Below, piece after piece: positions 1 to 64,000 of a stretch of DNA of 64,000 bases (position 1 is its first letter; every line of letters starts with the position of its first letter). The notes beneath the pieces were generated by a model. The model made no database searches. It saw nothing but the letters and a program-made list of their open reading frames with translations, and was not told where the DNA came from. Both the position numbers and the translations under genes were made by a program. The DNA lies in assembly GCA_020091685.1 (NCBI GenBank), contig CM034599.1, positions 26,907,922 to 26,971,921 on the forward strand, given 5' to 3'. Origin of the DNA: Lutjanus erythropterus (lineage: Eukaryota; Chordata; Actinopteri; Lutjaniformes; Lutjanidae).

Positions 1-105
1 CCAGAGGTAGTACTTATTAATCGCATATGAATGTTTTTCAGACTGTGTAATTTGTAAACGTGGCTCAGGGTCAAAAGCATCCATTGTTCTCTTGTATCCG
101 TCCAG

Positions 106-3222
<3,117 letters not shown>

Positions 3223-3763
3223 TTTTTTGTTGTGATAGACTAATGTAGTGAATTTAGCTAGTTTCCTTTTTGATACACAGGCCATACAATTTGTTTGGCA
3301 TAGATTTGTAAGAAGTGTCAGTGACATCGTAGAAATGCCTTTGAAGAACAAAGTTGAACATGTTGACTTGACTAACATTGACTGTCTTCAGTGTACATGT
3401 AGGCTGATGCTTTACTTGACTGTTTTCAAAATAATACTTCCAATTCCAATCTCATCATGAGAGTTTCAGGTTCATCCCAACCTGAATCTTCCCAAATATT
3501 TCCTCTTTTTATTGGAAAAGACAATTGTTTTTCTGAAAAGCTTGGTCAATAAGAATATATGCAATTATTTAACATATTAAATATACATTCAAACATTTGT
3601 CCAAAATATATACCATTTGTTCAAAAGTCTTAATATATGATTGTTTTTGCTCAACTAATTTTAGCAGTTCATGCTGTTGGGTAAAGCTAATCCACTCAGC
3701 CTATATGGAAATGGAGTTGTTGTTTTTGAAAAGGGGATTTTTGTAAATCTTAAATTTTTATAT

Positions 3764-3769
3764 AATAAA
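3764..3769 (+). terminator. Candidate polyadenylation signal of gtf2h3
   Basis: AATAAA about 540 bp downstream of the gtf2h3 stop, followed by an A-run. It is the first good hexamer on the plus strand after the gene and lies before the convergent 3' end of psmd9. Confidence 0.5.
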
Positions 3770-3991
3770 AAAAAAGTTTGTCACACAGTTTTGTTTTGTT
3801 TTTTTGCCATTCTCATCATGTGGATTTAGCACTTCAGATTCCCCAACTCCTTTAGAAAATGGAAATGGTTTGCTCAAGTACAGTGAATTGTGTACCAGGG
3901 CTCCCTGATTTGCTGTTGTTTGTGCATAATGTGATGGGTCATCTGTATCCTAAGAGTTCAAAGTAAGCCTTTACTGAAGATTGTAACAAAG

Positions 3992-3997
3992 TTTATT
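3992..3997 (-). terminator. Candidate polyadenylation signal of psmd9
   Basis: TTTATT on the plus strand (AATAAA on the minus strand), about 470 bp beyond the psmd9 stop. A second TTTATT near 4232 is an alternative that would give a shorter 3' UTR. The two convergent genes would end about 200 bp apart. Confidence 0.4.
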
Positions 3998-4468
3998 TTC
4001 CAAAGTCTCCAGTCTTTGCTTTTCAGTGTCTGTCCATCACTTCAGACCACTGCCAGATATTTCAATAGCCACTCCAGACTTTCATAGATTTTTGTTATGG
4101 ATACTCTTGATTAATTTTCAGGGGTCCTCTTACACCCAAATTATCACTTACATAATATGTGTAGATTAATTAAACCATGAGTAAAGTAAATCCATGTTCC
4201 TGGAGGAACCCCTCAAATCAAAGCAGTATATGTTTATTCAACTATCTTTCAGCAAACTCAGCAACTTCTCTAAATGAAGTACTTTGACATATCACATTCT
4301 GAAAACTGCCCTTGTATGAAGGAAACAGTTTTAGCTCCGATTAAGATATCAAAAAGTAAACAGGTGGAAATGTCTGCAGTAAATACAAAGTCCATTTGAA
4401 ACCATCCAGGGGTGCCAGAAGTGCAGGAAGGGTTTTCACAGTTGAAATCCTGCACAGTGTCATGGTGA

Positions 4469-6533
4469 TCATCGATGGATTGGAACAATATTGCATCTGA
4501 AAAACAACAAAGTCAGGTTGGTGACCAATGTGAGCCATTTTATACCTACTAATGCCAATATGAATCATGCATCTTAAGGTGCAGGATGTACTCAAGAGTG
4601 TTTTGTCAAAGTAAAACACATGTACTACGAGAAACATTTGCCTGACTCACTAGAAGCTTTGGAGCAGCTTTGTTCCTGTAGGCTACTGAATTAGACTCAA
4701 ATAATAAATCAAAACATATGACTAGTGCTCACCCCAGCAGACCTCTGCCTGACCATCGCTGTGGAGTCAGGCTCATCTGAGCTTTCTGGCCATCACGGAT
4801 GACTGTGACACGTAATGGTTTCTGTAAGAAGACATGACATTGCAGTTTACACTCCAGATATTGGTAGCAAAATGTCACCTGTTGTTGTTCAATAAGAAAG
4901 TGATATAATTCATGGTGTGATTACGGGGAAGAAAACTTAATATTTAATGATTTTCATGTAAATTTACACATCAAACTGCATCACAAAACAATTATCACAA
5001 AACAATTAAGGTGCCAAATGATGAACAATAAAATGCATTTTACTGTCGAACCAAAAAGCAGCTGTACATTATGTCAGTATCTTACCCCTTCGCTGTGTTG
5101 TACCACAGAGGCAATATTCTGGAGGTTCTGAAAATTCCCTGTGTTCACAGAGCCAAACTCAATGACTTCATCCCCAACTCTGAGCCCCTTTGGAAAAAAG
5201 CAACCAATTACTATAACTTACTATAACTTCAAATGATAGTGATGGTTTGTCTGAAACAACTGCCTGACAAAAAAAATATGGTTTGTATCACTCACAGCTC
5301 CACAGGCAGGGGAGCCTTGTGTCACAGCATCCACCCGTGCAAAGGGAGGAGGAAGAGTGACCTGCTGCTCCATCGCTTCCTCCTGAGCTTCTGTCTCATC
5401 CTGTTCCCGCTTGGCTTTCTCTCGTGCATGCAGCTTGTGCAGGGCTTCTTCTATCTCCACCATAATGGCCTTGTGATCATTCTGCAGGCCTGAAACACAT
5501 GACCAAAACAGTACCTTTAAAATTACAGCACACTGATAAGACATTATGAAAAAGCTTTTTCATAAACAAATACACATATTAATACAGAGCTGCAAAGACT
5601 GATTCATTGATTGATTAGCTGATCACCTGGGGTCATATTCACAAAGCGTCCCTTTAAGTAAAGAGTGCATCCTGGTAAGGATACAGGTTATTACCAATAA
5701 TACTAAGTGTGCATCTCCTCGTGGACGAGAGGTTCATGACCATGAATAATCAGATCTCAATGAAAATCACATCTACACGATTTTTCTATTTTTTTTTTCA
5801 GTGAACATGAAAATTGGAATGCAAAATTACTAATTTCCACTAATTGTATCGCATATCGCAATTTCAGGCAAAATAATTTGTTTTTTAACCAAATCGTGCA
5901 GCCCTAAAACCAATCTAGATTGATAAATAGTGCTACAGGGACGAAGAAACGCTTATGTTTTTGATTGTGGTCCCTTTAAAGTACAAAATTTTAGTGTCAC
6001 ATAATGAACAAGTAAAACATCAGGTACTGGATCTGGTTTCAACAACATAAATTACAATAACAAAATGATTTGAATGGCAATTACAGACTTACACATTATG
6101 TTAACAGGGGAGTTAATGCTAATGAAACCGTAGCAAAACTACCTGATCGTCAACAACAACAAACACGCTGCTGCTTACATGAAATATTGTGTCTTGCGTT
6201 CCTGATCTGATATAAATTAACATCTGCTCGGGGGTAGCCTTCTTCATCAACCAAGGGATCTTCAACTCCAACACCTTGCTGTAAACATAAATTAAGTTAA
6301 AGAAAGACAGGCATGTTTAGCTAACAACATCCACAATTAATGCCTGTGCCCTTCAGTTAGCTTTGCGCTATATGTTTGTGTAGCTGATAAACTAACACAC
6401 TTACGTCTTCCAGAACATCGTAATAAGCTTTTATCTGCTCTTCAATTTCATCTTTCCTTTTAATAAGGTTTTTCACATCATCCATTGTTATTTCTGACTT
6501 TCCAGAAGAATTGTTTTCCCCTGTCATCTTCAT
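4469..6533 (-). CDS. psmd9: 26S proteasome non-ATPase regulatory subunit 9 (p27, Rpn4/Nas2-type assembly chaperone)
   Basis: PDZ-containing chaperone that helps assemble the 19S regulatory particle base in the cytoplasm and nucleus. Six exons on the minus strand: 6533-6405, 6278-6179, 5489-5296, 5187-5086, 4821-4733, 4496-4469, giving 213 residues (human 223). The N-terminal coiled coil reads [20 protein letters not shown], then [21 protein letters not shown], a second helix [19 protein letters not shown], and a C-terminal PDZ-like domain ([34 protein letters not shown]). It ends [12 protein letters not shown]; the mammalian end is very similar. Start chosen at the first ATG of the frame (MKMTGEN), just inside a short GC-richer promoter region. 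Convergent with gtf2h3 and head to tail with rabgef1. Confidence 0.96.
5838..5907 (-). repeat. MITE fragment in psmd9 intron 2
   Basis: The segment runs through TATCGCATATCGCAATTTC and ends AATCGTGCAGCCCTA, the reverse of the TAGGGCTGCACGATT terminus of a common fish hAT MITE. Only one end is recognisable. Confidence 0.45.
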
Positions 6534-6603
6534 GGCTGCTGCCCAACTGAGTGTACATCCGGGTTACGACGTCAAATGCTGTGACGCAGCAGGGTTTGTG
6601 ACG

Positions 6604-6837
6604 TTAAAGGGATAGTTCACCCAAAAAATGAAACTTCAGTCATTATCTACTCACCCTCATGCTGATTTGAAGGTTGGGTTTAGGTTTTTTAGGTCCACGA
6701 AACACTGCTGGAGTTACACAGGAAGACAGGATTGCAGAATTGTTTTACATACTAACTAAATAAACCAGACCCTTAATCAGCGTGAGAGTGAGTAGATAAT
6801 GACTGAATTATCATTTTTGGATGACATGTCTCTTTAA
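6604..6837. mobile_element. TTAA-flanked MITE between psmd9 and rabgef1
   Basis: A palindromic element 234 bp long begins and ends at TTAA. The left arm is TTAAAGGGATAGTTCACCCA; the right arm read in reverse is TTTAAAGAGACATGTCATCC. Both arms continue into matching sequence (TTCAGTCATTATCTACTCAC). This is the widespread fish repeat found near many genes; a longer relative lies at 53567-53962. TTAA ends are typical of piggyBac-type insertion; no coding sequence. It sits about 70 bp upstream of the psmd9 start. Confidence 0.8.
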
Positions 6838-7888
6838 AGGAGCCTTCTTTTTCTTTCTGGTAGGTTTATGACAGCGTAGTTGGTTGCCCCCAAGTGATCG
6901 ATGAGAAAAAATAATGAAATATAGTATTTTTCCTCCTGACCATTTACTGTGGCAATGGCAAACCCCCTTGTCAAATGATAAAATACTCAAACACACGTTT
7001 TCCACTCAATTTTCATTATTCAGGAATATATCAAATTGAGTTCAGTCACTTGAGTGATTTAACTACCTGATGTCTCCATACTTAACTTTGCAAACAAAAA
7101 CAATTCTTAAAAAATAACTAGGAATGTTGTTCAAAGAACTGTCTACTCAAAACTTTACTAAAGGAAAAACACAAATACACATTATATTGAATCATGTCGA
7201 CTTTAATATATTTATTCCATACAATCAGTTTTCATAACATTAACACCTTTAATTTCTTCTGAAACTTTTCAACAGTTGTAAACAACATGTGCCTTCTGCA
7301 CACAAACACAGATGGTAAAATGTGTTATAAATTATTTTGCACCAGGTATACTACAGACAGTGAAGGCAGCATGTTGAACTCTGAAAAACATACTTTGACT
7401 AAATACAACCCCTGACTTGTAGTGGTCTAAAACTGCTATTGAACATTTTCTCCTGTAGCATATTTTATCATTTCACAGTGGTCTACAGATAGGCACATAG
7501 GTATACACTATTAGAAAAAAGTGAATATTAAATAAGTACTCTTTAAGTGTTATGTGATATCTCCAAGTGCTGTGTACCCTGAGTGCTTAAATATTAATCC
7601 GGATCACATCTATTACTACAAAAATGTATTATAATGGCCTTCATCCTGAAACAGGACACAAGTGCAACTCATTTTTTATGAGTTGTTAAAAAAACCTGTG
7701 TGCCCTGTGATGCTAAATACAAAAAGTTTTCCTTCATGTTTAATAGGCAGACAAATCCCAGCTTTCTCTGGTTCCAACTTGTGAAAATGTGGCAGTGGAA
7801 TGTGAATCTGTTCGTTTTGCGGCCAACAAAAGTTAGTGCTGATGATTAAAAGGAGTCAAGTACCAGATTAAGTGTTTTGTTAAGACAG
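6838..7888. other. Spacer and rabgef1 3' UTR
   Basis: No gene seen. The right part is the 3' UTR of the minus-strand rabgef1 gene: TTTATT at 7211-7216 reads AATAAA on the minus strand, about 670 bp past the stop, and is the likely polyadenylation signal. The rest is unremarkable AT-rich sequence. Confidence 0.5.
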
Positions 7889-10800
7889 CTAACAGTCTGT
7901 ATCTTTTGGACCCGCGTGTTGATCTGTCAGCACCAATACTGACTGGTCTTTATCATCTCCTTGCAGTGATTCACCATAACTTGAAGATGAAAAAGCCTGT
8001 GAGAGCTCACCCTGAACTGTTACCTCCTCCTGTACCAGAGCAAACTGGGTTGTTGCTTCATCCAGTTGTGAATGAACTGCTTCGACCCACTTTTGTAGTT
8101 GCAGGTTGAGGGCATCCATCCCTTGGTCAAGCTTCTCCTGTCTGCCTTTGAGCTCTTCTAACAGGTGTTGTGTGTCACGGGCAACCTGCTGCCTTTTGGT
8201 TCCCGCAGAAGGAGCACGCTGACGGAGCATGTAGCCGTCGAACTCTTCTGGACTGAGGTTGAGTGCTGGTCCATCCAGTTTTTCAATGAAGGCCACTGCA
8301 CAAGACTAAAACAGGGGACAAAGTAAAGGCATGAGCGATCAACCAACCTTGTCACAGAAAGCTATGCGGTGTACGCTGACTGAGTAACTTGCCAATAAAC
8401 TTACTAAATTTGTGAAATAGTAGCCACTCTCTCCTGCCATCAGACTGTGAGGGAGACCAAAACGAATCACATATTGCATGTTGGAGTGTAGGCGAGGTGG
8501 ATTGGCCTTCAGGACCACATAAATCAGGCCTGACAGAAAGTCATCAGCATTAGCGGGTTCGCTGTTCGACGTGGAGAGCGCTTCAAAGACGTGCTGACTG
8601 CATTTGGACACACATGCAAGTTTGTCCTGAGGTGCTCGTTTGGCATCCATCTCAATTATGGCTGTTTAAAAAATGTAGGACAGAACAAAATGTCAAAGAC
8701 AGACCCTTTCATGATGTTTACAGCATATTTGAAACATAATACATTCGCTCATGAGATTAAAGGGGTAGTTCAACATTTTGGGAAATACATTCTTTTTGCT
8801 TTCTGGCAAAAAGAACAAACCCACGTAATAACAAAAACAAACTAACCAATGGAGTCAGTGGTAGACCAGCAACTCCCAAGTTCTGTAAGGTAAAATTGTT
8901 GTTTTTGCCAGGCTGTCACACCACACATTCTGCAACACAGCTTTCCTGTGAAACTCCAGCAGTGTTTTGTGGACTAAACAAGCTAAACCCGACCTTCAAT
9001 CATCATGTGGGTGGGTTGATGATGACTGAATTTTCATTTTTGTGTGAACTTTCCCTTCAATGATGTCTGCAGCATATGGGAAACATACTACTTTCTCTCA
9101 TGGGCTGAAAGGGATAGGTCACCCCAAAATCAAAATTACATATTTTACTCTTGGCCTGTAGTGCTTTTTATCCATCTAGATTGTTTTGGTATGAGTTGCA
9201 GAGTTTTGGAGGTATCGACCATAGAGATGCCTGCCTTCTCTCAAAATAATAGGACTAAAAGGCACGGCTTGTGGTTCTCAAAGCAGCAGAAAAAATTCAT
9301 TTGAAAAACTTAAAACCAGTGTCTCTTTCCAAAAATCATTACCTAGATAATCCACAGACCTTATTCTGAGCAGTTTCATGTAGGAGCAACTTTCTTTGTA
9401 TTAGGAAAAAAGTAGTTCCGGTAGATTCAACTGCAGAAAGAAAGTAGTTCCTACATGAAACTGCTCATATAGTTAACCACAAAATACAACCTGGTTCTTT
9501 TTAACTGGCTAACATACAATTCTTTGACTGAGAAAATGCAAACACAGGTTTGTTTCATCTGATTTCACAGAGAATCCAACCCAGTGGCAGACCTTAAAAT
9601 TATTTTGGTGGAAACATTACTGCTTTTGTGTAAGGGGGTCGACAAAAATCAACACAGTATGAAACTTCCTCGTAGTAGCTTTAAAGGAGCAGCTCAAGAT
9701 TTTCGCAAAAACACATTCTTTCTGCTTTCTAGTGGAGAGTTAGATGGCTACATCAAGCAACCAGTTAGCTTAGATTGTGAATCACCTGTTATAGCAGGCA
9801 GAAAGGGGTCGCTGGTGACTGTAGTCTTCTTATCAGGAAAAGGTACACCCAGCATCTGTGGAGTAACCCAGTTTAAGGATCTGCAAAGCAAAGGCATCTG
9901 TGTCAAACATGGCTTTAGGTTAGAGGTTTTGATCAAATACTGCACAAGTGACTTGTATATGAGGTTCACTGACCGTATCCTTCTTTGAAGAGCCAGATCC
10001 TTCTGTTCATCATCACAGCTGTCATGGCAGAAAACCCATTTGTGCAACCGTGTCATTATTAACTTCTCTACATGCTCCATAATCTGAGTGACCTGAGCCT
10101 CAGGAAAGCCTGAAAATAAAAAACAACTCTTAAGTAATTTAATACTGTTTTAAGAATTAAAAAAAAAAAACAAGAAGTGTTAAACTGATCTGTACTCACT
10201 GCTAAAATATTCAGCAAAAGACTGGTAGAAATCTTGTACAAGATCTGACTGCTTCTGAACCGGTAGACCCTGTCATGATGATGAGAGTCCAGGATCAGAA
10301 CAGCTCTGACATATCAAAGGGAAGTTATATGAAGTGTCAAGGTCAATTTTTAACACAGATAATTACATGGTAAGCCTCCATTGTGTTGAGGAAAGCTGTA
10401 CATCGGGACTGCATGCGCTGGGAGGGAGGGCTCCTTAGGATCTTTAGGAAACCAGTGAAGTCCCCAGGCTCAAGGCTCTGATAGGCTTTTAACACATTTG
10501 TATAGCTTTCAGATGACTCTAGAGGGACAAATAAACAAATAAATGAAGTAGCATGGCTTAAAACTGAAACATGATACTCAAAATGGCTCCATTCATTGAA
10601 CCACTGCTGGAAAAGTCACTTGGTAAAAGAAGAAAGTGCAGGTAGCTGCACTGAGGACAGGCAGGTGTTGCCGATCAGAGAGGAGAGAATAAAGTTTAGC
10701 AATGAAGTTATATAGTGGAAGTAAATGCGCAGTTTGGCCACAAAAAAAACACTGCAGAATAAGTTCTCGTGTCTTACCAGCTGCTGGGTAAAGGGAAGGT

Positions 10801-11711
10801 CAGAATGTGGATAAAATATAGTTTTAGTGCCTTTTTACTGGGCACCAACCTTGCCTTTATATGCATATTGTCGAAAACCTTAGACCTTAAGTCTAAATAA
10901 TGCTACAGAAGGCGTTCACACCTGTCAGACACAGATGGGACACAAGACCCAAATAGTAGCGTTTCTGTTGCATGAGACATGTGAATGAAAAACGTGTCTG
11001 ACTCGCTTGCCGTCGAAACGGGATTATGCTTTATGAGACGGGGCTCAGGACAGTCACCCTGAGGTAACACAACCAAACATTTGACAGATACTTTTTTGAC
11101 ACGATGGAGCTGAGAAGAACACAAAACTGTACTACCTGGACGTTTTGGAGGCGATGGGCTGCCCCAGAAGAGTCTCCTCATTGTGTTTATACGTCGACTT
11201 TTCTCAGTGTTTTTCTTCTCCTCAAATTTGGAGAAGGTGAGAGGAGTTCCATCATTGCTCGGCCTGCAATGAATAAATCAACATCCAAATCAAAACCCAG
11301 TTTAAATCAAAGGCACTTAGGTTGTGTCAAGCTGATATAAGACAGTTATATTAACAAAGCATTTATGCTAAGTGGTCCATTAATAGTTATGTGATATATG
11401 TGTAAGCTATTATTTCATTGTGTGTAACCATAACAGCCAAGAACCCACTTACATACAGACACCATCATGCTGGTACCATACCATTGTCATTACAGCTAAC
11501 AAAAATGTTACGCTCTTTTGAGTCTGAATGACCATTAGAGGCGGTGCGTTTACCTTGTGTCTTGTCTCGGGGCTCCAGCTGGACGTGCTCTCTCTCTCCA
11601 GCACTTAGAGCAGAAGCCTTGCCATGCAGGGTTTCCATAATACCCACAGGCGTTCTTGCAGAGCAGCTCCTCCTGAGAAACTCTGATTCCTCTTTGCTTA
11701 TCTGTCCACAT
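7889..11711 (-). CDS. rabgef1: Rab5 guanine nucleotide exchange factor (Rabex-5 family), lacking the MIU helix
   Basis: Activates Rab5 on early endosomes and binds ubiquitin. Eight coding exons on the minus strand: 11711-11554, 11263-11136, 10518-10367, 10269-10200, 10109-9974, 9880-9786, 8661-8405, 8305-7889, about 470 residues (human about 491). Near the N-terminus is an A20 zinc finger (residues 18-37, C-x3-C-x11-C-x2-C, with the ubiquitin-contacting pair Tyr24-Tyr25 in [16 protein letters not shown]). Next comes [15 protein letters not shown], a membrane-targeting helical region, the helical bundle ([25 protein letters not shown]), the VPS9 catalytic core ([48 protein letters not shown]) with the key Asp and Tyr kept, then a C-terminal coiled coil ([15 protein letters not shown]). 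The MIU segment after the zinc finger in mammals is replaced by about 20 unrelated residues. It could be the rabgef1-like paralogue. Intron 6 is packed with MITEs. Confidence 0.93.
8755..9062. repeat. MITE remnants in rabgef1 intron
   Basis: Begins TTAAAGGGGTAGTTCAAC and TTTTGGGAAATACATTC, a common fish repeat head. It ends in sequence of the TTAA family (ATGACTGAATTTTCATTTTTG), the same right arm as in the element at 53567-53962. It looks like two MITEs joined or nested; no target duplication was found. Confidence 0.6.
9106..9590. repeat. Interspersed fish repeat in rabgef1 intron
   Basis: Starts AAAGGGATAGGTCACCCCAA and continues with CTTGGCCTGTAGTGC, GATTGTTTTGGTATGAGTTG and a CCATAGAGATGCCTGCCTTC block. 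A related copy lies at 27618-27790 beside cfap251. Inside it TAGTTCCGGTAGA and the phrase around CATGTAGGAGCAACTTTC recur in inverted form (9375-9395 against 9445-9465), so the right part can fold back. Non-coding. Confidence 0.65.
9676..9785. repeat. MITE head next to rabgef1 exon 6
   Basis: Starts TTTAAAGGAGCAGCTCAAGA and continues TTTCTAGTGGAGAGTTAGAT, the same family as the head at 8755. It ends at or near the exon whose donor is at 9786, so a repeat directly abuts a coding exon. Confidence 0.5.
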
Positions 11712-11740
11712 TGTAGAGCTGTCACATCTACTACTGCCAC

Positions 11741-13248
11741 CTGTTGGGCATAAAATTAATATTTCAACCATAAAAATATTTTCAGTATATTCTGTAGATC
11801 TAATATAATACCTCTGACAATTAAAACATTAAAAGGAAACTTAATTTGTGTTGTGTTTGTGACTGCAGGGGCCTAAATCTCACAAGCTTAGTGTCCGCTG
11901 TAGCCTGGTTGTGCTAAGCTTGGCACATAAGCTCAAGCATCTTATGGCCGTGATCATGTATCATGCCGCCAGTCAACTAGGACAAGGGTTCTCGATCTTT
12001 TCTAACTTAAAGGGACAATTCAGCACTTTTCATGTGATGTCCAGTCAGTGTTGATGATAACTGTAGTCAACTGAAGCAATGAATTCCTCCGTGTGTGCGA
12101 GATTGAAAGAGAAAGCTGAGTTCTCCTGCTGCAAAATACGTTGTTCTTCCTGCATCCAGAGATATCACAGTGATGTAGTTGGTGTTGGAGGAACCTCAGG
12201 GTACTTCAGCTCGGATTTCTAGTCTCCTCTGGGTAAAAAAGTAACAGCTATAGGCTAGGGTACTGATACATGGCAATGCGGACATGGGCATCATAAACTC
12301 ATGCATCATGGTACATGTAGGCACTGCCAGCACAGCTCAGCGAGCAGGAGAACAGATTTCTTAGTCAATATAGCACACACTGGGGAATTACTGCTTCAGC
12401 TGACTATATTTAAGATCAACACTGGCTGGACCTCCACATCAGAACTGGTGAATTTTCCCTTTGAGGTCAACTTCTGTTTGAGAACCAAAACAATGAAGTA
12501 ATGCAGCATTGTTTAATACCTATTATTAAAAGAACTATTTAATATACACACTATGATTACAACTCTCCCCGCTGAAACTGTTTTATTTCTAAATGCCATT
12601 GGTATAAAGGGGATGAAATTAGTTATTCTGGTTATTCTGCTCATATCAAAACTACAGCTAATTTCAAGAGCTGCAGGAAATAAGACCCAAAAACTGACAA
12701 ATATATTGTTCTGTATATAAATCTATCCAAAGGGGAATGCTGATTAGCTTTAATGGAGAATTTATCATTGTCTTATTACTATTACTAATCATGCAAAGCT
12801 TCAGTGACAGTGAGTTTTTCTTTTTCCCACTTGGCCTTCATATCCGTCCTTCGCTCGCTCTTTCACGTGACTGCACATTAACTATTTAAGCCATTTGGAA
12901 ATACTAGACTTAACACTACCGCAAAGCGCCTACTAGAAGAAAAGCCAACTGTTGAACCTCAGATTTAATTCCCTGATGAATGAATGAACACTAACAGTTG
13001 ATGAAAGTTGAGTGTTGGCTAGTAGCTAGTCTAGTTATCAGTTCAAGAGCTCTGCAGTGGCTGACTGTCAGCTGAGGGGATTGGAGATAAGAAACACCGG
13101 CTAATGTTAGCTAACGTCATGTAGCTAAAGCTGACAGCGATTTAACCAACTTATTTCGGTTAAATATATTAACTTCATCAACCTGCCCTTAAGTTAAGCG
13201 GTAAACATCCATAAGGATAATAACCCAATAGTTAAAATACCTCCTCAC
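11741..13248. other. rabgef1 first intron region
   Basis: No coding exon seen. It lies between the coding exon that carries the rabgef1 start and a probable 5' UTR exon. It contains a MITE of about 455 bp at 12006-12463, whose ends (CTTAAAGGGACAATTCAGCA, and in reverse CCTCAAAGGGAAAATTCACC) are imperfect inverted repeats. Confidence 0.5.
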
Positions 13249-13345
13249 CTGTCAGCTGGTGAAATCATAACTAGCCGCTTCCTTATCGGAGTGCTTTTTT
13301 TTTTCCACCTTCTGGTGTTTTAACCGTCACAAACTCATCTTAACG
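13249..13345 (-). other. Probable 5' UTR exon of rabgef1
   Basis: On the minus strand CAGCTGACAG is followed by GTGAGG, a strong splice donor at 13248. The upstream sequence is richer in GC and CpG than its surroundings. It is non-coding and would join the exon starting at 11740, whose acceptor precedes the A20 zinc-finger start codon. The transcription start is not defined; this is an inference from position. Confidence 0.4.
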
Positions 13346-13699
13346 TCAACGACGACAAAAATAATCTTTCAGATGCGGCCAATACGTGTGAAAGAAAGAA
13401 ACAGGGGAAGTGAAAGTTTCCTAAATAAAAAGTTGACGGCGCGACACGCAGGCAAAAGATCAGCTGCTTTCAAACCTGTGCAACAGGAAAAGCCTCGAGC
13501 AAATAACTGTGAAGTTGGAAGTATTGATGTTTCGACACGGAATCGATCTTTCAAAATAAAAGTACTGTGACAATATGTACCAATTCCTCGCTTCAGCATG
13601 TCAGAATCAGGAGCCAGGCATCGTCACGTCGCGTCTGCCTCGATCATAACCTCTAAAAGTATCACTTTGAATATCTTCACTTTCAGCCCACTTTGATAT

Positions 13700-16330
13700 T
13701 TTTATTTTCATGGTCTCCACCGGAAGTGTCCATATGCGGTTCAGTCCGCCTTGACTTCAGTTGTAGAAATTTTAATCTATCACTTACCCTGGAAACGCCA
13801 AAACCAAAGAAGTCCATTTCGAAATTATAGACAATAATTACCAATAAAATGAACTGCTAAGAATGAGATTTAATGTTGATCACAATAGCTGTAGCTTTCA
13901 CTGTATCTGCTCAATGACATTTTGGCTATCATCCGAAATCAAACTACATGCTCCTCTCACACGAGAAGTGTGTTTGGTACTAACCTGAGGGACATTAAAC
14001 GTGACAAACATGGAAAAAAAATTCCTCTCTCTGTTTTCTGTATTAATTTTCTATTACTTATTACTCTACATTATAATTTATCATTTCTTATTTTTCTACG
14101 AACTGTGCCTTGTATATTATCGCTTTATACTTCCATTTCTATGCATGATTGTAAATGTTTCTTCTCTTAAAAAATAATAATAATGATAAAAATTAGTGGT
14201 CACAGTGCATAACCAAACCTGGTCAGTCATAAAAGTTTTATTTTGAATATTTAATAATTTACGACTATAATATTGTGTCTAACTTGACGCTAGTCGAGTG
14301 CAATTGTATTTACTCGTTATGACCACAAGAGGGCACTCATACTCATTGGCCACCGAGTGCCTTCATCTTATAGACAGTAAATTACTGTCCAGAGTATCTG
14401 TCAGAGTTTTACAATACATCAGTATTTACAAATATGGCTGTTTGCTGCCCTCCGGTGGTTACAGTGACGAACTACAACATATTAAATTGGTCAAATCACG
14501 GTCAGCGCTGACATGACAGCATATTAGCAGTGATGCTTTCAGAAAATACAGTGGCCAAACTGAACCATTCAGAGGCAAATTAACAAAAAGGAACGTGATA
14601 TTGATTGCTGTACTGTAAAAGACAGGCGCTCAAAGTGCTCATTCGTAAGAGGTATGAAGCTGATTATTATTAGCATTATTTAGCCTTGAGTTTTCAACAA
14701 GAGTAGTTATATTCATGCTGGTACAAAAGTTAATTATGTCTGTATTAATGACTTACACTTTGTGCCTGATGTCCAGTGGGATGGACTTTCAATTTTGGAA
14801 CAACAAAGAAAAAATATATATCTTACCTTTTATGGGCCACATGCCATATTTGACCTTTTTGTATCTTTGTTAACCATTTTATTTCTTTTGAGAAAATATT
14901 TATTAAATTATCTCTGCCCTGACAAAATACTCCTTCTTTTCCCTCAAATTCAAGTATTTAAATCACTATTTCATGATTTAGACATAGCACAATATAATTT
15001 GTTAACATGGTTAACGCCCACTTCACCTGAATTACAGATTTTTTTTTTTCACAGAGGACATATATTTCTAATCTATTATGGATCACATATTTTATAACAC
15101 ATTGGACTTATTTGTTTGTTAATTTGCTTATTTATTTATTTATTTTTGCGAAAATAATTTACTAAATTACTTAAGTACTGACCAAAAAGCTTCTCACCTC
15201 TAAAATTCAAGTATTTAAACACTATTTCATGCTTAAGATATAGCATATTAGGCCTACAATACAAGAATCGTTTAGAGTCATGAGTATTCACTGCCCTCCA
15301 GTGGTCAAAGCGAGGGACTGCAAGACATTTTAATTTAGTTAAGCTTACGTTAATAAGATCATGACAGAACTTCCGGTACCTACTTTCAAAATACATTGAC
15401 CCAACTGAAGCAGTTACTTAGTACTTTATTTCGCCTCTTAATAGGTTAAAATCTGTTTCGTCTGATGAAAATACTTCCAAATCGTCTAAATTTAATCCTG
15501 ACAGAAATGTTCTTTTGTTCCCAGTATTCCCAGTTTCGTAATTTTCATATCATTTCAATAATCAGAATATTTTACTGACCTCCAGTGGTAAAATATATGA
15601 CAAGTCAAGTTACAAAATACTAGCATTTCCGGTAATTACTCTCAAAATAATGCACGGCGACAAGGACAGAAGCGATGAGCTGAAAGGGAGTTTAGATTCA
15701 ACAGTTCACAGATTATACAGAAATGGATAGAAATAAAAGGCATTCAAACAAAAGAAACAGAAATGTAATCAAAAATTAATTGAATGTATAAAAACAAAAA
15801 CAAAAAACTTACAGTGCTTATGGACGGCTAAATCTTACAGTGTGTTCATACAGGAAGCGAAGGAGTCATTTTTCAAGCAAATAAGCAAATAAGTCAAACA
15901 TTTGTAGGTTCCAGGTTCAAAAAATCCAAAAAAAAAGAAAAAAGAATCTGCTGCTTTTCTTTGTCATTTATGAAAGTGAAGAGTCTTTCGGTTTTGGACT
16001 ATTGGTTGGAAAAAAGAACCAATTTGAAGGCATTACTTTGGGCTCTAGGAAACTGTGATGAGAACACAGTTTCTTTTGTCATTTTATAGACTGAATGATT
16101 GTGATTATGTGACTAAGTGATTGTGAAAATAATCAGCAAGTTAATTGATAATGGAGTTAATCGTTAGTTGCAGCCTTAAACTGAGCCTAAACTTAAACAG
16201 TGCATGGTGTGTGGGATCGTTACATGTGTTGCATGTGAAATCTCTTTTTGCAGAGTAACTGGTAACTGCACCCAGTAGATTAAGTCTGTGATGAACCGTG
16301 CTTTTAATTTGAAATGTCCAACCCTTCACC
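13700..16330. repeat. Gene-free spacer with degenerate tandem repeats
   Basis: No gene seen. A phrase CTGCCCTCCRGTGGT recurs at about 14445, 15290 and 15570 (the last with CTGACCTCCAGTGGT). In the last two copies a TTCCGGTA and CTTTCAAAATA block follows. A second block (TTCAAGTATTTAAA, then ACTATTTCATG) occurs at about 14950 and 15210. Together these suggest an old tandem array over 14440-15660. At 15860-16177 there is a hAT-type MITE remnant ending GTTAGTTGCAGCCTTAAA. Confidence 0.55.
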
Positions 16331-16332
16331 AC

Positions 16333-16346
16333 GGTAACTAGGCAAC
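16333..16346 (+). promoter_or_regulatory. RFX-like half-site pair in the cfap251 promoter
   Basis: GGTAACTAGGCAAC consists of two tandem RGNAAC half-sites separated by TA, about 330 bp upstream of the cfap251 start codon and just before a small exon-like segment with a GTAAGA donor at 16391. RFX factors drive motile-cilium genes through X-boxes, normally inverted half-sites; here the halves are in direct orientation, so this is a weak candidate. Confidence 0.35.
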
Positions 16347-16679
16347 CAGACGCTTCGACGATGCGAACGTTAGAGAGTGTATTAGACCAAGTAAGACTAG
16401 CTGCTTTTTAGCTATATTAGAAAGTTTGGTTTTTTTAACCAAACAGCTTTATTTATTAGATATTTAATGTTGCATGTTAAACAAAAGCTGATATTGCAGT
16501 GATGTGTTTGCGGTTCATTTAAAGCTAATTGCAAAATCCTTCGTAGACTAAAGCTAGCTTTACTCGTCGGCTAACCTACATTTTGCCGTTAGCAGAGACA
16601 GAACAAGAAGGGGAATCCACATGAAGTTATTACAAAGAAAGATTGACTGTCCGAGACTTTAAGTGCGTGGTTAGAAATC

Positions 16680-19600
16680 ATGTCAGATGCTGAAGCTAAG
16701 GCAGAGTGCAGCAGGAGGGCAGGAGTTCAAGAAGAAACAGAGGCGGTCAAGATGAGCGGACAGTCTCAGGTCCACACTGCAACCAGGGACACACTTTTCA
16801 AGATCACTCCCTCTAGGACACATGCGTTGGTAAGCGTGTCTTGTCAAATGTGTGTAATTACACTAAACCGAATTATACTAAACTATACTGAATGAGTATT
16901 TGTATTACTATACTATTTGTATAATGACAGTGGTGGCATGTAATTAAGTAGATTTACTCAAGTACTGTAAGTACAGTTTTGATGTACTTATACTTTACGT
17001 CAGTATTTTCTTTTCATGTTAACTTCTACGTCTACTCCACTACATTTCTGAGGGAAATATTGTGCTTTTTATTCCGCTATATTTGACTGACAGCTTTAGC
17101 TACTAGTTATTTACAAGTGATGATTAATTTTTATTATAACAACATATGAAGAGTTTATAAAATAAGGTTCTGTAATAAATAAACAAACCTACCCAACAAT
17201 TTATACAAGTACAAGTACTCTTTAGTCGATTAATCAAGTAGTGGATTGACAAAACTAGTTTTTTGGGTAATTGTTTGAGTCATTTTTCATGCAGAAACGT
17301 TTCCCGAAACATTTGAATTGATCAAAATAATCACAAGTTGCAGTCCTGTATCAAATACTTGAAAATTAGCTCTGTCTCAATCAGCTATTACAGTAAAATG
17401 TTTTTGCATTTAATTTTACATTTGTTTTAATGTTTTACTTTTACAGTGATGCATAATTGATAATTTAATGATATAATAGTATAACAGTCACAGGGGGCAT
17501 TTTTAAGTAGTAGAGGTTGAGTATGTTTACTTTTAATACTTAAAGTACATATTCCTGATTATACTTACATACTTTTACTTAAGTAACATTTGCGATTTGC
17601 ATGACTTTTACTTGTGGTAAACATTTTTACAGTATGCTATTAGTACTTTTATGTGAAATATCTGAATACTTTAGAGCTACAACAATTAATCGATTATTAA
17701 ATTAATCACAGACTATTTTGATAATTGATTGATCTGTTTGAGTAATCTTTTTCAGAAAAAAAAAGTCCAAATTCTCTGATTCTAGCTTCTTAAATGTGAG
17801 CATTTTCTGGTTTCTTCACTTCTCTCTGTCAGTAAACTGAATATCTTTAAGTTGTGAGTAAAGCAAGACATTTGAGGATGTCATCTTGGGCTTTGGGAGA
17901 CACTGATTGATGTCGTCACTATTTTCTGACATTTTAAAACAAACAACTATTAATTGATCAACTGAGAAAATAATTAACTGATTAATTAACAATAAAAATA
18001 ATTGGTAGTTGCAGCCCTAGAATACTTCATCCACCACTTAATCCTCTGCTCTCGATGTCAATGAAGTTTGAAGGAAAAGGATCACCTCAAGCACAATGTT
18101 CTTCCTTAGGTAAAAGGGTTAATAAATTATGAATTTCACAGGCTCATTACAGTACAAATTTGCTCTTTATTCAGTCACTGGAATGGGTATTTGGGATGAA
18201 TCCAGCTCTTCCTGCCTACAGTCTGCAAGACCACGATCAGCTGGTGGTCCTCTATGCTGGAGCTCATGTTGGGATCATATACAATCACACCTCAAACTCC
18301 CAGCATGTACTTCAGGTAAAAATCAGTCAGCCACTGTCAGTTTTTGCCTTCTTGGGACACATGTAACACAAAGGAGATGAGACAGCATCATGTTACGGTG
18401 TCAATTTAAGCCTACTGTAGTGTATACTAAATCTTTCCAGGGTCACTGCCATCCCATCTCATGTATGTGTGTGAGTGAAGACAGACGCTGGATTGCAACA
18501 GCAGACAAGGGGCCAACAAGCACAGTGATGATATGGGACTCCTATTCTGGGTAGCTCTTGATTCTACATGTATGAATGCATGTGAATATATTAACCTTTG
18601 CTCTTGTTGGTTATCACACATATGGTGGTTTTTCCAGCATTCCTGTGCATACAATGTTCGACTGCCACCCCGAGGGGTGCGTCACTGCAATGGCATTTTC
18701 AAGAGACGCAAAACATCTGGTAACCCTCGGAGCTGAGGAAGTTCAAGTGAGTATGACAACACGGTTGGAATGGACTGATTAATGAAACATTAAAGAAATG
18801 TTCTTTAGTCTAGATAACAAAATCCACAATCTAGGGAAAAATAAAGGCAAATTTACGATCTGTGGTTTTGTGGCACTTTCTGATCTTTTTTGACAATGAA
18901 AAGGAAATAGACGCATTTATACTTTAATAGTGACATTTATACTTTATCAATATCGATAACTAGCTTTAGCCGTGATTCTTGGATACACACTTACTTTCTC
19001 CCACCGTACACTTTTCAAATGTAGATGATAGACAGCTGCTTTGACTATAATTTAGATTCTCTCTGATTTAGTTTTTACATCTGCAGCCGCATTCTCCTCC
19101 TGCTACGAATGTCACCAGCTTCTTTTTCTCTTACACTGTCTTTCCAACTTCTTGCATGACACTTGCCACATGCTCCTTCCCCCACCCCTGCCTGTCAGTC
19201 AGCTTGTCCTGGCTGCCTCAGCATACGAAACTTTCTCCTTTACCCTTATCTGCTGTACTGCAGCTGCTCACTTCATTACTTTACAGCCCCAGTACGCTAC
19301 ACTGTGTTTGCTTCTTACAGCAGTTCAATTTTGTTCTCGACCCACACTTTCCATATTTGTGATCACCACCACACCTTGCACACCTTCGTTGACCCATGTA
19401 CACTTTGGCTATGTGCCCAAACTCTTGGCAGTTGATGCATTTCATCACCTTTCAGATAAATTCCCTCACATTATACTTTATAAACCCAAATAAAAATAAA
19501 TCCAAATCTTTTTTTTTTTTGGACAATTTTAGCAACAAACCCAACCAGCACATATTATGTTTGCTATTGGTTTCCACTGGCACAAAGTCTTTCTTTGTTC

Positions 19601-22600
19601 TCCTTCAAGGTTGTTTTTGTCTCTTTTTTCTCGGCTCCTCTCGTCATTCTCTCAGCATTTTTAACTGAGCCGTTACACTCTTTCAGACATTCAGCTAATC
19701 AAAAAGCTACCGTCCATAAGCACTCTCACATACTGTATTCAACCAACTTGCGCTCTCATTATTTCGGTGAGTTTTAGAGGGTCAGTTTTCTTTGCACCAC
19801 CTCCCCCCTCAAACCTCACCACCACATGAAGGACTCCAGGCTTTGGATCTCAAGATATGTGAGAGACAGACAGTCAGACAGACAGACAGACAGATTGTGT
19901 GCTTTTATAGAGAGATTGTCAATACCTCAGAACTCTGCACTCTTTCTTGATATACTCTTAAAATACCAAGCTCACGAAACACAACGGCTTAGATGATTAC
20001 TACTGTATTTGAAGCTGGATTTAACAGTATGACACAGTTAATGTCTTACTAGAGTAAAGATTTCCATCTATTCACTATCTATTCACCATGTGATGATCTT
20101 TTCACAGTGCGTTTGTTTTTGGGATTGGACAAATGGAACAGAAAAGCCATTGTGGTCGACAGTAGTCAATCCAAAACATGGTTTTCAAGTAAGTAACCTT
20201 TGTCTCTTTTTAACATTTAAACGTCACCAAAGTTGGTTGGTGGATATGGCATTCAGGAGATCAACCATTCAAATATTGGATTGTTTTTCAGGGTTACATC
20301 ATTTTTAATCCAAACGATAGCACTCAGCTGCTCAGTGGCAGTGAAAGTCATGTGATATTTTACAGCAGGGTGAGTCCCAATGTTCCTTTTTATTGAAATA
20401 CATAATACAATCATAACGTGTATATTTGCTGGTCTTTTTTAAGGCCCTGGGAAGTCTGCAATACTTTGCCCTGAACTGTAAAAGGGTAATAAAATCATAA
20501 AAAAGAAACATTTGTAGAAGATGATATCATATTGTCAGAGATGTTTCTGTCTTTTATGCAAAGAGTATTTTGATAGATATTTTGTTTGTATTAACTGTTC
20601 ACCATAGTTCCACAAGACAGTCAGCGGCGGATCCGATGCTACTGACACTTCAAAAACTGTCAGCATAGCTGGCAGGTCACTCAGCCAGTCAGCATTTCAC
20701 TGGAGCAAGCCTGAGGTCCTCATAGCGACCACAGCAGGCTGCCTTATGGTGTGGGATGTGATGGAAGACTTGGCTGCAAACCAAAGCTTCCACAAAAACA
20801 GAGTCAAGACCATTCGCTTCCAAGATGATCCCATCACTGTTCTCACTGTAACTGACAGGTAACCATAGCCAGAAATATTCATTGTTATTGTCTCATAAAA
20901 GTGGCATGCATATATTGACCTTTAATCTCTCTTTCTTTGTGTGTTGTTTGATATCACAGCTTTATTGTCACTGGTGACACTCTGGGCCATATCAAGTTCT
21001 ATGATGAAAAATTCCTGTTTCTGACTTCGTTCAATGAATTAGACCTAGGCGCTATTGTTTCCATTTCCTTTTCCAAAGAGTGTACAGAGGGATACCTGAA
21101 GGACTGCCCTCTGGAAGTGAAACCGTTAATCATCAGGTAGAGGAAATATACTCAATACTTTTGATTTTGCTCCCATTTTTCATTTGTTGAAGTGAAAAAC
21201 ATCTGTGCACAGAAAAGCTTTATTTTACTCGCAGTTTGTTCATAAATTTCTCATAATGCATGTTTGTGAACACTAGTCCTTTGACAAGTAATCCATCATA
21301 TCACACACCAGCATATAGAGATGCTGATTAAACAGCATGATTATTGCACAAGTGTGCCCTGGACTGGTTACAATGAAAGATCACTCTAAAATGTGCAGTC
21401 AGTTTTATCTTGATCACATGCCTCTGACTGGCTTGTCCTGATATAGAGGTATGCACGTGACATCACAGTAGGCGGAGTCACTGCAGTTACAAATGAGAAA
21501 GAGATGTTGTTCAGTCGACTTTACAACTAGTTTCAACAAGAAATTGGAGCAAGCTTTTTACAAACCGCCAAGAGCTAAAGAAAAAAGAAGCAAATAACTT
21601 GTTACAATTCACAGAAGCAGCTGGTATCCAGCGTGGTTGAGTGATATGTTGCCAACCAACCATTGCAAGCTTATCCACTGGCGATATCTTTATCCCCCTC
21701 CCACCTCCTCCTGTCTTCTCAAGTCTCATCTAGGAGATACGTCCAAGCAGCTAATTCACTACGTTACGTACAATGCATACAACCACTAAGTCCAATAAAC
21801 AAAATAAACTCACAAAGTGTCAAGAAATTCTCGCATTCTGAATTCAAGTTTACTCTCTTTTTACCGTGCTGAGATGAGTTTAATTGGCTTGTTTACTCCT
21901 TGTAAAACACACTTCATTCAAATTTGTCATGTCAATCATCATGCTGGATGAAAGTGCATTGTGGAGCAATGGATGTCACTCTGGAGACCATTACACGAGT
22001 AATATAAAATGTGAAATATTGCCCTAAAAATCATCCAGGATGGATTCAAGGAAATGGGACATTAGGACATAGGAAAGTGACATCAGTGTGTATCCTCTAT
22101 TCTTACCCTAACCTGAACCAGTCCCTCTTTATGCCAGGGACTTTGCTTTGTGGGAAAAATGGGTAAATGTCTTGTAACCTATATCTTATCTTTTCAAGGT
22201 AGAACTTTTAGAATACCCTTTTATTGTGGCCAGTCCAATGCACACCTAATAATCATGCTGTTTAGCAGCATCTCTATATGCCACACCTGGCATGTGGATG
22301 GATTATATTGGCAAAGTGCTCACTAACACAGATTTGAACAAGTTTATGAACAATTTTTAGAGAAATAAGCCTTTAGTGTGCATATAAGAAGTCTTAGATT
22401 TTTTACTTTAACTAATGAAAATGGGAGCAAAAACAAAAGTGTTGCATATATGTATTTGTAGAGTGAACAATCATTTATGTCTTCAGTCTAAACTATTTTG
22501 TGAATTCTAGCCAAGCTGACCTTTCTCTGATCTTTTTCTCTGACTTTTTCTGCAGGAACTTTGTTGTGTCCTCAGTCACTTCTGCAGTTGTACATGTGAA

Positions 22601-25600
22601 TACACAGAAAGGCACTAAACAAATCCTGATAAATGAGGATAGCGAGGCTCTGCATGCAGTGGCCTGCCACCCCAAACAACCAGTGGTGGCCATTGGCAAT
22701 CAAAGGGGTGTTTTAAAATTGTGGGACTATAACAGCAAAGTGATATTCTGCAGCAAGGCCTTCAAGACAGAGAAACAGATTCAGTGCATCACTTTTGACC
22801 TTCAAGGTGAGCCAAGATGCTTTACTGAATGTCTTTGTTGGGTAACACCAGTTATGTTGCATATAACCAGAGTATCACCCAGCTGCTGCATGAATTTTTC
22901 GTGTAATTCTGTGATGTTAAGAGTTATCTACCTGTCTTTTAACAGGATTATACCTAGCAGTTGGTTTTGCCAGTGGAGCTGTTTACATACTGAATTCCAG
23001 CACTTTACAAAGTGATCCAGAGGAGTGTTTCCATTACACTAAAGACAGCATCCATCACATCACTTTCTCCTCAGACTCAAAGTATCTCGCCACTGCGGTG
23101 AGTAAGCCCTTTTGGATTATCAAGTGTAAAATATCTTAACTTTGTTATTAGCAACAGTGGTTCTAGACTGGAATCTGTAATATACTGTTTGCCATTTATG
23201 CCAGATCTGTGCTACTTCTGTGCTTTAGAGGGTCTCTGCAGGGCTTCAAAGTCTAAATTATCTAAATATTAGGTCTTAAAATGTCTTAAATGAAATTTGA
23301 CATGTCTTAAAAATGTATTGAATTAACATTGCGTTTTTAAGTTGCATTAATTTCTGTCTCCTTTAAATGTGTTTTAGGAAGAAATTGTATTGATCACAAA
23401 AGAAAAACCAACATTGAACCATTTACCACTAATGTAACCTGTGCATGAACTTTTTTTTGACAGTATGGATGTAAAATATGTTTTATATTGTTTTACTAAT
23501 GGTTTTAAAGTGGTCTGTAAAAGTCTGAAATTTGACTTATTCAAACCTACAGAAACCCTGCATATGACATTAATGTTTTATGTCTTTATTGTTAGGATGC
23601 CGGAAAAGCTGTGACAGTGTTCCGCTTGCAGAACAATAAAGACTCTTTGCCTCACTGGACGTTTTTGGGCAGATACTGCTCGCACTACAAGCCCATCCAA
23701 GATCTTCTCTTTGGCGTTCATCTGGACAGCACCCAACCCAGACTGCTTTCTCTGGGAATGGACCGCCGGCTGGTTAGTCAGTTTTGTCAAGGTTTTAAGA
23801 CTGTGAACTAGTTTAGGTGTTTTTTTGATACTGCGTTTTAAGCCAAATGTTTAGCAGACACCTCTTTGTGCTTGTGTGGGTTAAATAATAGGTGGACTAT
23901 GATCTGGAACACAGTGATGTGAATAAGCTTCTCATCTTGAGCTCAGAGCGCATTGAGCAAAGCGCTGTGCCAACATGCATGACTTGGTATCCTCCCCTCA
24001 CTTCAGAGCAATTTCTTCTTGTTGCCTCAGACCAATACAAGATGAAACTTTTCAACAGCACTACAAAGATGTGCAGGTCTGTGAAATTCTGTTATAAGAT
24101 CAGATTACTGTATTTGTGACTTATATTTCTTCAAGTATTGTCTTTACATGAACTGGAAAAATAGAATGTTGCAGTAAAGTATATGTGCATTTTACAAAAA
24201 CAGAAAGATTCTCCTCGGTCCAGCATATGGCTCCCCCATCAAGAAAGTTGTAGTCCTTCCCATGTCTAATGAACCAGAGACAAGCCCGTATTACCTGGCA
24301 TACATCACAGAGGACAAGGTCAGTACTGGACTTCATTTGTAGCATTTGATTAAGTAATCTGTTTGTAACATTTGTGAAATAGCATGTGACATTAAATCAA
24401 AATGGGGCTCTGTGTATAAAATAAGTAATTTATTGCTCTTAAAAAACACACCACAAGTGTTTGTCTTACATGTCTTCAGTGTTTGCATAAAGACTTTTGG
24501 AAAATGCTTGATTTTAACTGTTCTATTTTCAAGGTTAGGAATATGCTTGAATTTATACACTCCTTGAAATATACTCCAACATAACGTAATTTGGTGTCCC
24601 ATCTACACAATCACTCGTGCACACTAAAAAATGTTTAATATTTGAAATGAAAAAAACAAAAAACCAAACCTGTCCTCATGTTTGTATTTCTCAGCTAGAT
24701 AAGTCCTCTTTTGATCCCTCACTCTGGAAATTAGCAAACATTCAAATATACAATAAAATAAACAAAGTGACAGTATACATTGATTACTGTGTGTATTAAG
24801 GAATTTCTTGCAATTGCATTTATATTTTTAGATGTGATGATAAAGGCTTCAAGTGTGGAAAATTTTGGTTTAGGTACCTCAAAAGTGATTGAAAAGTAAA
24901 TGAATTTTTACTGTTAAAAATCTGTATGCACCCTGTATTTTGTTAACCAAAAATAACAACACCCTGTTGTTTCTCTTGTCAGTTTTAATAAAATATCTTT
25001 GATCATTTTTTGCAGGTTAAGTGCAGTATTGTCACTACCACAAACACATTTTTTTCTGATTACTTGTTCATTTTGTTGTTGTCAGCACCTCCAGCCCTGC
25101 TTTTTCCTTTTAATTTCTGACTAACCTATAATGCTGTTGTTGTCAAAGTCTGCAGCTGAGAGTAAAGAATAAAATTGGCTCTTGAGCTTGTTTATTGTGC
25201 TATTTTGATATCTTTGCAGAGGAAATCAGTGTTGCTTTGTGAGACATACCCCTGGGCTTCTTAACCACATTTAAATTTAGTTGTGTTGTAAGCCCAGTAC
25301 TTTTTTTTGCAAGAAGACACACTGATTACCATTATTGATATTACCACACTAAGATTGTGTATGATTCCCAGGTGGGTCTACAGATTTTGCCTCTGGATGG
25401 GAACCCCTACAAGTCCAATGCTTTGATATGCCATCCGACAGGGGTGTCTGCTTTTGCCTGCTCCTACGACGGCCAATTTGTTTTCACTGCAGGGGGATCT
25501 GACTGCACTGTCATGGCATGGAAGATAAGCTTAAAGTAAGGTTTAGTAGTAACAACCTGACAACTAGAACCAATTCATGTGCACAAGTGTGATCATGTCA

Positions 25601-27421
25601 TCTTAAGGTTGTCATCTCTCTTGATGTGAATGCAGTGCACTGGAGGCAGCAGCTGCTTTGGGAGGAAAGGACCTGGAACCATTTTATACTCTTTTAGAGG
25701 GAGGCAGAGAGGGCAGGTTCTACAGGGTAAGTTAAATATTTTCCTTGTTCCCTACAACTGCTGAGTGTTAAGTGACTGGCCACAGATTATTCCATTAACT
25801 TGACATGCGAAAGATGTGTCCTCTTTGCCCATATTTTGTTTCATCAAGGTTGTTATAGTCATGTTGATTCACTTAGCTTTAAAATGTGGTTTCTAGGTTA
25901 AAGTAATTTCCTATAAACATTGTCCTGTTGTTTTACTAACAAGTTAGTATTTCAGTGTGATGGTGGAACATAATTTCTCTACACAGTGAGAGTTTTATTG
26001 AGCCTTTGTGTTAGTATTGATCTGGTTCTTCCAGCAGTTTGTAGTGATTTCTGTTTTAACCCAGTTTGTTGTGATGTTTAAGATGACAGGTTCAGATAAG
26101 CAATTTTTCTAACTTTACAGAGTTTCTCTTGTATTATTATTGTGGCTACTTTCTTTCTCTTTGGTGATATTACTGCACTGTAACTTTAATCGTTACAGAA
26201 ATAATATGGAAAAGGTTGGTGGTGACTGTTTTGGATTTATTTGTGGCAAAATATAACATTCAACATACAAATGCTGTCTTCTTGCTATTGAACAAAACTG
26301 TTCATATGTGCTTCTGGATTATACAAAGATTAAGACACAAGTTTTTACTTGGAGTTCCATTTTTCCCCGGCTATGAGTTTTAGACTGTCATTTCTAATAC
26401 CATTTTAACCATAGATTATCACTTTTCTGTCTTCAGGAGATGGAAGACTTCTTCTATTACTGCCAAATCCGCCATCAAGGCATTGACTCACTGAAGAAAC
26501 GAGAAGTGTCCACCAAAATCCCCCTGTCAGAGGTTCCCTCTCTAATGAGAGCTTTGGCCTATTTCCCTTCTGAGCAAGAGGTACAATGTGTATAAGTGAA
26601 ATGACATTCAAAATCAACAGCAAATATAGCTTTATCTGACAGTAAAAACATTACAAAAAAGTTGTTTTATATCTCAAACCTATTTAAAAATTGCTTTATT
26701 ATTTTCATTAGATAGAAGATATGCATAACGAGGTCAAGTTCAGCAAGTATGCCGAAACAGGAAAATATGTAACTGACATCGATCTGGAGGAGTTTATCAA
26801 GCTGTATGTCAACCATCGCCCAGCCTTTGGCATTTTTAGCAAAGAGCTTGCCCAAGCTTTTCCCATCCTTGGTGTCTGTGATAGTACAGGACAGGCTGTT
26901 CTGCAGAGACATAAAATGCTAGAGCTTCTACAGACTCGAGGTACAGTATGCTGCCTGCTATTCTGTCAGTAAATGATTAATCTGTTCTTGATCTAATCTT
27001 GATTCTCTCTTTCTACTTTTCTACTTACAGTGCTTCAGTATCAAAGTGGCACAATCTCCAACATATGCATAATTCTGATATTTTTGACAGGAGAATGCAT
27101 GACAGAGGAAGAGGTGGCAGAGTGTTTCACAACACTTTTAGGCCTCAATGAAGAGGAGGAAGAAGCAGAGGGAGGATGTTCTGAGCATGACATTCATAAA
27201 CCTGACAGTATGTAAAAGGAAAACTCACTTACAAACCATGAACAATTCACACAATGGCTGAAAAACATCATCAGTTTTTGATATGTGTTTGTCTAGGTGG
27301 AGGTTCAGAATGCTCACTGGAGCATGCGATCCCAGACGAGATATCTATGGAGATATTTACAGGTCACATCTTGGGCTTCCCATCCTCAGCAGACCAGACT
27401 GACAGGTCCTCATCTCCATAG
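16680..27421 (+). CDS. cfap251: Cilia and flagella associated protein 251 (WD repeat protein 66)
   Basis: WD40 protein of motile cilia and sperm flagella, part of the calmodulin- and spoke-associated complex at the base of radial spoke 3. Twenty exons: 16680-16829, 18175-18315, 18441-18550, 18638-18746, 20108-20188, 20292-20369, 20444-20485, 20608-20858, 20960-21136, 22556-22806, 22946-23097, 23596-23772, 23892-24076, 24204-24318, 25372-25535, 25636-25726, 26437-26580, 26712-26940, 27091-27207, 27297-27421. They give 962 residues in one frame. Many WD-type blades are visible (e.g. [54 protein letters not shown]). A C-terminal EF-hand-like region follows ([19 protein letters not shown], residues about 825-843), then an acidic stretch ([11 protein letters not shown]). 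The N-terminus is only about 50 residues, without the long Glu-rich extension of the human protein (about 1149 residues). Confidence 0.95.
16925..18037. repeat. Composite fish repeat in cfap251 intron 1
   Basis: Outer element starts ACAGTGGTGGCATGTAA, carries TACTCAAGTACTGTAAGTAC and ends ACTTCATCCACCACT, the ends of the common fish repeat with GTGGTGGA/TCCACCAC termini. It is interrupted by a hAT fragment near 17223-17348 (ends in ACAAGTTGCAGTCCTG) and by a complete hAT MITE at 17672-18019, so it is the older host of at least one nested insertion. Confidence 0.75.
17672..18019. mobile_element. hAT-type MITE with perfect 8-bp target duplication
   Basis: A 348-bp element from TAGAGCTACAAC to GTTGCAGCCCTA, with imperfect inverted ends. 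It is flanked on both sides by GAATACTT (17664-17671 and 18020-18027), an exact 8-bp target-site duplication. Non-coding; inserted inside another repeat in cfap251 intron 1. Confidence 0.9.
18747..20107. other. cfap251 intron 4
   Basis: Intron of about 1.36 kb with no convincing exon. It holds a pyrimidine-rich stretch (about 19130-19400) that stays open in several frames because of base composition, and a short CAGA microsatellite near 19867-19893. No transposon was recognised. Confidence 0.6.
21150..22450. mobile_element. Long inverted-repeat (foldback-type) element filling cfap251 intron 9
   Basis: Two arms of about 200 bp are inverted copies. The left arm holds TTTTGCTCCCATTTTTCA (about 21165) and CATATAGAGATGCTGATTAAA (about 21313). 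The right arm holds, in reverse, TTTTTGCTCCCATTTTCA (about 22430) and CATATAGAGATGCTGCTAAA (about 22280). About 900 bp of unique sequence lies between. The intron spans 21137-22555, so the element makes up almost all of it. No transposase frame was seen in the middle, so it is probably non-autonomous. Confidence 0.75.
23229..23565. repeat. MITE in cfap251 intron 11
   Basis: Begins AGGGTCTCTGCAGGGCTTCA and ends CTACAGAAACCCTGCA, imperfect inverted ends around an A/T-rich core with repeated GTCTTAAA phrases. A partial relative begins at 44980 (GGGTCGCTGCAGGTCCTTAA) in mlxip intron 16. Confidence 0.7.
25840..26160. repeat. Diverged repeat, copy 1 (cfap251 intron 16)
   Basis: Shares a run of phrases in the same order with 27795-28140: AGTTAGTATTTCAGTG, GTGGAACATA/GTGAAACATA, GTGAGAGTTTTATTG/GTGATAGTTTTATTG, TATTGATCTGGTTCTTCCAG, CTTGTATT. 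The two copies lie 2 kb apart on either side of the last cfap251 exons. Confidence 0.65.
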
Positions 27422-29128
27422 TGATGATAGCAGTGAATTGTCTGTTAGTCCAGAACAAGTTGTGTGGAAGACGAGCCTCAGATTCTCTGCAGTTATTTGT
27501 CAGGTTTCTTTCCATGCCCTAATGTGCTGGAATTTTTCTCATGTCCAGCTTTGTTACATACTACATATAAAATTATAGATGAACAAATTAAATAGTATTT
27601 TAATTTTTACATTTAAAGGGATGGTTCACCCCAAAGTCAAAAATGTAGATTTTTCCTCTGGCCTGTCTTGGTATTTATTCACCTAGTTTATTTTGGTGTG
27701 AGTTTTTGAGATATCAGCTGTAGAGATGTCTTCCTTCATTTGTTGTGAAAGCACACAAAATAACTTATTGCAAAGTGATTTTGTGTGCTGATTTACCAAG
27801 CTTTAAAATCTTGGCTTCTCGGTTAAAGTCATTTAACAGAAATATTTGTCCTGTGACTTTACATGTCAGTTAGTATTTCAGTGAGCTGGTGAAACATAGT
27901 CCCTACATAGTGATAGTTTTATTGTATTGGTTTCTTTGTATTGGTATAGTAGTATGCTCATGTAGTATTGATCTGGTTCTTCCAGCAGTTTATATTTCCC
28001 TATAGATTTCCATTTTACATTTGTTTATTTTAATGGTTAACAGTACAGGCTCAGCTTTCACACATGCATTTCTTAATTTTATTGAAGTTTGCTTGTATTG
28101 TTTTCTTTTGCATATGTATGAAAGTGTAGTATCAGCACTTTTTGGTGAATTACTTTAACAAATAAATAGTTTTTAAAAACATTCATGAGTTGTGTAAATC
28201 TAATATAGTATTACTTTTGTTAAAATGGCATTACTTTTCGTGAAGAGCGAAGTATGACTTGTTAAGGACTCAAAACTCAAAGTATAGGATAGGGTTACCC
28301 AGATCATTTCCCTTAGAGGGCCAAAACTGAAAATGAATAATGGGCCATGGGTCAAAAGGGGATCCCTATTGTACTGTATTGTATTGTTAAGATGCAAAAT
28401 TGTGCACGTTAACAGAACATCACTCAAATTTAAATGAGAAATACATATGAAGAGCATAATATAATGTAAACTTTATTGATTTCACACTAGAGAAATTAAG
28501 TCATTACAGTAGCTCAAGGATAGAAAGTACAGGTAGAAAAGGTGTGTGATAAATAGAATACAAATAAAAATAGAATAAAATATAAGAGAAAAAATATTTT
28601 TTAAAAATTGGCTTAAAAGCTATACACACAAAAGATGGAGATAAAATGTAAATATTAAAATAAAATCACATTTAAAACGAATAAAATACATATCGAGTAC
28701 AATTGTTGTCTCTAGAACCCGAAAAGTGTGCAAGTGTGTGCGACCTGTCGCTTCGGGTTATTTTGAGTCCTTTGGTGGGTGGGGCTCTGACTCAGACCAA
28801 TCAGAAACGCTTTGACACAGGAACTTCCTGCTCTGGACGGTGGAGTCTCTGCAAGCTGTTTTTTGTCAGCTGGTCCCAGCGACTCTTACTTACGTCAACT
28901 ATCTAACAAGACAACAACAAGTTAACTTGGGATATTAGATGCCAACAGAGAGCTTTAACATGAGTGAGCCGAGGACTTGGACTGTACGGCACCAAGTTGA
29001 CAAACTTTAACCAACAACCTCAAACGCGTCTTCCAGCGCTGTTGGCAGTAGCCTCATGAAAGGGAGTTTTATTGTCCTAGCTTGCTGGCTAACATTAGCT
29101 ATTCGTCTGGTGTGTTAACGTTACCGAC
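27422..29128. other. Spacer between cfap251 and mlxip
   Basis: No gene; BCL7A, which lies here in human, is not present. The spacer holds a repeat starting TTAAAGGGATGGTTCACCCC (27616-27790, related to 9106-9590), the second copy of the repeat listed at 25840 (27795-28140), an A-rich segment (28455-28690) resembling 34240-34560, and the mlxip promoter and 5' UTR from about 28700. AATAAA at 28161 could serve cfap251. Confidence 0.6.
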
Positions 29129-32100
29129 ATGGCTACTAAAGAGATGTCTTTACGGCAGAAATACCGTCACCCATCGGCGAGCATAAAGCAGGAGCAGGAG
29201 GACGACTCGGACGCTGAAGAGCCTCACCTGGGGCTGAGGAGATCCGACGGGCTGGAGTCTCAGATCATCCACAGCGGGCACTTCATGGTGTCTTCGCCCC
29301 ACAGCGAACACCCTCCGAAGAAAGGCTACGACTTCGACACTGTCAACAAACAAACCTGTCAGACCTATCATTTTGGCAAGGCGAGCATGTCGCACCTCTC
29401 CATAGACGCCTCACTCACCAAACTTTTTGAGTGCATGACGCTTGCGTACAGGTGAGTCAAAACATCGGGACGTTCAGTTTCACTTAAGATCGTCACACAG
29501 TTCACATTGACGTCTTTTCAGTTCTGCACAGATCAGTAAAGTCATGCATGGGACACACTTCTGTGAAATTGCTGTCACGAGTCAAATCCTCGTGTAACTT
29601 CCTGCTTGACCATTCATTTGTAGTCTGCTTAGTGCCGAGGTGAAAGAAGCAACTCTTTACTTACGTAAGAGAATCAATACCACAGAATAAAAATACTCAA
29701 GTACTCACTCAAAATTATCTAAATAAAAGTAAAATATAAATTATTATCAGCAAAATAATCCGCAGAATTAATGGCTCCTGTGACCACAGAGTAAAAACAC
29801 TCCATGACTAGTAAAAGTTCAGCATTCAGAATTATATATAAAGGTTTCTGTACCTTTATACCTTTATAAATAATCTACAGAAGTAATAGCTCTTGTGACT
29901 GAGTAAAAGTTCCAGTACCACAGGGTAAAAATACTCCATGACTAGTAAAAGTTCAGAATAATATAAATAAAAGTACAGAAATATTACCAGCAAAATGTCA
30001 CTAATCTTGAGAAATAATGGACCCTGTGAGTGATTAAAAGTACCAATACCACAAAGTAAAATATTCCATAACAAGTAGGACTCCTGCATTCAGAATTCTA
30101 TAAATAAAACTACAGAAATATTATCAGCAAAATGTAAATAATCTGTTGCGATAACAGCCCTGGTGACTGATGAAAAGTACCAAGACCATGGAGTAAAAAT
30201 ACTAAATGTTGAGTCATGATTTCAAAATTCTTTACATAAAATTATCAGCAAAACGGAAATAATCTGCTGAAGTAATGGCTGCAATGTTAGAGCTGCAATG
30301 AATAGTTGATTAACATTTTTCACCATTTTCTGACATTTTATGGCCCAACAACTAATTGATCAATTGAGAAAATGATCAACAGATTAATTGATAATGAACA
30401 CAATCAGTAGTTGCAGCCTTAGACATTATCAGATTATTATTACTGGTGACTGGTCTCAGTTACTGGAATGAAAGCATCTGAGAAGTATCATCTGATATAC
30501 TGCTTTTTTGTAAGGTGTCCTAAGCCAAAAAGGTTGGCTCCTGCACACTGTCCAACTTGCAAAATGTCGTTTATTTTTGCGACGTTTCAGTACTAGACCT
30601 TCATAGGCAAACACTGTTTGCCTTTTTCAATTTTTTGATCTTCTCTCTCCAACGCACCTGTCTTTTTTAATAGATGTTTAATAGTAGTATTTCCTTTGTT
30701 TATAAGTTTTATTGTAAAATCTCATTCTAAAAGGTAACCAGCCAACTAAATGCATTGTTGTAAAAAGTACACTATTTCTCCCTGAAATGTAGTTCATTAG
30801 ATGTATAAAGCAGCAGGAAATGTAGTACAAGTACAAGCAACTCACATTTGTGCTTCAGAACAGTCCTTGAATAAATTTACTTGTTACTTTCCATCACTTG
30901 ATTAGTTTAGGACATTATGAGCTCTTAGAACAGGGAATGAACTCAGACCACACTCGCAGTGCTCTTGAAAGAACGCTCTTTGTTTTAACTTGTGTTTGGA
31001 ACAATTTAAACAGGCATCCAGGAACAAACAGTAATCTTTCAGTGCTATCGAGCCAAAATAAGCTGCCAGGGAGGAGTGTTTTAGCATGTCTTGCCAAAGT
31101 TGCCATGGGCTGTGCAAGTCTTCAATTGTATCAGACAGTTCTGACTTCATTCTTTCTTTTATGACAGACGTTTTTTTTTGTTTTGTTTTGATAGTGCTGA
31201 ACTGGAACACTGGGAAATACAGGTCCAGACTTCTTCAATCATATTTATATAAAAGAGTCATAATGACATATGGATTATATAATGTTCTTGCTTAGTTGCG
31301 GTGGGTCAGGTGGTGGAGTTGGTGGGTCAGTTCCCCTTTCACTGCGTGCATTTTGAGGAAACTTGAACAAAAAGTGTCAAAAATGCCAAATTAATATAAT
31401 GTATGAGACAGTGATTGCCAGTTCTGTGTGAATTAGTTTTTATCATACTGGATATCAGCTGGCTCCACCACTGGTTGAAGGCAAGTAGTGAGAACATATA
31501 TGTGACATCTGTCTCTATTGCTCTTTGCCAACTATTTTGAGAATTTTAGTCATGAGTCCAGATTTTTTTGGGGAGAGAGAAAGAGAGAGAGCTGCCAGTC
31601 ATTACAGATCATATTGCACATAGCTCTCTGGCTGCCTGTGTGATTATCCAGTCTTAATTATTAAATCTGCAGGGTCCTCTAGAAATAATTATTTTAAATA
31701 TTCAGTGTAATGTGGGATTTTGGCACTTGTCACGAATACTGACAAATGAGTCACCAAAGTCAGACCATTGTCATCTAATGTTTTTGTTAGTCTGACAGAC
31801 AGAATAACAGCAACAAAATCTATACTGTTTAGTCTGCAATAGTGTAAAATTGAAAGAAGCAAACAACCATATTTTGTACGTAATAATTTACAAAAAATTA
31901 AATAAATAAAGGACAGGTCCAGTGTTTCTTATCCAATCATTTTTTTTTTCAAATTTGTTCAAAGATTGTGTGTTTTTACACTCTTCTAAAACCCCACACA
32001 TCACCTAACATAGGTTTCTGCATCACGAACAATTACAGGTTCACTGTAGCGTCACCACCTAATATGACACCACTTTTTGTCTTTTTCTTCAGAGTATACC

Positions 32101-35100
32101 ATCCTCCAGATTAAGTCCTTTAAATTAAAGGTGTCATTGATACGTTTACAAGCTTTAGACAGCATAAAAGCTGGATATTTTTTAAGATAAAAACTAAAAG
32201 TCTGGATAAAAAGTTGGATTGAAATTCAGTTGATGGTAACAAGATATTAATGCGCTCACATTACACATGGTTCTCTGTTCACAGCTGTAGTGTTACTGTT
32301 GTGCTGCTGGTGTAGAGCCAGCTGCTCAGAGGATTCCCTCTTGGCAAATGGCATCAACTCAGATTCATCGGGAAGCTTATTTTTAGAGCAGGAAAGCACC
32401 AGTACCAGTTACTGTTCTGCTGTTGTCATTAGAGGGCCATAACTCATAACAAGAACATTTGTGGATCTGCAAACCTTTCCCCCGTAAAACTGCCTTGTCT
32501 CTTTTCATTGTAGCTACTTATTGAAACAGCTTTTTCTACTCCCAAGGACACATACAGAAAGTAGGCACAAAGCAGGAAAGTAGACACAAAGTTGTACAAA
32601 ATTATGAACCACGGCTACTGTCATGTCACTGTGCTGTAACCATGAATTGCAGATAGTCAGAGCAGTACACACAAATGTGTTCCTCTGATGTCACCTTGTT
32701 GTACATTTAGTAGTGCACTCAATGTGTGTTGCAGACCTGCCAGCACTCCAGATATCCTGTTTTCTCCCATATTTCAAGGCCACCTCTTAGTGCCCTCTTA
32801 TTATATTTTTTCTCCCTTAAATTGCATGGCCCTCAAACTGTATTATGAATAATCATCATACTGGGATCCATAAATTTTGTATGTTTGTCAATCTACACGC
32901 ACAATCCACACACAACATACAATCCATCGTCACTGCAACTTGTCAACCCACAACCCAATTCAGCCAGATAACTTAACGTTAGCTGTTGTCAAAATGTTTC
33001 AGTTTATTTTGTCACCCTCATCAAAAACCTCCTGTATTTAAGTTTAAATGTTGGCAGGTATGGTGTGTTGTTTTCTCTCAGTTTATTTGACTCTCTGTTT
33101 TTTTTATTTGACTCCATATCACTGTTGTAATTATCATTCTAACTTGTGCTTGACCTTGGCAAATTCCTGCTTGTTTGTTTTGCTTGCTTTATTTCTTGAA
33201 GTCTTTTCAGTACAGCGGAAGTGTTGGTCAAGGTTACCCGGACCTTTTTTCTTTTGACATTATTTCTGTCTCTTGTTTCATTTCAAATTCATTTAAAAAA
33301 TTTTATTTTAATTTTACTCCAAGACACATTGTTCCGGAGCCTAGTGCAATGGCATTAGGAGTCAAATTCAAGTCAGTCAGTCGTCAGACATGTAACTCCT
33401 GTCGCCAAACGGTGCTGTCTTACCTTTTACTGAGTGATGAACTCTGGCTCAGTGTCACTGCAAGCAAACATGTCTCTTAGGCATTAAAGCTTGGGGTCAT
33501 TTTCAAGCATTGCTATTAATGCCAAAATAAGTGTTGTAAAATCACATGTTAAAAGATTCTGACAGAGACAAAATGCTGGTTTCAAGATATTAAAGTTGAG
33601 CAGAATAGATTTACGATAAAACAAACTTTAACAAATCCGAAAAGTTACAGTGATGTGTTATTGTGGGGTAGAAATACGAACAACAATAAAGGCAACGGGC
33701 TTCATCTGCTGATAACACAATGGAGAAAAGTCTTTGAGAGTCTGAGTTATTGTTGAGATACTGGCAATGTACTTTCAGAAGTTAAGCCATCATATTTGTT
33801 ACATAGAAAGTCATGTGTCTCTTGAAAAATTATTTGACTGTTATTTTTCTTGTTTTTTCAGTGGTAAGTTGGTATCTCCTAAATGGAAGAATTTCAAGGG
33901 TCTAAAACTGCTTTGGAGAGACAAGATCCGCCTCAACAACGCCATATGGAGGGCCTGGTATATGCAGTGTAAGAGATCCACACCATTTCTTTCATTTGTT
34001 ATCCATAAAGTGTAGGTTTTATTGTTTTAGTTTTGAGTTTAAAGGTCTAGTGTGTAACATTTATGATGATTTAGTGGCAGAGATAGAATATAATATTTGT
34101 AAGTATGTTTCCATGATTGTATAATCACCTGAAAATAAGAATCATTGTGTTTTCACTGAACATTGACGTGACTCACTCAGGAAATGACGGCATCACCAGT
34201 GAACCCAAGCCAATTCAAGTTTGAGACGCCTGCCTTAAAGTGATAGAGAGATAAGATAACATAGAACGTTTTTAATCCAGAAGGAAGTTCTTGTGTGATT
34301 CCTCCAAAATTACAGTAACATAAGAATAACAACAACAGAGCATCAAATATAAATATAAATGAAATATAAATATAAAGTGTATAAGGATGAAATGCAGTGC
34401 CTAATACACTAACAATACAAGTAAGATAAATTAAGTGCAAAAGTAAGCTAAACAGACAAAGTAGTAATGGCAGTTAGACTGAAAGTAATATGAGTAATAT
34501 ATTGAGAGGTCATAAAGAGGTTATACTATGCCACATAACTAATGCAAAGATAGCACATGATAATGAACAGAATTGTACGTGATAATAGTGATAGCGAAAG
34601 TAATACTGCACAAGGTATTAACACATGATACTAAATATGATAGAAAAGAAATGTACATAAAGTCCATGATATTGAAAATATTGCACATGATAATGAACAA
34701 AATATAGCATACATACATACATACATACATATGGGTCCTCTCCCATGGAGTTTGCCATGTTGCAGCCCCAGACAGGGTCTTTCAACTTATAAGCAAATTT
34801 CACACCCACCCTGCGTTCTCCTACAAGCTGGCAATGGTAGAATGAGACAACATGTTTGCAATGTGCAAACTAGATGCCACTATATTCTACACCCAAGTTC
34901 TAAATTGAGGTGCTGCATGCATGAAGAAATTTGAATCTGGTTTAAGAACCTATTGTCAAAAATAGTGTGGAGGCTCCTTCATAAATATGATAGTCTTTAT
35001 ATTGATATATCTACATTTTGGTGCATGTTGCCCATTTCAGGATCCAGGACGTCACCAGGCTTTACTCTCCCCCCCAGTTTACATGTGTATGTTTATTACA

Positions 35101-38100
35101 ACCCACATGTAACAGTACTTGCAACATTGTCCGCAAAAACAAGAACTATCACAGTATGGAACTGAGTTCTGTTTTTTTTTTTTTTTATCATTTTTTCAAG
35201 ATAAATATTGGCACAGTGTTTGCAACTTCCTACAGTGCTAGTAACAGTTTGTTTACATGCCATGAGCAGTTTTGACAGTGACAAATAGCAACTCTCATTC
35301 ATGTCTCAAAAATAAACACAAGCTGGGTCAGGCTTTTCATGAGCTATGAGCTGAGCTCTGACCTTTCACCTGAAACGGTTCATGTTGGTGTGCCCTGGTG
35401 AAGCTGTTGTCTGCATGTATGATAAAGAAATAGGATTTCTTATAAAAGGAAAAGTAATAATCCACATTGTGTTGTGTTATGATTAATATTCTGTGTAATT
35501 ATTGATATTTGTTTGTGACACTTGCTGGGGGTCTTGATTATGACACAAAATAAACAACCAATCAGCAAGGCCTGGATGGTGAGGAAATTTGTGAGCTTAA
35601 AGAGTGCAAGTGTCACAAAAAGTTAAATGTCACTTTAACCACTTTTCTGATCTTTATAGCATTAAGAAATATGTGCATAAGACGAGGAACCGTGTATTAC
35701 AATTGGGTGTAACTTTGTGGTTGTTTTTTTACCCCCAGATGTGGAGAAAAGGGATAATCCTGTTTGTCACTTTGTGACTCCCCTGGACGGAAGTATGGAC
35801 TTGGACATTCATCGTCCTCCTGAGGTAAAACTTGGGGAAAAAAATTGTCACTATGTGGTGTAAAAACAGCACACAATGTTACTGAAATCCTCTGATGGAC
35901 CATTCGGACTCTTTCACATGTACTTGTCATTCATTTTTAAGTTTCCCTTGTCACTTCCTTTCTTTGTGCTATGTGTGTTGTGGAATTTGTTGGGTTTCCC
36001 ATCTCACTTTTTCCCTTTTTAATAGCAGTTTTTTCTGCACATGTAAGCAAAGACACATTTCTTCCTTTTGCATGCGAAGGGTGGACAATAAATATCTATT
36101 CTATTCTCTTTCGTCTGCAGGCTACTGGCACAGAGGGGAAATGCTGGAAAAGAAGAATTGAAATTGTCATAAGAGAATACCACAAGTGGAGAACATACTT
36201 TAAGAAAAGGGTACTGTATTGTTCAATTTTATGGAAACACTTGGTATTTTGTAGATTTATCTATTTGATTGGTCATAAAACATTGATATTTATCTAATGT
36301 GGCTCTTGTATAGTTACAGAAGCACAAGGACGAGGACCTCTCAAGTTTGCTTAAGGTATGCAAAGCTGCATCATGCTCAACTCACCAAAGTGCTGTTAGT
36401 ATCAACATGACATTACTATCAGCATCTTGTTAACCAGATGTTGATACTGATGGAATTAACCTATGCTAACCTGGTCACTTGCACATTATTTGTATACTTT
36501 TCACTTTGCATCTTTGACTATGCAAACAATTGACTGCTTGCACCTAATGTAGCTTGTAACTTGCACAAAACACATATATATTTATAGAAATAAGGTTAAT
36601 TATTTTTTAAAGACAAGAAAATCATCCCATGTTGGCTGTACTCACCACCGCATGCTTGGGTGTTATTAACTGGCTTGGTGGTTGCATTTTGAATATTCAA
36701 AGGGCCCAGAGGAGCAGTTATCGCTGTTTGGGGAAGTCTCTCCAGACATGCTCCGTGTCTCCTTTTATCAGGATGAAGAGACTGCAGCACGACGTATGCC
36801 TCGTAAGCATAATGAAACGCCTGCCCCTATGGAGATGGACCCCCTATTTGATATGGATGTTCTGATGTCTGAGTTTTCAGACACGCTGTTCTCTACGTTG
36901 GCCTCACATCAGCACATAGCCTGGCCCAATCCAAGGGAGATTGGTGAGAAAATCATCAACTTTCTATTTTATGAAAACAGTAGAGACATCATATATAGAT
37001 TTTTAATATTTTCCTGTCACTCAATACTTGATTTGAAATCCATATGAAACAACATTTTGAGACTATCAGGCTTCTGTATTGTGATGTATTTCTGAGTGAA
37101 ACAGGATAGGCAGACGGGACATAATGCTGGGAGGAATTTGAACATTGAGAGTTGGGCGATATAGCCACTAAAAGTTGATTAAAAGTGGAAAAGAAAAGTC
37201 GTGATATTATTGGTTGAAACTGGTTGATTGAAGCCTATATATGCACAAGTCATTTTGTTTCACAGGAAAATAACATCATTGGGTTTTGTCATAAGAACAA
37301 AGAAATTGATTTTTTATTGTTTGTTTTTGTGGTTGTAAATAAGTGCACAATATAATGGCTAGGGCTGTCATAATTCACCAAATCCATGATTTGATTTGAA
37401 GTTAATGATTCAATTTGATTTTTCCATTTGAACATTTTTTTAAGCACTGAGGCCTCTGTCATTGTTAAACTATCAAGTCATGTGTATGTGCAGATCAGCA
37501 GATCATTGGTTTTATGCCCTAACAACTGTTATTTGACATGCAGCAAATAGATATTTTTGTCTTTTTTTAGACAAATTCTAACTTTTCTCTTTTGTTCAAT
37601 CTGTATTTTTCTAAATTATGTAGCGTCTGAATATGAGTGCTGCTTGGGGCTGGATTTCAACAATGTGTTATGTACCTGTCAAAATATTAGATGTCTTCCC
37701 TACCTCTGCCTCTTTACCTTCCACAGCTCATGCAGGGAACGCAGACATGATTCAACCAGGACTCATCCCCTTACAACCCAACTTAGACTTCATGGACTCC
37801 TTTGATCCGCTACAAGGTAGTCGTAAGGCACCATCCATAGCTGCAGTAGTACTGCACACACACACTAATTTTGTACACTTTTCAGTAATCAAGCGCACAT
37901 GTTCTTGTAACTCTGCTATAGCAATTGGCTTAGCCTAACACAAAAAGTAGTGTGGTTTTACTAACCTCTAGCTAACATAGAGACTCTTGTTCCAGACTTA
38001 TTTCACAGCCTCCGTCAGCCCACCTTCCCCTCTGTTTCCCCCACTGCATCATCTGTCACCCCTCTACCCAGCAGCAGCTCTCAGTCACAGGTAAACACCG

Positions 38101-41100
38101 ACCCAAGGCACAGTCCCTAACACACACTACCATGATGAGAGTTTGTGCAAGGACTGTTATTTTTCCTAGATTTAGGACATTTAATTTTTTTAGTCAATTT
38201 ATAAGGATTTCCACCACATCTTTTACCATATTTCTGTCTTAATATAGTTACACAAAAAAATCTATGTAACATAATAATATTACTAAACTTTATTTGCATA
38301 GCACTTTTCATACATGACTTGCTGCTCAAACTGCTTAACATTAAATTTATTTTCTTTCAAGAATCAAATGCTCTCTCAAAATATGGCTAAATATTTTGCC
38401 TGATTTCATGCTTTCATCCTTCCTGAAGCTCCCCCAGAAGTAATTTATTTGGCCATATTTTGGTGAAAGTATGTTTCAGAGTTTATGTTGTGTCCATTAA
38501 TACAGCTTTACTATACGTTCTTTTCTGACTGAAGAGCAGTAACTGTCAGTGAGCCCTGCCAAAGATATTTTTTGGCAGCATGTTAGTGTAGTTAAGGGCA
38601 TTTTCATAGCCAGGTTTTTAAACAAGTTAAAATCTATTCCTCAATATATGGGAAGACATTGGAAATACCTAAAAAGGTGTGATGTAGCCAGTTGAAATTT
38701 TGGCAGTATCTTCTATTCTTCTTGTACATTTGTGAACCATAAAACATCCTGACATCAATGTAAGTATATCCTTAAGACTAAAAAGATATGCATTGTTCAT
38801 GACCCTGAACTGAAGAATACAAAGACATAAATGTAGCTACTCCTTCCCCTCTCATTCAAGAGTCACAATAAGAAAATTATTGTTTTCTTAAGAGCAAGTT
38901 GGTTGAAGTCAACTCTGAGCCGTCGCTAAATTATTCATTAAAATTTAAGTGACTAATTAGTCCAGTGGTTCCCAAGCTTTTTCTGGCATGCTCCCTTTCA
39001 GAAGCTGAAAAAAGTTCACACACCACCCTCACCCCACATTCATTATCAGTCATTAACAATAATTGGAGAAACAACTGATTTAAAAAAAGGATTCAAATTG
39101 AATTTTAGTCAAATAAAAGTCAGTATAAAAGCATCAGCAAACACTTATTTGTTCATTTCCCCTACATCAGTCATTTTCATTTAACTTAATATCATTCCAT
39201 GTGTCTCCCCTGGTCTTTTTGGGAACCACTGAATTAGTCTACTTCTGACATTGTCGTTGCTGACAAATGTATAAGCCATGTAGAGCATTTAGAATGTGTA
39301 GTGAGACTGCCTTTTTACTGTCATAATCTTAAAGGGATAGTTTGGATTATTTAGTGTGCGGTTGTAAGCAGTGCTTATAGATAGTCAGCGTTATTACCTG
39401 TTGACATGCCCCCACTTAGGAGAAGTAGAAGGGAGTGCCAGCATGGAAGCTTAAGCAAGGTACTGCTGTGGACAGGGTCAGCAACAAAATGTATTTTATC
39501 CACCCAAAATGTTGCATGTAAAGATTCAGTTTAAGCGTATGCTATATTTAGAATATCTTTACCTAGCCATCAAACATCATTTTCAACAGGAAACCATTGT
39601 TTTGTAAAATATTCTAAATATGCTAATGCTAAATATTCTTAGCTTCTATACTGGTGTGCCTCTCTGTTTCTTCTAACTGGAGGTGTTTCAAGTTCCATCG
39701 ACTGTAGTTAATCCACTGATTGCTAATAAGTACCTCACAGAACCCTACATCAAGTAATCCAAGCTATCCTTTTAATATTCGAATGAATAATTAGTCCACT
39801 TCTGACATTGTCACTATTTACAAGTAGATAAACCACGTAAAGGGTATAGATGAGAAATGCAGTATGACTGTGTTTTTACTGTCATAATCTTAACCAACAA
39901 GAAAGAGAGAATTTACAGCTAATATGAAATTGTATGAAACTGTGTCTCTTCTCTATCATATTGCAGTAAAAGAAAGTACTAAAGTTTGTTTGTTCCCTTT
40001 TCCTTTGTCATCCGTTTCCAGGCCCAGTTAATGTCTCCCATGCAACTCACAACAAACCACATCTCCCCTACTGGCCCCCTGCCCATCCCCTCTCCCATGG
40101 CCAGTCAAACCAGTCGAACTGGTGGCAGTGGTGGTGATGCCGCCTATGTACAAAACTACATGCCTCTGTTTCCTGGGCAGGTGGTGCAGAGTCATCAAGC
40201 AGTTGTTCCCTCAGTTTCTCAGCCATTACCCCATGATCCTCTGGCACAGTGCCTCTCAGGTCAGGACATGGCCTCAGCAGCACCGATAGTTCCCTCACCT
40301 CTGGACAACACCTCAGCACTTGGTGAAACTGTAACCCCATCTGTGATTACACACACAGCCTCTTCTACCGTCACGCCCAGCAATGCAGCCACCACCTTCA
40401 GCCACGGCACAGAGTATAGCTCCATATCCACACAACCTCTACCTCCTCCATCTCAGCTCCAGCCCTTGGCTTCATTGCCTGCCACTTCTGTCCAGCACCC
40501 TCAGACTTTTGCCCTGCCTCGCCCCTTTCAGCCATCTAGTGCCAACAAGAACCGCCATGTGCAAAGGATTGCTCCTGCTAATACCCTCCCTTCCTCCCAC
40601 CTCATCCTCGCAGGTCTGTTGTTGCTGATCTCAAGATCAAGATATTGTTTCTGCATTTGAAAAAATTGCACATTTAAAGGGCTAGTTTGGATTATTTAAT
40701 GTGGGGTTGTTTGAGGTACTTATCAGTAGTCAGTTTATTACCTACAGTAGGTGACAGTCAGCACGGCCCCATTTGGAAGAAATAGAGAGGGGCACCAGAA
40801 GGTAAGCTAAGCATTGAGCTGCTGTGGACAGGGTCAGTAACAAAAGGTATTTTAGCCACTTACAAAAAGTCAAATTCAATATCAGCTTAAGTGTATGCTA
40901 TATTTACAATATTTTCATCGCTTTACCTTGCCACCAAACAGCTTTTTCTGACAGGAAATTGCTGTTTTATGAGCCAATTCACTCTCTCCAAACCATCCTA
41001 ATTCCATGGGTGAAATCAGTCATTTTACCTCACTGAACACTGGAGTTGATGGTCTACCGCTGTCTTGATATGTTAGTTTGTTTGTGATATTGTGTTACTT

Positions 41101-44100
41101 TGGTCTCTGGACATTCCATTACAACACGCAAATCACGCAACGCACAAACTGACTGAGGCCAGCAACTGCTGTGTTCTGCACAGTAAATTGCTGGTTGCCC
41201 CCATGGCGTTTGGTTGGTTCGGAGAGAGTGATATTTGGCATATATAACAGCAGTTTGCTGTCTGAATAAACTGTCTGATGGCAAGGTCAAAAAAATTGTG
41301 AAAATATTCTAAACACAGTGTACAAACTTGGGCTATCTACTATAGGTAATACACCGACAATTAATAAGTACCTTATACAGGCCCACACAAATAATCTGAA
41401 CTACCCCTTTTAACATTGTCAATCTGGCAGTAGAGCTGTGTCACTTCACCTTAATTACCACAAGATAGCGCTCAAGCGTTTCTGGCAAGCACAGAGGAAA
41501 ACTGCTGGCAGATTTACAATGCAACTATGCTTCTGTCTGGATACATTTAGAAAATAATGTCTACAGCAAACAAATTCCATGTTTTTTGTATTTTATTCAA
41601 TCAGCAAAATAATCTTAACCAATTCAACATGTTTTTCAGGACTGTTGGACCAAAAAGCTGTTTAGGGCTTTTCACACAACATATTCATATCCCAGGGCTA
41701 TCCTTAGGGCTTACAGCTCTCTTAGCCTGGGCTGAATTGCAGTGTGAAAAGCTGTTTAATATACTTACTACCTCTAATAAAGTGTTAACCTAATAAATAT
41801 GTCTTAGAGAGAGAGAGAGATTGCAGTCAGCAAGCTCCCTGCTTTTTTTTTTTTTTTTTTAAACTTATCCTAAGAAATTCACTTTCAAGATGATACTTTG
41901 TGCCAATTTTTGACCTGAAAGCTGTTCGAATGGATGAAACTGGTTTAGAGTTATGCCAACCAAAGACTTTATTTTATGTATAAATGGAAGAGCCACTGAG
42001 GATAATGTAAAAAATGAGAAGTCATTTATGTATATTCATGTATGAACACGCATAAAACCAACATTGCATCCCTTAACATTAATGTTCACCGTTTCAGCCC
42101 CTTCACCATTCACCGTTTCAGCTAATGCTGTGATTGTCACACCAACACCTCTGAAAGCAGATGTGGTCCCAAATGCGGGAGTGGTCATCGCTCCTTCTCA
42201 TCTTGGAGGGGTATGTTTTCAGCTCTGTCAGTGCCATCCTCACTGTTTCCTTTACTTCTTGCACCACAGTGAGTCTTGAAATTATTTGTCAGCAGAAACT
42301 TAAAAAACTGCATTATTTAGAGTTCACTGTTCATTTTGTCCTAATGTGTGCAGTTCATAAATGTGAGATTAAACTCATCTTAAAACTCAAGTGAGTAATG
42401 GCACAGTTAAGAAAGATGTTTTATTGTCATGGTTCTCACTCCTCTCATTCACATCTTTTTCATTTATATTTGCATTGTCTAATTTTTCTCTCTGCAGGTA
42501 TCACAGCCTCGTGGATTTCATGTTGTGTCTCAAACACAGAAGTCTCCCCAGCCGATTGTCCCCAAAGAAAAGTCTTACTCTCCCAACCGCAAAAATCAGA
42601 AGGCCTCTTCTAGTGTTGGTAAGAGTTCACACTACCCAAAGCATATCATTACTCCAAACCCACCACTTGTTACAAGTTTACTTGCTTGTTTCTTCCCTCC
42701 AGTTCACAGTCAGTCAGGATCAGGTCAAGGATCACCACTTGGTTTAGATCAAGTTCCTAGTCCCCAGTCCCTGATCAGCAGCAGCAGTACACCTCTGGTA
42801 AAGAATGAACAAAATCAGGTTTGTCTTTGTGTGCGTTTGTTTCGTAACATAAATGGTGCCAAATTTTCCTTTAATATTTTTGAAAATATGAATTGACTGA
42901 ACTCAGTGCTCCAGCAAATGTATAGCTCTGTTATTATCATCAGTAGTATGTCCCCTTTTCATTTGTAATATATGACACTCTTATTAAACCTCTGTGTAAT
43001 CATTCCTCTGCTACTGTGTGACAGTGCCGGAGGACAACACATATATCCGCCGAGCAAAAGAGACGATCAAACATAAACAGTGGCTTTAAAACACTCTGCA
43101 ACCTGGTTCCTACTCTGAAGTCACAATCAAATGTAAGTCTGTGTACCCCTGTGTCTCTGTAAAACAATAGATTCAGAAAATCACATTTTTGGTCATGATT
43201 ATGAACAGGAATTTGTTCCACGTACCATGCTAAATATTTGATTTGCTTTATCCCTTTCTAACATTGACTGACTTTGTGCATTTAGATCACTAATGCAGTC
43301 ACGTTGCAGAAGACAGTGGAGCACATTGGGAAGCTCCAGCAGGAGAGGCAGCAGATGCAGGAAGAGGTCAAGAGACTACGGGAGGAGATAGAGGGGCTAA
43401 ACGCCTCCATAAGGTATATATCTCACCCCTCTTATGATATAAAAAAAGCTGCACAGACAATTAACACATTAACTCTCAATTGTTTTTTTTCTTCTATCAC
43501 TGCTTGACACACAGCATGTGTCAGGAACAGCTGCCCGCCACAGGGGTGCCCATCAGACGGCATCGCCAGGACCACATGCAAGACAAGTTCAATGAATATG
43601 TTAAGAATCGCACTCTTCAGGACTGGAAGTTCTGGATTGTATCCTTTAATGAAAGAGCTAACACTGACTTACACTGTTTGCTGCTTAGTCATAACACAGA
43701 ATACGGTGTAAGCACTTTGCTTTGATCTGCAGCTCTTTTGTGTCTGAGTCTGTGTATTAGTCTGATCTGAACAGGGTGTCATATCCTGTGTCATGCACAG
43801 TAGAGGTAGACTTGAGAGAAGTGATATGTTACGCAACCTAACCATTTTAAAGTCTTTCTGTTGCACTATATAAAATAAATATAACCAAAAAGGACTCTGC
43901 AAATACAAATCTATCCCTAACTAAATGAAACAAAGTAGAAGTAAAACCTCAACTAAGTGACCCTACCTGGCCTAAAACCCAAAAAGCAATTATTTTTGGA
44001 TTTAATGTAATTCATTAGATTACGATCAGCTGTGATAGAGGGAAGAGGTGGGACTGAGTCTTGCTGTCTTCAGCAAAGATGTCAGAAAAAAACATATGTA

Positions 44101-45534
44101 GAATGACACATCATAAAGTCTATGACCTCATCTGAGACTTAGAAATGTTTTGTTGTGAGAATAGAATAGGCTGATTTATTGTGAGAATAGGTAATGGAAG
44201 CAACAGAATAAGCAATGTTGAGATTTGGACATTTAAAAGAGGTTGAGAAGAGGCCACGACAGGAGCTCAGACAGATGGTCAAGCAGAAGTGCATTTGTCT
44301 CACTCTGCAGGATAAGTGATCCTTGACCGTCTTCCATTCCAGTTCAGCATCATCATCAAGCCTCTCTTTGAGTCTTTCAATGGGATGGTGTCAACTACAA
44401 GCAGAGCAGAACTGTATCAGACCACACTGCAATGGCTCAATCATCACTGCTCCCTTCCAATGCTTAGACCCAGTAAGTAAAAGACATCCAGCACAAACAC
44501 ACGGGCACAGACACCCAAAGGTATTATATGTCACCACACCTCCTACTTCATGGTTGCAATAGAAACAGAAAACATCATCACAGATCATTTGCAGCCCACA
44601 ATGGACTGTGTTCCAGCTGCATGCCATCATGCGTAACTTCATGTCATGACTGCAAGTGAGTCAGATGTGTTTTTCACTCACACGTCTCAGGCAACAGAAA
44701 TGTTCACATTTTAATTTATGCACCCGTCTTCACTAGCTCTGTGCATCTCACATCCCAGCTGCATTTCACAGACAGAAGCACACCCTGGAGCATTTATTTA
44801 CACTTCAGGTCCATTTTTCCAACAGTACGCATCTATTCTGAGGTTGATGCCCAATAGAAAGGTACTGAAAAAATATAATTATCTACATTTTGCAACCTAG
44901 GTGGAACAAAGTGGGCTCCTGAGCCGGAGTGCAGCTTACTCTAATTCTGTTTGTGACCCCCATAGACGTTTCTTTTACCAGGGTCGCTGCAGGTCCTTAA
45001 AAAGTCAAATTCACAATTACCAATAAAAGGCCTTAAAATGTATTAAACAGTCTTGTGATGGCCTTCAATGGTTTTAGATTCACTTCAAGCACAGGAGTTG
45101 AATTTGAATGCCTTTATTACCCTGCAACAGTGTTTTTGTTTTTTGCTAAAAAAAATGTATTTGGACAAATGTTCTCAAACACAACCTATTATTGTAATTT
45201 TTCCACACTTATAATTTTGAAATGACATGTATTTACCTGGACGAGTATGTCTATATTTTTACATTTGATGTTTAGTTTTATTGCCAGATTTGCCTTAAAT
45301 GTATTTAAAGTGTTACATTTGACTTGCAGATACATGTAGACATCCTAATTACTTAACCCCGCAGCTGCAGAGCAAGGCGTGGGAATAAATTGGACTTCTT
45401 CTGCCATGATTATTTATGGGAAAACTGTACATTTACTGCCACTAGACAACTTCACTACCAAACCTAAATACGTCTGCAAATGGCTGCGCTCAAAGCATAC
45501 AGGTGTTGGCTAGTAGAGCACTCTCTTTTGTTCA

Positions 45535-45614
<80 letters not shown>

Positions 45615-47241
45615 TACATACATACATACACACACACACTGCCATGCTTATACCAGGATCATATACATCATGTTAATCTAAAAATATATCATGAATATTC
45701 ACACATGTTGAAGGAAAACTGCACAGGAAGTTTCGCTGCTCATTTGTTGCTGATGCTTTGAATCACATGGATAAGACAGACCCAGTATAGACAAATGCTT
45801 CAGTATGGTATGATGTTTACACTGTGGAGACGGGATAATTCAGTTACTCAAGATTTTCTTCCTACTTTTTATCTGTCACTATCTCTGTTGCCTTCTATTT
45901 TGCTACCAAGCAACCATGACACAACTCCAGCTTCAGATTCATGAGCAGAAACAGTGATGAGCACACTTTCCAATCATTTTTTTAACCTCCCACTTAGTGA
46001 AAATGCTATGCTTTTTTTCCGGTCTCAGTCTGACTTCAGCAATTGCACTTCGTGGATCTGATAATGTTAGGTGACGTCTAAAGATTTCTATCGTGTGGTC
46101 ACAGTTTTAGCACCACACAGCTCAGCTTTAGGAGGCTCAGCCTATGTCGGAACAGAAGACTAAATAAATCAAGAAGGTTATATTTTTACGTCTTTATTCC
46201 ATGTCTAGTGGGGATGTCCCTTCAAATTTATTGATTCGGTTAACGATCCAAAGTGTGCTGTGGTCAAATCATCAGTTGTAAGACTGTTTGAAATCGCCCT
46301 CAGTCTGACATACAGGGCTCTTATGCATGTTTAATGCCGCAGTCATGGAAAAAGTCCTGGCAAATGACAACTTTTGCCACAATGTAGAGAAGTTTAGATG
46401 GATTTTTCCTTCCCAATACTGATTACATCACCTGAACTTTGCATAATCCTGTGTGGATGTGATATGATTGTTGTTGTTATATTGCCTGGCTCAAGTAGAA
46501 AAATAATGGTGTACAGGATGCTGCTGAGAAGTGGCAGGGTCCCATTTCTCTTTTGAGGCATTGAAGTGCATTGACTCATTTACTCATCACAGAGTCATAG
46601 AAAACATAGGGGCAATAGAAAAGATACCTGCACACCAGTTCAGCTGGGCTAGGAAGCCACAAAAAAGTCCACAGACTGAGAAAATGCAAATAGTCTCATT
46701 TAATTAAGACATGGGTGTTCAAACAAAAGGTGCTTACAGTGCAAAATAAAATATTTTTGCATTAATCTCAGCGTGTGGCTTTCCAGCCCAGCTGAACTGG
46801 TGTGCAAGTATCTCTGCCGTCCTTTCAAGTTTGCTTCCAGTACTGACGCACCCGAGATGAATTTATTTTGATGCCCCAAGTACGTGCAGTTTCCCAGCAC
46901 CTTGATGATTTTCCATTGCACATTTACACTTTCATGAAATATATTGTTTTTGTCTTTTTTTTTTACAGCAGAATCCAGCCCTTGCCTGCAACCTAGTCAT
47001 TACAAATAGCTTAGCTGTAGTATTGACCAAAGTCTGTAAGGAAGCAATACTGTAGCTTCAAAATGTTTTACAGTCATGTTATGGTTAGTAAATTGTGGCT
47101 TATTGTTTTTCAGTGGTGCTGAGTACCCTTTGCCAGCTGAGCACGAGCACGTCCATTCTTAGTGATCCATCCCTGCTGCCTGAAGAAGCCATGCAGGCTG
47201 TCACACACACAGATGGTTTGCCTGGTACTCAGAGGAGGTGA
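29129..47241 (+). CDS. mlxip: MLX-interacting protein (MondoA), glucose-sensing bHLH-ZIP transcription factor
   Basis: Pairs with MLX and activates glucose-6-phosphate-responsive genes. Seventeen exons: 29129-29451, 33862-33968, 35739-35824, 36121-36210, 36314-36355, 36703-36943, 37727-37816, 37996-38090, 40022-40613, 42098-42210, 42498-42618, 42703-42818, 43025-43132, 43286-43413, 43515-43638, 44343-44472, 47114-47241; 877 residues (human 919). The N-terminal Mondo conserved regions are clear (IIHSGHFMVSSPHS, YQTYHFGK-like QTYHFGKASMSHLSIDASL, LVSPKWKNFKGLKLLWRDKI, NAIWRAWYMQYVEKR). A Ser/Pro/Gln-rich middle follows. The bHLH at about 674-708 keeps His678, Glu682 and Arg686 (HISAEQKRR), then a leucine zipper (LQKTVEHIGKLQQERQQMQ) and the C-terminal dimerisation/cytoplasmic domain (DWKFWIFSIIIKPLFESF). 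Start: first ATG in the frame (MATKEMSL). Confidence 0.97.
29650..30290. repeat. Tandem array of about 130-bp units in mlxip intron 1
   Basis: A phrase of the form CCACAGRGTAAAAATACTCC recurs at about 29680, 29785, 29918, 30048 and 30184, each followed by AGTAAAAGTTC-like and ATTATCAGCAAAAT-like blocks. Spacing is about 105-135 bp, so about five degenerate units. The unit resembles part of the common fish repeat with GTAAAAGTACCAATACCAC. Immediately right (30285-30422) is a short hAT-type MITE from TAGAGCTGCAATG to GTTGCAGCCTTA. Confidence 0.75.
30423..33861. other. Remainder of mlxip intron 1
   Basis: Long intron, a usual place for regulatory sequence in this gene family. No further coding exon was found on either strand. 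A segment near 30520-30620 (CAAGTTGGACAGTGTGCAGG in reverse, then GCGACGTTTCAGTACTAGAC) looks like an interspersed repeat that I cannot name. Confidence 0.5.
34030..34735. repeat. Interspersed repeats in mlxip intron 2
   Basis: Starts with TTTAAAGGTCTAGTGTGTAA, the head of a common fish repeat (to about 34140). A segment with ATCCAGAAGGAAGTTCTTGTG follows (34240-34560); this resembles a LINE or SINE tail and is related to 28455-28690. A short CATA microsatellite is at 34709-34732. Confidence 0.55.
37360..37470 (+). repeat. hAT MITE fragment in mlxip intron 6
   Basis: Begins GCTAGGGCTGTCATAATTC and continues with alternating GATTTGATTTGAA blocks, as in the terminal part of a common fish hAT MITE. 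Only one end is seen. Confidence 0.4.
38963..39231. mobile_element. hAT-type MITE with perfect 8-bp target duplication
   Basis: A 269-bp element from CAGTGGTTCCCAAG to TTGGGAACCACTG, with near-perfect inverted ends. It is flanked by AATTAGTC on both sides (38955-38962 and 39232-39239). Non-coding; in mlxip intron 8. Confidence 0.92.
39329..39775. mobile_element. TTAA MITE, mlxip intron 8
   Basis: A 447-bp element with TTAA at each end. Its termini TTAAAGGGATAGTTTGGATT and, in reverse, TTAAAAGGATAGCTTGGATT are inverted repeats. It contains GCTGTGGACAGGGTCAGCAAC, shared with the copies at 40674-41413 and about 59060-59450. Confidence 0.85.
40674..41413. mobile_element. TTAA MITE, mlxip intron 9
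   Basis: A 740-bp element with TTAA at each end and inverted termini (TTAAAGGGCTAGTTTGGATT; in reverse TTAAAAGGGGTAGTTCAGAT). Same family and orientation as 39329-39775, with extra internal sequence. Together the two elements bracket mlxip exon 9. Confidence 0.83.
42085..42121 (+). promoter_or_regulatory. Duplicated splice acceptor at mlxip exon 10
   Basis: TTCACCGTTTCAG occurs twice, ending at 42097 and 42121. The distance is 24 bp, so both acceptors keep the reading frame. Use of the second would remove eight residues (about PSPFTVSA) from the Ser/Pro-rich region. Confidence 0.6.
44473..47113. other. mlxip intron 16
   Basis: Intron of about 2.6 kb before the last coding exon. It contains a MITE relative (44980-45330) and a CA microsatellite of about 70 bp (45536-45610) followed by CATA units. 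The open frame through the CA repeat is a composition artefact. No extra exon was seen. Confidence 0.6.
45536..45640. repeat. (CA)n microsatellite with CATA tail
   Basis: An almost uninterrupted CA run of about 70 bp, then five CATA units and another short CA run. Likely polymorphic. Confidence 0.95.
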
Positions 47242-49442
47242 GGTGACCCAAAAGCCACCTGAACCTCTTAACAGCAATCATCAAAATGACATATCACTAG
47301 TTTACCTTATAGCCATTCAGCAAGGTCACCTCGTCTTCCACAGTTGGACAACTTCCCTAAAAAATAAATGGAAAATGAAAGCGAGACCTGGCTCACTTCT
47401 ACTCTGTATGGACGATGGTCATAAATTTGTTCCGTTATAAATTGATTCTTGGGAATGATGCACACAGGGAGCCCCACCTTTGATGTCACATTTATAACAA
47501 TTGCGCAAAAAGAGCTTTTATTGTATTATATTTGAATGAAAGCAACTACTACTGCCTTCACCTACTTTAGGTGAAGATCCTCTAAATGCTTTAATGAAAG
47601 GTGGTACTTGTGGTTTGCTTTTTTTAACATTAGATATTTAAGTTGAAATCACTTTTACAATGTAAAAACACAACATTGTGTTAAAAAGGGAAATACTGTT
47701 TGATTGTCCTCTCTTTAGATGTATAAAGTGTATGAATATGATGCTTTTTCCACAAGGAGATGAGATGAATATGTTTTTTTAGGACTAGCTGGGAGTGTAG
47801 TAGGTGTTTTTTTGAGTTTCCGTAACCTCCCTGGAAGGCTTCACACCAGAATGCAGGGCATCGTCTGAAACATGGTCAAGTTAACCACTTGTGGGCTGGT
47901 CAATGCATAACTAGTACAAGACAGTAGAGTGCTTTATCATCTTATTCATCCCTCATTTACTCAGGTGAATGTTATTTTGCCAGTAAACAATGGTGGTTTT
48001 CTTAGTGGTTTTTTGTCCATGCAGAACGTCTTCCTTCATGCTTTGCTGGCTCTGCCCATTTCCATTGACTTCAACTGTAAATCATGCAAGAAAGCAGTCA
48101 TCTTCGATACAGTATGTTACACACATGGGTGTCTATTGGGCAGGTTTCTACCTGGCAAGTCACAGAAAAATGAAGCAATATTACTCCACAGCCCTCATAG
48201 GGAGCGTAACTGAAATATCAGTACAGATCATACTACATTCACATGTACAGTGTTAGCTGAATACACAGTAGCTGTAGGGGTCTGTTTTTTTGTTGGTCAC
48301 TCAGGGCTTTTCCATTCAGCTATGAACAAATCGAGTCAGGATCCTTCTCAGCAGGACGAGATGTTGTTTGTAAGGATGCAGGTTAGGTCACAAGGTTTGA
48401 TATACAGATGGTTTTTTTTCTGCTTTTAGTTACACAAAAATATAACGTATGTTGATGACAGCCATGGGAAAGAATAGTCTACCACGTTAAAAGACACGGC
48501 TCACAGAAACAGACCAAAAGCCGTATCATAGTAGTTCAACCTGTCCATTAAGTTAATTTTTTGTGTTACTCATGTCACATTTGACAGAGCACTCTGTCGA
48601 CTCCCTGAGAATCAGAACTTATTCAGATTCAGTCACCATGTCTGACATATGTCAGCCTTAAGGTAAAAAAACTGGTGATCTCTTTTCTTTTTTTTATTTG
48701 TGGTTCAGCACTCCTCAGGCAGACATTGATTTTATGACTTGTGTTTTTTTCTTTTCTGCAAAACAACTGAGTTTACTGAGTTTTACGATAGCAAAAGGCA
48801 CCACTGATAGTCCTTATTTGATGAATGTGCAGCTTTTTGTGTGCAGTCTTTTATTTTAGATTGCAGATGTGTTATAATGAGAAATTTTACTTTTCTACAA
48901 GATAGAAATAATTTACCTGTCAGCAGTCATCAGAATTCAGCAGTGTATAGTTGTGTAGTCTATTTACAGTGAAGCAAAGCTCAAAGACCTATTTATGAGT
49001 CAAAAATATTGTATTAGAACTCTTAACAAAATGAAAATGCACCCCTAAATGGAGCTATTGTTGTCATAATTGTGAATTAAAATGTTTTTCTTTTTGTTTC
49101 TCCCCCTTCAAACAGACAGCAAAAATGATTTAACTAATAACAGAACAGACCCGATGTTCCACTGCAGCTTGGTATTTGTGTGGTGATGTTATTGTTCTTC
49201 TTTCTCTCATCTTATATTAAAGTGTTTGTCATACAAGGTTGAATTTTACCAGATCATATCATTGCAGATTGGATCTGCCCAAGTTGGTTCTCCCCAAATT
49301 TAGTGTTGTATTTCATTTGTTTTAAGAAGTAAAGATATTTTCTTATGCTACATCTGGGTGTGTTTTGTTCTCTTCCATAGTTCCCAAATGTGTTCTTGCA
49401 ACAAGTTTTAAGGTGCCTTAAATGACTTGGAAACACAATAAA
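47242..49442 (+). other. mlxip 3' UTR
   Basis: No gene seen. Long AT-rich tail after the mlxip stop, as usual for this gene. It ends in a cluster of AATAAA hexamers, the best at 49437-49442 with another about 15 bp on. Proposed end of transcription about 49460; inferred, since no transcript data are available. Confidence 0.55.
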
Positions 49443-50150
49443 AGCAATACAAAATAAAAATCTTGACTTCTTATTTTCAATAAATATCACTTTGCTTTAA
49501 TAAATATTACTTCATCATCAGATACTGATAATAAATAACTCCCATAAGTTTACTTTCTCATCCACACTGTATAAAACGGGATTACAAAAATTGTTTTTTC
49601 AATAATTTAAAACTTTGTAAAATAAATAAATACATTCTTTTTTTTTTTTTTTTTTTTTTTAGAACAAGTTGAGAAAACTCAATTTCAAGGCAACTGCTCT
49701 CACTTGATTTTTGAGCTTTGAATAATCAGACTATTAAGTTTTGAAATAAACTAAAAAAAAGTTTTGTAATCTTAAAATTATATTTTATAATCTTTTGTTG
49801 ATATAATTTACTTTTCCTCTTCAGATAAACTTGACTCTTTGCATTGTTGCATTGACCAAAACACACTGTTTTTTCACAGTGGGCTGTGAACTACATATGT
49901 CATGAGTTAAATGATTGCAACTGAAAATCTGATATTATTAACCATTATTCACTTTCACTTCAGTGAGTTTACACAACAATTTTGGAAATACTATTTTTGG
50001 GGGTTTCTGAAACTCAAAGATCCAAGTATATCTAAAGAATAAAAGTAAATTATCTCAACAAAAGATTATTAGTTGTTAAAACCTTTTAAAAACTAAAGGG
50101 TTCTAAATCTAAAATCTATTGAAGTAAGTTGCCTTGAAATTTTGAGTTTT
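49443..50150. other. Spacer between mlxip and the first cytokine-like gene
   Basis: AT-rich, with a T-run near 49637-49660. No exon was seen. AAACTCAATTTCAAGGCAACT (49676-49696) is matched in inverted form by AGTTGCCTTGAAATTTTGAGTTTT (50126-50149), giving a 470-bp stem-loop-like arrangement next to the 3' end of the minus-strand gene. Confidence 0.5.
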
Positions 50151-53105
50151 CTAAAGACCTTGTTCGAGCCTCTGGTCCAGTTGATCAAGGAAACATTTGA
50201 CAAACTCATGAGCTTTCATGGTCTCCTCAAAGACGGGTAGGCTGCAGTTGAGAGAGTTTTCTGTTGCGTTTAAGTATTTCTTTATATCCAAAGCGTACTG
50301 GCTGGCTTTCTCCAGCTCCTCCGTCAGGTCCGGGGCCAGCTCAGACATTTTAGGCAAGTAGCAGCAAAAGGAGGAGACTTGGGCAGTGAGGTTGTCCTGC
50401 TGCTGCCCCACATACTGTTCGATGTTCAGGTTCTGGCAGGTAGTGGTGGGAAATAGTCCAGGTCCATTCTGCAGGACACAGACTTGATCAGTACATGTGC
50501 AATACTACTATTCATTATTATTATCATGTACAATATTATGTTTAATATATTTTAAAATAATGCAATATTATGTTTAATATTGTGCAATACTGGCTTAATT
50601 ATCAGATGCAATATTATTTTAATACTTTTCATTATCACTGCAAATGTTACTTTCAATGTCATGGCCAATACTACTTTTCCTATTTTAGTTAGCTTTTTTA
50701 CTTATTTTACTTACTGTTATTGTATTAGGCAATCTTTTTGCATTTACTCTTTATACACTTAATATGTTATATTTCATTTTATATTAAATTTTCTATTGTT
50801 TTTATTCTTATGTTGTAATTTTGGAGCATCCTCTGGAACAAGAATTTCCTTTTGATCCTTTATATTTCTACCTCTCAACATTTCAGAAAATGTACTTTTT
50901 ACTCCATTACACTGATCTGTCAGCAGTAGTTTCTGGTTCTGGTTACTCAGTTTATAAAACATAATGTGTTGCTCCAGATTAATCTACCCAAAAGTGTGAA
51001 ACAGTTATAACTGGACCAAATATAACATTACAGCACCACTTACATGTTAATGCATCAATAATAATGATCAAATATGCAACTAACTGGAATCATTCTACAA
51101 AATGAGTAGGATACTTTCTTTTACATTTGATACTTTAAGTAGCCTACACTTTGTCCTGAACAGGGCTGGGTAGTAAGAGATTACATGTAATCATGATAAT
51201 ATAATCAAATTCTAAAAAATAAGTAACTATAATCAGCCCATATGACATTTGAAAAAATGTGTCATTAGAATTACATTTTTAAGGACTACTTGATTACATT
51301 TTACATATATATATCTGCTGCATATTCTTTTTTTTTTTTAAAAATCGCAAATATGATACATAGGCTGAATATTATAATAGTACTGTACATCAAAATAAGT
51401 TACTCCTCTCAGGTTGCCAGTTTTGTTGTTTCTTTACTGGTCATTTACTGATAATTTATGGATAATGGAGTTTTTATTCCTTTTTATGTACATGGAAGAT
51501 GACCATTTTGAGAAAGAGCTCCCCTTACTCTTTTCGTAAAGGGGTAAACTGTAAATGTTAAATATGCTAAATGTGTTTTATTCGCATTGAAATTCTTTTG
51601 AGATGTTTAAAGGAAAAAAAGAATACTTGTGGGGCTCAAATTTATCCAAATATCCAAAAATATCCAATGTATTACATTACTAATTACAAAAAATGCCATG
51701 TAATTTCTATTTAGTAACTGACAACATTTCCAAGTAATCTGACCCAACCTTGGTCCTTAAAGCTGATGTAATTTTAGGGACAGGGCACAAGATCAGCAGC
51801 AGCCAAATGCCAGTAAAATAAGCAATCCCATGTGACTGGACAAAAAAGTTAATTCTGGACCCCGCTTAGGTCACATTGCAAATGAATGCAAGACTTTTAC
51901 TTGTAATGGAGTGTTTTAGATTGGGTACCACTTTACGATAAACTACCCTTAAAAATGATTTATAAATGTGTTATAATTAGGTCGTTAATTAGTTTGTAAA
52001 CACTATAATCATTAATAAGCAATTATAAATAAGTAGTAAAGTAAAAATAATGTGGGCTCATTACTTGACAAGATCCTGTTACTATTAAGATATGCTGAGG
52101 ATGATTAAATGATTTATTAACAAATATGTGAAGAAGCTGACAGATATAAATGCTGCTGATGGAGAAGACAAAGTAAGCGTAATAAGCAATGAAATTTGAG
52201 GCTTATCAGTTCAAATAAATGTGGTCTCGCTATCTGGCGAGCAACAGGTCACTGTTGCCTTTTTTATGGAATGTGTTGTAACAGGCTATTAATGATTTAC
52301 ATAATATTTACAACAATTCAGAAATCATTCATAAGCGTAGTCCTTTTGTAACGTGGTACATTATATTGCATTCCTAATTTTACTTCAGTGACTGATCTGG
52401 AACTTTCTTTCTCTACTGATAATTACAGTCCTAACACCAATGAAGGCGCTTGAACAATGGAAGCAATATATTGACTGTGACCATTTCAGCAGGAAACGTA
52501 GACTATAAACTAATCTCCTTATATTTCACTGATGCTCTCAGTGGTAGGCTACCGTTTTTAATTAAAAAAAAACAACAAAAAACAGATTACGCCTAATATC
52601 ATTTTGATTGTACTGAATGTACATTGTAATTCTTGCATATTTCTTGAGCACTCAAAGAAAAAGTTTCAGTAACAACAGGAACAAGTCGTGCATGTAAAAA
52701 TAAATAAAGAAATTTGATTAAGCACCAAAAGTCTTACGAGTTTGCCCAGAGCGATCTTCGTCTCGTTCTGCATCATCTGGATGGTTAGGTTCAAGGCGTG
52801 TTTGTCACCGGTAGGTGCGCAGGCTGCATGTGCAGCGAGCAGGAGGATGAGTACAACTGCGACAGAGAAGGACACACATTTGAGATGAATTAGACTTGAT
52901 TACACACACACACACACACACGCACACACACACACACACACATGCACACACACACAATCTGCAGTCACTACTAGAGAGTTTTTGTGTTGCGCAACTAATC
53001 AGAGGCAAAACTTGCAGGTTTTAGTTGTAGGACTGCCTGTTCTCAAAATAGACGCTGCGGGACGTGAAACCGCACTTGAAGATGCTTACCAGCACGGCAA
53101 TCCAT
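50151..53105 (-). CDS. Secreted class I cytokine-like protein A (IL31-locus candidate)
   Basis: Not recognised as a named gene. Three coding exons on the minus strand: about 53105-53090 (16 nt), 52856-52738, 50468-50151; intron phases 1 and 0. They encode 150 residues. Residues 1-19 form a signal peptide (hydrophobic run VVLILLLAAHAAC). The mature chain is predicted helical, with five N-glycosylation sequons (Asn28, 36, 71, 112, 119) and cysteines 56, 80, 81, 120, 137. It ends in an amphipathic helix around HEFVKCFLDQLDQRL. Size, secretion, helical character, a tiny first exon and phase 1/0 introns match the LIF/OSM/IL31 type of four-helix cytokine. Position supports this: between mlxip and lrrc43 and antisense to them, like mammalian IL31. 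The family assignment is inference; the gene model itself is sound (all splice sites canonical). Confidence 0.7.
51161..51752. mobile_element. hAT-type MITE in intron 2 of cytokine-like gene A
   Basis: A 592-bp element from CAGGGCTGGGTAGTA to TGACCCAACCTTG-like GACCCAACCTTG, ends imperfectly inverted. Flanking 8-mers GTCCTGAA (51153) and GTCCTTAA (51753) differ at one base, fitting an aged target duplication. The interior has runs of ATTACATGTAATC type. Non-coding. Confidence 0.8.
52902..52956. repeat. (CA)n microsatellite in intron 1 of gene A
   Basis: CA run broken by CGCA and TGCA units, in the 230-bp first intron of cytokine-like gene A, about 45 bp from the exon 2 acceptor on the minus strand. 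Confidence 0.9.
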
Positions 53106-53566
53106 GACGCCAGGAGGTTTTAGTCAGTCAGTAGCAAGCTCTGTGATGTGCCCCTTTCTCTGGTCCAGCTTTCGAGGATCATTTTTATTAGGACTCCGTA
53201 GATAATCATCTTAAATATTTTCCCTTGCGTTGCGTGTATGGCCGTCACAGAAAGAGTCATGCAAGTTTAGGATTCAGTTTTACCCTCTGGGGGTTCCCTC
53301 TTTCTAGGATTCTCTCTCCTAGACAAAACCTACACATACCGTAAAGAGCAAAAGTCTGATAAAATCTTTACAACTCAAAAGGTGTGAAAATTCACAGTTT
53401 ATTAAAGAGGGGTGTTTTACCGTGATATGATGGTATCAATAATCGTGTAAATAAAAGATAAATGTGTACATATACAAAAATAAATATAATATTTGTTTTG
53501 CTGTCTTTGTGAGGGACAGGTTTAATTCATCTTAAGACATTTCAGCATTGCAACGACGTTTTGTGG

Positions 53567-53962
53567 TTAAAGAGACAGTTAACCTAAAAATTAAAATTCA
53601 GTCATCTACTCACCCTCATGCCAATTCAGGGTCAAGTTTTGTTTTTTTTTTGTTTTTGTTTTTTGCAGAATCTCCCAAACAATGTACGTGAATGGTGACC
53701 CGTTTTCAACGTTAAAAAATCAACCCAAAAACAGTCCCATAAAATGCCTCCATACTGCTCGTCTGGAGTAATCCAGTCCAATCCAAGTCTCCTAAAGCAA
53801 AATGACTAAAAAAATGTTTATTTACACCATGTTTTAGCATATTTTCTTCCTGTGAAACTCCAACAGTGTTTTATGGACTAAAAACTAAATGTGACCTTCA
53901 ACCAGCATGAGGGTGAGTAGATAAAGACTGAATTTTCATTTTTGGTTGAACTATCCTTTTAA
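53567..53962. mobile_element. TTAA-flanked MITE
   Basis: TTAA at both ends. Left arm has TTAAAGAGACAGTTAACC and ATTCAGTCATCTACTCACC; right arm in reverse has TTAAAAGGATAGTTCAACC and ATTCAGTCTTTATCTACTC. Same family as 6604-6837 with a longer centre (CAAACAATGTACGTGAATGG). Confidence 0.85.
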
Positions 53963-54129
53963 GACTTGGTTTTACGGTCAAGGTGAGAATTATGTTCAGG
54001 TTGGTTAGGGCTGGGATTAGGCATGAAAAAGAGATTAAGTTAAGTTTAGTGCTGCAACAGTGTGTCAATTAGTTTATTAGTCAACTGAAAGAAAATTAGT
54101 TGCCAACTATTTTGATTATTGATTAATTA

Positions 54130-54890
54130 AGTTGAGTAGTTTTTAAAGTAAAAATATCAAATGTTTGCTGATTCCAGCCTCTTAATTGTGTTGGTTTGCT
54201 GTTTTTCCTTGTCATTTATGATAATAAATGTAAAGATTTTTTGAGTTTTGGACTGCTGGTGAAAATGATGATGAAGTGTAGAAAGCCAAGTTTTCTGCCC
54301 AGTGATAGGTTTCACCACTAAGGTGCACTGTGTCATACATGACATTTGCTGGTGAAGAATCATTTAATTGTCTTCTTTGCTGTGACATCAAAGAGTAAAG
54401 AATTATTTTTTAAAAATAAAATATTTTATTATTGCCAATTCATTTTTTAAAAAGTCATGAAGCCTACATTATCAGTATAGTCAGAAAAAAAACAAAAAAG
54501 TCATACATTTGCTGGTTCTAGCTCCTTAGATGTTTGCATTACTGCTTTTCTTAGTCACTTATGATAGCAAATGATGATGTTTGGGGTTTTTTGGACAGCT
54601 GGTTTGACACGAAGCAACTTGAAGATGTCACTTTGGGGTCTGGGAAATTGTAATGAGCATCTTTCACAATCTTTTGACAAAGTTTTTTGCCTAATGATGG
54701 GTTTCACCACTGAGGTGCACTGTAATAGAGACATGTTATATGCTGATGAAGAACTGTTTAATTGTTGTCTTCACAGTGAGATCAATAATTAAATAATTCT
54801 AAAAAAAAAAAAACAACAACAATAGACAAGCAGTTCACATAAAATATTCTGTTACAATCAATTTATTTTTTAAAAAGTAATGTAGCCACA
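54130..54890. repeat. Degenerate tandem duplication 3' of cytokine-like gene B
   Basis: Blocks recur in the same order about 380 bp apart: TTTGCTG(A/G)TTC (54172, 54508), TTTCACCACT(A/G)AGGTGCACTGT (54310, 54703), GAAGAA(T/C)(C/T)(A/G)TTTAATTG (54355, 54747) and TTTTTTAAAAAGT (54445, 54865). The left part derives from a hAT-type MITE, but the shared block extends beyond it. Confidence 0.7.
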
Positions 54891-54977
54891 ACAAACAAAC
54901 AAACAAATAAATAAATAAACAAATAAATAAATAAATAAATACGTTGTCCAAAGTGTTTTCAGTGAAGGCCATAGCCT

Positions 54978-56427
54978 TCACACACAGGTGATGTTTGCAA
55001 AGTCCTGCACCCATTTTCTGGCAAAGTAAATGATTCGGAGGCCAGTTTGTTTCTTACTGTAATCATGTGAAGTTGAAACATTTCTGTGGCACTGTGTTGG
55101 GATGTGTTTGGTCACGTGCTTGAACTCATTATGAAAAGCTCTAATGTTTCCCATGATGAGGTCCTCCTGGTCCCTCTTAACGAGGTAACTGATGATTGTT
55201 GGTATGTGCTTGTCGAGGTAGTCGGTGATTGCACAGATCGAGGCACTGATTTCTTCGGCGGTGTTTCCCACAGGCAAAGTTATTCCCTCGATGGGCTCCA
55301 AACTTTTTGAGTCATTGTCTGTCTGTGGTTTTTCAGGAAACATGATCTTGCTCTAGAAAGAAAGTGCGAGTCATTAAAGTTGGCAATGGAGCACACAACT
55401 GAGAGGCTGTAAGCTGTCAAAACTTTTATAATTGGTTGAAAAGGTCCCTCCATCTATGGTGAGGAGGTAATGTGACTTTGTAGTGCCTTTTTGTTGTGTT
55501 ACCTAAATTGGCCTTGACCACTGAACACATCTCCAATTAAATTAAAAGTGCAAAAATATAAAGAAGTTGTCAAAGCAAGACTATGTTCTGTGTCACTTTC
55601 AATGCACTGTATAGTTAATAAACTTTAAATATGATGTGTTTACGTACGTAGTCATCTTCTGCCGTCTGTAGATTACACAGAGATTGTGCAATCCTCCTCA
55701 TTTCTTCCTGAAGCTTCTTTGTCTCAGTTTGCTTTAGTGGTTGTGAGAGTATAAAGGAGCTGTGCAGCATTACCACAATGCAGGAAAGCAGGAGTTCTGC
55801 AGGAGGATTTACAAAGAAAATATGGTGTCATCATATACAAAGCAGGTCAACAGAAGCTTTCTTAAGTCTAAATCTAATCAACATCAAAGAGTCAATACTC
55901 AAGATTTTATGGAGAGAGAATAATAGACTAAAGACTTCCAGAAACAACTGTGGTATAAAGAACGACTTCATTTTATTTTCTGGCCTTCATCAGGTTCACG
56001 CAAATGAAATGTTCTGTGTACCACAAGTCTTACTGGAGTTTTAACCTCTTCTTGCCTTTGCCATGCACCTTGAAAGTAGGCAAACTTGTGCCAGAAATCC
56101 CTGTTCATTTTCTAGAGAACAGTGGAGTTTAAGGTAATGTTGCTGAAAAGCTAATCTCAGATTTAAGGTAGGCTGCCTTCAGACATCTCAGTCCATCGGT
56201 AATCAGGCAGCAACTATAAGGAAATAAACTGTTGGTAAAGCAGTAAAATGTTACCGTTTGAGCAATTCCTTAAATAATTATTTGCAATACTTCTAAAATC
56301 ACAACATAGTTATCATGCTAATCTACACACAGGTATACCGAGTTTTTAATTTTCTTACTCACTACAGAAAGAAAATCCTTAATTATTTCACTTTTTTAAA
56401 AGACAGCTTACCTTTACGAAGAGACAT
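54978..56427 (-). CDS. Secreted class I cytokine-like protein B (IL31-locus candidate)
   Basis: Not recognised as a named gene. Three coding exons on the minus strand: 56427-56412 (16 nt), 55796-55648, 55352-54978; phases 1 and 0, 179 residues. Signal peptide about 1-23 (ELLLSCIVVMLHSSFILS). A first amphipathic helix follows (TKKLQEEMRRIAQSLCNL), then a linker and a helical segment (AEEISASICAITDYLDKHI, TIISYLVKRD). A further helix holds NIRAFHNEFKHV and a last helix RIIYFARKWVQDFAN, with sequons NVS and NIT near the C-terminus and four mature cysteines (residues 46, about 95, 145 and 178). The four-helix layout and the short basic-aromatic last helix suit an IL6-family cytokine. Gene A has the same 16-nt first exon and intron phases but little residue identity by eye, so an old tandem duplication is likely. 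Alternatives: an M17/LIF-like cytokine, or another secreted helical family. Gene model strong, family inferred. Confidence 0.72.
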
Positions 56428-56483
56428 GGTTTGACTTCCGTCTTTTTGCTGAGTTTATGCTCTGACAGTGGCACACTCCATGC

Positions 56484-56490
56484 TTATATA
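56484..56490 (-). promoter_or_regulatory. TATA box of cytokine-like gene B
   Basis: On the minus strand CGATATATAAGCATGG contains TATATAA, about 57 bp upstream of the start codon. A transcription start near 56458 would leave a 5' UTR of about 30 nt, as in many inducible cytokine genes. A palindromic AP-1 site TGAGTCA lies farther upstream at 56947-56953. Confidence 0.6.
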
Positions 56491-57639
56491 TCGGAAGACG
56501 GGATTTTTTTATCGCATAGCAGTTCAATGGTTGACGTCTTTGTGGTATTATCATACAAAAATCAAGTACATGTTTCTGTTTTGCAATGGAGGGCACCCAC
56601 AATGCTTTAATGTAAGGAGGTTAACTCTACCACAAAGTTATCTAAGGCCTCTGATGTTTATCAGGTAAATGAAAAGCAAAACCCAGTAAACTCTGCTGTC
56701 TGAAAAAGTTTAACTGCCATTTGCCACAAAAATTTAAACTCAGACAACTTGACTGCAGAGGTATTCTAGAAATTGTTGTGTCAGAGAGAATGGTATTTGA
56801 TGTCAAGCATGTGAGAGAGAAAGTAAAGTTTTAAAATGTGTGGCTGTGTGGCTGCAGCCTTCCTCCCATTTCCTGCTTTTCATTTACAATCTGCATTCCT
56901 TTCCATGATCCTGTGGCAGCATTTTGGATGCTCAAATATACACTACTGAGTCATGTTGATGTGACTGATGCTTTTACCATGACACAAAATTTATTTGATG
57001 ATGAATTTCCTAGTTATAGGAGACCTGTCTCTGAGAAACAGTTAGTGTGGAAGTGTGGATAACACACCAAAGGGTGTTTGCTCCCCATATGTAGCAGGTT
57101 CTTTGAGGTACCATCGTTAATGGCAAACTGAGATACATCAATGCATATGTTTTTCAATATCTGCACGTATTAATGGATGAATTTTACTGTCATTGCTGAT
57201 GCCCAACTTTTACTTTGGTACCATCATGAGGTTGATATTTGCATATTTTGGTGAAATGCCTCAACAAAAGACATTTATATTTTTTCACAGTGATCATATT
57301 GATATGAAATATTTGGGTAAACCAATGATACTAGTTAATGACCTGTTACATTTAGTGAAGCAGAGCCTTTCCAGTGAGACAACATGCACAATAGTAGTAT
57401 CCTGACTCTGGCTGAACTGAATGTAATAGAATTTTTTTTATATATAAATATAGTTTTGTTTTTTTATTCAGTAGTATGAAATATGATTTTTAAATATGAA
57501 ATAATTGTACTCAGCAGGAAGCAGTCATTCCCTACAGCAGGGGCATTTTGTTCAAGAGAACCATTTTTCCCAGCAGAAAACACAGATGAGCTGAAACAAG
57601 TTTTTCTCGGACACTGAAGCCCTGCAGTGAGCCCCAACT
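56491..57639. other. Head-to-head spacer between gene B and lrrc43
   Basis: No gene seen. It is the shared upstream region of the minus-strand cytokine-like gene and plus-strand lrrc43. Apart from the AP-1 site, the TATA box and the X-box at 57640, no repeat or motif was recognised. Confidence 0.5.
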
Positions 57640-57652
57640 GTTGCCAGGCAAC
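57640..57652 (+). promoter_or_regulatory. RFX X-box upstream of lrrc43
   Basis: GTTGCCAGGCAAC, a perfect inverted repeat of the RFX half-site GTTGCC with a one-base spacer, 146 bp upstream of the lrrc43 start codon. X-boxes of this kind mark motile-cilium genes controlled by RFX2/RFX3 and FOXJ1, and LRRC43 is such a gene. Confidence 0.8.
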
Positions 57653-57797
57653 CAACAGCCAGGTGTAAACAAAAAAAAAAATACCAGGAGCTTTTTCCCT
57701 GAAAGTCTGGCCAAAGAAAAAGTAACCAGTGCATGCTATAGCTGCTATGTTTTTTCTCCATTTTACACATGTCATACTGTAACTACTGTTGATTGGC

Positions 57798-60700
57798 ATG
57801 AGCTCAAACAGACTTTCTGCTGTTTTAGAGAAGCAGATTCACCGCCTGTGTCTGAATGACTTTCCATGTGGACATGGCAGCTGGGTGAGTTTTTTTCAGC
57901 TGTAAATTAATTGCAGTGTTTTCTAGATTATTTTAATGTCCTCATGTCCATCATAGTAATTTAAAGCGGTCTCATCACTTCTTAATGTTGACATGTCCAC
58001 CCTATTATTATCAGTCTCTTGTTGCTATAGAGCGGATCTTTCGGACTATAGAATTATTTTCTGGGTGTATGCATTAATTATCTGTATATGTGTTTGTAGC
58101 ATGATGGGACTGCAACTTTCATTTTGTTGTGCAGTCCTGTTTTGTATAATGACCTTGATACTTTGCTTATTGTATGAGATACTAATAAACCAGTGCTCTA
58201 CAACCTTTACTGTTAAACAATCCATTTCTGACTGACAAAGAAATTTTAAAATTTATCTGGAGCTACCACTATTAAGTTTTATATTTTCCTCTGAGACTTT
58301 TCTTTTTTCGTTTATTTGGATTTGGGATCTGTAGTTATCTTAAGACTCAAGACTAGCCATGGCCATAGAAAACTTTTTTTCAGTCATTCTATAAGCTAAA
58401 CATTTTTACCATTTGAGAATAAGAATCACTTCATGCCTACATCCATAAGTGAAAATTAAAATATTAAAATCAGAACCATTATTCATTTCCATTTAATTAT
58501 TTGTCAAAACTACAGGGAGCCACTGCAGAGGGGCAAAAAGTCATATGTGGCTCTGAGGCTACAAGCTGCTGACCCCTGTAATAAACAGTTATTATATTCC
58601 CAGAGAAAGACACAAGACAGTACAGAGGGAGCAGGGACAGAGGAGACAGATGCCCTTCTGGATCTGCTGAGCTGCCCTCACTCTCCATGGATGTATGATG
58701 AATCATGGAGCTCTCAAGCCTCGGCCCTGAGACAGCTGGCTGTGCTCACACCTGAACGCCTGGACACTGATTTCATTTATAATTACTTTACTGTACTTCG
58801 TGTTGTGGACAGAAACGTAAGTGTACTGTTTTTTCCTAGATCCAAATGATTTTTAAGTTTGATTCAAACCACTCACCGATTTTCACCTGACCAGACCCCA
58901 AGCCTTTTTACAGTGTTTGATAAAACTGGTAGAACATTTAACTTACCTGTTTTATACAATTTCATTAAGAAAATAAGAAATTAAAATGCCAAGCATATTG
59001 TTATTTCAGCTGAGGTGATGCATGTAGCCTGTTGCAGTTGCTATTGCTCATTTTCTCATTTTCTTATTTTTCCAACTTACGGTATTGGTGGTCAGCACGA
59101 CCCCACTTTGAAGAAGCAGCAGGAATACTGGTGTAGAAAGCTGAGGAATGTACTGCTGTGGACAGGGTCAGCAACAAAGTATACTGTAGCCACCTAAAAA
59201 AAACAAAAAAAAACAATGGAAGTTTTAGTGTATGCTATGTTAAGAATTCTTTATAGCATTACCTTTCTGTCAGACAGCCTTTTCTGACAGGTAATTGCTG
59301 TTATCTCTCCAAACCCACCAGACTCCGTTTGCAAAATAGTAATTTTAGCTTACAGAACACAGGAGTTGGAGGGCTACTGCTGCCTTGATCAGTTAGGTTG
59401 TTTGTGTTATTATGTGACTTAGATGTTTTAAGAGGTTAGTTTGGATTCACTGAGGAAGACAAATTACTGTTTTTACCAAGAGAATCTGGCGTTCCTCTGA
59501 TGGCCGAGGGACTCTGAGCAACCACTTAGATGGTCTGCAGCTGATCTTGTTCAAAGCACAAAGAACAAAGTCAATTACTGCTTGATGCTTTTACATGATT
59601 GCGAAAAGTTGCATGTGATGTTTTGTCTATGTTGTGTTCAGGTATCAGTCATTGACAACGGCCTGTTAAAGTTCTCAAAGCTGGAGGAATTGGTGCTGAG
59701 TGCCAACAATATCTCAAACATCCCCGCAGAAAACCTTCCCAGCACTCTGAAAGTGAGTCTCAGTCCTGCACCAGCTCACTCTTCAGCTTATCAGATCGTG
59801 TGAACTTTCAACAGATTCCTCCATTTGTCACGAAAGGGTGATTTACAGCTGAATCATAGGGGGTAGAAAATTCATAGTGTTCATAGTGCAACATAACTGA
59901 CAATTTTTTAACTCAAACACTGGGTTGCACCAACAAAGATTAACTTAATCTAAGACTAGTTCTCATCAGAGTCCAGATTTAAAGTTGAGCAGAGCTCTGC
60001 TGCACAATTTAAAACTGGGCTAGTCATCTTGAGAAATTAAACCTGACCTCATTATCAGCAGAGGAGGCTAATAAATTAGGAGCTCCTTTAACTCTTGATG
60101 AACTTAAGTTATCTTTAGAAAAAAACGAATAATGGTAAGTCACCAGGAATGGATGGTGTCTATAGTGACTAAGCCTAAAACTTAAAACCACTGAGGGGCT
60201 GCATAGATGGGCTAATAACTTAGTTGACGCGCTTGCCGTGTGCCGCTTCATTATGTCCTGTGAAATAAAAACATCTTCGTCATTGATTTTTGTGGATAAT
60301 TTATTGCTCACTGTACTGGTCTTCAGTGTGTTACATGCAAGAGTCCAAAGTCAGTGTGCATCAAGATCCATAAATCCAACAATCACAAATACATCAACAA
60401 AAGCTTCACCTGGCGTGGTGTGCCAGTGTAGTGATGTGAAAAAACTATTTGTAACACCTGTTGCCTGACGAAAGGTTCCTGCCTAAGTAAACATGTGACC
60501 CCCAAACACAAAGGTGACACCTAGAAGACAACTTACCTACATACATACACACACCTCTTGAAATTTTACCATCCTGAGGTTTACTTAAAATTGTGGACCC
60601 TCTTAGGACCACCACTGCTAGAGATGTTTACTTCAACTATTCAGAAAGGATCATTTGGAAGAGATGTCAGTACAGCACTAATAACACAAAAAAGGATAAG

Positions 60701-62219
60701 GCTCCAGCTAACTGTACCAACTACCGTCCCATGTCTTTACTGAATGCGGATATTAAGTTATTTTCAGAGATATTTTCAAGCTATCTGATGAATAACCTAC
60801 CTAAATTAATTAATCCAGATCAGGGTGGATTTGTTAAAAAGCGCCTATAAGCTGACAGTTTACAACAATTATCACATATCCTGGATGCTTCTTACAGCTT
60901 GACATCACCTATATTTTCAGTTGATGTAGAAAAGGCTCTTGACCATCTTGAATGGCCCTTTTTATGGTCTGTGCTGAATCTTATGGGCTTGGGGTCAAAT
61001 TTTATTAATATTGTAAAAACAATTTATGCAAACCCGTCAGCCAGTGTAGTCACAGACAACATACCTCTCCTCACTTTGAAATAAGTGGAAGCAGTCGGCA
61101 AGGAGATCCAATCTCAGCAATATTATTCTTCTTATCACTGGAGCCACTGGCACAGTCTGTCAGGCTGTTTTCAAGTATTACACTGATAAAATAAAAATAA
61201 AATCAACCCAACATTATATTTCCTTATATGCTGATGATGTCCTTTTGTTTTTTGCTGATATAAAGCACTTTTTCTTCTAAGTATCTTTAAAATGTTTGAA
61301 CAGTTTAGCTACGTCTCTAGCTACAAAGTAAAGTCGTCTTTGCTACCTCTGACCTATATAAGTAAAGAAAGTAAAGAAGACTGTGCAAATTTCAGTATAC
61401 CTGTAGTTGCTCACTCCTGGTACCTAGGAATTAATGTATTTACATCTTTAGAAAAAACTAAGAACTATACTAGAACTCTTAATATGATCAAAAGTTGACA
61501 AAACATTACATTATTTGCTAACAAATTAAAAAGTTAACAAAACGTTACACTATTTGTTAATGAGTGAAAAAGGTAAAGTGAAGAAGTGAAAATAGTTAGC
61601 CTAGTTAGCCCACATATATATATATAAATATAAAAAACAGACAAAATCATAGTAAGTAAAGAAAAAGAGACTGCCTGGCAGCAACAGGCAGACTGTTTTA
61701 ATGGATCAACCAGAGTTAAAGAAAGAAGAGACACATCATAAAACTCAGTTGTGTTCAGTCTGTCCTTTAACTTTCTTTAAGGAACCTGATGATTTTGCTC
61801 AGTCCATCTCAGAAAGGCAGCCATTTTAAAAGTTAAACCTCCTGGAGTGCAACTTTGAAGTTAATACTGGATTACATTTTAAATTAGCGTTTAAAGTTTT
61901 GATGCAACAGAATGTGATTTAAAGATTAAGATTTAAAGATTAAAAGCTTGGCATAACATAATTTGAAGTAAACCTAAACATGATTAAATCAGGTTTGAAA
62001 ATGAAAGTAATTAAAGTGTCACAGGTTTTGTAATGTAGTGATGATTAATTTTTTGATTGTAAATATGTTTCTTTCAAAGATTTTGGAGTTACGTGCCAAC
62101 CAGTTGTCTGCTCTGGACAGTCTCACTAGCCGTCCACCTCCTCACCTACACTACCTTGGCCTTGGCCTAAACAGTCTTGGTTCCCATGATGATGTTTGTA
62201 ATCTCACAGGAAGACACTG
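57798..62219 (+). CDS. lrrc43: Leucine-rich repeat containing protein 43, 5' part
   Basis: LRR protein expressed in tissues with motile cilia. Four coding exons seen: 57798-57884, 58604-58816, 59642-59752, 62080-62219 (phases 0, 0, 0, then 2), about 183 residues; the human protein is much longer, so the gene continues beyond 64000. The start [19 protein letters not shown] and FPCGHGSW match the family N-terminus. Then [48 protein letters not shown] and [19 protein letters not shown] (LRR repeats), and [13 protein letters not shown]. The last donor (GTTAGT at 62220) splits the Trp codon after GRH. Intron 1 contains a hAT MITE 25 bp before exon 2; intron 3 holds an L1-type relic. No further exon was found to the window end. 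Confidence 0.93.
58191..58578. mobile_element. hAT-type MITE with perfect 8-bp target duplication in lrrc43 intron 1
   Basis: A 388-bp element from CAGTGCTCTACAACC to GCTGACCCCTG, ends imperfectly inverted (CAGGGGTCAGCAGC in reverse). It is flanked by TAATAAAC on both sides (58183-58190, 58579-58586). The right end has AGGGAGCCACTGCAGAGGGG and GTGGCTCTGAGGCTAC, typical of CAGGGGTCGGCAACC-type hAT repeats. It lies 25 bp upstream of exon 2. Confidence 0.92.
59060..59450. repeat. MITE copy in lrrc43 intron 2
   Basis: Third member of the family at 39329 and 40674: TGGTCAGCACGACCCCACTT, GCTGTGGACAGGGTCAGCAAC, CTGACAGGTAATTGCTGTT and a terminal TTAGTTTGGATT. No clear left end or target duplication. 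Confidence 0.7.
59940..61480 (+). pseudogene. Degraded L1-clade (Tx1/L1-type) LINE reverse transcriptase in lrrc43 intron 3
   Basis: Broken reading frames on the plus strand keep successive pieces of an L1-type reverse transcriptase. These are [13 protein letters not shown] (about 60085), [12 protein letters not shown] (60645), [18 protein letters not shown] (60722), [11 protein letters not shown] (60825), [16 protein letters not shown] (60915), SRQGDPIS (61095) and the catalytic YADDVLLFF (61225). Stops and frameshifts separate them, and a segment of about 400 bp between 60180 and 60560 does not fit and looks like a later insertion. Not functional. Confidence 0.88.
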
Positions 62220-64000
62220 GTTAGTTCACATACACACACACAGGAAGTGAGCGGTTTCTTTAAGAGCTATGTCAAAACCAGTTCAAGCAAAAACTTAAGT
62301 AGAATTGTGTATTTTTTAATATATGTTTGTAAGGTAAGACAGTGACATCCCACCCAATCATGTCCTATCTGTGACAGATTTCACACATGTACTAATTTGA
62401 TGACACCTACTAAAGCTGACAGCGCTTGACATTTTCCAGCCAAAGTGGTTAGCTGGTGATGTCACAGCGATGACTTCAGTTGACACTGTTAGGTCCCTGA
62501 AAATCGATCAAGCACATCAACTAAATGCGGTTTCAGTGGGAGCAAGAAAATTACACCAACCTCCCATTTTGTCAGCTGATATCAAAGCTGGGAGACACCT
62601 TTAGTCTGACAGTCACAAAAGATTTTTTTAAATTTTAGTATGGACCAAATTACTTGTGTTTCCTGGTGAATTCCCAGAGGTAAATACTTTGAAACATTCT
62701 GATAAGATCAGCTTAGTAAATCCTGTATGGTCATCATATTAGTAAGCCATCTTTATCAGTAAGACTTTGTCATCAGTTAAAGAGAATTGTAAATATCAAA
62801 AAATACTCAATTTTTACACACAAAGTTCACTTTGTGTGTCACTCATCATGAGTTCACATTTTGTGAAAACAGTATAATGTCTTCTATGGCACTGGAGGAG
62901 CTCCAAAGTTTTTATTGCCATCAGAATTTATTTCTGGTGGAGTAAAGAAGACCCTTAGACAATACCAAAAACTAAAAAAAAAAACCCAAAAAAACAAAAA
63001 CCCAAAAAACAAAAAATCATATGATCAGTTGAAGCCCTGTGATGAACTGGCGACTTGTCCAGGGTGTACCCCGCATCTCGTCCAGTGTCAGCTGGGATAG
63101 GCTCCAGCCCCCTGCGACCCGTCAATGATAAATGGTTACGGACAATGAATGAATGAATGAATGAATGACCAGTCGAATGAATAAGACAGGGGAAAATATC
63201 CAAATTAACAGAAACTTTTTCAGAAATCTGGGGGCAGATTTGCTGCTTGGACACTTGAGCACAGTATTTCTGTACATCTGTTAACAGACGTCTGGCCTGA
63301 ACACGTACAGTTTATGTGTTGCAGGATGATTTTTCAGCCGTTTATTTGTAAAAGGTAAAGAGGTAAATTTTCGATTCCCGATTTCGATTCGAGTTGTGGC
63401 GTTTTAAAAAAAGGGGCATTTAGGAAGCATGGGGTCTAATGCTGCAGTCATGTGCTCTATGGATAGTCCTGTCCTCTGAGTTCAGAAGTCATTCTTGTAA
63501 CTTGTGTGTTTGTGAGCATTTACATTGTAATAGACAAAACAATATGAATGTTGTTTCAGATTCCTTTAAACACTTACACATACTTGATTTGATATCCATG
63601 TTAATGCTAATAAATATATTTTCTTACTAATTTAAGTCACTGTATGTGGACAGCGTGATTACTGCCTAATACCTTATAACAAATTACATGTAAGCAAAAA
63701 ATTTAAACACCATATGTAAATTAATAACAAATTTTTAACCAAATATTTCACCTACTTTTGTCCGCCATGTTTCTGCATATTTGACATCAACAGACAACAA
63801 CTCAACAACCTGTGTAACAAAATTTTCCAACTTGAGAGGGCATTCACATTTTCACAGTCAGTTTTCTAATTAATCCAACACTTTATGAATGCAGAATAAT
63901 AAAAGGTGCTAACTGGATTATGGGAAATGTAGGATTCAACATTTTGGGAGCTTTACCCATATCAGTGGACCAAAAGTCAGGATATCTCAGTATCTTGTGT
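62220..64000. other. lrrc43 intron 4 to window end
   Basis: No further lrrc43 exon was seen, so the intron probably runs past the window. It includes the LINE/SINE tail at 63035-63172. The rest is unremarkable. Confidence 0.5.
63035..63172 (+). mobile_element. LINE2/Maui-type or SINE 3' tail
   Basis: Contains GGCGACTTGTCCAGGGTGTA, GCTGGGATAGGCTCCAGCC and CCCTGCGACCC, the hallmark 3' end of a widespread fish retroposon, followed by a GAAT microsatellite (about 63145-63170) as usual for its tail. Confidence 0.85.

Follow-up and report, generated by a model that had tools for sequence, protein, structure and literature searches.

Two tandem small secreted-protein genes at the IL31 position of Lutjanus erythropterus, one of them a likely LIF/IL-6-family member

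IL31 is the itch signal gene of mammals, where it lies antisense to both MLXIP and LRRC43. For the horse, the order MLXIP-IL31-LRRC43-B3GNT4-DIABLO-CLIP1 is given in the part of a published account that deals with this region (PMC6402180), and in the relevant passage of a 2016 review IL-31 is described as unknown in fish to date (PMC4929537). Among the matches listed in a literature search there was no paper on cytokines at the IL31 locus in fish. What, then, does a fish carry at this place? In the Lutjanus erythropterus DNA analysed here (a stretch of 64,000 nucleotides, hereafter the window) the interval holds two tandem small genes, named A and B. On balance we favour the reading that this interval corresponds in the fish to the IL31 locus of mammals, with gene B as a likely cytokine of the LIF/OSM/CNTF/CT-1 branch and gene A as a probable second cytokine.

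Two genes between MLXIP and LRRC43

The order in the window is MLXIP (left, plus strand), genes A and B (minus strand) and LRRC43 (right, plus strand) (Table 1); CLIP1 comes next. In addition to its bHLH exon, MLXIP presumably has its C-terminal exon at about 47152. On the right, the ORF at 59501-59803 (plus strand) had LRR matches, all under the cut-off, and that at 58460-58849 (plus strand) was without a Pfam match; we take this neighbour to be LRRC43, partly on the sequence itself. CLIP1 was recognised downstream by matches to its CAP-Gly and CLIP1 zinc-knuckle domains, both over the cut-off. Both genes lie between MLXIP and LRRC43 and antisense to them, the place and the orientation of mammalian IL31. 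When the window and four downstream loci were searched for local paralogues, none apart from genes A and B themselves was found below E 0.35.

Table 1. Features of the interval and of its neighbours, in positions of the window
Feature	Position	Strand	Description
MLXIP bHLH exon, left neighbour	43022..43132	+	HLH domain match, E 1.2e-08
Gene A exon 3 with stop	50468-50151	-	105 codons; three predicted long helices
Gene A exon 2	52856-52738	-	119 nt; encodes the leader and a putative helix A
Gene A exon 1	53105-53090	-	16 nt coding, then phase-1 intron
Six ATTTA pentamers just 3' of gene B stop	54908..54940	-	read in the sequence; pentamers at offsets 37 to 65
Gene B exon 3 with stop	55352-54978	-	124 codons plus stop; homologues P0001-P0004; helix-D motif
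Gene B exon 2	55796-55648	-	149 nt; encodes the leader and a putative helix A
Gene B exon 1	56427-56412	-	16 nt coding, then phase-1 intron
TATATAAG box about 55 nt 5' of gene B start codon	56483..56490	-	by eye
Right neighbour, two ORFs assigned to the early exons of LRRC43	58460..59803	+	putative identity

Each gene has three coding exons on the minus strand, encoding 150 (A) and 179 (B) amino acids; all four introns have GT/AG borders, and the intron phases are 1 and 0 in both genes. A hydrophobic leader, judged by eye, begins each protein, and there are five sequons in A and three in B, with seven and five cysteines, respectively, when the leader is counted. Among the 61 window ORFs of at least 90 aa, exon 3 of gene A ranked fourth by codon score, and that of gene B ranked 18th, its score being negative and not above that of one of its own other frames. 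Coding GC was 0.51 (A) and 0.44 (B), compared with 0.35 regionally. Four unplaced database proteins (P0001-P0004) showed 54-56% identity to the last exon of gene B, and because of these homologues gene B is to be regarded as real and as more than a chance reading frame. The standing of A and B as real genes is supported. The ATTTA run after gene B is possibly an AU-rich mRNA instability element, through which the gene B mRNA would be controlled, or else a neutral ATTT repeat.

AF2 models of exon 3 were mostly helical and of low confidence (mean pLDDT 53 and 57); they omit helix A and are too weak to judge an up-up-down-down bundle. Foldseek gave no match to these models at E <= 0.001, and in VIA-align the long-chain cytokines were placed among and below unrelated helical bundles. 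LIF, OSM and IL31 chains were absent among the structure-comparison rows listed, which excludes nothing. An earlier note on this DNA, made from the letters alone, had described two intact secreted-protein genes of 150 and 179 residues, antisense between mlxip and lrrc43, at the place of mammalian IL31. Our gene models and the neighbours' domains agree with this, the same lengths were obtained, and the flanking order as far as CLIP1 is that of the horse. The signal peptides, sequons, cysteines and helical segments that it had listed were likewise found, leaders by eye and helices at low confidence. Of the four-helix bundle that it had proposed to check by structure prediction, the mostly helical nature of exon 3 stood in both proteins, but the fold itself did not emerge from models so weak and lacking helix A.

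Gene B and the LIF branch

FxxK is the LIFR-contact motif of receptor site III, at the start of helix D. The pattern [FY]xxK..G.........W was present in the last helix of gene B and of all four of its homologues (5/5 rows), with Y at the first position in four and F in one, and in gene B it stands 27 residues before the C-terminus. Among 13 reference cytokines the same spacing was found only in CNTF and CT-1. The pattern arose in 8 of 300000 shuffles of gene B, a frequency to be read with the fact that the motif was noticed first and tested statistically afterwards. Gene B thus carries an FxxK-type site III motif ([FY]xxK, G+6, W+16), together with a leader (by eye) and a small multi-exon gene with phase 1/0 introns, as expected of the LIF branch.

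The five-row B family was compared by hhalign with a reference LIF-family profile made of LIF, OSM, CNTF, CT-1, CLCF1 and M17. The score of 21.97 was reached by none of 300 column permutations (mean 11.5, sd 2.3), by a thin margin since the best of them gave 21.6; the program's own figures were E 0.0081 and probability 4.9. After trimming, the signal lies in 24 helix-D columns; the alignment over 99 columns bears the lowest confidence marks along its whole length. The score against an IL-6/G-CSF/IL-11 profile was reached by 98/300 permutations and that against EPO/leptin by 178/300; the IL-2/IL-4 control was lowish too (9/300). On single sequences the LIF-family profile gave 15.6 bits for P0003, 8.2 for P0002 and 7.6 for P0001 (each 0/300 shuffles), 2.5 for P0004 (2/300) and 2.3 for gene B (4/300). 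Since non-LIF cytokines score as well (G-CSF 14.8 and IL-6 11.4, each 0/300; IL-4 and EPO, each 5/300), this test neither distinguishes gene B alone nor separates the LIF branch from IL-6/G-CSF. The best single-sequence match of gene B was CT-1, in local alignment (0/200 shuffles, and 1/500 in a second run).

Neither A nor B was over the cut-off for any Pfam family, LIF_OSM and IL31 included, and Pfam, NCBIfam and PDB sequence searches with both gave no cytokine match. The B-family profile was uninformative against single cytokines, the best 25 rows all being shuffles, and found no relatives among viral contigs. A match to NCBIfam pheS_mito in two of the five B-family rows (best E 0.00028) was put down to chance, as were weak non-cytokine rows (Glyco_hydro_47, E 0.14; a designed protein, E 0.019). 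With the LIF/OSM/CNTF/CT-1/CLCF1 branch both genes share the leader, the phases 1/0 seen also in M17 of the same genome and a predicted helical exon 3, and gene B the [FY]xxK..G and W spacing of helix D; they differ in having no Pfam LIF_OSM match and in a sequence that is otherwise hardly alignable, and gene A also in a helix D without FxxK.

M17 is named as a LIF/OSM-like fish cytokine in the relevant part of the 2016 review (PMC4929537). The same genome has an M17-like gene on another contig (C18), at 24.9 bits against the LIF_OSM cut-off of 23, which encodes 210 aa in the model chosen and has FQQKVYGC in helix D, introns in phases 1 and 0 like those of A and B, and an exon 2 of 149 nt, the same as in gene B; it is taken to be M17 on this Pfam match. 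Three weaker LIF_OSM rows (L006-L008), one of which (L006) has internal stops, were under the cut-off and set aside. That A or B is itself M17, as its LIF/OSM-like nature and the shared phases might suggest, is highly improbable and was rejected, as the M17-like gene is separate and Pfam-detectable, whereas A and B are without a LIF_OSM match and much more divergent, for all that gene B shares F/YxxK..G with it. The earlier note had recognised neither protein as a described fish cytokine, and as regards M17 this holds, its LIF_OSM gene sitting elsewhere. Alternatively, gene B could have arisen in this lineage as a copy of some other LIF-type gene, whether CT-1, CLCF1, CNTF-like or M17, and have come to lie here by chance without sharing descent with IL31; its best match to CT-1 and its CNTF/CT-1 helix-D pattern would fit such a copy, but the exact IL31 position and orientation would then be coincidence. 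M17 gave local z values of 5.8 to 10.5 against CT-1, CLCF1, LIF, OSM and CNTF, and gene B, being far more divergent than M17, is no recent LIF-type copy; we regard this origin as distinctly unlikely.

We conclude that gene B probably represents a new member of the LIF/IL-6 family in the place of IL31. It would be a long-chain class I cytokine, secreted and probably folded as a four-helix bundle, whose fourth helix may offer the [FY]xxK site to a receptor of LIFR/OSMR type acting together with gp130, and binding would be expected to signal through JAK-STAT3.

Gene A and the relation to IL31

Of the 29 candidates in a protein search with gene A, none reached E <= 1. Its score on the LIF-family profile was reached by 9/300 nulls (9/200 in profile-profile comparison), and with no FxxK in helix D it shows neither the profile nor the motif similarity expected of the LIF branch. 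Gene A may instead encode a secreted helical protein confined to this lineage, B alone being a cytokine, as would fit the missing homologue, the missing motif and a LIF-family score not better than that of IL-2 (11/300) or EPO (5/300). We think this rather unlikely, as the short first exon and the intron phases match those of B, the two genes are adjacent on the same strand, gene A has a leader and a coding-like exon 3 with three predicted helices, and human IL31 itself does no better on the LIF-family profile (5/300). Gene A is a probable second cytokine, faster-evolving and with the same gene architecture.

Whether A or B is a direct IL31 orthologue, which would predate the divergence of ray-finned fish from tetrapods, have stayed between MLXIP and LRRC43 and been duplicated here, is a different matter. 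Such a protein would use an IL31RA/OSMR-like pair, and the position, the local gene order, the minus orientation and the intron phases 1 and 0, which are also those of IL31, all speak for it. The IL31 chain of PDB 9uk5, which we take to be canine, has F-E-C-K 30 residues short of the end of the part compared, close to where gene B has its motif, and the LIF-family profile aligns it to the FxxK column with a score that is not significant; human IL31 has H-E-C-K, and G+6 and W+16 of gene B are absent from both IL31 sequences used. A salmon transcript annotated as interleukin-31 receptor A, in the portion of the source concerned (PMC5418855), was also counted in favour. Against orthology, neither A nor B had a Pfam IL31 match or other detectable similarity to IL31: the B-family profile score was reached by 13/100 permutations and that of A by 149/200, and pairwise z values were at most 1. 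A genome profile search found no IL31, but among four scored candidates and with the control likewise not retrieved. The missing similarity weighs little, as human IL31 barely resembles its own family, with a best z against the non-IL31 panel of 3.3 (CLCF1, local) and 3.8 (G-CSF, global), compared with 6.8 for LIF, 7.6 for CNTF and 5.9 for OSM; orthology therefore rests on position and orientation. Direct orthology is possible but less likely than not, and the name "fish IL31" for A or B is plausible but unproven. The likeness to mammalian IL31 lies in the locus, with CLIP1 further on, and in the size class, and the mammals have one gene where there are two here. It had been suggested that these are fish IL31-locus cytokines or a branch of the IL6 family; of this, a LIF-type branch for gene B is supported by the motif and, by a thin margin, by the profiles, but IL31 orthology found no sequence signal, and gene A had a weak profile signal and no relatives in the protein search.

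A possibly ancient locus

On the reading that we favour, the genes of this interval may share an ancestral gene with IL31. More tentatively, the IL31 locus could date far back among bony vertebrates as a site of cytokine genes, kept in fish as two tandem cytokines, with an ancestral LIF-type FxxK and with mammalian IL31 as a fast-evolved descendant, F-E-C-K or H-E-C-K perhaps being its trace; in that case the long-missing IL31 of fish would be gene B, with gene A as its diverged twin. A conserved LIF-type cytokine at the place of IL31, if true, would date the IL31 locus and tie IL31 to the LIF/OSM branch, and it would leave immunologists who work on fish with one or two new signals to put to the test.

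Gene models and their genomic setting

On the minus strand there are two genes, each complete with three exons separated by GT/AG introns, gene A encoding a predicted secreted protein of 150 aa and gene B one of 179 aa, as the earlier note had proposed when it described two intact small genes. In both, the first coding exon is 16 nt long, intron 1 is in phase 1 and intron 2 in phase 0, while exon 2 measures 119 nt in gene A and 149 nt in gene B. Both have N-terminal leaders, as judged by eye, with sequons at residues 28, 36, 71, 112 and 119 of gene A and at residues 68, 146 and 175 of gene B. A TATATAAG box lies ~55 nt upstream of the gene B start, and the stop codon of this gene is followed by ATTTA pentamers (offsets 37, 41, 45, 49, 61 and 65), a run that resembles unstable cytokine mRNAs, although a neutral ATTT repeat would give the same look.

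In a protein search, 4 of 35 candidates (P0001-P0004) proved to be homologues of gene B exon 3, with 54-56% identity in the alignment; no homologue of gene A was found. By a codon score trained on seven stretches (one of eight was dropped), exon 3 of gene A ranked 4th and that of gene B 18th among the 61 window ORFs of at least 90 aa, the top ranks being partly training data because three of the seven stretches come from the window. Over the whole coding sequence gene A scored 0.097 per codon (-0.105 and 0.042 in the other two frames), and gene B was slightly negative at -0.057 (-0.155 and -0.054). Coding GC is 0.51 in gene A, 0.44 in gene B and 0.35 in the region.

To the left, on the plus strand, lie a WD-repeat gene that we take to be CFAP251/WDR66 and MLXIP, identified by an HLH domain match. 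To the right are LRRC43 (LRR matches below the cut-off), CLIP1 (CAP-Gly, 88.4 bits; CLIP1 zinc knuckle, 64.4 bits) and a gene presumed to be ZCCHC8, in which a Pfam search gave no match. Genes A and B lie antisense between MLXIP and LRRC43, the identity of the latter being in part presumed. Mammalian IL31 is likewise transcribed antisense to its neighbours. The RABGEF1-like gene in the window lies left of these 12q24-type genes; human RABGEF1 is on a different chromosome. The ORF pair inside LRRC43 is probably a retrotransposon remnant. In the horse, the order given in an excerpt of one study is WDR66, BCL7A, MLXIP, IL31, LRRC43, B3GNT4, DIABLO, CLIP1 (PMC6402180). BCL7A, B3GNT4 and DIABLO were not among the genes recognised by reading 47240-50150 and the LRRC43-CLIP1 interval; in the stretch read, LRRC43 is followed by CLIP1.

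Positions of the genes and other features discussed
Feature	Position	Strand	Basis
Genes A and B	window 50151-56427	minus	gene models
RABGEF1-like gene	window 7889-11828	minus	VPS9 and A20 zinc finger domains
Reverse-transcriptase-like ORF and next ORF	window 60578-61081		RVT_1, E 0.0064, below cut-off
LIF/M17-like gene	L005 1435-2662 (contig C18, 18880604-18883972)		LIF_OSM match

Gene B and the LIF branch of cytokines

A profile was built from LIF, OSM, CNTF, CT-1, CLCF1 and M17, a fish LIF/OSM-like cytokine, of the same genome. It scored P0003 at 15.6 bits, P0002 at 8.2 and P0001 at 7.6 (0/300 shuffles each), P0004 at 2.5 (2/300) and gene B at 2.3 (4/300); true members left out of the profile score 24.2 to 61.9 bits. 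Since cytokines of other branches score too (G-CSF 14.8 and IL-6 11.4 bits, 0/300 each; IL-11 4.4, 1/300; EPO 4.1, 5/300; IL-4 3.6, 5/300; IL-2 2.7, 11/300; leptin 1.2, 10/300), this test supports gene B as a putative class I cytokine of this kind and does not alone separate the branches.

When profiles were compared, the five-member B family scored 21.97 against the LIF family, with an hhalign E of 0.0081. Permuting the columns 300 times gave a mean of 11.5 (sd 2.3) and a highest score of 21.6, so that no permutation attained this value. The scores that the B family obtained against IL-6/G-CSF/IL-11, IL-2/IL-4 and EPO/leptin were equalled in 98/300, 9/300 and 178/300 permutations. Untrimmed, the B-LIF alignment runs in order over 99 columns, with the lowest confidence marks; trimmed, it holds 24 helix-D columns.

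The last helix of all five B-family members carries [FY]xxK together with a glycine at +6 and a tryptophan at +16. Among 13 reference cytokines this exact spacing occurs in CNTF and CT-1, and LIF and OSM carry FxxK..G; the motif lies 27 residues from the C-terminal end in gene B and 25 in LIF. The full motif, which had been seen before testing, arose within the last 60 residues in 8 of 300000 shuffles of gene B. FxxK is the LIFR-binding site III of the LIF/OSM/CNTF/CT-1 branch, and from this role we infer that the product of gene B may use that receptor.

Exon 3 of gene A is predicted to form three long helices, and the architecture of gene A is that of gene B. The scores of gene A were reached by 9/300 shuffles with the LIF-family profile and by 9/200 permutations profile against profile, no better than unrelated cytokines; gene A is a probable, unproven cytokine.

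M17, IL31 and the origin of the locus genes

That gene A or B could be M17 was considered. A genome-wide LIF_OSM search gave one match above the cut-off among five candidates scored, a separate gene on contig C18 that, by this family match, is taken to be M17. Its intron phases are 1 and 0, its exon 2 is 149 nt, and its model encodes 210 aa from the third in-frame ATG, two earlier ones being present. Its local pairwise z against LIF, OSM, CNTF, CT-1 and CLCF1 is 5.8 to 10.5; against the whole panel the best is 2.5 for gene A and 4.1 for gene B (semiglobal, 3.2 for each). In all probability neither gene A nor gene B is M17. An HSPB8-like gene (HSP20 domain) and a SUSD2-like gene (VWD and Sushi domains) lie within the 80 kb around the C18 gene, with stretches that we take to be TAOK-like and TESC-like, in which Pfam found no matches. 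These neighbours are of human 12q24/22q11 types and differ from those of OSM and LIF. According to a passage of a 2016 review, M17 may derive from a LIF/OSM ancestor (PMC4929537).

The same review, in the passage concerned, gives IL-31 as unknown in fish to date (PMC4929537), and an excerpt of another paper lists a salmon transcript annotated as interleukin-31 receptor A (PMC5418855). Among the papers listed in a literature search, with most subscription journals outside its scope, none reported fish cytokines at the IL31 locus, which is weak evidence of novelty. The proposal that genes A and B are fish IL31-locus cytokines fits in position, orientation and architecture, but finds no IL31 signal in Pfam or in profiles: Pfam IL31 matched neither gene, and comparison with IL31 was at chance level for the B family (13/100 permutations) and for gene A (149/200). 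An IL31 profile search of the genome (937.6 Mb), run without a positive control, found nothing. The IL31 stretch used from PDB entry 9uk5 has F-E-C-K 30 residues from its end, human IL31 having H-E-C-K, and the LIF-profile test aligns the former onto the FxxK column with an insignificant score.

IL31 is equally faint against its own family, human IL31 reaching a best z of 3.3 (local) and 3.8 (global) against the non-IL31 panel, and the IL31 score by profile being equalled in 10/200 permutations. Sequence comparison thus cannot tell whether gene A or B is IL31, and position, orientation and architecture become the evidence. Human and zebrafish LIF share 14.9% identity in an excerpt of one study (PMC4146584), which shows that LIF-type genes change fast. 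From their position, orientation and architecture, an ancestor common to IL31 and the two locus genes is, if not proven, plausible.
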